Part shown: positions 1 through 64,000 of the stretch, piece after piece | How the letters are laid out: each line of letters begins with the position of its first letter | Numbering within the stretch: the first letter of the stretch is position 1 | Source of the DNA: Candidatus Rhodoluna planktonica | Lineage (GTDB): Bacteria; Actinomycetota; Actinomycetes; Actinomycetales; Microbacteriaceae | Length of the DNA: 64,000 bases | NCBI RefSeq assembly: GCF_001854225.1 | Contig: NZ_CP015208.1 | Location: forward strand, 1,240,001 to 1,304,000 | Direction of reading: 5' to 3' | The notes under the pieces: model-generated | The model's input: only the letters and a program-made list of their open reading frames with translations | Databases searched by the model: none | What the model was told of the DNA's origin: nothing | Made by a program: the position numbers and the translations under genes

Positions 1-708
1 AATGGCATCGGCGCTGCGGCGCAACTGCTCGCTCAGTGGCCGAACCTTATTGACTACTAAATTGCGCAATTCAGCCACAGCCTCACGACCGACCTGCAGC
101 AGCGAACTATTTTCGGTGGTGGCCGATGACAGCAACTGGCCGATGGTTTCAATTTGGCGAGCAAGATTATCGCGTGTGCTGGCCAAAAGGTTTTGGTTCG
201 CTTCGGCTAGTGCTTTGGGGGCGGCCGCGCGCAAGGCCAAAAGTTCTGATCTTCGATTGTTGAGCTGGCCTACTGCCTCAAGGTGATTGGCTCGGTTAGC
301 CGAAAGCATGGCATAGACAAAAAAGATAGCCAAACCCATGAGGCCACCGCCTATAACTCGAACCCCGAGCAGTAAATCTTGCACCGGGCCAAAAATCTCG
401 AGCAGCAGACCGACACTGAGGTTTTTAGTAGCACCGGCGATGAACGCAATGGTGATGTTCAGCGGCAACTGCGGTTTTTGCTCATACCGGTTTCTGAAGA
501 CAACTAGCAGTCCCGCTGTAGTTAGCAAGGTCAGGCCGAAACTGATGAAGAAATAGCCAACCCAAATGGCAGAGAAAACTTCTAGCTTGACAGCATCAAA
601 AGCCAAACTGGCAATTCCCCATACGATGGCTGCCACTAAGGCAAGAGTTCGATTGAACACGGCTTTCGAGGCAGCGCGGGCGCGAATAAGCTCAAATTGT
701 TTTTTCAA
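1..708 (-). CDS. Membrane sensor protein, probable histidine kinase (C-terminus outside window)
   Basis: The reading frame is open on the minus strand from 708 to the window edge (236 codons, no stop). The start is a TTG at 708, with a run of six G about seven bases upstream as ribosome-binding site. The visible part has about four hydrophobic helices (roughly residues 18-150), then a long charged, Gln/Glu/Arg-rich helical stretch typical of the linker before a kinase core. No phospho-accepting His or ATPase motif is visible because the 3' end lies outside the window. It follows the LuxR-type response regulator by 24 bases on the same strand, so it is most likely that regulator's partner kinase. 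The kinase assignment is inference from context; the membrane topology is seen. Confidence 0.6.
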   Translation of the reverse strand, partial: MKKQFELIRARAASKAVFNRTLALVAAIVWGIASLAFDAVKLEVFSAIWVGYFFISFGLTLLTTAGLLVVFRNRYEQKPQLPLNITIAFIAGATKNLSVGLLLEIFGPVQDLLLGVRVIGGGLMGLAIFFVYAMLSANRANHLEAVGQLNNRRSELLALRAAAPKALAEANQNLLASTRDNLARQIETIGQLLSSATTENSSLLQVGREAVAELRNLVVNKVRPLSEQLRRSADAI

Positions 709-732
709 GACGCAGCCCCCCGATCGCGCTTG

Positions 733-1386
733 CTATTTGGCCAGTGGCAGACCGGCAACCTTTATAAATTCTCGAGCAGCTGCCACGCGTTGGTTTACAC
801 CAGATTCATCAGCAATGCCGGCGGCTTCAAATGCACGTTTTACTAGGTTTTCAACTGCGCGCACTGTGGTGCCGCGTTCAGCAGCAATTTGGTGATTGCT
901 CATACCCAGAGCAATCATCTTTAGTGCGCCCAGCTGTGCCTTTGAAAGCTCGGTGAAACGGTGGTCGGTGCGCTTGTCGTCACGAAAATCTTCGGATACT
1001 CGATTGCGCACTGCTGCCTCGATTGCCTCACGCAGTACACCGGGATCAGCCATGCGATCTTTCACCAGATAGGCAGCATTTTTTGGAATACTGCGGTTGT
1101 CGATTCCGGTGATGCGCGGTTCTGGAATATGGGTCAGAAAGACCAAAGCGATTTCGGGAAACTGCCGCCGCAGCACGATTGCCAAATCGACTCCGTTTGG
1201 GCCAGCGCCCAACTCGATGTCGAGTACGGCAATGTCGGGGTCAAAAGTTTCTGCGATTTTGCGCGCCTCGGCCGCGTTGCTTGCGGTAGCCACCTCGAAT
1301 TGCTCGAGCTCTAGGTTGGCGGCGATTAGTCCGCGCAGCAGCGGCTCATCTTCGACGAGCAAGATTTTGCGATTAAACCAAGCCAT
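733..1386 (-). CDS. LuxR/NarL-type response regulator
   Basis: 217-residue two-component response regulator. The receiver domain (about residues 7-125) has acidic pocket E12/D13, phospho-acceptor D56 in the context AVLDIEL, a Thr after the fourth strand (VFLT) and the conserved Lys in YLVKDR. A LuxR-type helix-turn-helix follows (about 150-205, with LGMSNHQIAAERG and VRAVENLVKRAF). I chose ATG 1386 because the product then begins MAWFNRK, matching the upstream paralogue (MVWFNRK). ATG 1392 is an in-frame alternative, and a longer extension to 1527 overlaps the paralogue and is unlikely. It sits between the receiver-only paralogue (59 bases upstream) and the membrane sensor (24 bases downstream), probably one operon. 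The target is unknown. Confidence 0.85.
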   Translation of the reverse strand: MAWFNRKILLVEDEPLLRGLIAANLELEQFEVATASNAAEARKIAETFDPDIAVLDIELGAGPNGVDLAIVLRRQFPEIALVFLTHIPEPRITGIDNRSIPKNAAYLVKDRMADPGVLREAIEAAVRNRVSEDFRDDKRTDHRFTELSKAQLGALKMIALGMSNHQIAAERGTTVRAVENLVKRAFEAAGIADESGVNQRVAAAREFIKVAGLPLAK

Positions 1387-1445
1387 AACCATAGTTTGGC
1401 AGTAGCGCGCTTTGCTGGGAACCCTAATGTTCGTCTTGGTGAATG

Positions 1446-1838
1446 TTAGGCGGCGCGGGCCGCGTCTGCGGTTTCTAATGCCGCTCGCAGAACACCTGGC
1501 TTCGCCAAATCGGCTCGGTCGATGCAAACTGCATTTTTTAATACGGGATGAGCTTCAAAGTCGACTGCACCGCAGTCACCGAAGCGGGACAGAAAAACCA
1601 GAGCAATTTTTGGATATTTGCGACGCAATGAAGTGGCTAATTTGGTGGCCACTTCGTCGTTACCCAAATCGACATTGAGCAGAGCAATGTGCGGATTGAA
1701 ATAGGCTGCAACTTCTCTAGCTTCGGCAGAAGTGGTTGCGGCAACATCGAACTGTTCAAACTGAAGGGTTGAGGCTATAAGGCTGCGCAAAAGTGACTCG
1801 TTTTCAACGAGTAAAACTTTGCGGTTAAACCAGACCAT
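1446..1838 (-). CDS. Receiver-only paralogue with degenerate phosphorylation site
   Basis: 130-residue protein whose first 60 residues closely match the neighbouring response regulator (same MxWFNRKxLLVExE opening), showing tandem duplication. It ends after the receiver and has no DNA-binding domain. Key residues are changed: the acidic-pocket Asp (D13 in the paralogue) is Asn13, the phospho-acceptor Asp (D56) aligns with Asn55 in IALLNVDLG, and the conserved Lys region (YLVKD) reads VCIDR. It should not be phosphorylated in the usual way. Either it is an atypical receiver acting by protein contact, for example as a competitor for the kinase or a dimer partner, or it is a decaying duplicate. 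The intact frame and a near-palindromic site just upstream argue that it is expressed. Confidence 0.7.
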   Translation of the reverse strand: MVWFNRKVLLVENESLLRSLIASTLQFEQFDVAATTSAEAREVAAYFNPHIALLNVDLGNDEVATKLATSLRRKYPKIALVFLSRFGDCGAVDFEAHPVLKNAVCIDRADLAKPGVLRAALETADAARAA

Positions 1839-1855
1839 GCGAACATAATGACATT

Positions 1856-1910
1856 AATTGTCCGGTCAAATGTAGGGTTACCCGTATATTTACGCAAATC
1901 CGGACAAATT
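1856..1910. promoter_or_regulatory. Spaced inverted repeat upstream of the receiver gene
   Basis: AATTGTCCGG (1856-1865) is mirrored by CCGGACAAATT (1900-1910), giving two facing half-sites in the 151-base gap between the receiver gene (starts 1838) and the oxidoreductase gene (ends 1990). The twelve-base string AATTGTCCGGTC (1856-1867) recurs exactly at 14096-14107, upstream of a surface-protein gene, where it forms part of a perfect palindrome. Position suggests an operator for autoregulation by the response regulator. The binding protein is inferred. Confidence 0.4.
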
Positions 1911-1989
1911 CGAATAGGTGTTAACCGAATATTCGAACAAACGTATATAAAAATTGGCTTCTTCGAGTTGGGTAGAAGTTGCAGCTGAA

Positions 1990-3096
1990 CTAGCGCAGGC
2001 CTTCGGCTAATTTCAAAACCCGAACCGCATCGAACAGCGAAGCAGATTTTAGCGAAGCGCGAGTTTCGCTGATTACGTCGAGATTGCCGGTGCGAATGGC
2101 ATCGACCATGGCGCGCAACTCGATGAATTGTGAGAGAAAGCCCGGTTTGAAATCGAGATCGGCTTGGCTAAGAGTGAACCCCGGTTGGCCGTTGAGATAA
2201 ACCTGAGCTTCGGTTGGTTGATAGTGGCGCAATGGAACCTCGGCGGTTGGGTCGAACACCTCTACCCCATCAAATTCTTTATAAATTTCGATTGGCCGAA
2301 GGCTGGCCGAACGACCTTGGGTGTGCAGGTCGATGAAATAGTTTGATGGCGAACCGAAGGTAATCATGACGGTGCCATTGTGACCATCGGGGCTGACCAT
2401 GATGCTGTTGCGCGAGAAATAGCCGACTTCGTCGTCGATGCCGGCGCTTAGCTGAGGCTGCAAATCGTCGAACAGGTAGTTGAGCAGATCGAGCACGTGC
2501 ACGGTGTTCGAAAGCAAAATCTGCTGGCGTTTTTCGGCAGTGGTTTCGGTTGACCACGAGGCTTCTGGGATGGCTGCGTGGAAGACGATGTTTTCGTTTT
2601 GCTGGATGAACGCTTTAGCGGCAGCAACCGAAGAGTAGTGGCGCCGGTTGTAGCCCACTAGAACCAGTTCAACGGTGACTTTGTTGAGTAGGGGTTCGAG
2701 CTCGAAAGATGAATAGGCGGCTGGCTTTTCTACCAAAATTGGCAGCGCCATGTTCATAGCCTCGGCCAGAATACTTCGGGTTACCGAGGTTTCTGGGGCA
2801 ATTAGCAGCGCATCGATTTCGCCGTCGCGGCCGGCTTGCAACACTGCGCGCCAATCTTCGTAAACTTTGGCCTGATAGCGCTGGGCTAGAGCAGCGGTTT
2901 TTTCGCTGCCCGCGCGTGAACCGATGCCAACGATTTCAAAGCCGGCAGCAATGGCAGCATCTAGGTGAAACGGAACAATTGAACCCGAACCGATTACGCC
3001 CAGGCGGTAAATGCCGCGCAGGCCTTCGGCTATTTCGGCATAGAGTGCGGCTTCAAAATCGGTGAGGTCGTAACTCTTTTTTTCTGCATCGGTCAT
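1990..3096 (-). CDS. Gfo/Idh/MocA-family NAD(P)-dependent oxidoreductase
   Basis: 368-residue sugar-type dehydrogenase. After about 30 helical residues comes a Rossmann nucleotide-binding start (LGVIGSGSIVPFHLDAA), then the family's EKP motif (ILVEKPAAYSS), whose Lys contacts substrate and cofactor. The C-terminal half is the alpha/beta substrate domain. Length fits the family. The start overlaps the end of the upstream gene by four bases (3093-3096), so the two are translationally coupled. Members usually oxidise or epimerise sugars, nucleotide sugars or inositols; the substrate cannot be read from sequence. The surface-building neighbourhood makes a role in glycan precursor synthesis plausible but unproven. 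Confidence 0.8.
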   Translation of the reverse strand: MTDAEKKSYDLTDFEAALYAEIAEGLRGIYRLGVIGSGSIVPFHLDAAIAAGFEIVGIGSRAGSEKTAALAQRYQAKVYEDWRAVLQAGRDGEIDALLIAPETSVTRSILAEAMNMALPILVEKPAAYSSFELEPLLNKVTVELVLVGYNRRHYSSVAAAKAFIQQNENIVFHAAIPEASWSTETTAEKRQQILLSNTVHVLDLLNYLFDDLQPQLSAGIDDEVGYFSRNSIMVSPDGHNGTVMITFGSPSNYFIDLHTQGRSASLRPIEIYKEFDGVEVFDPTAEVPLRHYQPTEAQVYLNGQPGFTLSQADLDFKPGFLSQFIELRAMVDAIRTGNLDVISETRASLKSASLFDAVRVLKLAEGLR

Positions 3097-4193
3097 GAGA
3101 TGCTCCAGTGTTTGGTGATGTCGACTTGGGTTTCGTCGACTGGCAATGTTAGCCGCTGGCCAAGCTCGCTGGCGTGTAGGGCGGCCAGCAGATCTTCGGC
3201 GGTGCGACCACCAACAGTTTCGGCGGCTGAGCCTTGGGCAGCATCAAGGTTTGAAACGATGTCGTAGAGTGCGGTCATGCCGGTGCGGCCATCGGCGGTG
3301 AGCCAAAGGTTGCCACTGAAAGCAACATCTTGCGCATAGCCGGTGCGGGTAACTGCGGGGTAGGTGTCGATTTCGCTCTGGTTGCGCAGACGAAGCTGGA
3401 AATCGCCGTTTGGCTGCATTTCGCCTTCGGCATTGCGCCAATAGAACCGAACGTTTTCGGTGACCGCTGACTGGTTTAGAAAGACACAGCTGAAGCGTTT
3501 GCCACCGGGATAGTTGTAGTTGACCGAGCCCTCGTAGAAGGCCAAAGATTCGTGGCGAGGATTGATGTTTTGGGTGGCCAAGTCGGCGGTTACCGAAACA
3601 GGTGAAGCACCAAACAAAACGGTGGCAAGGTCGAGATAGTGGATGCCGTTGGTGGCGATGCATCGAGCGCCGCCAGTAACTGTGACGCCCTGCAATTCTC
3701 CCAGGTTGAACTCGGCTGCTTTAGCCAAAATGCCGGCCGGTAAACCCGAATAGCGGCGAGTTAGGTTGATGAAAAGTTTGCCACCAGCGCGTTGCACTTC
3801 GGCCAAAATATCGCGGGCGTCGGCGATTGAATCGGATAGCGGTTTTTCGACTACAAAGTTTTTTTGACCAACCGCCTGCAGCGCTCGAATGGTTGGCACG
3901 TGATCGGGGCCCCAGTTGGCCACAGTGGCTGTGTCGAAGGGGCCGTTGGTTTCGACGTGGGCGATTGCTTCGTCGAGGGTTTGCGCGACGCTAATGGTTG
4001 CTGCGGTGCCCGTTGCGCTCTCGCCTGCGGCTGGCGCTGCGGCTGGCGCCGCATTCTGCGCTTCGGACTGCGCCCAAGCGAGTGCCTCGGTGGAAATGTC
4101 GACCACCATGATGTGATCGAACTTGGGCAACATTTCTTGAAAATGCTTTTTGCCGATTGAGCCACAGCCAACTAGAAGAGCGCTTTTAGACAT
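3093..4193 (-). CDS. Gfo/Idh/MocA-family oxidoreductase with Ala-rich insert
   Basis: 366-residue paralogue-type dehydrogenase. It begins with a glycine-rich Rossmann motif (LLVGCGSIGKKHFQEM), has VVEKPLSDS as the EKP motif and NLTRRYSG further on. Between the second strand of the Rossmann fold and the next helix there is an unusual low-complexity insert of about 25 residues, rich in Ala, Pro and Gly (about residues 46-70), encoded by a 12-base direct repeat at 4026-4049. The insert lies in a surface loop region and probably does not block catalysis. First gene of a two-gene operon with the downstream homologue. Two adjacent family members may act in sequence on one sugar, but the substrate is unknown. 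Confidence 0.8.
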   Translation of the reverse strand: MSKSALLVGCGSIGKKHFQEMLPKFDHIMVVDISTEALAWAQSEAQNAAPAAAPAAGESATGTAATISVAQTLDEAIAHVETNGPFDTATVANWGPDHVPTIRALQAVGQKNFVVEKPLSDSIADARDILAEVQRAGGKLFINLTRRYSGLPAGILAKAAEFNLGELQGVTVTGGARCIATNGIHYLDLATVLFGASPVSVTADLATQNINPRHESLAFYEGSVNYNYPGGKRFSCVFLNQSAVTENVRFYWRNAEGEMQPNGDFQLRLRNQSEIDTYPAVTRTGYAQDVAFSGNLWLTADGRTGMTALYDIVSNLDAAQGSAAETVGGRTAEDLLAALHASELGQRLTLPVDETQVDITKHWSIS

Positions 4194-4315
4194 GTGGCAA
4201 GTCTAGCGAGCGGGCAAAAAATCGAGGGGTGCGCGCAACCAGCCTGTGGATAAGTATCGGTGTTGCGGTAGTTTGGCTTGCCAAGGTGAGATGGGCGATT
4301 TGGTGTCCGTTAAAA

Positions 4316-4354
4316 CCGAAAGACCTGAGTAGGGGGACGACTCAGGTCTTTCGG
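4316..4354 (-). terminator. Rho-independent terminator
   Basis: A perfect 15-base stem (4316-4330 with 4340-4354) and 9-base loop, followed on the minus strand by GGTTTTAAC. It stands just downstream of the DUF1737-protein gene (ends 4366). Confidence 0.8.
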
Positions 4355-4365
4355 TAACAAACAAA

Positions 4366-4740
4366 CTACTTCTTCTTTTTCTTTTTCGCAACCGGTTTCA
4401 ACAAAATTGCCTGAGCGGCGTAAATTTTGCCACCGTTGGCGGTGATTGATGGCGAGCCATAAAGCTCGTATCCGTTGGCCAGTGCTTCTGAAACTCGGGC
4501 GCAAAAGTTTTCATCGTCGATTCCGGTAAGCAGACGGTATGCCTTTGGCGCTTGCTTTTCAGCGGATGCCTTTTCGGCAACAACGGGCTGAGCCACAGCT
4601 TTGGCAGCTGCTTTGCCGGCTGGCTTCGATGTTGCAGCAGCCTTGGCGGCGCGAGCGGCTGCGGTTGCGGCCGCAGGAATTCGAACAGGTTTTACAGAGG
4701 TTTTTGGGGCGGCTTTGGCCGCAGGTTTAGCAGTGGTCAT
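4366..4740 (-). CDS. DUF1737-domain protein with histone-H1-like Ala/Lys/Pro-rich N-terminus
   Basis: 124 residues. The first ~65 are almost only Ala, Lys, Pro, Thr and Val, a disordered basic tail like those of actinobacterial nucleoid proteins. Residues ~68-115 form a compact module starting YRLLTGIDDENF and containing LANGYELYGSPS, which I recognise as DUF1737. The end is six Lys. Function of DUF1737 is unknown; the basic ends suggest nucleic-acid binding (inference). Flanked by its own terminator downstream and by two related 12-base sites upstream, so it is probably a single-gene, regulated unit. Confidence 0.75.
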   Translation of the reverse strand: MTTAKPAAKAAPKTSVKPVRIPAAATAAARAAKAAATSKPAGKAAAKAVAQPVVAEKASAEKQAPKAYRLLTGIDDENFCARVSEALANGYELYGSPSITANGGKIYAAQAILLKPVAKKKKKK

Positions 4741-4761
4741 ACCTAAAATTTTGCCTTCCGT

Positions 4762-4816
4762 TTACCTGCGTAATCTAGTGAACTTCTAGTTAAGTAAATG
4801 AACATTACCTAGGTAA
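4762..4816. promoter_or_regulatory. Two related 12-base operator-like sites
   Basis: TTACCTGCGTAA (4762-4773) and the perfect palindrome TTACCTAGGTAA (4805-4816) share 10 of 12 bases and lie 43 bases apart, about four helical turns. They are 22 and 65 bases upstream of the DUF1737-protein start. The binding protein is unknown. Confidence 0.4.
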
Positions 4817-4856
4817 AGCGGCGGGGAAATACCTAACTAATTATTCGAGCGAAAAA

Positions 4857-5564
4857 CTAAAACAGTTTTGGCGCACCAGATTCAACCCCGCGCATAGCTT
4901 CGTAATCGAGCAGCAAACATTCGATGCCGCGATCTTCAGCCAACTTGCGCGCCTGGGGCTTAATCTCTTGGGCCGCAAAAACACCGCGCACCGGAGCCAA
5001 TAGCGGGTCGCGATTTAGCAACTCGAGATAGCGGGTTAGTTGTTCAACACCGTCGATGTCTCCGCGACGCTTTAGCTCAACGGCAACTGCCGCGCCGGAG
5101 GCATCCCTGGCCAAAATATCTACCGGGCCAATCGCGGTCATGTATTCGCGGCGAATCAAGCTGAAACCCTCGCCCAGCAACTCAATCTGTTCGGCAAGCA
5201 GCTCTTGAAGGGCGGCCTCGACGCCATCCTTGACCAAACCGGGTTCGGCCCCGGTGGCATCGCCCAACTCGTGGGATACGTCGCTGAGCACCCGGTGAAT
5301 CAGCACCGTGAGCACATCGGCGGTCTTGGTTTGGGCGACCTGCCAAACCTCGGCCACATCGAGCCCGGCATGTTCTTCACCCGGTTCAAGCACGGTGATG
5401 GTGCAGGGCGGGTTCATCCAGTTGAGGGGTTTATAAGAACCCGAATCGCTGTGCACCAAAATTGAGCCATCGTTTTTTAGCACCAGCAGCCTGGTGGCCT
5501 GGGGCAGGTGCGCGGTGAGGCGCCCAGAATAGTTGATGGTGCATTCGGCGATAACTAAGCGCAT
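4857..5564 (-). CDS. nucS: Endonuclease NucS (mismatch-specific)
   Basis: 235-residue protein with the opening [16 protein letters not shown] and the RecB-like catalytic domain of NucS. The catalytic triad is visible: D149 (GPVDILARD), E163 and K165 (VAVELKRRG), with the same 14-residue Asp-Glu spacing as in characterised archaeal NucS. In actinobacteria lacking MutS/MutL, NucS cuts at mismatches together with the sliding clamp. The gene starts three bases after the stop of the fic gene (TAG ATA ATG), so the two are co-transcribed. That pairing is probably an accident of gene packing. Length is normal for the family. Confidence 0.93.
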
Positions 5565-5567
5565 TAT

Positions 5568-6890
5568 CTAATCTTCCGCCTCGGATGAAACTGTCGGTTG
5601 CGCTGGTTGCGCTGGTTGCGCTGGCCGCGCCGGTTGCACCGACGGCGCCGGCCGCCCTGGCCCACCTTTAGGTTTTACCACTGCGGTATCGTGCCCACCG
5701 GCTCGATTGTTTCGTTCGGCCAATGCGGCTAATGCCAGATATTGGTCGGCGCTATAACAAACTAAACGACCTTTTTGATCTTTGGTTTTAGCCAAAATTT
5801 TGGCGTCGGCCAACTCGGTGAGTGCCCGTTGAGCAGCTGTTTTTGAAATTGCAAACCGATTTGCCACATCGTCAACTGTTAAGACCGGATGCCCAGCCAA
5901 CTGCCGCAAAATCTTGAGGGTGACCGCATCGGCGCGGGGTAGCGAAGGATTTACCCCGTTGGCTGCTCGAAAAGCAATCAGTTGCTCTAACACCTGGGCA
6001 TCGAGTTTGCCGACCTGGTTGGCAAGATTGACAGCAACATTTGCCGCCAACTCGCAGGCTTCCGAGAAGCCAATTATCCAATTATCAAGTTGTGGCGGCG
6101 AAGCCCTAAACCCAGATAGGCCGCTGATGTAGCTGTTGGTGTTGGTAGCAAAAACTGTGCTAATCGGAATCAAGGTGTTTTGCACCACACCCGAGCGCTT
6201 GAGCACAGTGTGAATAAGTGCTCGGCCGGTGCGCCCATTGCCATCAATAAATGGGTGAATTGTTTCAAACTGCGCATGGGCTATGGCAGCCTTGACCACG
6301 GCATTGCCAGAAGCTTGGCTAACAAATAACGCAAGGTTTTTTAGCAATCGCAAAACCTCAGTTTCAGGCGGCGGCACGAACTCGGCACGCAGTGGGCTAA
6401 AGCCAACCCCGCCAACAAAGTTTTGTTCACGTCTGATGCCCAGCTGGTAGCCGGGCTCGATAATGTGTTGCAGCTGTTCAATGTTGGCAACCGAAATTGT
6501 TTTCGCCTCAGCAAGCTGGCTGATGGCCGCCTCGGTTGCCTTTACGTTTGCAATCACGTCGAGTGCCGTTTGGCTGCCCCAACTGGTCAATTCGGCTATC
6601 GCCAGTTTTTTTGGCGAGATCTGGTTTCCTTCAATCCATGATGATGAAATGCTCTCTGAACGAATAAGCAGATGATTCAGATAACTGCCGTGGCCAGCAA
6701 TTTTTTCATCGGCCCGAATAAGCACTCGCAGTGCGCGTTCGGCGGCCTCGCTGGCGGCGGGGCCCAAAGCCGGCAGTGTTAGTTCAAGTTCGTCGGGAAC
6801 ATAAGCCCGATAGATGCCTGGTTTTAGATCTTGTTTGCTATAGCCAAACAAAGGCTCAGGCTGCCACTGGCGTTTGATGAAGTAACCCAT
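5568..6890 (-). CDS. Fic-domain AMP-transferase with winged helix
   Basis: 440-residue Fic protein. The catalytic loop HPFIDGNGRTGR starts at H212 and is complete. The N-terminal inhibitory motif of class II Fic proteins (S/T-xxx-E-G) is present as SSWIEG with E87, so the enzyme should be self-inhibited at rest. Residues about 320-395 form a winged helix-turn-helix (ISKTAAQRALTELADAKIL). The C-terminus is a Pro/Ala-rich tail encoded by 9-base tandem repeats. A strong AGGAGG ribosome site supports the ATG at 6890. Fic enzymes usually attach AMP to target proteins; the target here is unknown. The winged helix and a palindrome right upstream suggest self-repression. Confidence 0.9.
   Translation of the reverse strand: MGYFIKRQWQPEPLFGYSKQDLKPGIYRAYVPDELELTLPALGPAASEAAERALRVLIRADEKIAGHGSYLNHLLIRSESISSSWIEGNQISPKKLAIAELTSWGSQTALDVIANVKATEAAISQLAEAKTISVANIEQLQHIIEPGYQLGIRREQNFVGGVGFSPLRAEFVPPPETEVLRLLKNLALFVSQASGNAVVKAAIAHAQFETIHPFIDGNGRTGRALIHTVLKRSGVVQNTLIPISTVFATNTNSYISGLSGFRASPPQLDNWIIGFSEACELAANVAVNLANQVGKLDAQVLEQLIAFRAANGVNPSLPRADAVTLKILRQLAGHPVLTVDDVANRFAISKTAAQRALTELADAKILAKTKDQKGRLVCYSADQYLALAALAERNNRAGGHDTAVVKPKGGPGRPAPSVQPARPAQPAQPAQPTVSSEAED
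5596..5622. repeat. 9-base tandem repeat in the fic tail
   Basis: Three exact copies of GGTTGCGCT (5596-5604, 5605-5613, 5614-5622), followed by degenerate copies. They encode the repeating Gln-Pro-Ala tail of the Fic protein and keep frame if copy number changes. Confidence 0.85.
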
Positions 6891-6924
6891 GGCGCCCTCC
6901 TAAAGTTTGCCTAAAGAAATCTTC

Positions 6925-6950
6925 TACAACTTTAGCAAAATAAAGTTGTA
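6925..6950. promoter_or_regulatory. Perfect inverted repeat, likely fic operator
   Basis: TACAACTTTA (6925-6934) and TAAAGTTGTA (6941-6950) form a perfect 10-base inverted repeat with a 6-base spacer, 35 bases before the fic start. Further CTTTA half-sites lie at both sides (CCTAAAG near 6910, AACTTTATTTTG near 6970). The stem is AT-rich, so an operator is more likely than a terminator. Confidence 0.55.
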
Positions 6951-6971
6951 ATAACAGGCTTGGGTAAAACT

Positions 6972-7385
6972 TTATTTTGCAGCCAGTGCCTTACGCAGTT
7001 CGGCGATTTGGGCATCTTGGTGATCGAGGTGCTGTTGCAACTGCTGCACCTCGTGCAGCAGGGCGGTGGCGTCTTTATAGGTGGCCTCGGCCCTGGCTTC
7101 GGCCTGGGCGGTTTGCTGGTTTTGGCCAACGATAATTACAGAAACTAAGACCAGTTGCAAAAAGGTTTGGGCTATCCAGTCGACTATTACCCGCACATCA
7201 CCGGTGGCGATAGCAGCCGGAAAGCTGATTAGCGCTAAGGCAGCAAAGGCATAAGCCGCCCACATGGTGCCCACCTTTTTGGTGATAAACAAGCCGAGAC
7301 GATTGTTGAAACCGCGGATGCCGGCATGCGTTGCCGTGTGCTGTCGTGTGGTGGTGTGTGGATGCTGTTGGTAGTCGAAGCGCAT
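6972..7385 (-). CDS. Small membrane protein with coiled-coil tail
   Basis: 137 residues. A His/Thr-rich start is followed by FNNRLGLFITKKVGTMWAAY, a hydrophobic helix (about 42-62), a second helix (about 70-92, VIVDWIAQTFLQLVLVSVII) and a charged coiled coil (about 95-137). I recognise the core (VGTMW, WIAQTFLQLVL, VGQN) as a widespread small membrane protein family in actinobacteria, often loosely compared with low-affinity iron permeases. The transport role is not established. No strong ribosome site is visible before ATG 7385; the family core begins near residue 25, so the start may be later. Confidence 0.7.
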   Translation of the reverse strand: MRFDYQQHPHTTTRQHTATHAGIRGFNNRLGLFITKKVGTMWAAYAFAALALISFPAAIATGDVRVIVDWIAQTFLQLVLVSVIIVGQNQQTAQAEARAEATYKDATALLHEVQQLQQHLDHQDAQIAELRKALAAK

Positions 7386-7419
7386 ATTTCAAGGTTAGTT
7401 GTTGGCGGCAGAGAATAAA

Positions 7420-7450
7420 GAAATCCCCCCGGTAAAACCGAGGGGATTTC
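7420..7450 (-). terminator. Terminator after the 958-residue surface-protein gene
   Basis: GAAATCCCC (7420-7428) pairs with GGGGATTTC (7442-7450), with an inner CGGT/ACCG stem and one mismatch. On the minus strand it is followed by a T-rich run. It also has TTTT on the plus side and could work in both directions. Confidence 0.8.
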
Positions 7451-7484
7451 TTTTGCGTTACAGAGATAAACCCTGTTTAGCCAG

Positions 7485-10361
7485 TTACTTTACGGTAACG
7501 GTGCGAGTTGCAACAGTCTTACCGGCAACCTTGACAACCACTGACTTTGCGCCAGCTGAGAAGCCACGGAAGGTGTACCACTGTGCAGCTGCTGATGGTA
7601 GGCGAGGGGTGTAAACGCGACCGTTGATGGTCACAGTTACAGCCTTGCCTGCAGCGTTACGTACGGTGACGTTAACCGAACCAGTGGTTCCAGCAACAGT
7701 TGCGCTAACAACTGGTGCAGATTCAAGAACATTGACGTTTGCACTCAGTTCGTTTGCGAACTTAGTCTCGTCCCACTTTGTTGCAGTGTCGTCTGTAGTT
7801 ACAGCAGCAACCGCAAGTTGGTCAGTTCCAGCTGCGCCGAATGTGTAGTCAGCAGCACCAAGAGTTGCAGTGATTGAACCTGGGCCAGCAATGTCCTTGA
7901 TTGAACGCACAAAGACAGTTGCTAGACCGTTCTTGTCGAAGTTCTTGGTCACTGCATTAGCTGAACTGTTGATTTCAACAGATCCGTTACCTTGGAATGA
8001 AACACCGTATGGTGCGGCTGCGGACTTAGTCGAGACTGGGTTGCCCCACTTGTCAGTTAGCTTTGCAGTAACTGCGTAGGTAGTGTTCTTAACCATGTAT
8101 GAAGGTAGCGACCATGAGAAAGCTAGGTTTGACCCTGACAAGTTCTCTGGGAGATACGTCTTCAAAGTTGTCGAAGCTGACTTGCCACCCGAAGTAACTG
8201 TTACAGCCACACCAGTTGTGTTCACAACGTGTGAGTAGAGTGTCACACTGTAGTTACCACCAGCATCAGCGTTTAGAGTGATGCTGTCCTGGTACCAGGT
8301 GCTTTCGCCGGTCTTCTTGAACTGGAGGCCCTTGCCCGCGACAGTAACAACTGCGCCAGGAACGCCTACACTTGCAGCGTCAACCACTGTGCCAGCCAAA
8401 GCAACGTTTCCATCGTTAGGGCCGACAACAGTTGCACTTTCAGCGCCTGTAACAAAGTCGTCGTAAGTGATGTTAGTTGTGATTGTTGCTGGGGCGTTTA
8501 CAGATGCTACTGCTGCAGGGTTGAACAATGTCAAGACCTTGGTTGCTAGAACAGTACCCGGAACCGAGGCGGTGCCTTTGTAAACATTTGCAGTGATGTT
8601 GTCCGAACCGCCAGTTGTCACATAGTTGGTGAACGTCAATGTTGCAGTTCCATCCGCACCAACCACTACATCTTTGTCAAGCTTTGAAGTGTTTGAGGCT
8701 TGTACTCGGATGAAGAGAGAGTCGGCACCAGACTTAGCAGTCGCCTGTGAATAGGTGTCTTTAACTGTGAACTTTACAGTGACGGTGGATCCTGAAAGAA
8801 CATCATTGTCTGCAGACAAAGTGCTTACGGCTGCAGCAGTATAGGTGCCAGTGTAAGCGGTAGATGCAACCTTGGTGCCGTCACTCTTAATCACGTAGAA
8901 GGTGACCTTAAAGGCTTCGCCCTCTAGCGCGGTAGCTGAAGTTACAGTAACTGAGAACTGCCCCTTCGCATCGGTCAGACCCGACACGATTGAAGCGCGA
9001 TTAACCTTGGCAATCGAGCCGTTAGCGCCACTGACTGTGTAGTTGCCTGTTGCTGAAAGGTATGAAGTTGCCTGAACAACGGCAAAAACGCGGACGCTCG
9101 ACACTGCTTTATCATTCGCAATTGTGGTCTCAGTCACCTGAGATTTGAATGTAAATGACTTTGTCGCTGGGCGTAATTCAATAGAACCATCAGTGTGGGC
9201 TGTTTGAATTGCGTTTGCTGAATCCGTGACAGTGGCCTTAATTTTCACAACGGTTGCATCAGAGGTACCCGCAACTGGAGTGTATGAAACGCCAGTAAAG
9301 GTAGTCGCAGCTGCATCATTGTAGGCAACATTCAAACTAATTGCAGTGTCTAGAGTGCTGGTTTCTGTCGCTGTGAAATACAAGCGGCCGGCAGCATCTA
9401 GAGATGAAAAGCCCGCAGGGGCAGCATAAGTCTCAGTTAGGGCTGTCGAACCGTTTTTCAATACAATCTTCGACACATCTACCTGGTCTAGGTTGATGTT
9501 AGAAGGTAGTTCTAGCGATCCCGCAATGACTGCACCAGCCTCGTTAAGCAGTGCTGTGTTGTCTGCCTTCACAAAATTCTCGACGCGAGGAATAATTGTT
9601 ACCGCTTTTGGATCGACAAAAGTGATTTGCTGGGCATCTGAGGCATAGGCGGCATCTACTGTTGAGTAGTCTGCAGTTGCCTCTGTTTCAACCCACGAGC
9701 GGATTGTGATTGAAGCGCCACCATCTCCAAGTTCAAACGCATCCGACGGACCCCATGTGTTGGTGCCAGAAGTGATTGCGCCAGAAATACGGCCTGAGTC
9801 ATTGTTCGTTGTCTTGTCGTCAATAGGTTGTACGACAAGTTCAGCAGCTCTAGACGCAGAGGAGATCGACCTGATTACAAGTTTGGTAATTCCAAACTTC
9901 GCAAAATCTACCTCGAATTCGCCGCGAACTTCATCGGTATCGCCTGCAGCGGTACCAAAGCCACTGGTCGTTCCATGGTCTTCAACCACTACGACTGCGA
10001 CATCATCGTCAGTCGAAGAAGTGTCCAAAGAGTCCATATCTACTCTTGCACCTAGAGAGTTAAAACCCTCAAGAGTCACTGATTGGCCATTAGTTAGCGA
10101 ACCATCAGCCACCTTGAAGTAGAGATTTGTTTTGTCAGGGTTAGAGATTTCGTAGGCCAAAGTCGATGGGTTGACCAGACCTGAAACAGTTGTTTTTACA
10201 GAAAATGAATCTGTTGTAAGCGAACCGTACTTTGTACCTGCAGTTGGCGCCAAGGTCACATCGCCAGCTGCTGCGTTAGCAGCAACTGAGGTTAGACCTG
10301 TTACACCTAGAGCTAGAACAGTACCGAACGCCAAACCCTTTTTGATTAGGTTCTTAGACAT
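7485..10361 (-). CDS. Large exported surface (S-layer-like) protein 1
   Basis: 958 residues. A Sec signal peptide (MSKNLIKKGLAFGTVLALGV..., cleavage near SVAANAA, about residue 31) is followed by Thr/Ser/Val/Ala-rich beta domains with few charged residues and no Cys. Ig-like modules are suggested by segments such as VKFTVKDTYSQATAKSG and VTAKLTDKWGNPVS. The last ~65 residues match the C-terminus of the second surface protein (11432-13975), ending in the identical VVVKVAGKTVATRTVTVK. The shared tail may be the wall- or self-assembly module. Size, composition, leader hairpin and strong terminator fit an abundant surface-layer protein; the S-layer role is inference. Codon choice looks more optimised than in neighbouring genes. 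Confidence 0.75.
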   Translation of the reverse strand: MSKNLIKKGLAFGTVLALGVTGLTSVAANAAAGDVTLAPTAGTKYGSLTTDSFSVKTTVSGLVNPSTLAYEISNPDKTNLYFKVADGSLTNGQSVTLEGFNSLGARVDMDSLDTSSTDDDVAVVVVEDHGTTSGFGTAAGDTDEVRGEFEVDFAKFGITKLVIRSISSASRAAELVVQPIDDKTTNNDSGRISGAITSGTNTWGPSDAFELGDGGASITIRSWVETEATADYSTVDAAYASDAQQITFVDPKAVTIIPRVENFVKADNTALLNEAGAVIAGSLELPSNINLDQVDVSKIVLKNGSTALTETYAAPAGFSSLDAAGRLYFTATETSTLDTAISLNVAYNDAAATTFTGVSYTPVAGTSDATVVKIKATVTDSANAIQTAHTDGSIELRPATKSFTFKSQVTETTIANDKAVSSVRVFAVVQATSYLSATGNYTVSGANGSIAKVNRASIVSGLTDAKGQFSVTVTSATALEGEAFKVTFYVIKSDGTKVASTAYTGTYTAAAVSTLSADNDVLSGSTVTVKFTVKDTYSQATAKSGADSLFIRVQASNTSKLDKDVVVGADGTATLTFTNYVTTGGSDNITANVYKGTASVPGTVLATKVLTLFNPAAVASVNAPATITTNITYDDFVTGAESATVVGPNDGNVALAGTVVDAASVGVPGAVVTVAGKGLQFKKTGESTWYQDSITLNADAGGNYSVTLYSHVVNTTGVAVTVTSGGKSASTTLKTYLPENLSGSNLAFSWSLPSYMVKNTTYAVTAKLTDKWGNPVSTKSAAAPYGVSFQGNGSVEINSSANAVTKNFDKNGLATVFVRSIKDIAGPGSITATLGAADYTFGAAGTDQLAVAAVTTDDTATKWDETKFANELSANVNVLESAPVVSATVAGTTGSVNVTVRNAAGKAVTVTINGRVYTPRLPSAAAQWYTFRGFSAGAKSVVVKVAGKTVATRTVTVK

Positions 10362-10364
10362 TTA

Positions 10365-10415
10365 GTCTCTTTCTTTTCTTGGTTTATTAGCCATACAGTC
10401 ACGTGAAATGTATGG
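10365..10415 (-). promoter_or_regulatory. Conserved 5' leader with hairpin (surface protein 1)
   Basis: The purine-rich ribosome-binding stretch complementary to 10365-10386 is identical over 22 bases to 13979-14000. Next to it 10391-10415 forms a hairpin (CCATACA / TGTATGG) around a CACGTGA-type loop. The homologous leader at 14004-14028 has different stem bases that still pair. Confidence 0.7.
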
Positions 10416-10474
10416 ATTGTGAAGCCCCGCATTTCGATCACCAAGCAGACCGAACACAAGGGTTCACAACCTAG

Positions 10475-10506
10475 ATAACTAGAGGCCGAGAAGAACATCA
10501 CGGTTC
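10475..10506 (-). promoter_or_regulatory. Putative shared promoter/activator element (surface protein 1)
   Basis: On the minus strand GAACCG (10501-10506) is followed by exactly 20 bases and then AGTTAT (10475-10480), 114 bases from the start codon. The same arrangement occurs before surface protein 2 and the sigma gene. Two more AACCGT copies lie upstream (10543-10548 and 10572-10577). Confidence 0.5.
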
Positions 10507-10611
10507 AGAGTCGATGTCTAAACGGACATAGATGAAACGTGAACGGTTACGCATGGACATACGTCGGATGTACGGTTTACCGTAGAGACAAGTTCTACGT
10601 TCGGGGGATAC

Positions 10612-11352
10612 ATGAACTCAATCGCTCTAACCGAAACGAAAATGTCGGTTCTTGAAGACTTGCTTGACTCGTTATTGAAAAGCGCAACACCAAGCGAATT
10701 TTGTCGAGCACTGGTGCACAGCGACTACATGGGTCAAGAAACCCAAGGTGCTCACCTGTTCACACTCGACCAACAATCACAGTTGGCCAATGCCGCCAGT
10801 TATGGTTTGCCGTGTGGCAACGGCGAGGCCATCTCCATCTGGGATAACAACCCGTTGGGCGAAGCCATCCGCTCTAAATCAATGACCTTTGATAGCAGCC
10901 ACGAGTTTGCCTTTGGTAAAGGTTTGGCCTGCATCCCGCTGCTGCGCGAATCGATGCCGCTAGGTTGCCTGGCTTTGGTTATCGACAACAGCGCTAAACA
11001 TGTTCCGTTTGAAGAAGAGCTTGTGCCGCTAGTTGGCAAAATTGCCGCCTATTTGGTGAACCAAAACTCGGGTTTCAGACACCAATCACGTCGCGACTCG
11101 GCAGGCAGCCCAGACGATCTAACCCAGCGCCAAATTCGCATCATCGAATTTATGGCTGAAGGCTATGTGAATGCAGAAATCGCGCGCGAGCTTTTGGTTA
11201 GCGAATCAACTGTTCGCCAAGAAACCGTGCGCATCTATCGCGCACTCGATGTGCCAAACCGCACCGAGGCAGCAAAGAAAGCCAGGGCACTTGGTCTGAT
11301 TAAGCGCCCCCCCCCCCCGCGATTGAGCGAGCAGTCTAAGCAGTTGGCTTAA
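10612..11352 (+). CDS. GAF-like/LuxR-type transcription regulator
   Basis: 246 residues. The N-terminal ~145 residues look like a GAF-type sensor fold (HLFTLDQQSQLANAASYG... ending SMPLGCLALVIDN). A linker leads to a LuxR-type helix-turn-helix (about 172-228: LTQRQIRIIEFMAEG, VNAEIARELLVSESTVRQE). It is not a two-component receiver. A GGGGGA ribosome site precedes ATG 10612. The gene is divergent from surface-protein gene 1 and convergent with surface-protein gene 2, so control of one or both is plausible but inferred. A run of 12 C at 11307-11318 encodes the prolines near the C-terminus; slippage there would alter only the last dozen residues. Confidence 0.8.
   Translation: MNSIALTETKMSVLEDLLDSLLKSATPSEFCRALVHSDYMGQETQGAHLFTLDQQSQLANAASYGLPCGNGEAISIWDNNPLGEAIRSKSMTFDSSHEFAFGKGLACIPLLRESMPLGCLALVIDNSAKHVPFEEELVPLVGKIAAYLVNQNSGFRHQSRRDSAGSPDDLTQRQIRIIEFMAEGYVNAEIARELLVSESTVRQETVRIYRALDVPNRTEAAKKARALGLIKRPPPPRLSEQSKQLA
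11307..11318 (+). repeat. Homopolymer of 12 C inside the regulator gene
   Basis: An uninterrupted run of 12 cytosines encodes the Pro stretch after GLIKR in the GAF-LuxR regulator. Such tracts are prone to replication slippage and to sequencing error. Confidence 0.9.
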
Positions 11353-11355
11353 ACG

Positions 11356-11387
11356 AAAATCCCCCCGGCCGAAGCCGGAGGGATTTT
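11356..11387. terminator. Bidirectional terminator between convergent genes
   Basis: AAAATCCC-C-CCGGC (11356-11369) pairs with GCCGG-A-GGGATTTT (11374-11387), one mismatch, loop CGAA. It has A/T runs on both sides and serves the regulator gene (plus) and surface-protein gene 2 (minus). Confidence 0.85.
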
Positions 11388-11431
11388 CTGCTTCTACCGC
11401 TAGGGGGCTAGCGGATAGATCTTTGCGTTAC

Positions 11432-13975
11432 TTACTTTACGGTAACGGTGCGAGTTGCAACAGTCTTACCTGCAACCTTGACAACCACAGTCTTCTTACC
11501 TGCGGTGGTCTTAGCTGAGAAAGGCTGAACATCAGCAGCAGCGCGACGAGCGATTACTACCTTGCCGTTTACAGTGATTACAACACCCTGACCAGCAGCG
11601 TTGCGAACAGTTACGTTCACAGCCTTGGTCACACCAGCAACAGCAGCTGCTACTGGTAGTGAACCAATCTTGATGGTCTTGGTTGCAACTACGTCGTCGT
11701 TGTTTGACGCCTCTGCAAGGGTACCGTTAGCACCTGCGTAGGTTAGCTTGATGCTTGCAGAACCTAGTTCATTCGCACCTAGTAGGTAACGGAAGGTTAG
11801 GGTTCCGTCAGCCTCGGTAGTTGCAGGCAATGAACCAATTAGTAGACCTGGGCCGTCGTAAACAACAGATACCTTAGAGGCGTCTGCGTCAACAGCGTTA
11901 CCAAACTTGTCAACTAGCTTGGCAACAACCACAAGGGTCTTACCTGCACCGATTGACGAAGGAGTGGTCTCCCATGACCATGAAGCACCTGAGGTGCTTG
12001 CGTTGGCGAAGGTCACCTTGGTGGTCTTAACGGTGGTGCCGGCAGTTACAGTTACAGTCTTCTCACCAGTTGAGGTGCTGAATACCGAGAATGCAACGTC
12101 ACCGTTTGATGCTGCACCAAGTACTACTGCTGAGTCCTTGAAGTAGCTTCCGCCAACCTTGATCATCAGACCAGGAGCCGAAACAGTGACCTTGCCACCG
12201 ACGTTAGCTGAAGCAGTGATTGCAACAGCGTTCGAGTGGGTAGGAGCAGTTCCGCCGACAACAGCGTTGTAGGTGGTAAGTGCCTGGTCAGTAATTGAAC
12301 CTGAGTAAGTTGCTGATGGGTCAGTGTCGATGGTGTCAGCTGATGCAGTAACGGTTAGGTTGGTTACGATCTGCTCGCTACCGTTGGTTACATCAAGTTG
12401 TGACCAGTTAAGAGTGGTCGCATTCTGAGTCTGTACCTCAGCAGTTACAACAACTGGTGAAGTTGCATCATCGCTCTTGTCAGTAACGGTGATGGTTCCA
12501 GTTCCGTTAGTGATGGTCGCGATGTGGGTGTCAACAGTTGCATCGCCAGCTGGGGTGGTCGCGTAAATACGAGCAGCGCCAGAGATAGGTGCACCGTAGT
12601 TGTCACGAACGTAGAAGGAAAGCGATGCAGCTGCGCCTGAAGCGATTGAACGCTGTCCAGCATCTGCAAAGTCATCTGCGCGAACAATGGTGTAGGCAGC
12701 GTTAGCCCATAGAAGCTCTAGGCCCTGTGCACCAGTTGCAAGGTTACCGGTGTTGGTGTCTAGTGCGACGCCCTCAGAGGTAGCGGTGAAGGTTAGCTTG
12801 TCGCCGGCAGTACCAAGCTGGTTGGTAACTGCTAGCTTGACCTGACCATTTGCGTCAGTTACGACGTTTAGGTTCACGGTCTGTCCAACGGCCGCCGCTG
12901 CGGTGCCATTGATCTTTACCAATGCGGTTGCAGGGGTGGTGATCGCAGTAGATGCAACAGTTACAACGGCAGGGATGCCTGCTGCAACTGCTTTGCCATC
13001 CGACTTCTTAAGAGTAAGAACGACCTCGGCTGACTTTACCCCAGTGCGAACCTTGTCCTGCTTCAGGGTTGCGGCCTGGTTTGCAGGAGCAATTACTTCA
13101 GTGTCGGTGGTGTCAGTTACTGCAGCAGTGATGCTTGAAACAGTTACTGCAGCAACGCTCTGAGAAGCAACGTTACCAACAGCAGTGCCATCAACCTTAA
13201 GTTGTGCGGTGTAGGTGGTGCCGCCAGCCACAGTGGTGGTTCCAGTTGCTGACCACTTTGCGTCTGCAAATGATGCGTTGCCATCCTGAGCGTTGCCACC
13301 AGCAAAGTCAACTGTCACTGCGTTGTTTGCAAGCATTGCTGAGTTTAGTTCTGGGGTAATTACAGAAGATGCGGCCAATGAGGCTGCGCCAGCTACAGGA
13401 GCGGTAAGAGTAGTAACTGCGGTTAGGTCTGCAACCTTGTGGAAGGTAACAGTGCGGGTTGGCGACGAGTACTCGGTGGTGTCGATTACACCATCGTTGT
13501 CAAGGTCAAGCCATGCGGTTACGTTCGCCGAAACAGTAGCGGTACCCGAAACGGTTAGCTTAACTGCAGCGGTTTCGGTGTAAGCAGCAATCTGCTCACC
13601 GTCAACAGCAGGGGTGCTGCGTGCAGGTAGCTTATCGGTTACGAATGATGCGTTGGCTGTAGAGCTGTTTGCAGTAGCGAATGTGTACGATGCTCCGCCG
13701 CCAGTTAGGTCAGAACCAATTGCAGCAGATACAACCTTGTCGCCAGTCTGGTCGATCTTGAAGCGTAGGTCACCAAGCTGCGAGGTTGCAACTGCGCCAC
13801 CGAATTCGGCCTTTAGCACGAATGCGCCAGCCAAGGTGGTCAGGTACGAGGTACCGGTGTTTGGAGTCAAGGCAACGTTGTCAACCGCGAACGCCGGAGC
13901 GCCAGTGATAACCGATGAGCCCAGAGCAACCAATGCACCAAATGCCACGCCCTTACGGGTTAGGTTTTTAGACAT
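11432..13975 (-). CDS. Large exported surface (S-layer-like) protein 2
   Basis: 847 residues from ATG 13975, chosen because it gives MSKNLTRKGVAFGALVALGS, matching surface protein 1, and is preceded by the same purine-rich leader. An upstream in-frame ATG at 14053 lies inside the conserved hairpin leader and is rejected. Signal peptide cleavage is likely near APAFA (about residue 30). The body is Thr/Ala/Val-rich beta structure with Ig-like pieces (LSFYVRDNYGAPISGA, VVAKLVDKFGNAVDAD) and no Cys. The final ~65 residues share the repeat-like tail of surface protein 1, including an identical 18-residue end. Paralogue of 7485-10361, but the middle has diverged strongly. Probable surface-layer or wall-associated protein. 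Confidence 0.75.
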   Translation of the reverse strand: MSKNLTRKGVAFGALVALGSSVITGAPAFAVDNVALTPNTGTSYLTTLAGAFVLKAEFGGAVATSQLGDLRFKIDQTGDKVVSAAIGSDLTGGGASYTFATANSSTANASFVTDKLPARSTPAVDGEQIAAYTETAAVKLTVSGTATVSANVTAWLDLDNDGVIDTTEYSSPTRTVTFHKVADLTAVTTLTAPVAGAASLAASSVITPELNSAMLANNAVTVDFAGGNAQDGNASFADAKWSATGTTTVAGGTTYTAQLKVDGTAVGNVASQSVAAVTVSSITAAVTDTTDTEVIAPANQAATLKQDKVRTGVKSAEVVLTLKKSDGKAVAAGIPAVVTVASTAITTPATALVKINGTAAAAVGQTVNLNVVTDANGQVKLAVTNQLGTAGDKLTFTATSEGVALDTNTGNLATGAQGLELLWANAAYTIVRADDFADAGQRSIASGAAASLSFYVRDNYGAPISGAARIYATTPAGDATVDTHIATITNGTGTITVTDKSDDATSPVVVTAEVQTQNATTLNWSQLDVTNGSEQIVTNLTVTASADTIDTDPSATYSGSITDQALTTYNAVVGGTAPTHSNAVAITASANVGGKVTVSAPGLMIKVGGSYFKDSAVVLGAASNGDVAFSVFSTSTGEKTVTVTAGTTVKTTKVTFANASTSGASWSWETTPSSIGAGKTLVVVAKLVDKFGNAVDADASKVSVVYDGPGLLIGSLPATTEADGTLTFRYLLGANELGSASIKLTYAGANGTLAEASNNDDVVATKTIKIGSLPVAAAVAGVTKAVNVTVRNAAGQGVVITVNGKVVIARRAAADVQPFSAKTTAGKKTVVVKVAGKTVATRTVTVK

Positions 13976-13978
13976 TAT

Positions 13979-14028
13979 GTCTCTTTCTTTTCTTGGTTTA
14001 AATCCATGTATCCACGTGAAATACATGG
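13979..14028 (-). promoter_or_regulatory. Conserved 5' leader with hairpin (surface protein 2)
   Basis: 13979-14000 is identical to 10365-10386. 14004-14028 forms a hairpin (CCATGTAT / ATACATGG) with a CACGTGA-type loop. Stem changes relative to the first leader are compensated, pointing to a conserved RNA structure. Confidence 0.7.
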
Positions 14029-14086
14029 CTAAATAAGCCCTTTCCGGGAGCAACCAAGCAGAACCCGGGCAAGACTTACATACAGA

Positions 14087-14118
14087 CTAACGGACAATTG
14101 TCCGGTCTATTACGGTTT
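14087..14118 (-). promoter_or_regulatory. Putative shared promoter/activator element plus palindrome (surface protein 2)
   Basis: On the minus strand AAACCG (14113-14118), 20 bases, then CGTTAG (14087-14092), 112 bases from the start codon. The perfect 14-base palindrome CGGACAATTGTCCG (14091-14104) sits between the blocks and overlaps the second one, as an operator would. Confidence 0.55.
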
Positions 14119-14148
14119 GTCTGGTTAAAACTTTTATGTCGAATAGTG

Positions 14149-14174
14149 AAAACCCCTGATCTCTCAGGGGTTTT
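14149..14174 (-). terminator. Terminator after the sigma-factor gene
   Basis: AAAACCCCTGA (14149-14159) pairs perfectly with TCAGGGGTTTT (14164-14174) around a 4-base loop. It insulates the sigma gene from the surface-protein-2 promoter region. Confidence 0.85.
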
Positions 14175-14194
14175 TCTTAGAGGGCCAGAAAAGT

Positions 14195-15613
14195 TTATTT
14201 ATACACGAATGTCAGTGATGAGCCGACAACCTGGGCAACATTAGGGTCAACAATCAACTCAAGACGAATTTCTCCATTTGAAATTTCTGAATCTGTATAA
14301 ACGTCGCCAGTTTTAGCATCCTGAACGTGACTTGCTTCACCAAAATAAACGTAGTGATCTAAACCCTTCGAATCGCGTGCGACGACATAGTCCGATTTGC
14401 GGCCGTAGACGTTGTAAGTCTTCTTTTCAAGCTGAATTGTGAGCGTCAAGTTTTGGAATGGATGTAGGTCATCCGCGTCAAAAATAAAGTCGGCGATCAA
14501 GCCATTTGATGACTCAACAACATAAGGCAGTGCATCGAAGCTATTGCCATTTTTAGCAAGCACTAAATAATCAGACTGAACGCTGTTATCGAAAACCTGG
14601 ACAAGATCTTTGACATCAAACGGGCTCGCGCTGGGCGAAGGTGCAGAATCTGGAATTGCGACCACGTTTGAAACTGATGCAGCAATGGTCTGGATAACCG
14701 GCTGAGTGGCATCGTTGGTGGTTGCCTCGGTGGTTTCGGTCGCTGCGGCTGAATTGCTGTTTGAAGAATCGGCTGGCGCTGCGCTTTGCGAAGCTGCAGG
14801 GGCCGGAGCCTCAGCGATGTTGTTGGTGTCATTGTTTCGGGTGAAGGTGAGCACCGAACCTAATCCGAGCATCAAGAACAAAACAAAAACCATGGCCTTA
14901 GCGCCAACATTCTTGGCATCGGCGGCAGCCTTGCGGGCCGCAACCGAGAGAATCTGGCTGAGAGTCATGCCGGCAGTTTCAACCTCGCCGATAAGTGCTT
15001 TCTTGAAGGCGGCGCGAGCACGGTGCAGAAGCTGCAAGGTAGCGTTTTCGCTAAGGCCAACCTGCTCAGCAATTTCACGAGTCGACTTCTCTTCATACAT
15101 GCTGGCCAACAGCACCTCGCGGTGACGAGGGTTCAGTTTGCTCAGGGCCAAACGCACGATGGCGGCATCTTCGGCCTGCTCGACAATAGAGCCAACCTCG
15201 GGGTCGCTTGATTCAAATTCAGGATGCGCATCGATGTCACTGATTTGGGCACGGCTTTGCGCGCGAATCACATCGAGACACAACAGGCGCACTTTCCACT
15301 TCAGGAAGCGCAGCACGCCAAGCTCGCTGTCGAGCTCGGGCAAAGTGACCATTAGATAAAGGAACGCGTCTTGAACAACCTCATCAACCTGGCTTGGGTT
15401 TCTGAGGAAACGTCGAGCGTGACGCTCGAGGTGTGGGCGAAAGCGAGTGTAGATGTTGGCGAAGTCTTGGGCGCTCCACTCTTTGAGAACTGCGCGTGGT
15501 TCGGCCGATGCGGCCTGAACTTCTGATTCGCCAAACTCAAGATCTGATTCTTCATCGAGCAACGCCTCGAGTTCGGCATCAGTTGGGATGCGCGGTTCGA
15601 TTGGCTCGGTCAT
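14195..15613 (-). CDS. ECF-type sigma factor fused to a membrane helix and outside domain
   Basis: 472 residues. Residues ~45-125 carry sigma region 2 (DFANIYTRFRPHLERHARRF, VDEVVQDAFLYLM). Residues ~160-215 carry region 4 (LNPRHREVLLASMYEEKSTREIAEQVG, then SENATLQLLHRARAAFKKAL in the same helix-turn-helix). One transmembrane helix follows (about 240-260, MVFVLFLMLGLGSVL), then a Ser/Ala/Thr-rich linker (about 265-320) and a ~140-residue beta domain that should lie outside the membrane. Normal ECF factors are ~180-200 residues and soluble, with the membrane sensor on a separate anti-sigma; here both are in one chain. It could be held at the membrane until proteolysis or sense wall state directly. 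Its own upstream region matches the elements before both surface-protein genes. Confidence 0.85.
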   Translation of the reverse strand: MTEPIEPRIPTDAELEALLDEESDLEFGESEVQAASAEPRAVLKEWSAQDFANIYTRFRPHLERHARRFLRNPSQVDEVVQDAFLYLMVTLPELDSELGVLRFLKWKVRLLCLDVIRAQSRAQISDIDAHPEFESSDPEVGSIVEQAEDAAIVRLALSKLNPRHREVLLASMYEEKSTREIAEQVGLSENATLQLLHRARAAFKKALIGEVETAGMTLSQILSVAARKAAADAKNVGAKAMVFVLFLMLGLGSVLTFTRNNDTNNIAEAPAPAASQSAAPADSSNSNSAAATETTEATTNDATQPVIQTIAASVSNVVAIPDSAPSPSASPFDVKDLVQVFDNSVQSDYLVLAKNGNSFDALPYVVESSNGLIADFIFDADDLHPFQNLTLTIQLEKKTYNVYGRKSDYVVARDSKGLDHYVYFGEASHVQDAKTGDVYTDSEISNGEIRLELIVDPNVAQVVGSSLTFVYK

Positions 15614-15623
15614 CAGAATCCTT

Positions 15624-15650
15624 TAGGTTTTGTAGGTTTTGTAGGTTTTG
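15624..15650. repeat. 9-base tandem repeat in the sigma gene leader
   Basis: Three exact copies of TAGGTTTTG lie 10-37 bases before the sigma start codon, next to its AAAGGAT ribosome site. Copy-number change would alter leader spacing and possibly translation. Confidence 0.8.
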
Positions 15651-15726
15651 GGCGTCGCTGGTTGGTGCTGGGGTTTGTTGTTGGAGGATGACGGCCGACC
15701 GGGCCTGTTCCCCACTAACAACTTTA

Positions 15727-15758
15727 TATACGTCGGCGAGCGCCGTCTATTACGGTTT
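15727..15758 (-). promoter_or_regulatory. Putative shared promoter/activator element (sigma gene)
   Basis: On the minus strand AAACCG (15753-15758), exactly 20 bases, then CGTATA (15727-15732), 114 bases from the sigma start. The 14 bases GTCTATTACGGTTT (15745-15758) are identical to 14105-14118. An inverted repeat CGGCG/CGCCG (15734-15745) lies between the blocks. Confidence 0.55.
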
Positions 15759-15829
15759 TCTGTCGTTATCCACAGATTTTGTGTACGGCTAGGGTTTGGG
15801 GTTATTGCTAGGTCATTCTGGTTTTGTGG

Positions 15830-15866
15830 TTGACATAGTTTCGAAGTTGTACGCACAATGTACGCA
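15830..15866 (+). promoter_or_regulatory. Toxin-antitoxin promoter with direct-repeat operator
   Basis: TTGACA (15830-15835), an 18-base gap and CACAAT (15854-15859) form a plausible promoter. TGTACGCA occurs twice (15848-15855 and 15859-15866), 11 bases apart, overlapping the -10 region: one helical turn, as expected for cooperative ribbon-helix-helix binding. Confidence 0.6.
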
Positions 15867-15876
15867 AGGAGTGAAA

Positions 15877-16152
15877 ATGGCAGAATCACAAACAAAAGGT
15901 GAGCGCATCTACACCAGGGTGACGCCACTAGAAAAACGCATGATTGCTTCCGCCGCCAAGGCGCAGCATCAAGACGTGTCGGCTTTCATGCTTGAAAGTG
16001 CTCTGCGCGAAGCTACCAACACCTTGCTTGATCAACGAATTTTTTGGGCCGATGCTGATGCCTTCGCGGCGCTCGAAGAAGATTTGGCACGGCCGGCACA
16101 TACACCTGCTGGCTTGATTGAGTTGCTAAGTCGAAAAGCCCCTTGGGAGTAA
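15877..16152 (+). CDS. TacA-like (DUF1778) ribbon-helix-helix antitoxin
   Basis: 91 residues from ATG 15877, chosen for the AAGGAG ribosome site six bases upstream; an in-frame upstream ATG has no such site. The N-terminal part (RIYTRVTPLEKRMIASAAKAQ, given here as its first and last motifs RIYTRVT and AAKAQ) is a ribbon-helix-helix fold, followed by DVSAFMLESALREA. The C-terminus (FWADADAFAALEEDL...SRKAPWE) is the usual toxin-wrapping tail of DUF1778 antitoxins. It overlaps the downstream acetyltransferase by ten bases. It should neutralise the toxin and repress the operon through the direct repeats upstream. Confidence 0.88.
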   Translation: MAESQTKGERIYTRVTPLEKRMIASAAKAQHQDVSAFMLESALREATNTLLDQRIFWADADAFAALEEDLARPAHTPAGLIELLSRKAPWE

Positions 16153-16652
16153 GTCTCAAACAACCTCGGCTGCTGAACGCAACCGATCAGGTTGATGGTT
16201 TTGACTCAGGCTCAGAACTAATTGACGCATGGTTTCACAAATACTCGTTAATTGCGCAATCGGCAGGCACTGCAAAAACTTTCGTAGTTTGCACAAGCGA
16301 GGGCGAAATTGCCGGTTTTTACAGCATCGCTACCGGGCAAATTAACCACGCCGAAGCAACCGAACGGGTTTGCAAAGGGGTTGGGCAGCACTCCATCCCG
16401 GTAATTGTCTTAGCCCGACTGGCAGTTGATTTGCGTTTTCAGGGCTTCGGGGTTGGCGCAGGGTTACTGAAAGATTGTGCGATTCGTGTGGGGAACATTC
16501 GCGAACAGGTTGGGGTGCGAGCACTAGTAACACACGCCAAAGACGAAGACGCGGCCAAGTTCTATAGTCGGTTCGGCTTTGTTGAGTCACCAATTGCTGA
16601 ACGCCAAATGATGATTCTGATGAAAGACCTTCGTGGGCTGATTCGGAGTTAA
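16143..16652 (+). CDS. GNAT acetyltransferase toxin (TacT/AtaT-like)
   Basis: 169 residues starting at TTG 16143, overlapping the antitoxin end. GNAT fold with the acetyl-CoA loop FQGFGVGAGLL after ARLAVDLR, and AKFYSRFGF near the end carrying the usual Tyr. Family members acetylate aminoacyl-tRNA and stop translation when free of antitoxin. The antitoxin gene directly before it, the overlap and the length all match TacAT-type modules. The tRNA specificity is not readable from sequence. Confidence 0.88.
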   Translation: MGVSLKQPRLLNATDQVDGFDSGSELIDAWFHKYSLIAQSAGTAKTFVVCTSEGEIAGFYSIATGQINHAEATERVCKGVGQHSIPVIVLARLAVDLRFQGFGVGAGLLKDCAIRVGNIREQVGVRALVTHAKDEDAAKFYSRFGFVESPIAERQMMILMKDLRGLIRS

Positions 16653-16723
16653 TTATTTTTTGGCTTTGAGCCGAATGGTTGGCCAAGCGGACTACACGGC
16701 AAATTGGCAAACATATTTGCTAA

Positions 16724-16864
16724 ATGTTCGTCATGCACCGTAATAAAAAAGGTGTGTCGGCGCTATTTAGTAATGTAGTAACCGCAGTTGAAACCAAGCC
16801 TTCTGCAATCACTACACAAAGCCTCGGGACTGATGAATTCGCAGCCTCGGGGCTTTTTGTTTAA
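16724..16864 (+). other. Small ORF or small-RNA candidate ending in a terminator
   Basis: In the gap between the toxin gene and the DUF2256 gene (16653-16909) a 46-codon frame (ATG 16724 to TAA 16864) spans a strong terminator hairpin. No ribosome site or known domain is seen, and a frame running through a terminator is odd for a gene. A short transcript ending at the hairpin, possibly a small RNA, is the better guess. Confidence 0.25.
16819..16855 (+). terminator. Rho-independent terminator
   Basis: AAGCCTCGGG (16819-16828) pairs with CTCGGGGCTT (16846-16855) using two G-U pairs, loop of 17 bases, followed by TTTGTTT. It may end the toxin-antitoxin transcript or a separate small RNA. Confidence 0.65.
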
Positions 16865-16909
16865 CCGAAGAGTTGCGAAACCCTAGCTTTCGCCTAGGCC
16901 GGTCTTGCG

Positions 16910-17074
16910 CTAACTCAAAGCTTTGGTGCGTTTGCACTTTTCGCTGCAGTATTTCACTTCATCCCAGTTTTTAGCCCAAGCTTTGCGCCACACCATCGGC
17001 CGTCCGCAACGCTGGCAGGGCTTCTCTGGCAGATCTTGTTTTTTTACACCGCGCACGTTTCGAGTTTTACACAT
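16910..17074 (-). CDS. DUF2256 zinc-ribbon mini-protein
   Basis: 54 residues, read on the minus strand from ATG 17074 to TAG 16910. It has the DUF2256 hallmarks: a CxxCGRPM knuckle (C20, C23), WRKAWAKNWDEVKYCS, and a second pair C43/C47. The four Cys should bind one zinc ion. DUF2256 proteins are tiny, widespread and of unknown function. It diverges from the glycerophosphotransferase-like gene at 17144. Confidence 0.85.
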   Translation of the reverse strand: MCKTRNVRGVKKQDLPEKPCQRCGRPMVWRKAWAKNWDEVKYCSEKCKRTKALS

Positions 17075-17143
17075 CACTGATCAATTCGGATGAAAAACCC
17101 GCTTGCCACGGTTATTCTCTTAGACCTATAAGCAGGAGTAACT

Positions 17144-18454
17144 TTGACCAAAATTCGGGTGGCTTTTCTCACCTTCTATTACGAAGCGTGGGATGCACTG
17201 GCGAGCGTGCACTCGCTGATGCGAGCCGACGAAAGGTTTGAAGTTGCAGTGTTCGCCATCCCCCGTCGATTAACAGGCGATTTGCGCTATGACGATGCTT
17301 CTGGGGCACACACCTTTTTTACGCAGGCCGGCATCGAACACACGGTGCTGAATTTTGAAGACTCGAATGATGGGCTAAAGGTGCTGCGCGACTGGGCACC
17401 CGACTACACCTTTATCAACTACCCCTGGCAGCGCAACTATCAACCCGCCTATCGCGTTGACAGTCTGGTTTCGTTTACTCGCGTGGCCTATGTGCCCTAC
17501 TATTCGCTGCCGCTTACCAACGAGCCGGCCGATGGCAATGGGGTTGCCTCGCATCTTTACACCCAGCGCTCGCATCAGCTAGCTTCGCTGATTTTCACCC
17601 AGGATGAATTCGTGCGCGCAGCGTATGCCAAGACATCGCGCGGCAATAAGCGCGTGCACTTTGTTGGTTCGCCCAAAATTGATGCGCTGCTGGCTGCCGC
17701 CGACGGTCAGGCTGGGCAAGTTGGTCACGCTGGGCATGCTGGCCACACAAAGGGTGAGCGCTTGCAGTTAGTTTGGGCGCCGCACCACAGCTATTCTCCA
17801 CATTGGCTAAACTTTGGTGTTTTTGCCCAGATGCACATAAAAATGTTGGCTTGGGCACGCGATCATCAAGAGCTAGATGTTGTCATGCGGCCGCATCCGT
17901 TTTTATTTGGCACCCTGGTTGATCGCGGGGTGCTAACCGCCACCGAATTGGCCGAATGGCAAACTGCCTGGGCCGAATTGCCCAACACCAGCATCGATAG
18001 CGAATCTTCGGCTGGGCAAATTTTGGCACGGGCCGATTTGCTACTCACCGACGGAATTTCGTTCTTGGCCGAATACCCCTTGGCAACCGGAAAACCTGCT
18101 GTATTCATCGAAAACTCGGGGCACTGGCCGCTTTCACCGATAGGTGAAATAGCCGCTGAGGCAAATGTGAGGTTACGCAACTTTGATGAGTTTGTTGCCG
18201 GGTTTGATTACATCCTCGAGGCTGGTCTGCCCGATCGCAGCGCAGAAATTGCCGCGTTGCGCGAAGCGGCGATGCCGTTTGGCGCGGGCGGATCAGCTCC
18301 AAAAATTGTTGAAATTGTGGCTGCCGATTTTGAGCGCGGTGCGGGCATTGATGCGGCCGGAAACGGTCTTGGTCCTTCGCCGTTGGTAGACCCAAGCTTG
18401 GTTACCGAAACTGCGTGGGAGCGCCAACCCGGGCGCGAACCAATCAACGATTAG
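17144..18454 (+). CDS. CDP-glycerol glycerophosphotransferase-like protein
   Basis: 436 residues starting at TTG 17144 with AGGAG eight bases upstream. The first ~170 residues form a GT-B-type N-domain (VAFLTFYYEAWDALASVHSL). The C-domain carries LVWAPHHSYSPH, VVMRPHPFLFG and LLTDGISFLAEYP, the His/Asp pattern of the TagF/CDP-glycerol glycerophosphotransferase family that builds teichoic-acid-like polymers. No membrane segment. A His/Gly/Ala-rich loop (about residues 189-205) breaks the domain junction and is encoded by degenerate 9-base repeats. It probably transfers glycerophosphate or a related unit to a surface glycan; the acceptor is unknown. Confidence 0.8.
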   Translation: MTKIRVAFLTFYYEAWDALASVHSLMRADERFEVAVFAIPRRLTGDLRYDDASGAHTFFTQAGIEHTVLNFEDSNDGLKVLRDWAPDYTFINYPWQRNYQPAYRVDSLVSFTRVAYVPYYSLPLTNEPADGNGVASHLYTQRSHQLASLIFTQDEFVRAAYAKTSRGNKRVHFVGSPKIDALLAAADGQAGQVGHAGHAGHTKGERLQLVWAPHHSYSPHWLNFGVFAQMHIKMLAWARDHQELDVVMRPHPFLFGTLVDRGVLTATELAEWQTAWAELPNTSIDSESSAGQILARADLLLTDGISFLAEYPLATGKPAVFIENSGHWPLSPIGEIAAEANVRLRNFDEFVAGFDYILEAGLPDRSAEIAALREAAMPFGAGGSAPKIVEIVAADFERGAGIDAAGNGLGPSPLVDPSLVTETAWERQPGREPIND

Positions 18455-18526
18455 TTATCCCCAATTTTTAGAAAGACCCCTGCTTGGCAGCCTTGAAGCT
18501 CCATCATGGGTAGATGAATAAAATAC

Positions 18527-18556
18527 TTGAGTTTTACAATCTAAGAGTTGTATTCT
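18527..18556 (+). promoter_or_regulatory. Promoter with inverted repeat before the HTH gene
   Basis: TTGAGT (18527-18532), 18 bases, TATTCT (18551-18556) resemble a sigma-70-type promoter. TACAA (18535-18539) and TTGTA (18548-18552) form an inverted repeat inside it, suggesting autorepression by the XRE protein. Confidence 0.45.
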
Positions 18557-18576
18557 GATGTGGAAGGAATGGACTG

Positions 18577-18897
18577 ATGGGAAAAACTAACTGGATTGAA
18601 TTCGAAGAAGCTATTTCTCAACTAGCAGTTTCGAGTTCTCAACTAAACGCAGGCGTCGATGATCTCAGAGAAAAGCTTGCGACCTTTCGTCTAAAAGAGA
18701 TTCGCAAAGCAACAAAGAAAACTCAGATTCAACTGGCAAAAAAATTGGGTGTGAGCCAAAACCGCGTTTCCCTAATTGAGGGTAATGAGATAGAGAAGGC
18801 CCAAATTTCAACGATAAAGAAATACGTTGAAGCCTTGGGCGGCAATCTCCGCATCACTGCAAAATTCGGTGATCAAGAGATTGAACTTTTGAACTAG
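18577..18897 (+). CDS. XRE-family HTH protein (orphan antitoxin-like)
   Basis: 106 residues. About 45 helical N-terminal residues are followed by an XRE/Cro-type helix-turn-helix (KKTQIQLAKKLGVSQNRVSL, residues about 49-68) and a short C-terminal strand region (GGNLRITAKFGDQEIEL), the layout of HigA-type antitoxins. No toxin gene adjoins it: the gene before ends 122 bases upstream and encodes a glycan enzyme, and the gene after is convergent. It is either a stand-alone regulator or the remnant of a toxin-antitoxin pair. Confidence 0.75.
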   Translation: MGKTNWIEFEEAISQLAVSSSQLNAGVDDLREKLATFRLKEIRKATKKTQIQLAKKLGVSQNRVSLIEGNEIEKAQISTIKKYVEALGGNLRITAKFGDQEIELLN

Positions 18898-18926
18898 CTC
18901 AACGCCCCGGTCTAAACACGCGTGGT

Positions 18927-20340
18927 CTAAATAATTCCGGCAAGGCGCAACGTAATGATTAGCATCACAACTCCACCAATTCGGTAAAGCCACTTGTATG
19001 CCTTGACCGGGCGGTCTTCATCCTCGGTGGCACCCTCGCGACCAAACATGCCCAAAACACTCAGCGCTAATAGCGGCAGCGGCAACAGCACAAAAGTGAA
19101 CTGAGCGAAAGCCGGCTCGCGCCCGAACCACTCGGTGATAAGCAGGCTCGAAGCTGAGGCAATAAATAGGTTGAAGGCCAGGCCTGGCAAACCGGTTGGC
19201 AAAATGCGCCAGATAAGCGGCGAGTTAGGCAAACGGTCGGCAAACCAACCACCAATTGCAGGCAGCAAGAACAAAGCTGAACCCACCCAAACCTGCCATC
19301 CTGGGCCAACTAGGGCACCACCGATGAATACCCAAATCAAATACTTGATGCCCAACACAATCGCCCGTTGAATCAGTGATGGATCAGGAATCTCATCTGG
19401 GTTGATTTCATTTAGTCGATATGGGAAAGCTCGCGCCACGAACTCTTCAAGCACAACACGAATCGCAATAGCAATCGCAATCGCCCAGGCAAAGTCGCTT
19501 ACGTGGTTGGCCACATCCAAGGTCAAACCGGCAAGCGCAGGCATCGCGCTAACCATGGCAATCGTCGACCAACCGGCAATGAATGGAGCAATTGCAAAGT
19601 CGACAATACGTTCCCAAATCATGTTTCCGTCGGTTGCTGGGAACTTGCGCAACACGCGGAAACCGGTGGTCAAAATGGCTGGACCCATCGCCAAAACCAT
19701 AATGCCCATCATGGTTTGAACCTCACTGGTTGAAGGCAGGTGGCCGGCGGTTAGCAGGCTGCCGAGAATGTAGGTTGCAGCGCCAACAAAACCGGCAGAA
19801 GCATCAAACGCACCAAGCACCGCGATGCCCAGCAAAATCAACCAAGGCGGTGTGATGATGGCATCGAATTCACCGGCTGCCATTGCGGCATTGTTGTCGA
19901 TGACACCGGCTATACCAAGAATTGCCGCAGCGATTGGGCCAACCAAGCTGATTGAACCGAGCATCGCGCGAAGGTAAGCGGCATCGTTGATGAGTTTGGC
20001 AATCAGCGGCGAAATATTGCCGATTCGCTCGGCAGCATTGTGGCTGCGTTTGTCTAAGAATGTGATCAACGGGATGGTGAACATCGCCAGCTTGTCACCC
20101 CAGGCCTTCTTGACCAAAGTTAGGTGATCCTGCGAAACCTCAAGCTCTGAAACTTCGCCCTCTTCACCTTCTTCTTCAGGGCGGCGACCAGCTTCAGATG
20201 AGTTTGATCCGGTGTTGCTTGACCCAGTACCTGAACCCATCGAACCCATCGAACCGGCAGCACCGGCTGCGGCCGCGGCTGCAGCAGCAATACCGGCAAC
20301 CAAAACCAAAGCGTCTGAGACAATTTCGGCCATCGCCGCA
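18927..20340 (-). other. Membrane anchor domain of the giant protein
   Basis: The last ~470 residues hold an Ala-rich helix (LVLVAGIAAAAAAAAG), a Gly/Ser/Met then Glu-rich linker, and about ten hydrophobic helices such as ISLVGPIAAAILGIAGVI and FTFVLLPLPLLALSVLG. A polytopic C-terminus on a surface protein is unusual; one helix or a sortase signal is the norm. Confidence 0.7.
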
Positions 20341-23300
20341 ACACCCTCTTCTGAGGCAAGCGGGTCGAACGGTGCTGGTGGAGCATCATCATCACCGGTT
20401 GCACCAATTCCTGGGTTCGCTACTGGGCCACCGAACTCGATACCAAAAAGATTTTCAAGCAGGTCGGCAACAGCCGCACCCGGGTCGCTGAAGAAGTCAT
20501 CCAAGCCAGCAAATGGGCCTTCGTTCTCTTCTTCAGGTGCAGCGATCGGCTCGTTTGGCTCTTCACTTGGTTCAACACTTGGTGAGGCGCTTGGTGTTGG
20601 CGTCGGCGCAACAGTCGAACCACCATTGTTGGCGCCAGGGCTTGGCTTAACGGTTGGCTTAGGTGTTGGCTTCACCGTGGGCTGTGGCGAAGGCACTACC
20701 GGTGGCGCCGGCGGAGTCGGGTTAGCCATCGTGGTCACCGAAACGGTTGCAGCCTGCGAAACACCCACGGCGTTACGGGCAGTAACAGTTACCGCGTAGG
20801 TGGTCGAGTAGCGAAGCGAAGGCATCACATAAGTGTTGGCACGTCTGAACGTGCGCAGTTCGACACCATCGACCGACAACTTGTATTCAAGAATTTGCGA
20901 ACCACCGTCGAAGGTTGAAGCACCCCAGGTAATGTTCAGAGCCGCAATTCCCTCGGCCTCGGCGACCAACTTGCTTGGTGCACCAGGTGCAGTCTTCGGA
21001 GTCTGCACCGCGTTTGCGGTGTTAACTTCAGACTCAGCCGAAGCCTCATCGGTGATGGTCACAATCTTGAATTCGTAAGATGCGGCGTCGGTGCTAGTTG
21101 GCGTGGTGTTGTTAGTCGTCGCAGTCGTATTGTTGACACGAACTACGTTGGCAGCCGGCGCCGCAACCGCAGGCGACGAGAACGGATAACCGGTCATCGA
21201 CGCCATTCTGAAGCTGCCAACCGAGTATCCACCGAAACTTGCGCTCGAGAAAGTTGCCGGTGCAACGTTGCCACCAGAGCCATTATCAACCGGTGTGGTG
21301 TTTGGATCGGTTGGTGGAACCTCGGGTTCAGGCGCCACGTAACCTGGCAACTGCTCAACCGGCACGGTAAAGGTGATTTCACCGGTCTGCGCATCCTTGT
21401 AGCTAATTACCTCGCCGGCAGCTACGGCATCAAGCGAATCTTCTTCATAGTCGCCCCCGCGCAACTTGGCATAAATGTCGTAAGACTGAAGCTCACCAAG
21501 GATGGCGTCTGGTTCGCGCCAGACAAGATCAATGTCGCCATCTGGGGTGGCGATCGCAATCAGGCTAGTTACCGCCATCAAACTTGGAGCCGGAGTGAAC
21601 TCTGGTGATACCGGCGACTCTTCACCGTAGCCAACAAAAGTGATTGCCTGAACAGTGAGGGTGTAAACCACGCGGTTAGTGAGGCCATACAAGGTACAGG
21701 TGTTCAAACCTGATTGGCTGACCGCACAGTCTGAGGTCTCGATCGGATCGCCCTCAACCGGGGTTGCCACCATTCGGTATGCGGTAATTTCAGCACCACC
21801 GTTGAACGACGGCGTAGTGAACGATGCGGTCACGGTGCGGTTCGAAGGTGAAATCGAGGTAATAAACGGTGCGCCAGCCTTGGCGGCGAAAATCTTGAAA
21901 CTGCGCGCAACAGTTGATGCCGCGGTGTAGTTGGTGCCGGCGGCAGCGTTGGCGTAAACGGTGCAGATACCCGCCATGTTTATCGCCAAAGTGTCGTCAC
22001 TTGGGTCGTTGGCGGTGTCGTTGTTGTCAATCGAACAGATGCTGCTGTTGGCAGTTGTGAAACCGACTGCGGCACCCGAGTTTGAAGTGGCTTTCAAAAC
22101 TATGTTGGCGTCGCCGACAAATGCGTCTGCGATAGCAGCCATGGTGATGGTCTGGTTTAGCGAACCAACCACAATAGTCTGCGAAATTCTAGGCGCGGCC
22201 AGGTGCGACTCGGTAGCACCAGAGTCGGCGTAAACCACACAATCGCCGGCCGCGATAAACGTTACCGTGTTACCGGTAATCGAACAGTTGTCGATTGAAT
22301 CGGCGGCAAGGGTGTAAATAACCTCGGCCTCAGCGTTGCTGACCGCACTTACCTGGTAGCTGTAAACATTGTTGTTTGCTGGGGCAGCAGGAGCGGCAGG
22401 GTCAACTACCGGGGCGTCACTTTGCGCAACCGGATACATTGGCACAACCGAAGCGAAGGTCAAGAATTGCTCTTGCTTGTTGACCGTGAACGAGGCGCTA
22501 GTTAGGTCACCCGCGATGTAGTTGGTCGAGTCAGCCTTTTGGGCATCGACGCTACAGGCGATAGCGATGTTGCCGTTAACGGTCTTGGCGGCGAGCGCCT
22601 TCAACCACCAAACACCTTCTTCTTCATAAACTTCACAGAACTCTTCACCGCTAGCAAGTTGGTAGCTCACCGCGCCTTCGCCGGCCCCACCGTAGGTGTG
22701 CAATTCAACAACCTGATCGATTTGCAAGGTGCGAGCGGTCGAGATTTCAAGTGCAGGCTGTTCAGCTTTGGTCACGGTAACTGATTGGGTTGCCGAGACC
22801 GGGTTGAAGTTACTGTTTCCGGCTCGGGTGGCGGTCACGGTGCAGGCGGTGCCAGCATCACCTAAGAACAACTTGCCACCAAGCTCTTCACAGGTGCCGG
22901 TGGTGGTGTAAACCAGCGGGGTGGTTGGCAAATCGGTGATGTTACCGGCAGCCTGAGTAATTTCAAGCTTCAAGCTGTTTCCAAACTGGATGCTGCTTGC
23001 GTTCGTGAAAACTAGTGCCGGCTGATCGGCTTTGGCCACGGTGAAGCTGGTGGTCACGCTGTTGGCTAACCAGTAGTCGCGAGTTGGCACCGAAAGAGTT
23101 ATTTCACACTCACCGGCACCGGTAACGGTGACGTCACCGGCATTGCTGACGCTACACACAGCCGCCGAATCTGCAGCGACCGTATAGGTTGGCACACCGT
23201 TAGGGTCTTCGATGCTGTTGGTGTCCGGTTCAACCAACAGGTTGCGAACATAGGTGACATCGGCGTAAGCCAACTCGAGCTCGGTGACCTTCTTCACAAT

Positions 23301-26300
23301 CTTGTTGGTGTCTTCGGCCGCAACAATCGAAGTACCAGCTTCATAGTCGATTGTGTAGACAGTGCCCGGATAACCGACCATAGCCAAACCTTCGAAGCTG
23401 GCAACACCGTCGACAGCTCGAGCAGTTACGTTTCCGGTCATCGCGCCGATTTGATCATCGGTGCTAATCGAGGCGGAAACCACGGTTGAGTCGTTGTCGG
23501 TAGTTAGGTTGTTAAATCGGTCAAGTACCTCAATAACCGGCTGAACGGTCAGCACTTCACCGGTAAGCGAGGTAACCGCCGAGGTGCGCACCACAAGCTT
23601 TGCCGGCACACCAGGCAAAACCGAATAGGCGTTTGACTGAACCTGAGCCCAGGTAACGTTCGGGTTTAACTCGTTGAAGAACAGGGTGTATTCAACACCG
23701 GGTCTTGCCACAACTGAAAGGTCGTTGAAGCGAACCAAACCGCCGGTTGCAGTCACCGTGGTGGTGCCCGAAAGCACGGCATCGGCTGGGTTACTCGAGG
23801 TGACCTCGATCTCGGTGCTGTTGTCGTTCTTTACCAGGTAGCCGTATTGGTCAACAATCTTCAGAGTCGGCATGGTGCTGAACTCATCGCCGGTGCGCAA
23901 TGCAACCGGCTGGTTCACAATCGCAAAGCCAACCGCATCGTCGTTGACCAAGTTGAACTCAGCCGAGGTGGTAACCAAGCTGTAGCTTTGGCGAACTGAG
24001 GTCTGTGGAACCTCAGCGGTGAAGTTGAATTTGTGCGCGGCATCAGGTGAGCCACCGGCAATAAGATCGGTGAACTCGATGGTGCCGTCGGTGGCGCAAA
24101 CCATTAGCGGGTTGAGGCGCACCGGAGAATTCACAGCCGAAATCGAAGTGATGGCCGAGTTGTTTGGTGAGGCGGTGACACAGATAGATCCGGCGTTATC
24201 GACAACGTTATTGAAGGCGTCGTAAACCGTGATGATTGGCTGCTGCGCCAAAACCTCACCGGTCACACCACCGATAATCGGCGTTGTTATGGCAATTCGG
24301 GCCGGAGCACCAGCAGAAACCTGAATTGCGGTGCTTGAAACCGAACGAACCGATGTGCCCGCGCCTGACTGGAAGGTAAAGGCATAAGCCTGGCCTGGCA
24401 AACCGGTAAGAATGGCATCGGTAAATTCAAGTTCACCGTTAACCATGGTGCGGGTTGCCCGATCGACAACCGGAGCATTTGGATCGGCCGGGTTGTTGGC
24501 ATCGGGCAGCGGCTGCACGAAACTTAGCGCACCGTTGTTCGGTGCCACAGTCATAGTCACATCAAATGGGGTGTGGCTGGTGATTCGGTTGTTCCATTTA
24601 TCGACCAAACCAAGCTTCGGCATGGTGGTTAGTGGAACACCAGTTTCGCTTGACACCGGTTGAGTTAGCATCACCAAGGCAAAAGGTGCGCCAGGGTTTA
24701 GGTTCAAGTCAGTGGTGCTGGTTACCTCAAACGAAGAACCCTCGAGAGCAAACTTTAGGCGGTAGTCCATTGGGTTGATGGTGCCGGTCTCGTAAACCAG
24801 ACCGCCCAAGGTTAGGTCGCTGAAGATCGCCACACCATTAGCCACTTGGATGCGAGCCGCATCATTCAATTCACCATCCGTGCCGGCAGCAATCGAAGCA
24901 ACCACGAAGTCGCTGTTGGCGCTGGTGACGGTGTTGCCGAAGGCATCCTTGATTGTGATAATCGGCGCGGTAGTAAAGGTTTCGCCAGCCTTCTTAGCGC
25001 CGATAACCGGCTCTTGGCTAATCACAATCGAAGCCGGGGCGGCGTGCGTGACGGTGAAGCTGTTCGAGAATGCGGTTGGCAAGGTTTGCGCACCGTTGTT
25101 CAAAGTGAACTTGAGCTTGTAGGCCTTAGCTGGCAAACCAACCACCTTGATGTTGCCGAAATCGGCGACACCGGATGCGGTGGTGACTGTTTGAGTGCCG
25201 TCAACAACATAACCTTCGGTACCGGCGATTGGAGCCAAAGTGCTGGCATCAACCAAGGTTGCGGTCATGCTAGTTGCGGCATATCCGGTAACCGTGTTCA
25301 GGCTGACATCTTGCAACTTAACCACTGGGCCAGTGAGCAGGGTTTCACCGGTTGCGGTTCCTGAGTTTGGCTGAGTGGTTACTGCAATGCGGTTCAAATC
25401 ACCGTGCGCCAGGCTGATGCTGTGGCTGGTATTGAGCACTAGGTCGGCGTCGCCGGCGCGGGCAATAGTGACCTTGTAGCTCAGGGTGTAGTCGCCAATC
25501 AGACCAGTCATTCCCGCAGCGCTTAGCTGAGCATAACCGTTAGGTACCGTGAATGGGCCGCCGATAATGGCACCGTTGGCGCCATCAGTTCGAACCGCGG
25601 TGAACTCGACCGTGCCTGAGGTGTCGACAAAGTTGCCCTTGAAGTCGGTGATCTTGATGACCGGCGCCTGAGTAAAAGGTTGGTCAACGCGTGCACCATC
25701 GGCAAAGGTGACAACCTCAATGTTTGAAGCCTTAGCCGGAGTTAGGTTGATGCTTTCGGTTGCTGCCGTCGAGGTGACCGTCGAACCAATCTTGAACTTC
25801 AACTTGTAGTTCATGCGGTTGGTGGTGTTGCCCTCATAAACCAAACCAGAAAGTCTCAAGCCATTGAAGTTGGCAATACCTTGGCTGACCTGCACGGTGA
25901 CATCGCCGCCCAGCTCACCCGAGGTTCCCGAGTCAATCACCGCGGTGACATAGGTGGTTGAGTCGTTGGTCAAAACATAACCGAAGCGGTCAACGATTCG
26001 AACGATAGGACCGGTTGGCAAGACGGCACCATTGACGCCACCAACCGGTTGCTGGGTAATTTCGATGTTGTGCGGGTCGTTGGCGGTGAAGACCAAACCG
26101 GCCGAAACGGTTGCAGTCAGCGAACCAGAGGTAAAACGAATTGCATAGGTTTTACCCGGCTCACCCTTAACTCGCAAACCATCGAAACGTGCCACACCGT
26201 TGCTGGCAACCTGGGTTGGTGCCGCGAGCAAAGTAGCAAAACTTGAATCGATAAAGCGACCATCGGTTGGGGTAACGCCATTTACCTCAACACCGATAAC

Positions 26301-29300
26301 TTCGGCACTAACCACGGTGCTGCTATCAGACTGAACCGGGTTGTTGTCGGCGTCACGCAACTGCACAGCAGGCTGAGTGATCAGCACATTACCGGTCTTC
26401 GCGGCAACCGGCTCGGTGGCCATCAAAATCTTGGTGGCTTCACCGGCAGCCAAAGTAACAGTCTGGCTTATCGATGTGGCCGAGTAGTTGTCGCCAGCAG
26501 CGATGCTGTAAACCAACTTGTAATCGCCGGCCACACCCTGAATCTTGAGGGCCTCGACACCAACCGAAGTAAGAGTGTCACTCAAACCGAAGTTGGCAAC
26601 ACCGTTGGTGGTCACGCGAGTGACATCGCCCTGAAGGGTTGCAACGTTCGAAGAAACTGGGTTACCGGCCATGTCGGTGAGGCTTACGGTAACAACCGGT
26701 TCGGCAACAACCAGGTTGTTTGCACTGTCAACAACATGGATGATCGGTGCGGTGGCAACCGCCATGCGCGAGCGAGCGCCGGCGGCATCCTGGTTGATAA
26801 CGAGTCGATGCGGTGCACCGGCAGTGAGGGTGAACTGCATTGCGTTTGGCGCGGTCAGCGTCACACCGTTTGACACGGCGCTGAACGAAAGCTCATAGCT
26901 GCCCGGAGTTGATGAAAGCACTAGCGCATCGAAGCTGGCCACACCGTTGGCGGCAGTTTCGATGGTGCCGGTTAGTGTGCCTGAGCCGGTGCTCAAACGC
27001 GCGGTAATCACGGTTGAGTTATCGGTCGGCACCTTGTAGCCGAAGCGATCGCGAATCTCGAAAGTTGGGTTCGGAGCAATCGCCACGCCGGTTGGCACCG
27101 AACCTAGCGCGTTGCTGATTAGCACAAACTGAGCAGGTGCTGCCGGAGTGATAGTAAAGGTGTTCGAAATAACGGTGCTGAGCTCAGCGTTATCGGTGGC
27201 AAGCAACGAAATGCGCAACTTGTAGTCGCCCGGCTGATCTTCAAACTTTAGACCGGAGAGCGCAACTTCACCCGACACCGCCTGGAAGTTTTGACCGAAT
27301 GTTGAGACCACGGTTTCGTCGCTGGCCTTGATTAGCTGAACTTTGACGCGGCTAGTCGAGTTGGTGTCAACCGCATTGCCGAAGGCATCGAACAGGGCAA
27401 GTTCTGGCACCGGCGCAAAAACATCACCGGCGGCGATGCTGGTCTGCGGCTGCTTGCCCGACTTGATTGTCACACTGGCAGCGGCACCGTGGTTTAGTCG
27501 AATCGACTGGCTGGCGGTCATCGATTCGCTGGCGCTGTTGGTGGCAGCAAAGTTGATCTGATAGGTGCCAACTTTTCCGTTTAGACCAAAGCCGGTAGCC
27601 AGGTAGGCAAAGTCGGCAACACCGTTAACCGCGTCAATTGTCACAGTGCGGTTGCTGGTGGCAACCGTGCGGCCCAACCAGTTGATGTCGGTGCTGGTGA
27701 CACTGGCCGAAACAGTTAGACGCGAGTCGGCGCGAGCAGTGCCACCGGCGAGATAGAAATCATCGGTGACTAAGTTGTTTTGAGCATCGAGGATGCGCAC
27801 CTCGGCCGCACTGCTCATCGCGGTTCCGGCGTAGGCGCCACTGGCTGAGGTAAGGCTTAGCTTGCTGGCAACACCGTGCATTAGCTGAACCGAGGCGGTC
27901 AGTGAAAGACCGTTCACGGCCGTGCCCGGGTTATTAGCGGTGAATCGAACGGTGTAGCTGGCAGCCTCACCGGTTAGCTTCAAGTCACTGAAGGTTGCTC
28001 GGCCCGTTGTTGCCGAAGAAGCTACCGAAGAGGCCGAAACTTGCAAACCGGCTGGGGCACTATCCACAGTTGCCACAATCGAGGTGTTGGCATCCTTGAC
28101 CGGGTTATCAAATTCATCAAGCACCTGAATAACCGGCTGCTGAGTTAGGTTGATGTCGCTGCGAGCGCCCGAGGGCTGGGTAACCCAAGCGAGCTTGGCT
28201 GGTGCCGCCGGCAATAATTCGAATGAGCTCGAATCAGCGGTGGTGACACCGTTGACCAAGGTGTAGCGCAAGACATAGCCCTCGCCTGGCTTATCGGTGT
28301 ACTTCAAACCATTGAAGGTGATAACACCGTTGACCGCGGCAACCGCAGCCGACGCAGTCTTGACCTGAACTTCACTTTGAGCCAGCAACGAGTTTGGCTT
28401 GACCAAACTTACGGTCGCGGTGGCCGAGTTCTCGGTGGTGATGTGGTTGTTCCACTGGTCAAGAACCTTAACCGCAGGCGCGGTAGCAAAGTTGGCACCG
28501 GTGACATTGGTGCTGTTTGGCGCAACCGACTCGGCCAACTTGTATGCAGCACCCGGAGTTAGCGTGATGCTCTGACTTACGGTCTTAGTAAATTCGTCGG
28601 CGGTACCGGCCAAGAAGGTTGCCGAATAGCTGAGCGTGTAAGCACCCTCGGTACCTTCAAGACCAAGTTTTTTGGCATCGTCACCAAACTGCGACAGTCC
28701 GGCGCTTGTAGTTACCGAGTTGCGGTTTAGGTAGAAGGTGGCCGGAATTGCCCGGCTGCCGGTGTAACTGGTTGCCACAGTCAGGGCTGTTGCTGCCTGC
28801 GCACCGGTGTCAACGCGGTTGCCTTGGTCATCGACAATTTCAATCACTGGCTGGGTGCCAAAAACAGCGCCGGCCTTAGCGGTTGCTGCCGCAGTAACCA
28901 AACGGATGTCGGCCGCAGCACCGTGAGTAAGAGCAAAGGTCGCCGAAGTTAGTATCTTCTGATCAACCGGACGCTTGGTGGCGGCAGCATCGGTCGCGGT
29001 AAAGCGCAACTGATAGTTGCCCTTCTTGGCAGCAATTCGAACATCGGTGAAAGTGGCCAAACCGGTTAATGCATCTACATTCACATCGCTGGCGGTAAAG
29101 ACATCGGTGCTGGCTTTGTTAACCAGTTCAGCCTTAACCGAAACATCGCTAACCCCATAAACCGTGTAACCGAATCGGTCGACCAAACGAAGTACCGGCT
29201 GGGTAGTCAGGTCGAATCCGCTGGCAGCTCTGGAAGGTGCCTGCGCAATTTCGAAATGGTCGGCAACGGCGTGACCGATTTCGAATACGGCCGATTCGCT

Positions 29301-32300
29301 GAATACACCAGTGGCTGCACCGGTTCTGGTGAAACGCAACTTGTAGTCGGCGCCCGGGGTTGATGCGTAGTTGAGGTTGTTGAAGGTAATCACACCGTTC
29401 ACCGCCGCAATTGCCGCAGAAGTTGTGACGACCTCGTTCTCGCCGTTGGCCAAAAGTGCGGCCGGCTTAATCAAGCTGACTCGGGCAGTGGTGGTGTTGT
29501 CATCGGTGATGTGGTTACCCATGGCATCACGCACATATAGTTGTGGCGCTGTGGCCAAGGTGTCGCCGGCATTTAGCTTGGACTGCATCGAAGTTTCGAT
29601 AGTGATCGCCGAGGCAGCACCAGGGGTCACCAAGATAATTTGGCTTGGCACCTGGGCCAGGGTTAGTCCGGTCGCCCCGAAGGTGATTCGGTAGTTGCCG
29701 ACCAGTGCATTTAGGCCGAGGTTATTTGCTGCGATGCCGCCAAAGTTTGCAACACCCGATGCTGCATTCATTTTTGAAACACCGGTGAAAGTTGGGTCGG
29801 TTGCCACGGTGCGTGCTGTTCCATCAGCATTGACTGGGGTCACGGTCGCGGTGATTTCAACTGTGCTGTTTGCACCTGCAGTAATGGTGTTGCCGTCAAT
29901 GTCTTGCAAGGCAACTTCAGGCTGGGTGGTAAACGCCGCGCCGCTCTTGGCGCCAGCCGCCTGGCGAGTAAGGGCTAGTTGGTGAGCCGAGCCAGCGGTA
30001 AGAGTAATTGAATCGCTGTCTACCGACTTGCCATCAACAGCATTGTCAGCGTTGGCCGCGGTGAAGCTGAGCACATAGTTTGCAGCCTTGGCTCGCAAAG
30101 TGAGCTCATCGAAAACCACCACGCCATCGACAGCTGTCTCGGTGAAGTTGGTTAGCGAAGTAACGGTGCCGCCAGCGGTTTTAACTTTGGCGGTAACAAC
30201 AGTGCTGTCATCGGCGGTAACAATGTTGCCGAAGGCATCCTTGATAACCAATCGAATTTCTGCGTCAACTGCAGACTTCAAAACAACGTTGTTGACCGCA
30301 GTTGTCTTTGGCTTGGTGTCGGCAGTAACAAACGAAATGCTGTGTGGCTTGCCTGGGATGATCTCAAAGTCGTTTGAAACTACGCTGCCGGCCGGCGCGG
30401 TTAGGTCGTTGAACTGGAATGAAAGGTTGTAGTTGTTAGCTAGCGCGTTGCCAAATTTGAGACCGGAGAAGGTTGCAACACCGTTGATCATGGTTACGGT
30501 GCTGCTGGTATTGGCAATAGCTGAGCTGTAGGTTGCCGGAGTTTGGCCGTCGTTAGTGACCAGTGAGACAGTCACGGTCGAAGTGTTGTTGTCGGTGATG
30601 TTGTTGCCATCGGCATCTTGCAACTGCACCTTCGGTGCGTTGCTGAAGACCACTCCGGCGCCAATGGTGACCGAAGGCTGCTGGGTGATGGCAAGTTTTG
30701 CCGCAGCACCGGCAGCCAAAGTAATGGTTTGGAAAGTGCTGCTGGTACCGGAAACTTGGTTGCCAGCGGTATCAACAATGCTGTAGACCAAACGGTAGTT
30801 TCCCGCCGATCCTTTTAGCGCGATGTCGCTGAAGTTGACCACACCATTAGCGGTATCGGCAATTACTTCGGTGCTGGTTGCCTGGGTTGAAGTGTTGAAG
30901 AAGTTGACGGCGTTGGTGGCCTGGCCGTTTGAATCTGCCAAGGTTACGCGAACTCGCGAGTTGCTCGAAGTGATGGTGTTACCAGCAGAGTCTTGCACGG
31001 TAATAACCGGCTGAGTGCCAAGTGCCAAGCGAGATTTAGCACTTGCAGCCGGGGTAGAAATAGCGAGTTTGTTAGCCAAACCGTGCGACAGCGAGAACAA
31101 CTGGCTGTCGACCGAAGTGTTATGAATTGGCAGCGCAGTGTTGGTTGCGGTAGCGGTGAAGCGCAACCTGTATTGACCAACCGGTGCTTCCAGCTTCATG
31201 CCATCGAATTGGATGTTGTTAAGCGAATTGTCGGTTGAATCTGCCGAGCTTGCCGCGTTGCCGGCATCGAATACGCTGCCGGCAGGGGCAGCCACAACAC
31301 TTGCGGTAACGGTAATTCCAAGTGAATCTAGGCGGTTGCCCTTGGCGTCATAAATCACGATTCGAGGCTGAGTGCCAAAGACAACACCACTTTGGATGCT
31401 GTTCGCAGCGGGTGCAAATTCAATTTCGAAGTGGTGAGCGTTGCCCTTAACAATGCTGAAACTGTCGGAATATTCAGTGTCGCCGTTCATCACAAACTTG
31501 AGCTTGTAATAGCCTGGGGCGGCAGTGAAGTTTAGGCCGGCAAACTCGACAAAGCCGCTTACGGCTGAGCGAGTAACACTTGGCACATCGGCAACTGCAC
31601 TTAGATCATCGCTCTTAACCAGGGTCAAAGTGGTCGCTGAGAGTGCATCTTCCTGAGTGACGCGGTTGCCGCTGGCATCAGTGATTTCAACCTTGACTGC
31701 GCCGGTCATGGCTTCACCGGTAACCACCGATGCCTGTGGCTGGTTTACAACATTGATTGCAGCAGGGGTGCCCGGTAGCAAAGTAACCTGCTGGGTGACC
31801 GAACCCACTCCGCTATATGAGTAGGTGAGGGTGTAGTCACCGGCAGTTCCAACTAAGCCCAACTTGGTTCCGGAAATCAGACCGAAGTCAGCAATACCAT
31901 CGGCCGCGTTCATCTGGCTTGCCGACTTGAATGCGATTGATCCGCCGTTTGGTGCAGCTGAAACCGCAACTGAAACAGCGCCGGTGGCATTAGAGATTAC
32001 GTTGTTGTCGATGTCGAGCACACGCACAATCGGCTGGGTGGTGAACATCAGGTCATTTCGGGTTCCTGAAGCGGCAGTTGCCAATTCAATGTGGTCAAGT
32101 GCACCAAAGGTGAGAGTCACGCGCTTGGTTGCACCAGCATTGAAGACCAGGTCGGTGATGGTGTTGCCGGCCGCATCCTTGGCACTGAAGGTTAGATCGT
32201 AATCGCCAACCTTGCCACGAAGTTTGAGCGCGTCGAAGGTGATCAAACCGTTGACCGAACTTGCAGTTGCACCAGAAATTGAGGTGAGTTCCGCTGATCC

Positions 32301-35300
32301 TTGAGCGGCTGCACTGACAGTAAAGGTCACGTCATTGCTGGTAGCGGTGTTGTTGCCGAAGGCATCCTTGACCTGAATTACTGGGCTGGCAGCACCGCTT
32401 TCACCAGTCAAAATCGTGTTGTTGGCCATGGTCGATGCAGGCTCGGCGACCCACTCAAACTTGGCTGCGGAACCTGGGGTAATTTCAAATGCGCTCGATG
32501 CAGCGGTGGTTGCACCAGACACATCGGTGCCGGCAACCTCGGTGATTTGGTACTCGAGGGTGTAGCCGGTAGCGGCAAGCGTGTCGAAGTGCAAGCCACT
32601 GAAGGTGGCAACACCGTTGACCGCCTGCTGCTCAATCGCGCTGAAGTTGCTGTCTGCGGTGCCGTTTGACTTCTTTAGCTTGACGGTAACTTTGGTGGTC
32701 GAGTCGTCGCTAATCCAGTTGTCATTCACATCGAGGATGCGCACCGTTGGTGCAGTTGTTAGGTTGACACCCGCGGCAACTTTGGCAGGCTGCTCGACCG
32801 CGACAACCTTGGCTGGCGCACCTGCAGTTACTGAAATATCAGCGGTGATTGGGCTGGCATCACCGGTTGAGCCATCGATTGCAGTGGCCGAATCGACGCT
32901 GATTGTGTAGTCGCCAATTGCCGCATTCAGTTTCACTCCGGTAAAGGTGGCCACACCGTTGGTAACCGCTGCGGTTGCCGAGTTGCCAGCGCCATTCACG
33001 GCAGCACCGGTTGATCCGCTAAGCACGAGATTGAGGCTGTCGCCAGTCACCCCGTCAGCGTTGAAGTCGTTATCGGTGATGATGTTGCCTTCAGCATCAA
33101 GCACATTGACGCTGAAATTGGCAAGGGTAACCCCCGATTGAACACTGGTTGCCGGTGCGCTGGCGAAAGCCAACTTGGTGGCCTTACCGTGCTTGACTTG
33201 CAGGTTAGTTGCCTTGGCAATCTTGTCGCTTGCGGTAATTGTGGCAGTCGAGAACTCAAGGGTGTAGTTGGTGTTCTCTAGACCGGCAAGCTTTAGGTCA
33301 TCGAAAGTGACGTAACCGTTCTTTGCAGTTCTAGTTACGGTTCCTAGCAACTTGCCACCAGTGCCGACAACGCGCGCAGTGACTCGGGTACTGCTGTCAC
33401 TGGTTGCAATGTTGTCAGCAGCATCCTTGATCACAATGCGAGGTTGCTTCGCAAATAAAGCACCTGAGTTGGTGTAGACGCCGGCACTCACAGTGGTTGA
33501 CGGGGTGCCCTCGGCAATACCTGTGGCCGACTGGTTTGGCAGCACACAGTAGACGTCGGGTTGACAGTTATTGAAGAAATGCTGGCTCAAGTCGGTGCTC
33601 TCAGAGCCGCCATTGAAACTCCACCAGAACGATATGTAACCTGGGCCATCGCCATTACCCTGCTGAATACGAATAGGAACAATGTCACCCGCAGTTAGGT
33701 AAATGTCAGAGGTCGTAACACCGTTGTCGCCATCCGGATCCCATGTTGGGTTATCGGCATCGGCGTTGCTGACGCCGCCAAATTGAGAACTCGAAGCAGC
33801 ATTACCCATGACCGAATAACCGGTGTAAGGCGATGGGTTACCAAGGGCCTCTGAGCCAACCCAGAGGTAGTTTCCATCGTCTCCGCGAATTCTGAACTTG
33901 TAGTTGCCGGTGCTGGGCGCCTTGAAATAACCGCGGAACTGATAGGCAATCGAAGTGACATTAGCGTCGAAAGTTCTATTCAGTGTTGAGTCATAGCCGC
34001 CGCCGGCATAGTTCAAAATTGAGGTCAAGTTTTTAGTTGCTCTAGTCGGCAAGTTTTTGTCGAAGTAGTTCGGGTCATTGCCCCAGTAAGAATCAGAATC
34101 AATCACGGTTTCACGCAATCCCGCATAAGTCGAAACCGCCGGAGCAAATTCGAGTTTTGCAGGTGCACCATGGGCCAAGAAGAATGGTTCTGATGTGATG
34201 CTCTTGCTGAAGGCCCCCGTGGTAGCAAAAGTTAGGGTATGTGGAATCGTGACCGTACCCGTGAAGCCAATTGTTCCGGCGCTAACCGACAGCTGACCCG
34301 CAGGAATCTGCAGGCTAGTTGTTCCACTGGTGATTGAACCGGTGCCCGAAGAAATTGTGATGTTTACTGCAGAACCAAGAGTCGAAGTTGCGGTGTTTCC
34401 TTCTGCATCAGACAGCGCAATGATCGGCGACTGAGTCAAGGTTGAGGCACTCTTGCCACCCAGCGGCTGCTGGGTCAACTTGATCGTAGTCGGGGCGCCA
34501 GCCTGCAGATTCCAAGTTTGGGTAACCGAGTAAGTTGAAGCGAATGGCGATCCGATTTCATATGTAACTACTGCTGCTACGTTAACCAAGCCGCGAAGGC
34601 CTAAGCCCGAAGCCGTTGTCTTTCCCGATAAAAGAGCCGACCAAGTGTGAGTCAGTGTTTGGGTATCTGCTGGTGCCACCGTCGTGATAGCCGAGTTCAT
34701 CGAGAGACCATTTGATGACGAACCATAAGTTGCTGTGCTAGCACCGTCGTAACGGAATGAGTATGCATTTCCGAACGCGTCTTGCAGAATAATTGCCGGC
34801 TGGGTAGCAAATGCCGAACCCGAACTTGCATTTGCACCCGCAGCTTCAACAACCGCCTTCGACAACAAACCATTGCGCACGGTGAAGTCGGCGGTAGCTG
34901 AAGTTGGTACCGCTACCCCACCGACGGTTGCCGAAACACGCAACTTATATGTGTTTGCCAGCGCACGAGCAGTGAGCGAGTTGAATGTCGCATATCCGTT
35001 GATGGTGGTAATCGACTTGCCACTGAGCAGGTTGGTTGCGGTAACGCCAGCCGGCATCGCGGTAACCTCGGCACCGGCAGAGGTTAGCAAGGTTGCGGTA
35101 ACCACCGGCTGAGTTGCATCGGTAATGCGGTTTCCAGCTGCGTCAACAACTTCAACACTTGGCACGACATCGCTTGCCGAAGTGTTTGCTACATAAGTGT
35201 TAAACGCAATGCCGGCACCAATCGCAATCGGGTTATCGACAAAACGAACCTCGGCTGCGACACCGCTCTTGATTTCAAACTGGTTTGAGGTGGCGCTGGT

Positions 35301-38300
35301 CAGGTTGGTGGCCTGGTAGACCAACGTGTAGTCGCTGCCAATCAAAGCGGCAAAGCTGGCCCCAGTAAATGTTGCCAAACCGTTGACCGCAGTTGCGGTG
35401 GCGGTTAGCCCGGTTGCTCCGGCTAGACCCTTTGTAAGCACGGCGGTCACCGATGCGTTTGATGAAGTAACTCGGTTGCCCTGGGCATCCTGAATTTCAA
35501 CACTCGGAGCGGAAGCAAAAGCTTGGCCCGAACGAACTGTACCGGGCTGAACAGTACCGCCAGTCGCACTTCGGAAGCCCAACTTGGTTGCCGTACCTGC
35601 GACCAAATCGATAGTTTGCGAAGTCGTGAAGGTTGTCACATTACCCGCTGCACCAAAGGTTGCCGAATAGGTGATGGTCTTGCTGCCAACCAAACCGGTG
35701 AGGGCAAGTTTCGGTGCACTTACCCCCTGATAAGAGGCAACACCAGCGACAGCGCTCAGGGTGGTGCTAACCGGAGTGAGATCTGCGCCGGTGGCAGCAA
35801 CAGTGATAGTTGCAGTTGCGGCATCGCCGGCAGTCACCCGGTTGCCATCCTCGTCTTGGATTTCAAGAACCGGCTGGGTAACAAACTCGGCACCAGACTT
35901 AGCGGTGGCAGCAGGGGTAACCAAAGTTAGCTTTGCGGCAACACCCGAGGTGATTCTAAATTCATCAGATTCAGCGGCACTGCTGTTTAGCGTCACAGCC
36001 GAAGAATCAGAGTTTCTGGTGACCGCAACTGAAGCGATGTTGAAGCGGTAGTTGCCAACCGATGCACCCACGGCAAGGTTGGTGAAAGTAGCCTTGCCCG
36101 CAATTGCCGCACGGGTTGCGTTTGTGATCGACTTGACCGCGTTACCCGAACCGTTGGTGCCCAAAGTTACCGTTGCGCTGTAGCCGGTCGAAACTAGGTT
36201 TTCATACTGGTCGCGAAGTTCGACTACAGGTGCGGTTGTCATAGTGACACGGCTGACAGCCTCGGGCTGTGGTTGGGTGCTGAAAGTTAGGTGATGCGGC
36301 ACATTCGCCGAAATCACAAACGCATCAGAATAGGCAACCAGTGAACCGGTAACAAATTTGATTCTTGCGTTTGTCGCCTTGGTAAACGTGAGGCTGCCAA
36401 ATTCAGCAATACCGGTTACCGCGTCGGCGGTTGCGATCGCTCCGGTGATGCCCGATGAAGCAATGTCGCCACGCGAAATCGCATCAACCAAAGATGCTGT
36501 CAAAGTATTGGCGCTAGTGACCGGGTTGTTCCACTCATCGGTTACCTTCACCTTTACGGTGGTACCAAACTGCTCACCGGCCAAAATATCTGCCGGCTGT
36601 GAGGTCACGGTTAGCTTGCTGGCATCACCGGCAGTAAGTGACAAGGCAGTCTGCTCAACATAAATTGTCTTGTCGCTCACCAAGCTGTAACGCAACGTCT
36701 TAGCTCCGGCTGAACCCTTCAAACCAACTTTGTTGGTAGCGGTTGCAAAATCAGCAATACCGTTTGCGGTGGTAATCGTTGCGGTGTTGAAGACTTCGGC
36801 ATCGGCGCTGGTTAGTTCAACCTGCAACGCGTCAGAAATTACGGTGTTGCCATCAAGGTCTTGAACGGTAACCTTTGGCGAAGTAGTAAATGGCTTGCCA
36901 GCTGCGGCACCGGCGGCTGAGGTGGTCAGCTCAAGTTTTGCCGGCGAACCGTAAGTTATGGCAAAAGCGCTTGACAGTGCGCTGGCATCAATGTTGCTGC
37001 CCTGAGATTGGGTAACCGAAGCGATCTTCAACCTATAACCGCTTGCTGTAGCAGCACCTAGCTTGAGGTTACTGAACCTAAACTCACCGCCGATAGCTGT
37101 TGCGGTATTGCCGCTAATAAAGTTGCCGGCAGCATTTCCGTCAACCAAAGTGCTGCCATCGGCGGCCACACCAACAATGGTCAGCCCGGTCACGGTGTTG
37201 TCGTCGCGAACTAGATTGCCAAACTCATCCTGAATTTGAACTACCGGCGCGGTGGCAAAATTGGTGCGAGCGGCAACCGAGGCAGCAAGATTCTTGAACA
37301 CCAACTTGTTTGCAGCGGCGGGCGAAATCTCAAAGATGTCTGACTCAACCGCGGTCAGGTTAGCGGCCGAACCGCCAGCCGTTGGGGTGGCTGTACCCAC
37401 AAAGCGGATGCGATAAGTGCCGGCCTGGTCAGTGCCGGCGTTCGACCAGCTGTGTGAGCCGGTGGTGTTGTTAACTGCCGCCTGCGACGCATCTTCGGTA
37501 CCGGCAACAGTGTCAACAATTACGCGCTTAACTGAAGTGGTGTAGACGCCAGAAGTAACCAGGTTGCCGAAGGCATCCTGCACCTGGGTAGTAGCTGCGG
37601 TGGCGAAGTTAGTGCCGGCCACGATGTTAGTTGGCTGGTCGATGATGGCGATCTTGGTCGGCGCGCCTGCAGCCAGTGTGATGTTCTGGGTTGCGGCAGT
37701 GATAGCCGAATTACCAACCACCCGGTAGTTCAAAGTTACGGTGCCAGCCTTGCCGGCCAAAGCCATGTTTGCCGCGTAGCTTGCGGCACAGTCGGCTTCG
37801 TCAAAGTCGGCGATGCCAAAGTCATCTGACTTAATCTCACAGATTGTGTTACCAGTCAGCGTCGCACCGACTGCTGAAACCTGAATTGATCCGGTAAAAC
37901 TCTGCACCACGTTATCGGCCGCATCGCGAACAGTGGCGATTGGCATGGAGGTGAAAGGTTGGCCCGCAGCGGCTCCAGCTGCCAAACCGCCATCGATGCT
38001 AACGTGGTCGGCCGCTCCATAGGTGAACACAAACGGTGAAGACGGGTCTGAGTTTGCCGTGACATCTGGTGTTGAGCTGAAGGTTGTGATTCTAAACAGC
38101 GAGCGAGCAAGGGTCACTTTGGTAAAGCCCGACACCTTGAGTCGGTAGGTTCCTGCTGGGGCTTCAAAAACCAGATTGCTAAAGGTGACAACACCCGCGG
38201 TGCTACGCTCTGTGCCACCTACGGCAGCCGAAATTGTGGTGCTGGTTGGGTCGCCGTTTGCATCAGTCAACACTGCCTGCAAGGTCACATCGTATTGATC

Positions 38301-41300
38301 GGCGGTGACACGGTTGCCATAAACATCAAGCATCTCAAGCACCGGATCAACCGAAATCTCCGCGCCAGACCTTAATTCGGTGTTGACTAGCGCGGCACCT
38401 GGGTCAACGATCCAACCCAGCTGGTAAACCGCTGCTGGGTTGATGGTAAACACGTTTGTGGTTGCTGAAGTTAGGCCAGTACCGGTGAACAAAATCTTGA
38501 CCGAGCCTGACTTTGTGAAAGCCAGCTCACTGAAAGTTGCGACGCCTGCAACTGCCGAAACGGCATTACCACCAGACTGCAAAATGGCCCCGGTAGACGA
38601 GTCAACCAACGTTGCAGTGATGCCGTTGGTAGCCTCGGTCGCGGTATTACCCCAAGCGTCTTGAAGGGTTACCCGTACCGAGCTCATGGTTGCACCAGCT
38701 GTAACCGTTGCCTGCGGCTGAGTTGTCACAGCTAACTTGGTGGCCGATCCACCCTGCAAATCAAGTGCAGTTTGAGTTGCGGTAATCGCATTGTTGCCAA
38801 CCAGAGTAAAGGTTAGGTCATAGCTACCCGATACTCCCGATGCGCGAAGACCGGCAAAATTGACCACACCGGCAGTGGCCGCAACTGTAGTCGACTGCAA
38901 TTGAGAGGCAACCGTCAGCGAAGCAGGAGACGAGATTGCGGCAACCACACTCGCGGTCGAACTGGTTACGGTGTTGCCATCCGCGTCGACAATCGCGACC
39001 ACTGGCTGGCGATCAAAAGTGATGCCGGCTTTCACTGCGGTGGTTGCACTTACGCCGCTTCCAGTGCCCGCAGAAGTTGTAATCGCAAGGCCGGCAACTG
39101 AGCCGAAATCGATGTCGAAGGCTGCTGACTCTTGACCACCGGTCATGTCCAAGTCGGTGTTGGCATTGCTAATTGAAGCTACCCGTAGCTTGTATTCGCC
39201 AACTTTGGCACCGACGCGCAGGCTACTAAAAGTAATCAAACCACCGGCGGAAGTTGCGGTGTTTCCAGTGATGTAGATCGGGCTGGTGTTGTTTGGGTCA
39301 GTCGGCACAGCTTCGAGGGTTACCGTGGTCGCGGTTGAGCCGGTTACCGGGTTGCCACTGGCATCTTGAACTTGCAAAACTGGAGCACTGGCGAAAGCAG
39401 CACGCGATTTAACATCGGTTGGGTCAACGGTGAACGCAACCTGCGCAGGCTGTGCCGAGGTAACCGCGAAGGTGTTCGACAGGGCTTCGCTGACTGAGCT
39501 ATTGTCCCCAGCGGCTGACACATAACTAAAGCGCAACTTGTAGTTGCCAACGGTGACAAACTTCAAATCGGTTGCACCGGCGAAGGTGGCGATTCCGTTT
39601 GCCGTGGCTTGATCTTTGGCGGCAACAGAGCCAATCACACTGCCAGAAGTGGTGGCCAACTCAGCTCTAATCGATGCGGTTGAGTTGGCGATTACGTTGC
39701 CATAAGCGTCGACAACGCTAGCCGCAGGTTTCTTGTCAGACGCAAAGAACTGATTTGAGACAACGTTTTCTGGCTGTGTGACCACGGCGATTCGACTTGG
39801 CAAACCAGGGGTCAAAGTAATGGTTTGGTTAGTGAAGAAAGTTTGGTTACCAACCGTAATTCGATAGCTGATGTTGTGGTCGCCAGTTGCACCACCAACA
39901 CCGAAGCTACCCGAAGCGAAGGTCGCTACACCGCTCGATACCGAAGCACTAGCTGTGGTTGCGCCACCAGAAAGACCGGTCATCGAAAGTGGGCTAGCCA
40001 CCGAAGCGGAGGCAGATATCGAGCCAACAGAGGTGACCACGTTGCCATCCACGTCGCGAACCGAAACGGTGACCGCCGAGCCCAAAGCAACGCCAGCTTG
40101 GGCACTAATCGAGCTTGGGCTAACCGTAATCGCGGTGGCAGATCCTGGTTTGATCTCAAACGAGGATGAATTGCCCGGTGCAGTTAGCGAACCTGAAGAT
40201 GCAGTGAGGTAATAACCGGTGGTAGCTTTACCGGCCGGAGCCATGGTGCTGAAGGTGATCAAACCACCAACCGCGGTGCGGGTTAGGCCAACCGATGCCC
40301 CCGCGGTAACGCCGGCGTTGGCGTTAGCAGAATCGGCATTTACCGTAACTGTTGCAACAGTGGTGTTGTCGTTGGTGAGACGGTTGCCGTATTGGTCTTG
40401 AACGGTTAGTACCGGGGCCGTGGCGAAAACTGCACGGTTGTTCACCTGGCTGCTCGGCTGCGTAGTCCAGGACAGTTTTGCTGCTGCACCGGGCACAATT
40501 GAGAACGCCGACGAAGTAGCAACCTGGTTTGCTCCTGCCAATGAGGCAGCCTTGTAGGCAACTCGGTAGTTCCCCGCCTTAGTCCACTTAAGGCCAGTTG
40601 AGTCGCCTTGGTTGTAAACAACTTGGCCAGCCGAGGTGTTACGTGTGGTGCGAGCACTGGCATCAACCTCAGCACCGGTGGTCGCATTCACCAGATAAGG
40701 CATAATCGCAACCGCGACATCGTCAACTAGGTTGCCCCACTCATCCTGAACCTGAACAGTTTGAGTGTTTAGGTTGACACCGGCAACAACCGATGAGTTT
40801 GGTTGCGAGGCAACAAATAGTTTGAACGGGTCACCGTTGCCCAAATTAATCGACTGGTTTACAAAAGTTCCGGTTGCCGTTGCGCCATCTAATAGCGAGA
40901 ACCGCAAAGTGGCAGCACCCTCAACACCCGAAATACCAACACCGCTATTGGTGAAATCAGCGACACCATTGACCACATTTACTGTTGTCGTGCCTACGGT
41001 ATTGAAGCCAGTTGCGGTGAGCTTTACGTTCTCGGTGCTGTCTAACACCAGGCTGCCATCAGCGTCAAGAACGCGGATAATTGGCGCTGTGCTGAAGGCC
41101 TTACCAGCCTTGGCAACCGCTGCATTTCGGCCAATTTCAAGCGAGGCTGAAGGGCCATTGACGATGCTGAAAACATTCGACTTTGTGGCGGTCGGGGTGA
41201 CCGTGAAGCCATTGCTGTTGCTGGCAGACGAAATACTCAATCGGTAGTCGGCGGCTCGCGCACCAACGGTCAAATCAGTGAAAATTGCCCGTCCCGAAGC

Positions 41301-44300
41301 TACTTTCAAAACGTTGTTCGAAATGACATTGACCTGGCCAACTTGGGCGTCTTCAGCAACTGCGGTTAGGGTCACCGTAGTTGAGTTATCGGTTAGCGCT
41401 CGGTTTCCATACTGGTCTTGAATTTCAACCTGCGGCTGGTTGCTCAACGCAACTCGGCTTACGCCACCGGCGACAGTATCTCCATCAACCCAAACTGCTT
41501 TGGCAGGGTTCGCTGCCACAACGCTAAACGACTCAGAAATCTCACTCTGCAGCGAACCTGAACTGAGGCGCATCTTGTGTGTGCCGGCCAAGGTGAAGTT
41601 CGGGTTGTCAATGATGCCCACACCGTTAGCCGATGTGACGCTGGCCGTGTTAGCGGCAAGCACATTAGCTGTGTTGGTCGCGTCGACCAGCGAGAGATTT
41701 ACCGCCTGGGCGCCATCGGTGACATCGATAACGAGGTTGCCCCAGCGGTCTTGAATTTCAAACTTGGCAGCCGGGCTGAACGCCTGACCGGCAATAATGT
41801 TCACCGGTTCGCGGGTTAGGTGGATCTTGTAAGGTTCACCAGCAGTGATCGAAACACCGTTTACGGTTGCGGTCAAGGTGCGCTGAGCTCCGCCATCGCT
41901 TGGGGTAACCAAAACGCTGAAACGAACCGAGTAGCTTTCACCAACTTTTCCGCCCAAGGCAAGTTGGTCGAATACGGCGACCGCATCTGACGCGGTTTCA
42001 GTGGCACCAGCGACAATCTCACCACCGACACCGACTCCCGAAACCAACTCGGCAGTAACAGTTGCGGTCCGATAATCTCCAGCTGAAACCTTGTTGCCAC
42101 CAACATCGTAAAGAGTGACGGTTGGCAAGGTTACTGGGCTAACCGTGCCTGAACCAAATGGGGTGCCAGCCTTGGTGGTAAGCATTGGCCAGCTAACTCG
42201 AATACTGGTTGGGTCTGGGCTAGCAACCTTGTAAATTCCGGTTTCTTGCGATGCGGTAAGCAGTTCTGGTGCACCCGAAGCTGCAATTGGGGCAATCGAA
42301 ACAACTAGTTTTTGATCACCGGTGCCGGTGACAAACTTGGTGTCGTTGAAGGTGCTGGCGGCGGCAAAAGTTTCTTTGGTTAGGGTTCCGGCGAGTCTAG
42401 CATCAACTGATTTTGCAGCGACCGTGGCCTGATATTTATTAGCCCAGAAGTTAGCGGTTTCAAGTTTTATACCGTAGGCATCGCGCAGAGAAATAGCTGG
42501 GTTTGGAGTCAGAATCGCGTTCTGGATTGCGTTGAAACTTGAATCGGTTGGTGTGTTTTCAAGAGTGAATTGGGTGGCCACACCATAGGTTGGCGAGACA
42601 CCATCCACAGTTGTTGGCTTATAAAGCGGGGTGCCAATTTTGGCCACGTAAACAACAGCGGTGTTGCCGGTAGCTGCTGAATTTAGAGCCAAGTTAGAAA
42701 CGGTGTTTTGGTTGTTCAGCGTAATTGTTCCGGTGGCCTGAACAGCCAAGTTGGTCACACTGAGAGCCCCGGTGCTACCAACGGTTGAACCGGTAATTAG
42801 CTTCAAAGTGTCTCGTGCCGGTGAACCAGAAGTGGTGTTTCGAGCGATGTCAGCGTTGACCACAATCGCACCGGCATTAGCCGAACCGATTCGCAAGAAC
42901 TTCGATTGCAAGCGAGATAGTTCGCCGGCGGCTACTGACAAGAAACCGCTGGCGGTAGCACCAACACGAATACCACGGTTGGCGCTAAAGTTTGAAATTT
43001 CAATCGCACCGATGGCATTTGCTGCACCGGTCGAAGGAACATTGACCAATAGAGTTGCGGTTGAACTCAAGGTCAGGGTGTCGGTCGAAATCAGAATGTC
43101 TGAATCGAGCGCGGTTGTGAGATTTGCATTGAGAGTCAATGCACTTGTCGCTGTTATCGAAATAGGACCAGCCCGCGGAACAATCGAGTTAGTCAAGATG
43201 TTTTGTGCGACATTAACCACACCACCCTTGAGGGTTACAGTGCCAACTTGAATCGCGGTGTCAATCGAAATTCCACCAGTGTTGCCATCTTTACCAATGG
43301 TCAGCGAGCTCGCTGTGCTGGCAACACTCAAACCACCGGTGTTATACGAAGGCACGAAACTCTGCGTTAGCGGCTGAATTAACACATCACCCTTGGTGTT
43401 AATCGCGGCCTTATAGGCAACCGCCTGCTGAATGATGTCTGCCGAAAGAGTGACATCAGATTCACTCACACTTAGATCAACACCATTTACTGTGACGCCC
43501 GCCTTGGCGCCGATGGTTACCCAGCCGTTGTTTAGCATCGAGGTGGCAATGCCAGCCTTAGTCGAGTTGGTGGTGCTGCCCTCAATAACGATTGGGCCAC
43601 TCTTAGCCAAAATGTCGGTGTGGTTTAGTTCAACTCCGGCACCAATTTCGGCTCCCGCGGTTGGCGCACTGCCGCCAATGCCCACGAGTTTAATTCCGCC
43701 ACCGTTACCAGTTGCCGCAATTCGAACACCGGTCTCGGCAGTTGTGCCAGCCTTTGGATAGTAGGTCAAAATTCCGGCAGCGCGCGCTTGGGTGCTTGCC
43801 CCAGAATCACCAACAATTGTGATGGCATCAGCCGAAGTGTTTGCCGAGGTTAGCTGGTTGATAAAACTATCTGCTGAGAAAATATTGAAGAAAACTCCAT
43901 AGGCCCAGCCATATGCAGTTGAGCTGGTTTTACCGAATACGCCAATCTTGCCAACACCAGAATCAAACTGAATGTTGTAACCAATAACGCCCTGCTCAGC
44001 CTGCGAGGTCGAAGCATTTTGTGAACCGCGACCAGCTACAAAAATGTCACCACCTGCAGTTTGAATTGTGGTGCGAGGGCCAAGATAGTTTCCTGGAGTC
44101 CAGACTGAAGTGTTTCCATTTTCGGCGCGCGAATAGCCGTCTGGTCGGCCATCATTAGCAACTGCGATAGATGAAGTGATACCGGCCGAAGTGCCGCCAT
44201 CGTCGGCACCACCGGCAATAGTTACATGGCCACCGGTTGAATAGAAACCGTTGTAGTAACCAACTCGAATGTGCCCGCTGCCATTGTTTTCGGCGTCGGC

Positions 44301-47300
44301 CCACAACGTGATATCGCCGTCGTTGGTTCTGAAAGTTTTGAATGCAGCCGCAGTCGCATCGTTCGTGCGCACAAAGCCGGTGCCCTTAATCAAGATTGGC
44401 GCGCCTGCGGTGGTGGTTTCAAAGTTGCCAGACGAAAGTTCAATGTTGCCGGCATAAATCTTGATGAAGTCTTTCGCGGTTAGGCCACGGCCCAAAGTTA
44501 GTGCCGCGCTATTTTGTGCAGCGCCGTCGCCGCCGCCTGATTTACCGATAGTGATTGACTGCGGGATTGGCGCCAGAATGCTCCATGCCGAGTTCAGGTT
44601 GACCGGAGCAATGAAGCTGGCACTCACCGGTTCGATGGTTAGATCACCGGCAACGCTAACGCGCACTGGGGCAGGCATGTTGATTGAGCTGGCGGTAATA
44701 GTTAGGTCGCCGGATGAGGTGATGTTGCCATAATCGAGGGCGCGGAAACCATCATTGCCGGTGGTGCCATCGGCAATTATTGCCTCGAGACGAATTGCAT
44801 CGTCACCGGCATTGGTGCTGGTTATTGCTGAACCAGTTGTGTTACCGCCCGACCAGGCACCCAACTGTAGAGGCGTGCAAAGCGCCGCGCTGCCCAATGT
44901 GGCGCATCGCGACTTACCAGAAATCAAAATTTCGCCACCGTTTGAGTTGATCTCAGAGGTGTAGCCTGGGTAACCCGCGATGGTCACCACGCCAAAAGCA
45001 AATTGACCAGCACCCGGCGTTGAAGCCGTGGTTTGACCGCGAACCACAATGTCTCCACCTGAGCTCAGAAGTTTGGTCGCGGTGTAAGACCCGCTGGTGT
45101 AACCCAAGCCAACACCGCTAAGCGGAACTGCTCCCGATGTGGTGGCCGACATGTGACCAGAAGGGTTCACGGTTCCCGAACCGGTAGCGTAACCGGCTGG
45201 GCGATACTGCTTGGTGCCGGTGTCAGCTGCGCCACCACCCAAAGTGATGTCGCCACCACCGGTGGTTTCACAAGCGGTTGGGTTTACCGCAGCAAAGTTG
45301 CTGCACAACTGGGTGCCATTCGCAATCGCAATAGCACCCTCTAGGTTTTCATCCGAGTCGGACCAGAAGGTAATTGGGTTGCCGTTAGTGCGGTAGTAAG
45401 AAATTGAGTTAATGAACACCGAGCGGCGAGCCTTGAGCAAAATACCCTTGTTCGACTGCGCACCGGTGCCGGTCGACATGATGGTACCGGAAGAGTAAAC
45501 ATCGAGACCGTGCGCTTCAATGTCACCAACAACGCTGTAGCTTCCGGCTAAAGTAACCGGCACGGTTGCCAAGTTGTTGTCTTTACCAAGGCGCAAACTC
45601 GCAATTGATGAGGTAACCGCATTTAAGCTGGTAGCCGCAGCGAAACTGTCGCTCTTCGGCTCAATTACAACCGCTGCGGAAGTGTTAAGGTTCAGGTTTG
45701 AACCTGAGGCAGGTGAAATGATGCGGTCGCCAACAAACGTAATTTTCGCGGTTGAACTGCCATTGACCAAGCTATTTCCGCCACAAGTTGTTGTGCCGCA
45801 GAAACCAAAAATAGATTGGCGCTCACCGTAATAAGTGAAGTTACCAAAACGGATTCCGCTGACACCTCCGTCCACCGTGATGTCTCCCTTGGCTGAAAGC
45901 AGGGCAAGGCCGTTTAGTTCCATGGCGTAACGGCTACCGTTAGCTGGGGCAGTTGCCTCGAAGTGGATTCCACCTTCACCAATCGCCTGGACCAACAGGT
46001 TGGCTGGCGTGGTTGCCCAGTACTGAGCGAGCAAGCCAGTATCGGCCGAGTTAGCCGTACTGGTGACCACGGTGATTGCATCATCCGAAGTTGAATTTCC
46101 GGCAGCTGAAACTAGGTTGATGTTTCCGTTTGCACCCCACGACATTTCCATACCGCGACCAACACCGGTTGCCTTACCTTCAAGGTAAATCTTTCCGGCA
46201 CCGGTGCGCGCGGTAAGCCCCGGATAAATTGCGGTTCCGCCCCAGATGCTAGATGGGTGGTGATAGAAACCGCGAACAATCAAATCGCCGCCACCGGTGT
46301 AATACGTGGCCGAATGTGCAGAACTTCCAATCGAAACACCGTGGTTACCAGTGTTCAAGGAAACTGCGGCCCCAGTTGGAACGCCATTCGCTCCGGCACC
46401 ACCGGCGATGATAATGTCACCGCCACCGGTTTGAGTATTGCTGCCGGCAACCCCATCAAAGGTGTTGATGTTGGTGTAGTTGTCAACTGTGATTCGACCC
46501 GTTGTGGTGCCGTTATCGCTGTTCGACCAGATAATGACATCGCCCAAATCGGTGGTTTGGTGGGCATAGGTGCCGATGTAAATGCTGCCCGACGATTTGT
46601 AAAGAATGTCGTTATTTTCACCAAATACTCTTACTTGGCCATAAACCTGCAAGTCGTCGGCATATACCTCGACCGGTCCGGTGGTTTGAAGGTTTCCGCG
46701 CAAGCGCACAATTTGAGCGTTTACAGCTTCACCTTTATCGGTTCCAACGATGAAACTTGCCAGGCGAGCAGGCACATAGCCTGAAGCAGCTGCCTGCAAA
46801 TCGGTGTTGGCAAAAATGTCTAGAGTTCCGGTGAACAATCCGTTTGCCGCAGTTGGAATGAACTTGACATGACCGTCGGTGTTGAAAACAACATAGGCGC
46901 TGTTACTTAGCAGCGTGCTGCCACCATTGTTTACGTTGAATCGGCCGGTGATGATTTCAACCGATGCACTCGAACGCTGGGTGCCGCTGAAGTTGAAAGC
47001 CGACGAACAGTTGAAACCGTTCAACGCGCTACTTGGGCGGCAGTCGCCGAAAGTATTTGGGCCAACACCGTAAGGGTAGGTGTTGGTATGAGTTTCATAA
47101 CCGGGAGCCATACCGAACTGACCGGCGTCCAGAGTGATTTTTCCGCTGCGCGAAAGCACGCCGACACCGTCAATGTTCAGACCAAAGTAGCCAGCGCTGT
47201 TGGTGCGCCCGGTCATAGTAATTCCACCGACACCCATCGCTTCAATCAAGGTGTCATCGGCGCTGTCAGCGTAATAACTTTCTATACCTGACGAGTAATT

Positions 47301-50300
47301 GTTGGCTTCACCAATTAGGGTGATCGCCGGGTGAGTGTTCGAAGCCGAACGAATGCGCAGGTTATTTCCGCCGTTGCTACCGTAGTGCAACTGGATACCC
47401 GGCTGATAGTAAGACTGACCAGCAGTGGCATCACCCTCGATAAATACCTGCCCAGGGCCAGAGTTGATCTGAACGCCGTAACCCATAGTCACACCGGCAG
47501 CCCAACCTCCGTTGCTGGCCCGGCCGCGCATTGTCACATCGCCACCGGCTGAATAGAAGGTGGCATCGTAACCCAAGAAAATACCGTGCGTACCTGAACC
47601 GTAAGAGTCACCGGCCGGAAGATTGGGGTTATCTGTCTGGGCAGCGCCACCGGCAACGATGATGTCGCCACCACCGGTTTGCGAAGCAGTAGTGGTGGCA
47701 GTGGTTGGCACTGCGGCTGCGGTCGACTTAATAACCTGACCGCCACCAAAATAAACGCGACCGCCCAAACCGGTTGCAGCGTCGGTGTCGGCCCAGAACA
47801 CGATATTGCCGCCAGCTGTGCTGATGTTCGGTGAATAAATGTCTTGGTTACCGTTTGAACGAATTCGAATGTCCCCGTTTGCACCGGTGGTGGCTAGGTT
47901 GCCATTGGTTACCACGTAGGAACCGTTGATTTCGATGTCGTCAACGCTGCTAATTGCGGCTCGCACGTAAACCGACTGCACCATGGCGGTGGCGCCAACA
48001 TTTTTACCGATTTGCGCCGAAGCAACCGGGCCGGTTACATCGGCATAAAAATCAACTGTGTTGGTGAACAAGTTGTTTGAGGCAAAAGGCAAAATTTCAA
48101 AAGTACCGGTGGTCTTGAACTGCTGGTAAATGTTGTTGCCGCGAGTAGTTAGTCGGCCAGTGACAAATTTTATGTTCGCATTCGATGTGTTGGCACTGTC
48201 GGTTCCCTCACAGGTACCAGTGGCACAAGCGCCAAAATAGGTTGACGAAACCGTGCTTTGCCAACTGCTTAGGCGAATACCGTTGACACCACCGTTTAGT
48301 GTGATGTCGCCGCTCTTCGACAAAATCGATGCGCCACCGATGTCGATACCCTGCCAGTAGTCGTTAGTGACGTGACTGCTGTTTCCAGTCAGGCTGACAC
48401 CACCGGCACCAAGCGCCTCGACAACCACATCATCTTGCGAGTTGGTGTAATAGGTTGCAATACCGTTTTCGTGCATACCGCCGTTGCCGTTAATGGTGAT
48501 CGCTGGTTCGTTGGCCGAACCGCCGGCTGCGGTAATCCAGGTTCCGGTTGCCTGGCTCATGTCATCGGCATGACCAAGTTCGACACCTGCGCCATAGGCA
48601 TAGTTATCGTAGTAGTTGTAGGCGTTGTTATAGGTTGAGTCACCTTCAATAACGATGCGGCCCGCACCGGCATTTACCCTCGACTGCGCGCCGATTGAAA
48701 CGCCACCTCGCCAGGATGCACTAACGCCGTTTTGCTGACGACCGCGAATAGTGATGTCGCCGCCACCCGAGTAAATCGTGTTGGCAATACCTACTCGCGC
48801 ACCCCACCAGTTGTTCCAGCCCTGGGCATAACCAAGCGGCACATCGCCCGCGTTAGAGCCACCACCAATCGTGATGTCGCCGTTCGGGTTGTTCGCAGCA
48901 ACCACAGCGGCTGTGCTGGTCGGCACCGAAGTGCCGTTAGCCGAGTTCAGCACGTTTCCGCTGTTCAAAACCACCATTCCGCCCAGTTGGGTTGCCTGAT
49001 CGGAATCGGCCCAGAGCGTTATGGGACCATAGTTGGTGCGAAGGGTTTCGTTGGGGTAAACGTAGATGTAACCGGCAGTTTTGAGCTTAATTCCCGAACC
49101 CTCACCGGTGGTGCGAAGGTCAGCAATTACATCGATGTTCTGGGCATAAGCCTCAATATTTCCAACCGAATTGATGTTGCCGCGGAAGCGGAACATCTGC
49201 GCTTGAGCACCCTGGCCAAGGTCGTAGCCGAGAGTGAAACTGGCAAGCGTTCTTGGGAAGGTAGCAAAAAGGTCGATGGTACTGGTGAAAAGTTTGTTTG
49301 CGCTCACCGGCAAAATGCGTAAGTTACCGGTGGTTGAAATACGAAGCTTTGAGTTGTCGCCGTAGAAGTAGAGTTTGTCGCCAAAAATGTCAATGTCGGC
49401 GGCAGTTGGGGTTGCGGTGTAACCAAAGTTCTGAGTGCCACAGTCGTTTTGATCACAGTCACCAATAACCACTCGACCAATACCCGCGTAATACCAGCGG
49501 CTAAGGGCCACACCGGCAGCGCCGCCGTTTAGTGTGATTTTGCCGCCGGCAGAAAGAATGTCGAAGCTGTTTAAGTCGAGGCCATACCAACCAAGGTTGG
49601 TGGTCGAACCAGTCAGGTTAATAGCGCCTGAACCCAAAGACTGAACAGTGATGTCGGTTCCGCTGCTGCCCGAATAGTAATTGTCGATACCGGCAGCATT
49701 TGGGCTACCTCGACCAATCAGGTTGATGGCAGTCACATCGTTGCTTGCTGATGTGATGCTGGTGCGAGTGTTATATGAGGCGTAGTTGAACTGGATGCCA
49801 GAAGCGTAAGAAGCAGTTGTCGAGGCTGCGTCACCCTCTATGTAGATCTTTCCCGGACCGGAGTTGATTTCTACGTTGTCGCGGATACCAACAGCGGCAT
49901 GCCAGGTCGAGGTTCCGGCAATCGAGCGACCACGAATTGTGATGTCGCCACCACCCGAGTAGATCTTTGATGCAGGCGCCAAGTGCACACCCCAGGTTGT
50001 GGTGTTTGAGGTGGCATAACCTGCCGGTAATTCGCCGCTCGAATCTGCCACACCACCGGCAATAATCACGTCGCCACCATCACTGATTGCTTGAGTCTGA
50101 GCTTTGTTTGTGGGCAGCGCAACTCCGTTAGCGGTATTGATTTCCGATGAAGAGTGCAGCAAGAAATAGCCGCCCAGCGCGGTTGCAGCATCGGTGTCGG
50201 CCCAGTAAATTTGTCGACCTTTGTTGGTAATCAGTCGAATATTGGTCGCAGTGACAATGTATTGCTTCGCTTTGACTGTGAGGGTCTCACCCAAGGTTCC

Positions 50301-51767
50301 TAGCTGAATGCTGCTTGCGATTGATGCAGAGAAACCCGAATCGATAGTGAGGCTGTGTGAACTTGTTGCAGCGCTAGTAATTGGCGCATTGATGCTCACC
50401 GAACCCGAAGAGGTTTGCATCAAAACATCGAAATCATTCAGTTCAGCATTTACTTCAGCGTTGTTGATTACACAGCTGACGTTGGCACCAATCGCGTAAA
50501 CATAACCGTTGTCGATGCCACACTCGTTGCTGGTGGCACCGGTGGTGACGTTGATGTTGGCCGGAATGTTCTTCAGATAGACGCGATGTGAAACGCTTTG
50601 ATATCCGGGCGAAGAGTAAGTGAGTGTGTAAATTCCACCAACTGCTGGGCCGGTCCAGTTCAAATCGGTGTAGGTTGCCCGACCTGCCGACGTGTTAACC
50701 ACCTTGGTTCCGGTGAGCACTGGGCCTCCGGTAAGGGTTGCGGTTACCGGCACGGTCACATTGGCAACCTGGTCATCGGGGCCAATTGCTTGAATTATTG
50801 GCTGCTGCGCCCAAGGAGTGCCGGCAATCGAGGCAATACCGCGCGTCTGAATGCGCAGCATTTGAGCAATCGGAGTTCCGCTCACCGGTGTCGACCAGGT
50901 CGAGTCACCATAGGTAACCCCGTCACCCTTAGCTTGAACCAAAATGCTGTAGGTGGTGCCGCCGGTCAGATTGCTAATGGTTAGCGGGCTGCGAGCATTA
51001 TTGATGGTCTGAACTGTAGTGCCGGCACTGTTTCGCACCAGGACGGTGTTCGATGAAGTTGCCGAGTCTGGGTTATTCCAGCTGACCGAAAGTTTCGTGG
51101 TCGAGTTTGAAACAGTTGAAACAGTTACCGAGTTTGGTGTGTAGAGGTTATACCGGTATTGAACACAGCTTTCGTGAGTGATCTTGTCGACACCACCGCC
51201 CGAGGCAACTGCCATACCGGTTAGCCAGTAGCCAGCTGGGCAGCTAAACGTTCTGTTTTTAGTTGAGCCGTAAGCCTGGTTTGGGTCGCTGACTCCCGAG
51301 CCACCAAGCTGTTCACACTTGACGCCCAGGTCAAATTGAAAACCGTAGGGCTGCTGGTAACCGTTTAGACCATCCGCGACATATCCGGCTGGGCAGGCGG
51401 AGGTGTTAGCTCCCGTACCGAAAACACTTCTGGGCTGGGTTAGACCGGTGAAGCCGGTAAGGTCGCTCTTCAATTGCGAACAGGTAAAACTCAAACCATT
51501 GATAATTCCGCCGGAGACAATTCCGGTTGTGCGAGTGACCTGAACGCTGGTGACAACATAGCCGTCATCACAGCGCACCCACCCCTGCTGGGTGCCACCA
51601 CCGGCAGCCAACCAGACGTTGTAGTCGGCGCGAGCTTGGATGATGTACGCGTTGGCCTGCTGCTGCGAACCCAAAAACACGGTCAGCAGCGACAAAACAA
51701 AAGCCACAACACCCATGAAAATTTTGCGCGAAAGTGGACGCGAGAATTGCTTAGCCGCTGCTATCAA
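18927..51767 (-). CDS. Giant modular cell-surface protein, 10,946 residues
   Basis: One open frame of 32.8 kb starting at TTG 51767 with AGGAG eight bases upstream. Order: signal peptide (1-40, cleavage ANA|Y); Cys-containing N-terminal domain (about 41-215); fibronectin-III domain (about 215-300); six ~400-residue beta-repeats (about 490-2,780); a less regular beta region to ~3,180; about 52 Ig-like units (about 3,190-9,490) interrupted once by a PA14-like domain (about 5,880-6,070); mixed Ig/YDG-like modules with Cys (about 9,490-9,960); three fibronectin domains (about 9,960-10,340); a Pro/Ser-rich spacer; a hydrophobic Ala-rich helix; an acidic linker; and about ten membrane helices (about 10,570-10,946). 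No LPXTG signal; the C-terminus itself anchors it. Probable giant adhesin or grazing shield. Function is inferred from architecture only. Confidence 0.85.
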   Translation of the reverse strand: MIAAAKQFSRPLSRKIFMGVVAFVLSLLTVFLGSQQQANAYIIQARADYNVWLAAGGGTQQGWVRCDDGYVVTSVQVTRTTGIVSGGIINGLSFTCSQLKSDLTGFTGLTQPRSVFGTGANTSACPAGYVADGLNGYQQPYGFQFDLGVKCEQLGGSGVSDPNQAYGSTKNRTFSCPAGYWLTGMAVASGGGVDKITHESCVQYRYNLYTPNSVTVSTVSNSTTKLSVSWNNPDSATSSNTVLVRNSAGTTVQTINNARSPLTISNLTGGTTYSILVQAKGDGVTYGDSTWSTPVSGTPIAQMLRIQTRGIASIAGTPWAQQPIIQAIGPDDQVANVTVPVTATLTGGPVLTGTKVVNTSAGRATYTDLNWTGPAVGGIYTLTYSSPGYQSVSHRVYLKNIPANINVTTGATSNECGIDNGYVYAIGANVSCVINNAEVNAELNDFDVLMQTSSGSVSINAPITSAATSSHSLTIDSGFSASIASSIQLGTLGETLTVKAKQYIVTATNIRLITNKGRQIYWADTDAATALGGYFLLHSSSEINTANGVALPTNKAQTQAISDGGDVIIAGGVADSSGELPAGYATSNTTTWGVHLAPASKIYSGGGDITIRGRSIAGTSTWHAAVGIRDNVEINSGPGKIYIEGDAASTTASYASGIQFNYASYNTRTSITSASNDVTAINLIGRGSPNAAGIDNYYSGSSGTDITVQSLGSGAINLTGSTTNLGWYGLDLNSFDILSAGGKITLNGGAAGVALSRWYYAGIGRVVIGDCDQNDCGTQNFGYTATPTAADIDIFGDKLYFYGDNSKLRISTTGNLRILPVSANKLFTSTIDLFATFPRTLASFTLGYDLGQGAQAQMFRFRGNINSVGNIEAYAQNIDVIADLRTTGEGSGIKLKTAGYIYVYPNETLRTNYGPITLWADSDQATQLGGMVVLNSGNVLNSANGTSVPTSTAAVVAANNPNGDITIGGGSNAGDVPLGYAQGWNNWWGARVGIANTIYSGGGDITIRGRQQNGVSASWRGGVSIGAQSRVNAGAGRIVIEGDSTYNNAYNYYDNYAYGAGVELGHADDMSQATGTWITAAGGSANEPAITINGNGGMHENGIATYYTNSQDDVVVEALGAGGVSLTGNSSHVTNDYWQGIDIGGASILSKSGDITLNGGVNGIRLSSWQSTVSSTYFGACATGTCEGTDSANTSNANIKFVTGRLTTRGNNIYQQFKTTGTFEILPFASNNLFTNTVDFYADVTGPVASAQIGKNVGATAMVQSVYVRAAISSVDDIEINGSYVVTNGNLATTGANGDIRIRSNGNQDIYSPNISTAGGNIVFWADTDAATGLGGRVYFGGGQVIKSTAAAVPTTATTTASQTGGGDIIVAGGAAQTDNPNLPAGDSYGSGTHGIFLGYDATFYSAGGDVTMRGRASNGGWAAGVTMGYGVQINSGPGQVFIEGDATAGQSYYQPGIQLHYGSNGGNNLRIRSASNTHPAITLIGEANNYSSGIESYYADSADDTLIEAMGVGGITMTGRTNSAGYFGLNIDGVGVLSRSGKITLDAGQFGMAPGYETHTNTYPYGVGPNTFGDCRPSSALNGFNCSSAFNFSGTQRSSASVEIITGRFNVNNGGSTLLSNSAYVVFNTDGHVKFIPTAANGLFTGTLDIFANTDLQAAASGYVPARLASFIVGTDKGEAVNAQIVRLRGNLQTTGPVEVYADDLQVYGQVRVFGENNDILYKSSGSIYIGTYAHQTTDLGDVIIWSNSDNGTTTGRITVDNYTNINTFDGVAGSNTQTGGGDIIIAGGAGANGVPTGAAVSLNTGNHGVSIGSSAHSATYYTGGGDLIVRGFYHHPSSIWGGTAIYPGLTARTGAGKIYLEGKATGVGRGMEMSWGANGNINLVSAAGNSTSDDAITVVTSTANSADTGLLAQYWATTPANLLVQAIGEGGIHFEATAPANGSRYAMELNGLALLSAKGDITVDGGVSGIRFGNFTYYGERQSIFGFCGTTTCGGNSLVNGSSTAKITFVGDRIISPASGSNLNLNTSAAVVIEPKSDSFAAATSLNAVTSSIASLRLGKDNNLATVPVTLAGSYSVVGDIEAHGLDVYSSGTIMSTGTGAQSNKGILLKARRSVFINSISYYRTNGNPITFWSDSDENLEGAIAIANGTQLCSNFAAVNPTACETTGGGDITLGGGAADTGTKQYRPAGYATGSGTVNPSGHMSATTSGAVPLSGVGLGYTSGSYTATKLLSSGGDIVVRGQTTASTPGAGQFAFGVVTIAGYPGYTSEINSNGGEILISGKSRCATLGSAALCTPLQLGAWSGGNTTGSAITSTNAGDDAIRLEAIIADGTTGNDGFRALDYGNITSSGDLTITASSINMPAPVRVSVAGDLTIEPVSASFIAPVNLNSAWSILAPIPQSITIGKSGGGDGAAQNSAALTLGRGLTAKDFIKIYAGNIELSSGNFETTTAGAPILIKGTGFVRTNDATAAAFKTFRTNDGDITLWADAENNGSGHIRVGYYNGFYSTGGHVTIAGGADDGGTSAGITSSIAVANDGRPDGYSRAENGNTSVWTPGNYLGPRTTIQTAGGDIFVAGRGSQNASTSQAEQGVIGYNIQFDSGVGKIGVFGKTSSTAYGWAYGVFFNIFSADSFINQLTSANTSADAITIVGDSGASTQARAAGILTYYPKAGTTAETGVRIAATGNGGGIKLVGIGGSAPTAGAEIGAGVELNHTDILAKSGPIVIEGSTTNSTKAGIATSMLNNGWVTIGAKAGVTVNGVDLSVSESDVTLSADIIQQAVAYKAAINTKGDVLIQPLTQSFVPSYNTGGLSVASTASSLTIGKDGNTGGISIDTAIQVGTVTLKGGVVNVAQNILTNSIVPRAGPISITATSALTLNANLTTALDSDILISTDTLTLSSTATLLVNVPSTGAANAIGAIEISNFSANRGIRVGATASGFLSVAAGELSRLQSKFLRIGSANAGAIVVNADIARNTTSGSPARDTLKLITGSTVGSTGALSVTNLAVQATGTITLNNQNTVSNLALNSAATGNTAVVYVAKIGTPLYKPTTVDGVSPTYGVATQFTLENTPTDSSFNAIQNAILTPNPAISLRDAYGIKLETANFWANKYQATVAAKSVDARLAGTLTKETFAAASTFNDTKFVTGTGDQKLVVSIAPIAASGAPELLTASQETGIYKVASPDPTSIRVSWPMLTTKAGTPFGSGTVSPVTLPTVTLYDVGGNKVSAGDYRTATVTAELVSGVGVGGEIVAGATETASDAVAVFDQLALGGKVGESYSVRFSVLVTPSDGGAQRTLTATVNGVSITAGEPYKIHLTREPVNIIAGQAFSPAAKFEIQDRWGNLVIDVTDGAQAVNLSLVDATNTANVLAANTASVTSANGVGIIDNPNFTLAGTHKMRLSSGSLQSEISESFSVVAANPAKAVWVDGDTVAGGVSRVALSNQPQVEIQDQYGNRALTDNSTTVTLTAVAEDAQVGQVNVISNNVLKVASGRAIFTDLTVGARAADYRLSISSASNSNGFTVTPTATKSNVFSIVNGPSASLEIGRNAAVAKAGKAFSTAPIIRVLDADGSLVLDSTENVKLTATGFNTVGTTTVNVVNGVADFTNSGVGISGVEGAATLRFSLLDGATATGTFVNQSINLGNGDPFKLFVASQPNSSVVAGVNLNTQTVQVQDEWGNLVDDVAVAIMPYLVNATTGAEVDASARTTRNTSAGQVVYNQGDSTGLKWTKAGNYRVAYKAASLAGANQVATSSAFSIVPGAAAKLSWTTQPSSQVNNRAVFATAPVLTVQDQYGNRLTNDNTTVATVTVNADSANANAGVTAGASVGLTRTAVGGLITFSTMAPAGKATTGYYLTASSGSLTAPGNSSSFEIKPGSATAITVSPSSISAQAGVALGSAVTVSVRDVDGNVVTSVGSISASASVASPLSMTGLSGGATTASASVSSGVATFASGSFGVGGATGDHNISYRITVGNQTFFTNQTITLTPGLPSRIAVVTQPENVVSNQFFASDKKPAASVVDAYGNVIANSTASIRAELATTSGSVIGSVAAKDQATANGIATFAGATDLKFVTVGNYKLRFSYVSAAGDNSSVSEALSNTFAVTSAQPAQVAFTVDPTDVKSRAAFASAPVLQVQDASGNPVTGSTATTVTLEAVPTDPNNTSPIYITGNTATSAGGLITFSSLRVGAKVGEYKLRVASISNANTDLDMTGGQESAAFDIDFGSVAGLAITTSAGTGSGVSATTAVKAGITFDRQPVVAIVDADGNTVTSSTASVVAAISSPASLTVASQLQSTTVAATAGVVNFAGLRASGVSGSYDLTFTLVGNNAITATQTALDLQGGSATKLAVTTQPQATVTAGATMSSVRVTLQDAWGNTATEATNGITATLVDSSTGAILQSGGNAVSAVAGVATFSELAFTKSGSVKILFTGTGLTSATTNVFTINPAAVYQLGWIVDPGAALVNTELRSGAEISVDPVLEMLDVYGNRVTADQYDVTLQAVLTDANGDPTSTTISAAVGGTERSTAGVVTFSNLVFEAPAGTYRLKVSGFTKVTLARSLFRITTFSSTPDVTANSDPSSPFVFTYGAADHVSIDGGLAAGAAAGQPFTSMPIATVRDAADNVVQSFTGSIQVSAVGATLTGNTICEIKSDDFGIADFDEADCAASYAANMALAGKAGTVTLNYRVVGNSAITAATQNITLAAGAPTKIAIIDQPTNIVAGTNFATAATTQVQDAFGNLVTSGVYTTSVKRVIVDTVAGTEDASQAAVNNTTGSHSWSNAGTDQAGTYRIRFVGTATPTAGGSAANLTAVESDIFEISPAAANKLVFKNLAASVAARTNFATAPVVQIQDEFGNLVRDDNTVTGLTIVGVAADGSTLVDGNAAGNFISGNTATAIGGEFRFSNLKLGAATASGYRLKIASVTQSQGSNIDASALSSAFAITYGSPAKLELTTSAAGAAAGKPFTTSPKVTVQDLDGNTVISDALQVELTSADAEVFNTATITTANGIADFATATNKVGLKGSAGAKTLRYSLVSDKTIYVEQTALSLTAGDASKLTVTSQPADILAGEQFGTTVKVKVTDEWNNPVTSANTLTASLVDAISRGDIASSGITGAIATADAVTGIAEFGSLTFTKATNARIKFVTGSLVAYSDAFVISANVPHHLTFSTQPQPEAVSRVTMTTAPVVELRDQYENLVSTGYSATVTLGTNGSGNAVKSITNATRAAIAGKATFTNLAVGASVGNYRFNIASVAVTRNSDSSAVTLNSSAAESDEFRITSGVAAKLTLVTPAATAKSGAEFVTQPVLEIQDEDGNRVTAGDAATATITVAATGADLTPVSTTLSAVAGVASYQGVSAPKLALTGLVGSKTITYSATFGAAGNVTTFTTSQTIDLVAGTATKLGFRSATGGTVQPGTVRSGQAFASAPSVEIQDAQGNRVTSSNASVTAVLTKGLAGATGLTATATAVNGLATFTGASFAALIGSDYTLVYQATNLTSATSNQFEIKSGVAAEVRFVDNPIAIGAGIAFNTYVANTSASDVVPSVEVVDAAGNRITDATQPVVTATLLTSAGAEVTAMPAGVTATNLLSGKSITTINGYATFNSLTARALANTYKLRVSATVGGVAVPTSATADFTVRNGLLSKAVVEAAGANASSGSAFATQPAIILQDAFGNAYSFRYDGASTATYGSSSNGLSMNSAITTVAPADTQTLTHTWSALLSGKTTASGLGLRGLVNVAAVVTYEIGSPFASTYSVTQTWNLQAGAPTTIKLTQQPLGGKSASTLTQSPIIALSDAEGNTATSTLGSAVNITISSGTGSITSGTTSLQIPAGQLSVSAGTIGFTGTVTIPHTLTFATTGAFSKSITSEPFFLAHGAPAKLEFAPAVSTYAGLRETVIDSDSYWGNDPNYFDKNLPTRATKNLTSILNYAGGGYDSTLNRTFDANVTSIAYQFRGYFKAPSTGNYKFRIRGDDGNYLWVGSEALGNPSPYTGYSVMGNAASSSQFGGVSNADADNPTWDPDGDNGVTTSDIYLTAGDIVPIRIQQGNGDGPGYISFWWSFNGGSESTDLSQHFFNNCQPDVYCVLPNQSATGIAEGTPSTTVSAGVYTNSGALFAKQPRIVIKDAADNIATSDSSTRVTARVVGTGGKLLGTVTRTAKNGYVTFDDLKLAGLENTNYTLEFSTATITASDKIAKATNLQVKHGKATKLAFASAPATSVQSGVTLANFSVNVLDAEGNIITDNDFNADGVTGDSLNLVLSGSTGAAVNGAGNSATAAVTNGVATFTGVKLNAAIGDYTISVDSATAIDGSTGDASPITADISVTAGAPAKVVAVEQPAKVAAGVNLTTAPTVRILDVNDNWISDDSTTKVTVKLKKSNGTADSNFSAIEQQAVNGVATFSGLHFDTLAATGYTLEYQITEVAGTDVSGATTAASSAFEITPGSAAKFEWVAEPASTMANNTILTGESGAASPVIQVKDAFGNNTATSNDVTFTVSAAAQGSAELTSISGATASSVNGLITFDALKLRGKVGDYDLTFSAKDAAGNTITDLVFNAGATKRVTLTFGALDHIELATAASGTRNDLMFTTQPIVRVLDIDNNVISNATGAVSVAVSAAPNGGSIAFKSASQMNAADGIADFGLISGTKLGLVGTAGDYTLTYSYSGVGSVTQQVTLLPGTPAAINVVNQPQASVVTGEAMTGAVKVEITDASGNRVTQEDALSATTLTLVKSDDLSAVADVPSVTRSAVSGFVEFAGLNFTAAPGYYKLKFVMNGDTEYSDSFSIVKGNAHHFEIEFAPAANSIQSGVVFGTQPRIVIYDAKGNRLDSLGITVTASVVAAPAGSVFDAGNAASSADSTDNSLNNIQFDGMKLEAPVGQYRLRFTATATNTALPIHNTSVDSQLFSLSHGLANKLAISTPAASAKSRLALGTQPVITVQDSAGNTITSSNSRVRVTLADSNGQATNAVNFFNTSTQATSTEVIADTANGVVNFSDIALKGSAGNYRLVYSIVDTAGNQVSGTSSTFQTITLAAGAAAKLAITQQPSVTIGAGVVFSNAPKVQLQDADGNNITDNNTSTVTVSLVTNDGQTPATYSSAIANTSSTVTMINGVATFSGLKFGNALANNYNLSFQFNDLTAPAGSVVSNDFEIIPGKPHSISFVTADTKPKTTAVNNVVLKSAVDAEIRLVIKDAFGNIVTADDSTVVTAKVKTAGGTVTSLTNFTETAVDGVVVFDELTLRAKAANYVLSFTAANADNAVDGKSVDSDSITLTAGSAHQLALTRQAAGAKSGAAFTTQPEVALQDIDGNTITAGANSTVEITATVTPVNADGTARTVATDPTFTGVSKMNAASGVANFGGIAANNLGLNALVGNYRITFGATGLTLAQVPSQIILVTPGAASAITIETSMQSKLNAGDTLATAPQLYVRDAMGNHITDDNTTTARVSLIKPAALLANGENEVVTTSAAIAAVNGVITFNNLNYASTPGADYKLRFTRTGAATGVFSESAVFEIGHAVADHFEIAQAPSRAASGFDLTTQPVLRLVDRFGYTVYGVSDVSVKAELVNKASTDVFTASDVNVDALTGLATFTDVRIAAKKGNYQLRFTATDAAATKRPVDQKILTSATFALTHGAAADIRLVTAAATAKAGAVFGTQPVIEIVDDQGNRVDTGAQAATALTVATSYTGSRAIPATFYLNRNSVTTSAGLSQFGDDAKKLGLEGTEGAYTLSYSATFLAGTADEFTKTVSQSITLTPGAAYKLAESVAPNSTNVTGANFATAPAVKVLDQWNNHITTENSATATVSLVKPNSLLAQSEVQVKTASAAVAAVNGVITFNGLKYTDKPGEGYVLRYTLVNGVTTADSSSFELLPAAPAKLAWVTQPSGARSDINLTQQPVIQVLDEFDNPVKDANTSIVATVDSAPAGLQVSASSVASSATTGRATFSDLKLTGEAASYTVRFTANNPGTAVNGLSLTASVQLMHGVASKLSLTSASGAYAGTAMSSAAEVRILDAQNNLVTDDFYLAGGTARADSRLTVSASVTSTDINWLGRTVATSNRTVTIDAVNGVADFAYLATGFGLNGKVGTYQINFAATNSASESMTASQSIRLNHGAAASVTIKSGKQPQTSIAAGDVFAPVPELALFDAFGNAVDTNSTSRVKVQLIKASDETVVSTFGQNFQAVSGEVALSGLKFEDQPGDYKLRISLLATDNAELSTVISNTFTITPAAPAQFVLISNALGSVPTGVAIAPNPTFEIRDRFGYKVPTDNSTVITARLSTGSGTLTGTIETAANGVASFDALVLSSTPGSYELSFSAVSNGVTLTAPNAMQFTLTAGAPHRLVINQDAAGARSRMAVATAPIIHVVDSANNLVVAEPVVTVSLTDMAGNPVSSNVATLQGDVTRVTTNGVANFGLSDTLTSVGVEALKIQGVAGDYKLVYSIAAGDNYSATSISQTVTLAAGEATKILMATEPVAAKTGNVLITQPAVQLRDADNNPVQSDSSTVVSAEVIGVEVNGVTPTDGRFIDSSFATLLAAPTQVASNGVARFDGLRVKGEPGKTYAIRFTSGSLTATVSAGLVFTANDPHNIEITQQPVGGVNGAVLPTGPIVRIVDRFGYVLTNDSTTYVTAVIDSGTSGELGGDVTVQVSQGIANFNGLRLSGLVYEGNTTNRMNYKLKFKIGSTVTSTAATESINLTPAKASNIEVVTFADGARVDQPFTQAPVIKITDFKGNFVDTSGTVEFTAVRTDGANGAIIGGPFTVPNGYAQLSAAGMTGLIGDYTLSYKVTIARAGDADLVLNTSHSISLAHGDLNRIAVTTQPNSGTATGETLLTGPVVKLQDVSLNTVTGYAATSMTATLVDASTLAPIAGTEGYVVDGTQTVTTASGVADFGNIKVVGLPAKAYKLKFTLNNGAQTLPTAFSNSFTVTHAAPASIVISQEPVIGAKKAGETFTTAPIITIKDAFGNTVTSANSDFVVASIAAGTDGELNDAARIQVANGVAIFSDLTLGGLVYETGTINPMDYRLKFALEGSSFEVTSTTDLNLNPGAPFALVMLTQPVSSETGVPLTTMPKLGLVDKWNNRITSHTPFDVTMTVAPNNGALSFVQPLPDANNPADPNAPVVDRATRTMVNGELEFTDAILTGLPGQAYAFTFQSGAGTSVRSVSSTAIQVSAGAPARIAITTPIIGGVTGEVLAQQPIITVYDAFNNVVDNAGSICVTASPNNSAITSISAVNSPVRLNPLMVCATDGTIEFTDLIAGGSPDAAHKFNFTAEVPQTSVRQSYSLVTTSAEFNLVNDDAVGFAIVNQPVALRTGDEFSTMPTLKIVDQYGYLVKNDNSTEIEVTSSNPADAVLSGTTTVTATGGLVRFNDLSVVARPGVEYTLFFNELNPNVTWAQVQSNAYSVLPGVPAKLVVRTSAVTSLTGEVLTVQPVIEVLDRFNNLTTDNDSTVVSASISTDDQIGAMTGNVTARAVDGVASFEGLAMVGYPGTVYTIDYEAGTSIVAAEDTNKIVKKVTELELAYADVTYVRNLLVEPDTNSIEDPNGVPTYTVAADSAAVCSVSNAGDVTVTGAGECEITLSVPTRDYWLANSVTTSFTVAKADQPALVFTNASSIQFGNSLKLEITQAAGNITDLPTTPLVYTTTGTCEELGGKLFLGDAGTACTVTATRAGNSNFNPVSATQSVTVTKAEQPALEISTARTLQIDQVVELHTYGGAGEGAVSYQLASGEEFCEVYEEEGVWWLKALAAKTVNGNIAIACSVDAQKADSTNYIAGDLTSASFTVNKQEQFLTFASVVPMYPVAQSDAPVVDPAAPAAPANNNVYSYQVSAVSNAEAEVIYTLAADSIDNCSITGNTVTFIAAGDCVVYADSGATESHLAAPRISQTIVVGSLNQTITMAAIADAFVGDANIVLKATSNSGAAVGFTTANSSICSIDNNDTANDPSDDTLAINMAGICTVYANAAAGTNYTAASTVARSFKIFAAKAGAPFITSISPSNRTVTASFTTPSFNGGAEITAYRMVATPVEGDPIETSDCAVSQSGLNTCTLYGLTNRVVYTLTVQAITFVGYGEESPVSPEFTPAPSLMAVTSLIAIATPDGDIDLVWREPDAILGELQSYDIYAKLRGGDYEEDSLDAVAAGEVISYKDAQTGEITFTVPVEQLPGYVAPEPEVPPTDPNTTPVDNGSGGNVAPATFSSASFGGYSVGSFRMASMTGYPFSSPAVAAPAANVVRVNNTTATTNNTTPTSTDAASYEFKIVTITDEASAESEVNTANAVQTPKTAPGAPSKLVAEAEGIAALNITWGASTFDGGSQILEYKLSVDGVELRTFRRANTYVMPSLRYSTTYAVTVTARNAVGVSQAATVSVTTMANPTPPAPPVVPSPQPTVKPTPKPTVKPSPGANNGGSTVAPTPTPSASPSVEPSEEPNEPIAAPEEENEGPFAGLDDFFSDPGAAVADLLENLFGIEFGGPVANPGIGATGDDDAPPAPFDPLASEEGVAAMAEIVSDALVLVAGIAAAAAAAAGAAGSMGSMGSGTGSSNTGSNSSEAGRRPEEEGEEGEVSELEVSQDHLTLVKKAWGDKLAMFTIPLITFLDKRSHNAAERIGNISPLIAKLINDAAYLRAMLGSISLVGPIAAAILGIAGVIDNNAAMAAGEFDAIITPPWLILLGIAVLGAFDASAGFVGAATYILGSLLTAGHLPSTSEVQTMMGIMVLAMGPAILTTGFRVLRKFPATDGNMIWERIVDFAIAPFIAGWSTIAMVSAMPALAGLTLDVANHVSDFAWAIAIAIAIRVVLEEFVARAFPYRLNEINPDEIPDPSLIQRAIVLGIKYLIWVFIGGALVGPGWQVWVGSALFLLPAIGGWFADRLPNSPLIWRILPTGLPGLAFNLFIASASSLLITEWFGREPAFAQFTFVLLPLPLLALSVLGMFGREGATEDEDRPVKAYKWLYRIGGVVMLIITLRLAGII
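23290..42200 (-). repeat. Array of about 52 Ig-like units in the giant protein
   Basis: I counted 52 copies of a signature of the form [VIL]x[VIL]xDxxxN, for example VQVQDEWGNLV, each followed by a NGVATF-type strand and a YxLxF-type strand. Unit length is about 120 residues. Sequence types recur every three units: DQYGN-like, DADGN-like, DEWGN-like. Confidence 0.8.
33550..34130 (-). other. PA14-like domain inside the Ig array
   Basis: About 190 residues with FRGYFKAPSTGNYKFRIRGD, DDGNYLWVG and a GDIVPIRIQQGNGDGPG stretch, the pattern of PA14 carbohydrate-binding domains. Located between Ig units 23 and 24. It has the only Cys pair in this part of the array (FNNCQPDVYC). Confidence 0.75.
43430..50290 (-). 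repeat. Six ~400-residue beta-repeats in the giant protein
   Basis: Six occurrences of a GGDIxIAGG-type motif (near 50065, 48870, 47660, 46410, 45245 and 44220), each followed by YSGGGDITIRGR-, GPGKIYIEGDA- and GGITxxG-type motifs. Spacing is 1.0-1.25 kb. The first four copies carry an FGxC...C motif. This looks like filamentous-haemagglutinin-type beta-helix repeats. Confidence 0.75.
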
Positions 51768-51853
51768 AACTCACTCCTCTCTCGCCGGCGAAATCCCTGT
51801 ATTTTCGGGCATGGCAAAGCAAACCCGGGGGCAATTTGAGGCTAACAATCGAA

Positions 51854-51877
51854 AATAATTACAAAGATGTAATTATT
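51854..51877. promoter_or_regulatory. Inverted repeat upstream of the giant gene
   Basis: AATAATTACA (51854-51863) and TGTAATTATT (51868-51877) form a perfect 10-base inverted repeat with a 4-base centre, 87 bases before the giant gene start. AT-rich; either an operator or a leader hairpin. It lies in the 146-base gap after the thrombospondin-type-3 gene. Confidence 0.5.
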
Positions 51878-51913
51878 CGGTTATTCCGAACATATTTCTA
51901 AGCGCAGCGTGTC

Positions 51914-52381
51914 CTATTTTTTTGATGTTCGCCGGCGGTACCAAATAGCAAAAATCGTGCTGAAAATCGTGACCAGAATTACCCCGGTTATCGACCAAAA
52001 AATCGCAGAATTTTGGTTGTTTTCAACATCAAAAATGTCTACAAAACCACTGTCTTCATCGGTTTTTTCACCCGGTTGATTTGGATTCTGCGTGTCAACA
52101 CCGTTGGTTCCCGCAGGGTCGGGATCATCAAAATTAGTCACCCCATCGCCATCGATATCTTCGTCTTCGGCATTAACCACACCATCACCATCGATGTCTG
52201 GGTCAAGGTTATTTTCGATGCCGTCAAGATCGGTATCAACCGCAGTGATGGCAGAAATTGCCGACAAACCCTGAGCGCTGGCCGAAGGTGGTGAGGCAGA
52301 AATTGCACCGGCGAGAGCGGTTAGAACTAGGGCCAAAATCAGGATGATTGCCCCCAGTTTCTGAAACTTAGGGCTATTCAT
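51914..52381 (-). CDS. Thrombospondin type 3 repeat membrane protein
   Basis: 155 residues. Signal peptide (about 1-36, cleavage near ASAQG), then about three acidic calcium loops of thrombospondin-type-3 style (DTDLDGIENNLDPD, DIDGDGVVNAEDED, DIDGDGVTNFDDPD), an Asn/Gln-rich spacer and one C-terminal membrane helix (SITGVILVTIFSTIFAIW) with a basic tail. It is a wall-facing calcium-binding protein. The start overlaps the DUF3048 gene end by eight bases and the giant gene follows on the same strand, so it may assist the giant protein's display. That link is inference. Confidence 0.82.
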   Translation of the reverse strand: MNSPKFQKLGAIILILALVLTALAGAISASPPSASAQGLSAISAITAVDTDLDGIENNLDPDIDGDGVVNAEDEDIDGDGVTNFDDPDPAGTNGVDTQNPNQPGEKTDEDSGFVDIFDVENNQNSAIFWSITGVILVTIFSTIFAIWYRRRTSKK

Positions 52382-53432
52382 TGATAGTCAGCGAACCCTC
52401 TGGCGCCTTCGGCATAAGCTCTACCCAAGTGTTTCCCGGAGCTAGCAAAATTGGGGCTCCGGCCTTATCGGCAAGAGCAATTGGGGCGTTAGCCGCAGAC
52501 TTAGTCCAAGTACCCTCAAGCACTTTGCCAGCACTGAAAACCCAAGCCGAACCTGAGTCAACCATCACGGTTTTTGGAATGTTGCCGTAGCGGCGATCGA
52601 GGTAGCTGCGATCAATTTTGACCTGCATCACCACTACGTTTGTCGCTTTCAACTGCGATTTATCAGCAGCATCCATGTGCTTTTTGCCATCTTGCATGCG
52701 CAACCAAACACCGGCTGAATCGGCGGTCCAGCCGGCAATTGCCTGCGGAAATTTAACGTCGAAACCGGTGACCGCAACACCTGAAATTGCTGCCGAAGAT
52801 GTTGCTGAATCGGCGCTGTAGCTGAACTGGGCCGGTGGCGGACCAAGCTTGGCGTGCTGGGCAGAGAGCAGTTGGGCGTTGGCAATTACGTTGTGCGGGG
52901 CAACGCGATCTTTGCTGCGACTGAAGGTGCCAAGGCCCTGTTGCGAAGTTTCGCTGGCGTTGTAGAGCGGGGTCTTTTCCATCATTTTGACAAAGACATA
53001 TTGCCCTCCCGAATAGCAAACAATGCCGCCAAACGGGGTCAAAATGTCAGGATCCATGGGCCGAATCGAGCGCACCGGACCAACCGCGCTAGGTCGATTT
53101 GAGTGCCACACGGCTACAAGTCGGGTTAGACCACCTTCGACCATTTCATCAAATACGATGTCGGTTGAGTTCAGACCCAGCTGCGGCCTGGCGGCATCTG
53201 ATCCGTTGTCGATTTTGCAGGCAACCGAAGGCCGAGAGAGCACCAAAGCCTCTCTGGTAGTCGAGTCATATTGCCGCCCGGTGAGCGGCGCAGTTACATA
53301 CGTTGGGGTCGGTGATTCCGACGGGGATGCACTCGGGCTCGGTTCGCCGACTGGTGCGCTGGCACATCCGGTAAATAGAGCAATTGAAACGATAGTTGCC
53401 GGCCAAGCCGCAAAAGTTTTACCCAACCTCAT
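52374..53432 (-). CDS. DUF3048 (YerB-like) lipoprotein
   Basis: 352 residues. The signal peptide ends in the lipobox FTGCAS (Cys23), so the mature protein is a membrane lipoprotein with a Pro/Ser-rich spacer. The body has the DUF3048 marks: ACKIDNG, PQLGLNSTDIVFDEMVEGG, VGPVRSIRPMD and VAPHNVIAN. Family function is unknown; members are common on the surface of actinobacteria and firmicutes. It overlaps the thrombospondin-type-3 gene by eight bases (translational coupling) and diverges from the subtilase gene across only 43 bases. Confidence 0.88.
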   Translation of the reverse strand: MRLGKTFAAWPATIVSIALFTGCASAPVGEPSPSASPSESPTPTYVTAPLTGRQYDSTTREALVLSRPSVACKIDNGSDAARPQLGLNSTDIVFDEMVEGGLTRLVAVWHSNRPSAVGPVRSIRPMDPDILTPFGGIVCYSGGQYVFVKMMEKTPLYNASETSQQGLGTFSRSKDRVAPHNVIANAQLLSAQHAKLGPPPAQFSYSADSATSSAAISGVAVTGFDVKFPQAIAGWTADSAGVWLRMQDGKKHMDAADKSQLKATNVVVMQVKIDRSYLDRRYGNIPKTVMVDSGSAWVFSAGKVLEGTWTKSAANAPIALADKAGAPILLAPGNTWVELMPKAPEGSLTINE

Positions 53433-53475
53433 GCGCTCAGTTTAGATTCTCTGGTTGCTGTGCTTTCATTGATTT

Positions 53476-55203
53476 ATGAAGAAGTTTGTTTTTGTTTCTG
53501 CCGCGCTCATTGGCTCGTTGGTCCTCGGTGGTGCGGCAATGGCTGCGCCGGCGACATATGGTGCCAAACCCAGCGCTACCCCTTCGGCAAACAGCAAAAA
53601 ACCGGTCACGACGCCAAAAACTAATGGCACTGATGCGAATACCACAACCGGCACTACCGCAACCGAGTCAACAACCTCTAAGCCCGGGGCATCTGGCAAC
53701 AGCAATGCTGGGGGCAAGACTGCCGAAAACAACAACACCAACGACACCAAGACCAACGGAAACTCAGGCAAAACCCCAAGCTCCACTGGCACAAAGACAA
53801 CGGGCACCACAAAAACAAACGGAGCAAAACCCGCTGTCGATACGGGTGTGCGTTCAAACTATATTGTTCGTTTCGCTGAAGGCACCGATGTAGACAGCGA
53901 ATCAACCGCGATCGCCTCATTGAAGACCACAGTTTCAAAGAAGTTCAAAACTGTAATCCGCGGCGCTCTGGTGCGCATGACAGAGAAACAGAAAGAAAAT
54001 GTTGCAAAACGCGCGAATGTGCTCTCCATCGTGCCCGACGGCGACGTCTCAACATCAGAAACACAGAGTTCGCCAAGTTGGGGCCTCGACCGAATCGACC
54101 AGATCGATATGCCGCTCGATGCCTCATTTAGTTACGCAGAGACTGGCGTCGGTGTAACCGCATACGTTGTCGACACTGGTGTTCTAACCACTCACAGCGA
54201 ATTCACTGGGCGCACAGCAGCTGGCTTTAGTGCCATCAGCGACGGCAATGGCACAATCGACTGCAACGGGCACGGAACCCACGTGGCTTCAACTATCGGC
54301 GGCACAATCTACGGTGTTGCTAAAGGTGTAACCATCGCCCCCGTTCGTGTCTTAGGGTGCGACGGTTCCGGAACCATTTCAGGCGTAATTGCTGGCCTCG
54401 ACTGGATTGCAGCCAACCATGACAGCAGCAAAGCCGCAGTAGTCAACATGAGTTTGGGCGGTGGCGCTAACAGCACACTTGACGCGGCCGTAAACAATCT
54501 CATCGACCGCGGCATCACAGTTGTAGTTGCAGCGGGCAATAACACTGCAGATGCCTGTACCGCCTCACCAGCGCGAGTGCCGAGAGCAATTACAGTGGCG
54601 GCTAGCTCGGCAACCGACGCTTTTGCCAGCTACAGCAACTTTGGGTCTTGCGTAGACATAATCGCTCCTGGAAGCAGCATCACAGGTGCCTGGTTCACCT
54701 CTACTTCGGCAACCGCTACCATCTCGGGCACTTCAATGGCTACCCCGCATGTCGCCGGAATTGTGGCTCGCATGCAAACTCTAGGTGCCCAACTTCCAGC
54801 AAAAATTAGCGAGAGCCTTGCTGCAGTTAGCGTGGCCGACACCATTTCAGCGGTTCCTACCGGAACTGCAAACGCGTTCATCTACGGAAACCCAAGCGGC
54901 GTGAGCATCCCGGCTGCCGCAAAACCATTGGCCGCAATTTCGGTTTCGGCAACTGCGGGCAGCCGATCGGCAACCGCAACTTGGGTGCTGGCCGACAACA
55001 CCGCTGGCCCGCTAACCTCACAAACCGTAAAGCTTTGGGCTGGCAATCAATTGGTTAGAACCTTCACCGTTTCGGCAACAGAAACCTCGCTGCAGGTAAC
55101 TAAATTGCGCACCAATACCTCATACAGCTTTAGCGTGGTTGCCAATAATGCCGGTGGCTTTGCTGAATCAGCTCGCAGCAATGCGGTGCGACCAAGTCGC
55201 TAG
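53476..55203 (+). CDS. Secreted subtilisin-like serine protease (S8 family)
   Basis: 575 residues. Signal peptide (cleavage near AMAAP), then a ~100-residue Thr/Asn/Lys-rich low-complexity stretch, an I9-type inhibitor prodomain (about 128-200, NYIVRFAEG), and a proteinase-K-like S8 domain with the full triad: D233 (YVVDTGV), H266 (NGHGTHVAS) and S420 ([12 protein letters not shown]). A C-terminal fibronectin-III domain (about 485-575) follows. No obvious ribosome site precedes ATG 53476. It could process or turn over the large surface proteins encoded on either side; that is inference. Confidence 0.92.
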
Positions 55204-55242
55204 GCACTAAATCTCAACCAGCAAAAAAGTGCTAAACAAAAA

Positions 55243-55264
55243 GACCCGAGCTTTTGCCCGGGCC
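55243..55264 (-). terminator. Terminator after the 2,135-residue protein gene
   Basis: Read on the minus strand, GGCCCGGGC pairs with GCTCGGGTC using G-U pairs around an AAAA loop, followed by TTTTTG. On the plus strand the same stem has A-C mismatches, so it mainly serves the minus-strand gene. Confidence 0.75.
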
Positions 55265-55271
55265 TTTACAA

Positions 55272-58200
55272 CTATTTAGCCTTGCCCTTCTTGTCTCTTC
55301 CCATTAGCAGGTTCACCACTCCGAAGGCGGCGGCAATTGCAACACCAATCCAGATTTCATAGGTCACACTAACCCAGCCAATGATCGCCGCTGGCAGGGC
55401 GCTGGCAAAGGCAGTCACAAGCAATACAGTGCGGCGGACGTTACCAACTGGGCGTCTAATTAGTCGAGCAACCAGTGTGAGCAGCCCCAAGATCAAGGCA
55501 AACCAAACTGTCCACCAAGCCACTTCTCGCTCGAGTGGAATCTCTCGGATAACCGTTTGTGACCCGCCAGATTGCGAAGCCCCGCTGATGATGACTGTTG
55601 CCTGGGTGCCGTCGTCAAATTTTTGAATTTCGTTGACAGCTTCTTCACTCAACACAATTTCGCCGTTCGCATCGGTTGATACACCCTCAAGTGAGCGAAT
55701 TCCGACCAGACGAATAGCGTGACCGCCAGCTTCAAGCAGGTCGATAGGCAACGAACCAGAGAGTTGGGCTTTACCAAACTTGTCGACTACGGCCTCACCA
55801 AAAATAATTGGCTGAGTGGTTACGGTTAGGTAGACCAAGGTGCCCGGCAAATAGGTGTCGGCTGAAGCATCAACTTTGATCCATTTGGCGGCGTCTGCCA
55901 CGTTGAGGTCTTTTAGTGAAATTGGCTTGGCCAAGCCCGAGGCAGCAAACAACTCAATTTCAGGTTGCTCGATTTCAGTGCTGAAAATTTGAGTGCTGGC
56001 TGGCGGAGTGGTCTGCACAACCTTGTCGATTGAAGCGAAGTTAGTGCGCTGACGAGCAGTCGACTCTTCGATGGCTGCAGCAATTGCCACCGGATCAGCG
56101 GCTTGGCCCGGAGTTACCACAAACTGGCCGGCAATTCTTGAACCGATTACCTCAATACGAATACCCGCGCTCGGAGCGAAACCGCTGATTTTCTCAGCAG
56201 CCACAGCAGCAACAGTTCTGGTCGCCGCACTGAGCACATCTTTGGTGCCATCCGCTTTTTCGGTAGTTACCACAGTGGTTTGAGTTTCAGGAATCTGAAC
56301 TTTGGTTACTTTATCGGCCGCGTTGTTTGCTGGTGCTGCGGGTGATTGAGATGGTGCCGGTGTGGCCGCGCTGTTGTTTCGTTGCGGAGCAGAGGTTGGC
56401 GCGACAACATTTTCAACAATCTTCGAAAGCTGGTTTAGCAAACCAGTGATGTTTTTCACCAGTGGGGCATCCGGCGTTGCCGTTGGCGCGGGTATTGCCG
56501 ACTGCTGCGGCTTCGGAGTGACTCGAGGCGCAGGTGAGGTAGTGTTCTCAGGCGTAGGCAATGCCACCGGTGCGTTTGCTGTAACCGACGGACGCGGAGT
56601 TGGTCTAACCACTGGTCGGCTTGGAGTCGGTGTCGGCGAAGCGGCGGTTGGACTTGGTGTCGGCGTTGGCTGAACCACCGGGTTGTTGTTGCCGTTATTG
56701 CCACCATTGTTGCCGTTGTTGCCACCATTATTGTTCACCGCTGCTGCGGCAGTTTTAAAAGTGCGCACGGCACCGTTGGCAGTGGTACCAGTGGTTGGGG
56801 TTGCGATTACTCGATAGTAGTAATCGGTCGAAGGAGTTAATCCACTTGCAGCAACCGATACGGCCTGGGTTGAGTTCGGCGAAATTGAACCATTCGTTAC
56901 ACTTCCAAGCACTCCGGTCAAGCAGTTACCGAGGGTATTCGAGTTCGTGTTACCGGTGGTCGAAATACAGAAGGTGACGGTTACCGCATGTGTTCTCGAA
57001 ACTACCTGCCCTGGCAGGGTTGCCGTGGTGTCTGTTAGCGTGCTCACAGATTGAGTAGTTGCACTTGGTGGAGAGTCGGTGGTGAAACTAAGAACTACAC
57101 CGCTAACTGCAGAACCGCCTGAGGTTGGGGTGGCGATTACACGGAAATAGTAAGTGGTTCCTGGGTTAAGCCCAGTCACTAAAACTTCAGGTGATGCTGG
57201 CGAGTTTGCACCCGCATTTCCATTCACTACAACTCCAACGGTTCCTACATTGCAGGAACCAATGGTGTTTGCCGCAGTGTTGCCAGTACTTGAAAGACAG
57301 AAGGTTCCGGTTGCACCAGTTGCACCGCCGTCTATCTGACTGTTCAAGGTTGCTGATTCTTCACCAACATTTGAAGCTGGATTAGTTTGTGCAGTCGGCG
57401 CACCCAGAGCGTTAGTCGTGAAGGTCAGAACTGACCCGTACACTTGAGAACCGGTTGCTGGGTTGATGATAATTCTGAAGAAGTACTGAGTGCTCGGAGT
57501 CAAACCCGAAACTTCAACCGTGTGATTGTTGCTTGCTCCGGCCCCTGGTGTGGCATTTGAAACCGGCGCAAAAGTGCCCTGATCGCAGTTTCCTATCGTG
57601 TTCGAGGCTGTATTGCCTGTCAGCGATAAGCAAAAACTAACCGTGCCGCCATAAGTGCCTGTGGTTGTAGAGCCGTTGAGGTGAGCATCGTTCGCAGTCA
57701 CCGGTGAAGCTGCGGTTGTACTGGCAGTCGCCAAGATGACTGGCGTAGTGAAGGAAAGAACTTCACCTTGGAAAGTCTGATTGGTCGAAGTTATGACTTT
57801 TACTCTGAAGTAATAGGTTGTATTGCTAGCCAACCCTGTTATGGCCTGACTTGGTGTTGCCGAGGCGTTGGCATTCAGGCTGCCGGCAGAAATTGCCGAA
57901 GCAGTACCCGAGCCACAGGTACCAATTGTGTCAGCAACAGTATCACCAGTTGTCGAGAGGCAGAAACTTATTGTGTTCAGTGAATAGGTTCCTGAAGTAA
58001 TGCTTGAGTTCAACGTTGCACCGGTTCCGGATACAGAACTTGCCGCAACGGTAACCGGAGTCGGGTCGATAATTGTCAACGTCGTAAAACTGAGCACGTT
58101 GCCCTCAACAACAGCACCGCTGCTCGGGGTAGCAATTACTCGGAAATAGTAGGTGGTGTTGTCGCTAAGACCGGTGACTGAAACCGCGACATTCGAATTC

Positions 58201-61200
58201 GAATTTGCCGATTGCGAGGCATTGATCACTGAACCTTGAACACCGGATAGACATGAGCCAAGTGTGTTTGCATTCACATCGAAAGTCTGTGAGATACAAA
58301 AAGTGTGGGTTGTGCTGTAGGTGTGCGAAGTCACTGAACCGTTCAAAACCGCCGAAGTGTATGAAACTTGAGTGGCCGCTTGAGTTGTCGGAGTAGGCCC
58401 TTGGGTCAAAGTGGTGAAGGTCTTAACAGCTCCGCTAACCGCCGAGCCTGTGGTTGGCGTGACTATAACCCTAAAGTAGTAAACCGTATTCGTACTCAGC
58501 CCCGCCGCTCCAGCACTGGGGGTTGAGCTTGAATTGGCAAGCATGGTTCCGCCGGTGACAGCGCCAACTTTGCCTGTCAAACACTCACCAATGGTGTTCG
58601 ATACGACACTCCCCGTCGCAGACAAGCAGAAAGTCACTGTTGCCCCATAGGTTTCGGTTGTCACACTACCGTTGAGCGTGGCCGAGGTATAACTGATGTT
58701 TGTTGCATCGTTAGTTGTTGCCACAGGTGGTAGCGGATCGGTGACAAAGGTCAGAATTGCACCTTTGGCGAAACCATTTGTACTACTTGCCAAAATCTGG
58801 AACTTGTATTCGGTGTTTGCCGATAAACCTGTGAGGTTTGCGCTGCGATTGGCGCTTTCGGGCGCAGCAATGGCGGCCGTTATTGTCGGGTCTGTCTTGC
58901 CGGCTGTGAAGCCCGAACCGTCGTGACAGTTATCCATGTAGCCGTCTGAGTTAGCATCAGCGAAGTCAGCAGTTTTCGAGAAACAGAAATAAACGGTCGT
59001 GCTCGCACCATTGGCTGAAACATTTCCGTTGATAGTTGCTGAAGTGCTCAGCACATTTGTCGCTGCGCTAGTAGTCGCTAGTGGCGGGCCCGGCGTGGTA
59101 AATGACTCAATGTTTGCGTAGATAACCTCTGCCGTTGTTGCATCTGTTGCAATGACTTGAAAATAGTATGTTGCGCCTGCGGTCAAACCACTTATATCCA
59201 GCGAATTGGCAGTAGTAATCCCCGCCGACACGGTAGCGCCAACTGTTGCCGTTTGAGGTGCTCCAGCACCGAGGCAGTTAGTCAGAGTGCCGGTGGTCGG
59301 CTTGGTGGTTGTGTAGCAAAACTTGACCGAAGCATTGTTCGTGCCCGCCTTGACGCTTCCATTTAGTGTGGCTGAGTTTGCTTGAACTGATGTTGCTGGA
59401 TTTGTAATGGCCTCAGCCGGGTTTACGTCCGTCGCAGCAAAATTGACCCATGCGCCAGTTACAGGTGTTGCGACAGACGCCGTGCCAGTGGTTTCACCTG
59501 TGATGGTCCAGTCGTAGTTCGCAAAAACCCGATAGCAGTATCTCTTGCCAGACGTTAGACCAGTGACTGAGTAAGAAACTGAAGTTTCGTATAAACCTGT
59601 TAGAACGAGGTTGATTTTTGCATCGGCTGCGTTTAGATCTAAAAAGAGTTCCTGTGTCGGTGTAACGTCTGCAGTGCACGTGTAAGCGCTACCAGAAGAG
59701 TCAGCCAATTTGTATTCAAAGGCAACACGGCTAGGGTTGCCCCGCGCATTTACAGTTGCATTGAAAGTTGCATTGATAGTGTTTGAGGTTTTTGAAAGAT
59801 TAGAAACCGAGTTTGTTACCGCAGTGGGGCTATCAAAGGTTGGCATTGGGGTTGTAAAGCTAAGAATCTGCCCAAAGTTATCTCCTACTTTGACACGGTA
59901 ATAGTAGGTGGTACCCGGCTGCAGATCACTCAGGTTACAGCTAACGGCTACCGGATCACTTGACGCTGTAGTTAGTCCTCCGGCAGGTGTGGCTGCAGAC
60001 ACCAAAGATGATCCGGCGAGATTAGGGTCTGTTGAGTACTCACATTGAATCAACTGGTTGGCTGTACCGTTTGGATCAACAGTTCCCGCTAACGTCGCCG
60101 TTGATTTCGAATTTCCGTTTCCATCGATGGTCGTGTTAACCGATGATGCCGAGCCTGTAATTACTTCAATAGGTTGGCTTACCTTCGTGGCTGCTGGCTG
60201 CAGCACGTTCGAAACCGAACAACTGCCAGAGGCAAGTGCCTGGTCCATTGTGGTGTTCACCTGGTCGTACTGGTAGGCGGTCGAACCAATATTCAGATCG
60301 CCAAGTTTTGCTTGCACCGAGTTTGTGTAAGTAGATGTACCAGCAGAACAAGCAGCAACCATTTTGTAGTTGATTTGCAGAGTGCCATTGGCCGGCACAG
60401 TGAATGGGCCACTAAATGTGTAGTTGTTGAAGCCTGCTGGTCCAACTGAAAGACCTGGGTCAGCAATGGCGGTTGTGCTACCAGACCCAGTTGATGCAGA
60501 CAAAGACTTGAAGCTCATGTTGTTTGAAGCTGTGTCGACTACTGAGTCGACAACAAGAGGCGAAGAACTCGAGTTAGTCAAAACAACTCGATAACCAATT
60601 TCAGCGTTTGTACCCGAGACTGACACTCCGGTGCCGCTCTTTGCAGCGGTAAGTGAAATTGGCAAAGTGGCCGATGACGCTGTGTACTTTGCTGAACCAT
60701 CGGTGTTGTAGTAACCACCCATATCGGTGTGTTTGATTTGTGTGCCAGAACTGATTTGCGCAACCGGAGCGATAGCGCCCGAACCCTGCCCAATGATTTT
60801 GAAGGTGTAAGTCGCCGTGTAGGAACCGGGGGTCTTGTTGCTACTGATGCTGTTGATAGCCGGTTTCAAAATCAGTTCGTTGTCTTTTGTGACTGCCGTG
60901 CCGCTAAAAGCCTTGTTGTCGTAGTAAGTTACGGAAACTTTTGTCAATCGATAGGCACGAGTGGGCCAACTCGAACTCGACGCTGGAGAAATCCAGATCA
61001 CATCTAAGTCTGGGGCACTGCCAGCACCAATCGTTCCGGTGAGGCCTTTATGTGTAACGACAAGCTCACCGCCAATAAATGACGATGAGATAGAAGTTAC
61101 CGAATCAACTTTGTTAGCAGCCGCTTTGATTGTTTCTTTAACCTTGTCGAAACTGAACTCGCAAAAGTACTTTTCAACGCCACCGGCATTCGGGTTTCCT

Positions 61201-61679
61201 TCATAAATGCGAACTACGTGCGATTGCTTTGCGGTAGTCGGCTTGGGCGCTTTCAACAAAAAATAGGATGCCTTGGTGCCTGAATTAAGAGACCCCAACT
61301 GGTAAGTGGCATCATTTTGGTTCGCAAGTTGAACTACCTCAGTTGAATCAAATCCGTCAACCTTGACCCAGACATCGGCATTGCTGGTATTTCCCGATCC
61401 CCTAGTGACTCGGTAACCAGCATATGAGGCATCAATGCGCTGCCCCTGGCCGGTGTCGATATAGAAGACTTTTCCGTGGCTAGCCTGAACTACGTAGTCG
61501 GTCGGCGTGGCTGGGGTTGAAGCACCAGCTGCCAGACAGGTTCCACCATTTGTCGCCGCATTAGCTGCTTCGGTCTCGATTGGTGCGACCGCTGCGACAA
61601 TCGATGAACTGAAGGCGACTGTTGCAGCCATAAAAAAACGGAAAGCCTTTGCTTTCAAGGTGAGGTGCTTACCAGCCAA
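55272..61679 (-). CDS. Fibronectin-repeat surface protein, 2,135 residues
   Basis: Starts at TTG 61679. Signal peptide (about 1-36), an N-terminal region (about 37-490) with a DUF11-like piece near 350-450, then ten ~100-residue fibronectin-III-like units (about 495-1,640), an Asn/Gly then Pro/Thr-rich wall spacer (about 1,645-1,750), a ~300-residue C-terminal beta region and about three membrane helices ending in DKKGKAK. Units 5 to 10 each carry a Cys pair with fixed spacing (FCLS...IGxC, 14 residues between). Unit motif: YYFRVIxTPTxG. Together with the giant protein it suggests a coat of long membrane-anchored fibres. No LPXTG. Confidence 0.82.
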   Translation of the reverse strand: MAGKHLTLKAKAFRFFMAATVAFSSSIVAAVAPIETEAANAATNGGTCLAAGASTPATPTDYVVQASHGKVFYIDTGQGQRIDASYAGYRVTRGSGNTSNADVWVKVDGFDSTEVVQLANQNDATYQLGSLNSGTKASYFLLKAPKPTTAKQSHVVRIYEGNPNAGGVEKYFCEFSFDKVKETIKAAANKVDSVTSISSSFIGGELVVTHKGLTGTIGAGSAPDLDVIWISPASSSSWPTRAYRLTKVSVTYYDNKAFSGTAVTKDNELILKPAINSISSNKTPGSYTATYTFKIIGQGSGAIAPVAQISSGTQIKHTDMGGYYNTDGSAKYTASSATLPISLTAAKSGTGVSVSGTNAEIGYRVVLTNSSSSPLVVDSVVDTASNNMSFKSLSASTGSGSTTAIADPGLSVGPAGFNNYTFSGPFTVPANGTLQINYKMVAACSAGTSTYTNSVQAKLGDLNIGSTAYQYDQVNTTMDQALASGSCSVSNVLQPAATKVSQPIEVITGSASSVNTTIDGNGNSKSTATLAGTVDPNGTANQLIQCEYSTDPNLAGSSLVSAATPAGGLTTASSDPVAVSCNLSDLQPGTTYYYRVKVGDNFGQILSFTTPMPTFDSPTAVTNSVSNLSKTSNTINATFNATVNARGNPSRVAFEYKLADSSGSAYTCTADVTPTQELFLDLNAADAKINLVLTGLYETSVSYSVTGLTSGKRYCYRVFANYDWTITGETTGTASVATPVTGAWVNFAATDVNPAEAITNPATSVQANSATLNGSVKAGTNNASVKFCYTTTKPTTGTLTNCLGAGAPQTATVGATVSAGITTANSLDISGLTAGATYYFQVIATDATTAEVIYANIESFTTPGPPLATTSAATNVLSTSATINGNVSANGASTTVYFCFSKTADFADANSDGYMDNCHDGSGFTAGKTDPTITAAIAAPESANRSANLTGLSANTEYKFQILASSTNGFAKGAILTFVTDPLPPVATTNDATNISYTSATLNGSVTTETYGATVTFCLSATGSVVSNTIGECLTGKVGAVTGGTMLANSSSTPSAGAAGLSTNTVYYFRVIVTPTTGSAVSGAVKTFTTLTQGPTPTTQAATQVSYTSAVLNGSVTSHTYSTTHTFCISQTFDVNANTLGSCLSGVQGSVINASQSANSNSNVAVSVTGLSDNTTYYFRVIATPSSGAVVEGNVLSFTTLTIIDPTPVTVAASSVSGTGATLNSSITSGTYSLNTISFCLSTTGDTVADTIGTCGSGTASAISAGSLNANASATPSQAITGLASNTTYYFRVKVITSTNQTFQGEVLSFTTPVILATASTTAASPVTANDAHLNGSTTTGTYGGTVSFCLSLTGNTASNTIGNCDQGTFAPVSNATPGAGASNNHTVEVSGLTPSTQYFFRIIINPATGSQVYGSVLTFTTNALGAPTAQTNPASNVGEESATLNSQIDGGATGATGTFCLSSTGNTAANTIGSCNVGTVGVVVNGNAGANSPASPEVLVTGLNPGTTYYFRVIATPTSGGSAVSGVVLSFTTDSPPSATTQSVSTLTDTTATLPGQVVSRTHAVTVTFCISTTGNTNSNTLGNCLTGVLGSVTNGSISPNSTQAVSVAASGLTPSTDYYYRVIATPTTGTTANGAVRTFKTAAAAVNNNGGNNGNNGGNNGNNNPVVQPTPTPSPTAASPTPTPSRPVVRPTPRPSVTANAPVALPTPENTTSPAPRVTPKPQQSAIPAPTATPDAPLVKNITGLLNQLSKIVENVVAPTSAPQRNNSAATPAPSQSPAAPANNAADKVTKVQIPETQTTVVTTEKADGTKDVLSAATRTVAAVAAEKISGFAPSAGIRIEVIGSRIAGQFVVTPGQAADPVAIAAAIEESTARQRTNFASIDKVVQTTPPASTQIFSTEIEQPEIELFAASGLAKPISLKDLNVADAAKWIKVDASADTYLPGTLVYLTVTTQPIIFGEAVVDKFGKAQLSGSLPIDLLEAGGHAIRLVGIRSLEGVSTDANGEIVLSEEAVNEIQKFDDGTQATVIISGASQSGGSQTVIREIPLEREVAWWTVWFALILGLLTLVARLIRRPVGNVRRTVLLVTAFASALPAAIIGWVSVTYEIWIGVAIAAAFGVVNLLMGRDKKGKAK
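56750..60190 (-). repeat. Ten fibronectin-type units with fixed Cys spacing
   Basis: Ten units recognised by SATLNGSV-type, FCLSxTGNT-type and YYFRVIATP-type strands. C-x14-C is kept in units 5-10; units 3 and 4 have pairs with different spacing; units 1 and 2 are more divergent. Confidence 0.8.
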
Positions 61680-61816
61680 TGTTTTTTGCCTTAGTTCGTA
61701 GAAGCGAATATGTTTCTAATGGTATTTGAAAAGATTCGTTTCACCGCATGGATGTTCGGCTTACCCCACTTTTTTATTCGCCCAAGCGAATGCTGACCTA
61801 CCCAAAAAAGTAGCAA

Positions 61817-61846
61817 AAAAGGCCCGAGCCGAAGCCCGGGCCTTTT
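61817..61846 (-). terminator. Terminator after the PTS IIC gene
   Basis: AAAAGGCCCGAGC (61817-61829) pairs with GCCCGGGCCTTTT (61834-61846); the two mispaired positions become G-U on the minus strand. It lies 16 bases after the stop. The stem closely resembles that at 55243-55264. Confidence 0.82.
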
Positions 61847-61861
61847 CTCAGCTAGAAGTTG

Positions 61862-63001
61862 TTACTTCTTGGCACCAATGTTCTTTGCAACAAGCACTAG
61901 AAGTGCGGTTACAACGGTACCGATAGCAATTGCTAGCACATAGGTTAGCCAGTTGGTCACTAGTGGGAACACGAAGATTCCACCGTGCGGTGCGCGAAGC
62001 TCGTTGCCGAATAGGGCAACTAGAGCACCGGTTACACCAGAACCAACCATGATTGATGGGATAACGCGAGCTGGATCAGCAGCAGCGAATGGGATTGCAC
62101 CTTCTGAGATGAATGATGCACCTAGAAGCCATGCAGCCTTACCGTTTTCTACCTCAGACTCAGAGAATGCAGACTTACGTAGGTTGGTAGCAAGCGCTAG
62201 ACCTAGTGGAGGTGTCATACCAGCAGCCATAACGATAGCCATTACCTGGAACTCAGTTGCCGATGCAGCAGCGCCAGCGGTGGCAAGACCGGTAACAGCA
62301 AAGGTGTAAGCAACCTTGTTAACTGGGCCACCCATGTCGAAGGCCATCATTAGACCAAGCACTAGACCTAGAACTGCAAGACCAGCACCCGATAGGCTGC
62401 CTAGCCAAGCGGTTAGACCGTTTACCAAAGCAGATACTGGAACCTTTAGAACTAGAACCATTGCTAGACCAGTGATTAGCGAGCCCAAAAGTGGGATAAC
62501 TACAACTGGCATAACTGGCTTGATCCAGTTGGCAACCTTCCAGCGGCTGATCCATAGAGCAACGAAACCACCGATGAAACCACCGAGAATTGCGCCAAGG
62601 AAGCCGGTGCCGGTGCCTAGTGGGTTGCCGTCAAGACCGGTAGCAAGAGCACCGGCGACGAAACCTGGAACTAGACCTGGGCGGTCAGCAATCGCGAATG
62701 CGATGTAGGCAGCGAGAACTGGTACGAAGAATGCAAAAGCAGCCTTACCGAACCAGAAAATGATGAATGCCCAGTTACCAATGTTTAGCAAGTCGAAACC
62801 GGTAACGGCTCCGCTTTCGTTGGTTGGTACGTTCATCTTTGCTGCATCATATGCGTGGATACCGTCGGTACCAGCAGCAGCTGCACCTAGAAGGAATCCA
62901 AGGGCGATCAAAATACCACCCGCAGCAACGAATGGGATCATGTATGAAACACCGGTCATCAGCCACTGGCGGATGCGTGTTCCTGTACTTGCGTTTGACA
63001 C
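61862..63001 (-). CDS. PTS fructose transporter subunit IIC
   Basis: 379 residues from GTG 63001 with GGAGG upstream. Polytopic membrane protein with fructose-type IIC marks: MTGVSYMIPFVAAGGILIAL at the start, PGFVAGAL, GFLGAILGGFIGG and FISEGAIPFAAADP. It moves the sugar across the membrane while IIB phosphorylates it. Follows the IIB gene by 86 bases and ends before a strong terminator, so it is the last gene of the operon. Confidence 0.92.
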   Translation of the reverse strand: MSNASTGTRIRQWLMTGVSYMIPFVAAGGILIALGFLLGAAAAGTDGIHAYDAAKMNVPTNESGAVTGFDLLNIGNWAFIIFWFGKAAFAFFVPVLAAYIAFAIADRPGLVPGFVAGALATGLDGNPLGTGTGFLGAILGGFIGGFVALWISRWKVANWIKPVMPVVVIPLLGSLITGLAMVLVLKVPVSALVNGLTAWLGSLSGAGLAVLGLVLGLMMAFDMGGPVNKVAYTFAVTGLATAGAAASATEFQVMAIVMAAGMTPPLGLALATNLRKSAFSESEVENGKAAWLLGASFISEGAIPFAAADPARVIPSIMVGSGVTGALVALFGNELRAPHGGIFVFPLVTNWLTYVLAIAIGTVVTALLVLVAKNIGAKK

Positions 63002-63087
63002 TATGAGCCTCCTACTGCTCTTTTTAGTGAAATTGGAATCGCGGATTGCGATCCAAACCTGTAGAACTCGTTAGTTGTTTCAGCTAA

Positions 63088-63513
63088 TTACTTTTTGCCA
63101 AAAAGGCCGCCGAAGAGACCTTTTTTCTCGCCGCTGCTTGGCTTTTCTGCAGCCGCAGGCGCTTCGGCCTTTGGTGCTGCTTCGCCAACCTTGGCTGCAG
63201 TGCCGTTGGCAGCAGCTTCGAGAACCTGTTCGACCAGTTCGGTTGCGCTCTTGATGGCTTTAGCCACACCAACCTGGATGTATGGCTTGCCGGCGAACCG
63301 GTCGCGACCGATGACCTCTAGGTCAACGGCGAAAATTACTGCATCGGCTGAGTCGATGACATCTTGCTTGAAAGGGTTCGAGCCAGCTGAGCCCTGAGTC
63401 TCAACAAGCACTTCGTGACCTAGCTTTTTGCCAGCCTGCTCTAGTGCTTCGGCTGCCATGTAGGTGTGGGCGATGCCGGTGATGCATGAAGTGACGCAAA
63501 CAATTTTGGCCAT
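63088..63513 (-). CDS. PTS fructose transporter subunit IIB
   Basis: 141 residues. Fructose-type IIB domain (1-100) with the phosphorylated Cys10 in SCITGIAHTYMAAEAL. A flexible Ala/Glu/Lys tail ends in KKGLFGGLFGKK. It takes phosphate from IIA and passes it to the sugar bound by IIC. Starts two bases after the IIA stop. In many bacteria IIA, IIB and IIC are fused; here they are three genes. Confidence 0.92.
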   Translation of the reverse strand: MAKIVCVTSCITGIAHTYMAAEALEQAGKKLGHEVLVETQGSAGSNPFKQDVIDSADAVIFAVDLEVIGRDRFAGKPYIQVGVAKAIKSATELVEQVLEAAANGTAAKVGEAAPKAEAPAAAEKPSSGEKKGLFGGLFGKK

Positions 63514-63515
63514 GA

Positions 63516-63965
63516 TTACTGAACCTCTCGGGTAATGATCGCTGCAACTGCAGCGGGGTCTTTTTCAGCGCGAAGTGATTCGCGAAATTCTTCGTTCATA
63601 ACTTTGCGAGCGAGTTTCGACAAAATTTCGAGATGCGCGTTGCCACCAGATGCCGGAGCGGCGATTAGGAAAATCAGGTCTGACTTGCCATCGTCGGCGC
63701 CAAAGTCAACACCGGTTGGCGAGATGCCAACCGCGACCGAAGGGGTGACCACTAAATCGCTTTGAGCGTGGGGAATTGCAATACCGCCCTCAATACCCGT
63801 TGGAAAGTGTTCTTCTCGTTTCGCAACAGCTTCGAGGTATCCGTCGATTGAAGTAAGTCGTTCGTCTGCTAACAAAAGTTCAGCCAACTGGCGGGTCGCC
63901 TGCTCTTTGGTGTCGGCTTCGAGACCAACGATTACGATTTCTGGCGACGTTACGACTTTGGTCAA
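63516..63965 (-). CDS. PTS fructose/mannitol subunit IIA
   Basis: 149 residues. IIA domain of the fructose-mannitol family with catalytic H66 in GGIAIPHAQSD. Receives phosphate from HPr. First visible gene of the IIA-IIB-IIC operon; upstream partners such as a regulator or 1-phosphofructokinase would lie beyond the window. Confidence 0.92.
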   Translation of the reverse strand: MTKVVTSPEIVIVGLEADTKEQATRQLAELLLADERLTSIDGYLEAVAKREEHFPTGIEGGIAIPHAQSDLVVTPSVAVGISPTGVDFGADDGKSDLIFLIAAPASGGNAHLEILSKLARKVMNEEFRESLRAEKDPAAVAAIITREVQ

Positions 63966-64000
63966 CTGATACTTCCTAAGCTCTTACCTTCAATGAGTGA

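Follow-up and report, generated by a model that had tools for sequence, protein, structure and literature searches.

Proteolysis is the usual proposal for the release of fused sigma factors from the membrane. SCO4117 of Streptomyces coelicolor, an ECF52 protein, joins a sigma factor to a transmembrane region and a domain on the outer side; it is reported to regulate its own gene, and its target motif is CSGYN-17-SRHA (PMC5826349, PMC8999054). The locus described below, found in a 64,000-nucleotide stretch of the Candidatus Rhodoluna planktonica genome (the window, to which all positions refer), likewise encodes an actinobacterial ECF sigma factor, with a predicted membrane segment and a putative outer domain, that probably regulates its own gene. 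It differs from SCO4117 in several respects: a zinc-finger domain is absent after the sigma domains (the single cysteine lies inside the sigma domain), the C-terminal part has no match to a Pfam carbohydrate-binding domain, the target motif is another one, and the predicted targets lie compactly beside the gene, whereas SCO4117 controls a developmental regulon.

The preQ1 and SAM-II riboswitches are pseudoknotted leaders in which a loop pairs with the tail beside the ribosome site. The leader found in this study shares the predicted loop-tail pairing at that place, but it has two hairpins and no Rfam match, and its partner strand also occurs in a separate RNA. The sigma-E-dependent RNAs RybB and MicA repress targets that sigma-E itself is not known to transcribe. 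The circuit proposed here would work like the Salmonella one in that an envelope sigma factor drives small RNAs against surface-protein mRNAs (PMC1804206); it would differ in that the sigma factor drives both target and small RNA, with a seed that repeats one strand of the leader on the target. FoxJ of Fusobacterium nucleatum offers a further likeness, being a sigma-E-dependent small RNA able to activate mRNAs, but its activation is proposed to proceed via intra-operonic terminators and not through a leader lock (PMC11005410). No description of the leader, the small RNA or the regulon was found in the open-licence literature. The features of the locus are summarized in Table 1.

Table 1. Predicted features of the sigma factor locus (positions in the window)
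Feature	Position	Strand	Basis and remarks
Surface-protein gene A	7485..10361	-	Translation; resembles B at both ends
Structured leader of gene A	10363..10477	-	Model R1 E 0.0085, R2 5.4e-6
Likely (weak) promoter of gene A, CCGTGAT-N16-AGTTAT	10475..10503	-	Position and form kept in relatives
Inverted repeat TGTC-N6-GACA	10515..10528		Upstream of promoter A
Gene for a LuxR-family regulator, located between A and B	10612..11352	+	Opposite to A and B; Pfam; homologues in cassettes
Surface-protein gene B	11432..13975	-	Translation; secretion-signal-like start
Structured leader of gene B	13977..14081	-	Model R1 E 1.1e-5, R2 1.8e-9; covariation
Promoter of gene B, CCGTAAT-N16-CGTTAG	14087..14115	-	One mismatch; kept in relatives
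Palindrome copy GACCGGAC (7/8)	14100..14107		Spacer of promoter B
ECF-type sigma factor gene	14195..15613	-	One hydrophobic segment, C-terminal beta-rich domain; Pfam, TIGR02937, structure model
Promoter of sigma gene, CCGTAAT-N16-CGTATA	15727..15755	-	Exact match; kept before orthologues
Promoter of small RNA, CCGTAAT-N16-CGCTAT	16738..16766	+	Same arrangement in 5 relatives
Candidate small RNA	16770..16862	+	Hairpin with loop UUGAAACCAAGCCUU, then terminator-like hairpin and U-run

The sigma protein matches Pfam Sigma70_r2 and r4_2, both over the cut-off, as well as TIGR02937 (84 bits, cut-off 42.9). Among the best 50 of 892 Foldseek matches, the five with E < 0.001 are all ECF sigma factors. 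The protein is predicted to be membrane-tethered: a hydrophobic run was read by eye from the translation at about residues 240-257, and the structure model has a helix at 218-255. The outer part contains a beta-rich domain in the model (residues 361-472, block pLDDT 81-93), for which no fold was identified among the same best 50 of 892 matches. The proteins of genes A and B, predicted to be located at the surface, share 37% identity over the N-terminus (blastp). A has no Pfam match, and the only one of B, to Big_1, is sub-threshold.

The first-pass annotation had placed three two-block sites of the AAACCG-N20 type on the minus strand (10475-10506, 14087-14118 and 15727-15758), upstream of gene A, gene B and the sigma gene. 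A direct check of the sequence confirmed their positions and strand, the distances of 114, 112 and 114 bases from the second block to the start codons (10361, 13975 and 15613, respectively), and the 14 identical bases, AAACCGTAATAGAC, common to the sites of gene B and the sigma gene. The near equality of these distances is partly a coincidence, since genes A and B have a structured leader RNA in common, which accounts for their constant distance, while that of the sigma gene varies among relatives. The register was dropped, because relatives instead keep CCGTAAY and CGTWWA with 16 bases between them. CGTAAY-N16-CGT has the usual ECF promoter spacing, so the earlier caution that the blocks lie about four bases too far apart was a register error. 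The predicted element CGTAAY-N16-CGTWWA combines an AAC-type first block, a spacer in the range of about 16-17 bases and a CGT-type second block, as anticipated for an ECF promoter.

In the whole genome, CCGTAAYN16CGTWWA has one exact match, before the sigma gene, and three places with one mismatch (gene B and two others); up to two mismatches, there are 74 matches versus 102 and 126 for the reversed control. Exact copies of AACCGTAATAGACNG exist at just two places genome-wide, the sites of gene B and the sigma gene, with five other places at two mismatches (reversed control, 7 and 13). When up to three mismatches were allowed, RAACCGTAATAGACSG was exact only at 14103 and 15743 and matched once more, with three mismatches; shuffles had a mean of 0.97 matches and reached three in 9 of 100. 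A looser pattern built from sites A and B had 58 matches in the window (up to three mismatches), where 54 were expected. Since the reversed control gives as many looser genome matches or more, these were regarded as noise, and a wide regulon is not supported. The second blocks at the putative targets of the sigma factor are CGYTAY-like.

In related genomes the element was found to be kept before the sigma gene and gene B in two genera. For 23 of 36 sigma-upstream regions the score was 13/13 (none of 3600 shuffles), and for 28 of 36 at least 12/13 (0.08% of the 3600 shuffles); L009, L023 and L037, partial or broken, were left out, and genome G285 was counted twice. At least 11/13 was reached by 22 of 24 upstream regions of gene B (1.75% of shuffles), with L104, whose next gene is without a leader, left out. 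For L093_8 and L099_8 the start codons were set too early, and their scored regions are shifted accordingly. Of 22 g13 genomes, 11 contain the strict pattern, each a single time and directly ahead of the sigma match; the reversed control gave 0. CGTAAC-N16-CGTATA is the form found before most sigma genes of g13. The exact pattern has 17 matches in g1, 13 of which precede the sigma gene (12) or gene B (1); as the reversed control likewise gives 17, only the places of these matches count as support. Of the autoregulated surface regulon proposed earlier, autoregulation of the sigma gene and control of gene B are thus well supported predictions, by conservation in two genera, while the link to gene A is weaker.

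Site A scores 10/13, a value also reached by 17% of shuffled upstream regions, and taken alone it is not above chance. Its support comes from the five other A-class genes of g1, which at the same place carry CCGTGAY or CCGTAAG, N16, and AGTTAY or CGTTGA. The opposite-strand gene between A and B encodes a protein with a LuxR/NarL GerE DNA-binding domain (Pfam, 44.5 bits; cut-off 23.5). At gene B, palindromes of the form GTCCGGAC overlap the promoter itself; at gene A they are placed farther upstream, 45 and 24 bases ahead of the first promoter block. Of 24 loci, 13 have the palindrome within the promoter B spacer, and a LuxR-family gene, entered per locus by hand from homologue searches, belongs to the cassette in 12 of these 13 and in none of the other 11; more remote LuxR homologues lie elsewhere in G266, G292 and G311, none of which has the palindrome. 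After kinship was counted, three of four independent pairs agree with this association (p 0.25, not significant). We infer from the co-occurrence that the LuxR-type protein may bind the palindromes. The inverted repeat upstream of promoter A appears to be a degraded version of the second site seen in relatives, which has the same position.

Recognition of CCGTAAY-N16-CGTWWA promoters by the sigma factor encoded here is inferred only, and the element might belong to another regulator or sigma factor. We consider this very improbable: in both genera the element stands before the sigma gene, and the strict g13 form is found nowhere else in its 11 carrier genomes. Gene A, for its part, could be read by another sigma factor together with a LuxR-type activator. 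A-type sites drift from the consensus, scoring 9 to 11 of 13 with only two of nine at 11, the g13 form is TAGTAAC-N17-GGTTAC (6 of 7 A-class genes), and the palindromes stand at an activator-like position; given its departure from the consensus, promoter A may depend on an activator or on a different sigma factor. Against this, the leader, the distance and the GTAAC/GTTA cores are all kept, and every genome with the leader has the sigma factor, even where such genes lie apart from it. Reading by a different sigma factor falls only a little short of an even chance in our estimate, and gene A is probably a target of the sigma factor of the locus.

The mRNAs of both surface genes are predicted to begin with a leader of about 105 nt folding into two hairpins. 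All 26 pairs that were scored change on both sides, and 85.7% of the alignment cells are paired, compared with 49.6% in shuffled and 37-43% in slid alignments. Next to the ribosome site stands an invariant AACCAAG, to which the near-invariant apical loop GCUUGGUU is complementary; because this loop-tail pairing does not vary, covariation cannot prove it. RNAalifold on a MAFFT alignment recovered only the invariant pairing, since the stems are too diverged for alignment by sequence, and for the same reason the model was built from one genus. The leader set comprised 35 matches minus three non-leader ones (L074:2605, L097:1207 and L102:14286), with the leader of gene A of the window added by hand. 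Of 80 genomes, 29 have the leader; each of these also has the sigma factor, and the 43 genomes that lack the sigma factor lack the leader too. Ten of 90 genomes, less complete and without a sigma match, were left out of these searches, and the sample leans to sigma carriers, as G320 and G328, still less complete but with sigma, were kept. In a wider sample of the order (396 genomes evenly drawn from 110 genera, stricter filters) the leader was found in one genome, that of the window. Rfam (release 15) gave no match in the window at the gathering score, and two tRNAs only in eight related loci; identity with a known riboswitch was dropped. The comparative evidence gives good support to a new structured RNA family on surface-gene mRNAs.

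The candidate small RNA, of about 90 nt, has a hairpin loop containing AACCAAGC, complementary to the leader loop. It was identified in 9 of 80 genomes, all nine with the sigma factor: promoter, hairpin and seed occur together in six g1 genomes, g13 genome G322 gave an independent full-length model match (1.0e-5), and two further genomes were assigned by seed and terminator. Five other seed and terminator matches (G264, G154 at another place, G295, G304 and G305) were taken as chance. A putative sigma-type promoter precedes the RNA in six of the nine genomes; it was not seen in G299 and G302 and is doubtful in G322. The small RNA was not found in 21 of the 29 leader genomes, and its terminator-like hairpin is not among the calls of a simple terminator scan. 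Although seed and leader loop share 8 complementary bases, duplex energy was rejected as proof of pairing, as 350 of 2000 shuffles did as well.

With somewhat better than even confidence, we propose that the tethered ECF sigma factor recognises CCGTAAY-N16-CGTWWA and turns on both its own gene and gene B next to it, probably also gene A and, within part of the clade, the small RNA. By pairing with AACCAAG, immediately ahead of the ribosome site, the apical loop of the leader would hide that site; the loop of the small RNA would dock on the leader loop in place of its internal partner, most likely freeing the site in a coherent feed-forward arrangement. The LuxR-type protein, bound at the palindromes, may repress B, where they overlap the promoter, and activate A, where they lie upstream, allowing the cell to exchange one surface protein for the other. 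The full scheme, in which the sigma factor, the LuxR-type switch and the strand-copying small RNA together set which surface protein is made and in what amount, with the leader unlocked by replacement of its lock strand, is more speculative and, on the whole, rather doubtful. If true, such replacement would be a new way of activating translation.

Both the pairing of small RNA with leader and its direction are open to other interpretations. By docking on the leader loop, the RNA could lower surface-protein synthesis or speed mRNA decay (incoherent feed-forward), much as sigma-E-dependent RybB and MicA are described to speed the decay of outer-membrane protein mRNAs (PMC1804206). The seed, however, has the sequence of the tail strand of the leader itself, a likeness more in keeping with competition against the lock than with a new block, and we give such a brake clearly less than even probability. 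Of 21 g13 genomes searched, 19 carry an identical seed loop ahead of tRNA-Trp, and three of these (G323, G324 and G327) have no sigma match; in G010, G305 and G267 the loop precedes an rsmH-like gene. This would suit AAACCAAG, shared by leader tail and hairpin loops, being the motif of a common RNA-binding factor, with no action in trans and a different role for the small RNA; that seems unlikely to us, as it leaves unexplained both the exact complementarity of the leader loop and the sigma promoter on the small RNA in six of the nine genomes. Each of the 33 leaders folded has strong hairpins at its 5' end, which could also mean that the leader mainly stabilises an abundant message, protected by hairpins and loop-tail pairing, without any switching. 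A stabiliser does not need the invariant loop and the tail by the ribosome site, and this role, too, is improbable as the main one.

Streamlined aquatic bacteria are described as having fewer genes for transcriptional regulation, including sigma factors (PMC12422013); this small-genome locus nonetheless appears to pack transcriptional and RNA control, perhaps with switching, around surface proteins. It offers a candidate actinobacterial counterpart to the small-RNA arm of sigma-E, an exact predicted promoter for a class of tethered sigma factors that is still poorly known, and, in the leader, a new RNA family that shows covariation and lends itself to a clear test. Genome editing has been reported for the freshwater actinobacterium Rhodoluna lacicola (PMC11577799), and related predictions may be testable if an editable isolate has the cassette. 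The structured leader, the fourth promoter with its small RNA, and the LuxR-type gene with its palindromes are additions to the first-pass annotation.

The first-pass annotation had proposed that three two-block sites join the gene of a membrane-tethered ECF-type sigma factor and two surface-protein genes (A and B) into an autoregulated regulon. All three sites are present, their distances to the start codons being 114, 112 and 114 bases, and the 14 bases described as identical between the second and third sites were confirmed in the sequence. These two sites are the sole exact copies of the common core in the whole genome, which is one contig of 1,424,506 bases; the window spans its bases 1240001-1304000 (G+C content, 50-56%). 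The signal recognized in that annotation is a true regulon signal, and the content of the locus is larger than it had noted (features are summarized in the table).

Features of the sigma factor locus and of related stretches (L handles, from other genomes); g1, the genus of the window; g13, a second genus
Feature	Position (strand)	Remarks
Surface gene A	7485-10361 (-)	predicted promoter 10475-10503; leader 10363-10477
LuxR-type gene	10612-11352 (+)	
Run of 12 C	11307-11318	near the end of the LuxR-type gene; possible slippage tract
Surface gene B	11432-13975 (-)	predicted promoter 14087-14115; leader 13977-14081
Sigma gene	14195-15613 (-)	predicted promoter 15727-15755
TacA-like antitoxin gene, then GNAT acetyltransferase gene	15796-16652 (+)	between sigma gene and candidate small RNA
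Candidate small RNA	16770-16862 (+)	promoter match CCGTAAT-N16-CGCTAT at 16738 (+)
Gene after candidate small RNA	17144-18454 (+)	weak likeness, below cut-off, to UDP-GlcNAc epimerase and glycerophosphotransferase families
Single open reading frame	18927-51767 (-)	10,946 codons; fibronectin type III (fn3) matches at C-terminal end
Subtilase gene	53476-55203 (+)	fn3 domain
Gene of 2135-residue protein	55272-61679 (-)	purple-acid-phosphatase N-terminal and fn3 domains
Receiver-domain regulator genes	L078 8154-8867 (-); L082 8351-9043 (+)	at the LuxR position in two g1 genomes whose surface protein is short
Hairpin, loop UUGAAACCAAGCC (or near), before tRNA-Trp	near 1507 of L152, L153, L157-L166, L168-L170	g13, with or without sigma

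The sigma protein has orthologues in 9 of 249 genomes of the family and 18 of 67 of g1 (both counts including the window's own genome), and in 18 of 22 of g13. The search of relatives for the two-block pattern, as the annotation had recommended, revealed that CCGTAAY-N16-CGTWWA is kept 5′ of these orthologues. Among 36 sigma-upstream regions, 23 score 13/13, 28 at least 12 and 30 at least 11, values flattered by derivation of the consensus from the same regions; the corresponding figures for 3600 shuffles are 0, 0.08% and 1.2%. Eleven of the 22 g13 genomes carry the strict pattern, always as a single copy directly 5′ of the sigma match, and its reversed control gave no match in these 22 genomes. 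Of the 17 matches of this pattern in g1, spread over 12 of 67 genomes, 12 precede a sigma gene, one precedes gene B of G292 and four fall elsewhere; the reversed control equally gave 17 in the 67. The distance from the end of the second block to the sigma ATG is 9 to 11 bases in most g13 genomes, whose sigma mRNA may therefore be leaderless.

The sigma-gene consensus was then scored over 350 bases 5′ of gene B in 24 loci. All reached at least 10 (17% of shuffles), 22 at least 11 (1.75%), 12 at least 12 (0.08%) and one 13 (no shuffle). The predicted promoters of sigma and gene B are very probably real. Upstream of gene A (nine loci) scores range from 9 to 11; two loci reach 11 (2.1% of shuffles) and the others are at chance level, and the case for the putative gene A promoter is its position and kept form. 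The cassette order sigma, B, LuxR-type gene (opposite strand), A is found in the window, at least five further g1 stretches and at least three g13 stretches; other genomes carry gene B without A and without the LuxR-type gene. Both surface proteins have a secreted-protein-like N-terminal start and may coat the cell.

In the sigma protein, sigma-2 and sigma-4 domains are followed by a single hydrophobic segment and a beta-rich domain (mean pLDDT 67.9 for the whole model, about 90 over residues 361-470); the protein has no zinc-finger cysteines. Its mode of working is like that of fused ECF groups, but it was not assigned to ECF52, because a defining feature of that group is missing. In G315 (L037, L039, L107) a stop interrupts the sigma gene.

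The 5′ leaders of A and B are alike. Across 33 leaders AACCAAG is invariant and UGCUUGGUUG nearly so (A for G in three; G at the eighth base in the window's gene A leader). With these two strands held open, most leaders fold into two hairpins unlike in sequence; the folds of G286, G285, G270 and G253 are less clear because a second CUUGGU moved the cut. A covariance model built on 10 g13 leaders recovers 32 of the 33, including both from the window (E values of 1.1e-5 and 0.0085), with no further match in the window or in the other leader-source sequences. In the model-fitted alignment, which is biased toward structure, 26 of 26 base pairs vary on both sides and 85.7% of cells are paired, versus 49.6% in shuffled and 37-43% in slid alignments; the slid control answers most of this bias. 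Since loop and tail hardly vary, no covariation proves their pairing, which arises unforced in one single-sequence fold (L076). The leader, which has no Rfam match, is almost certainly a structured RNA. It was found in 29 of 80 genomes (58 g1, 21 g13 and one other), all 29 with sigma, and in none of the 43 without sigma. Eight of the 37 sigma genomes have no leader (G269, G296, G316, G321, G325, G326, G328 and G081); for G296 and G328, the sequence stops at a contig end exactly where the leader is expected. A search of 396 genomes of the order recovered the leader from the window's own genome alone.

The candidate small RNA was reached via the promoter scan, not a seed scan. Its predicted promoter was one of 58 matches in that scan and scores 13/13 under a second block widened after gene B had been seen; under the first consensus it has two mismatches and is buried in noise; the widened scan gave 31 matches of at least 12 in 40 stretches, five of them without a clear target. 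The promoter is followed by a hairpin with loop UUGAAACCAAGCCUU, then by a terminator-like hairpin and U-run (z -2.9), and the leader loop of 8 bases has its complement in the seed AACCAAGC. The same combination of promoter, hairpin and seed occurs in G010, G154, G092, G266 and G269. In the six sequences, at least three of which are close kin, 7 of 14 pairs show changes in both strands, and the paired share of cells is 93%, versus 79% when shuffled. A model of the six recovers them all and gives one new match below 1e-4, in G322 (g13; 1.0e-5), on the same contig as a LuxR-type gene; a seed-terminator pattern search adds G299 and G302. The candidate thus occurs in 9 of 80 genomes, all nine with sigma and eight with the leader.

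Several observations count against the small RNA. It was not found in 21 of 29 leader genomes; G299 and G302 showed no promoter for it, and that of G322 is doubtful. Moreover, a search of 21 g13 genomes placed its loop 5′ of tRNA-Trp in 19, as matches of 23 bases, and three of the 19 lack a sigma match; the loop sequence was seen in 15 of the stretches, and ARAGORN confirmed the tRNA in all three tried. This hairpin may provide another source of the seed. A like hairpin (CCUGAAACCAAGCCAGG) precedes one gene, which we take to be rsmH-like, in three g1 genomes (G010, G305 and G267; L167, L171 and L175). On balance, the candidate is probably a real RNA; whether it pairs with the leader appears evenly poised, and we lean slightly towards an effect that unlocks leader translation over one that lowers it.

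A palindrome, GTCCGGAC (7 or 8 of 8), lies inside the promoter B spacer in 13 of 24 loci; in seven of the 13, a second copy matching at 6 or 7 of 8 positions is located some 21 bases upstream. The cassette contains a LuxR-family gene (a receiver-type regulator in two of the twelve cases) in 12 of the 13 palindrome loci versus 0 of the 11 others (p 1e-5, kinship ignored); on the sigma tree three of four independent pairs agree and none disagrees (p 0.25). The one locus with the palindrome but no such gene, in G318, comes from a close sister of G317, in which the gene is present. G266, G292 and G311 are without the palindrome, yet have distant LuxR homologues elsewhere. In 11 of 13 regions upstream of gene A, a copy (7 or 8 of 8) lies 45 bases 5′ of the first block, and nine of the 13 have a half-site 21 bases further on; the window's own gene A copies are eroded. 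Polymerase overlap at B and the upstream position at A suggest that the LuxR-type protein acts oppositely on the two genes, and we give such a reciprocal switch an even chance.

Among the neighbouring genes, the TacA-like and GNAT genes are likely a toxin-antitoxin pair. Several g1 relatives have a gene like the one after the small RNA, adjoining either sigma or the small RNA. The product of the 10,946-codon frame is a giant surface protein adjoining the cassette.
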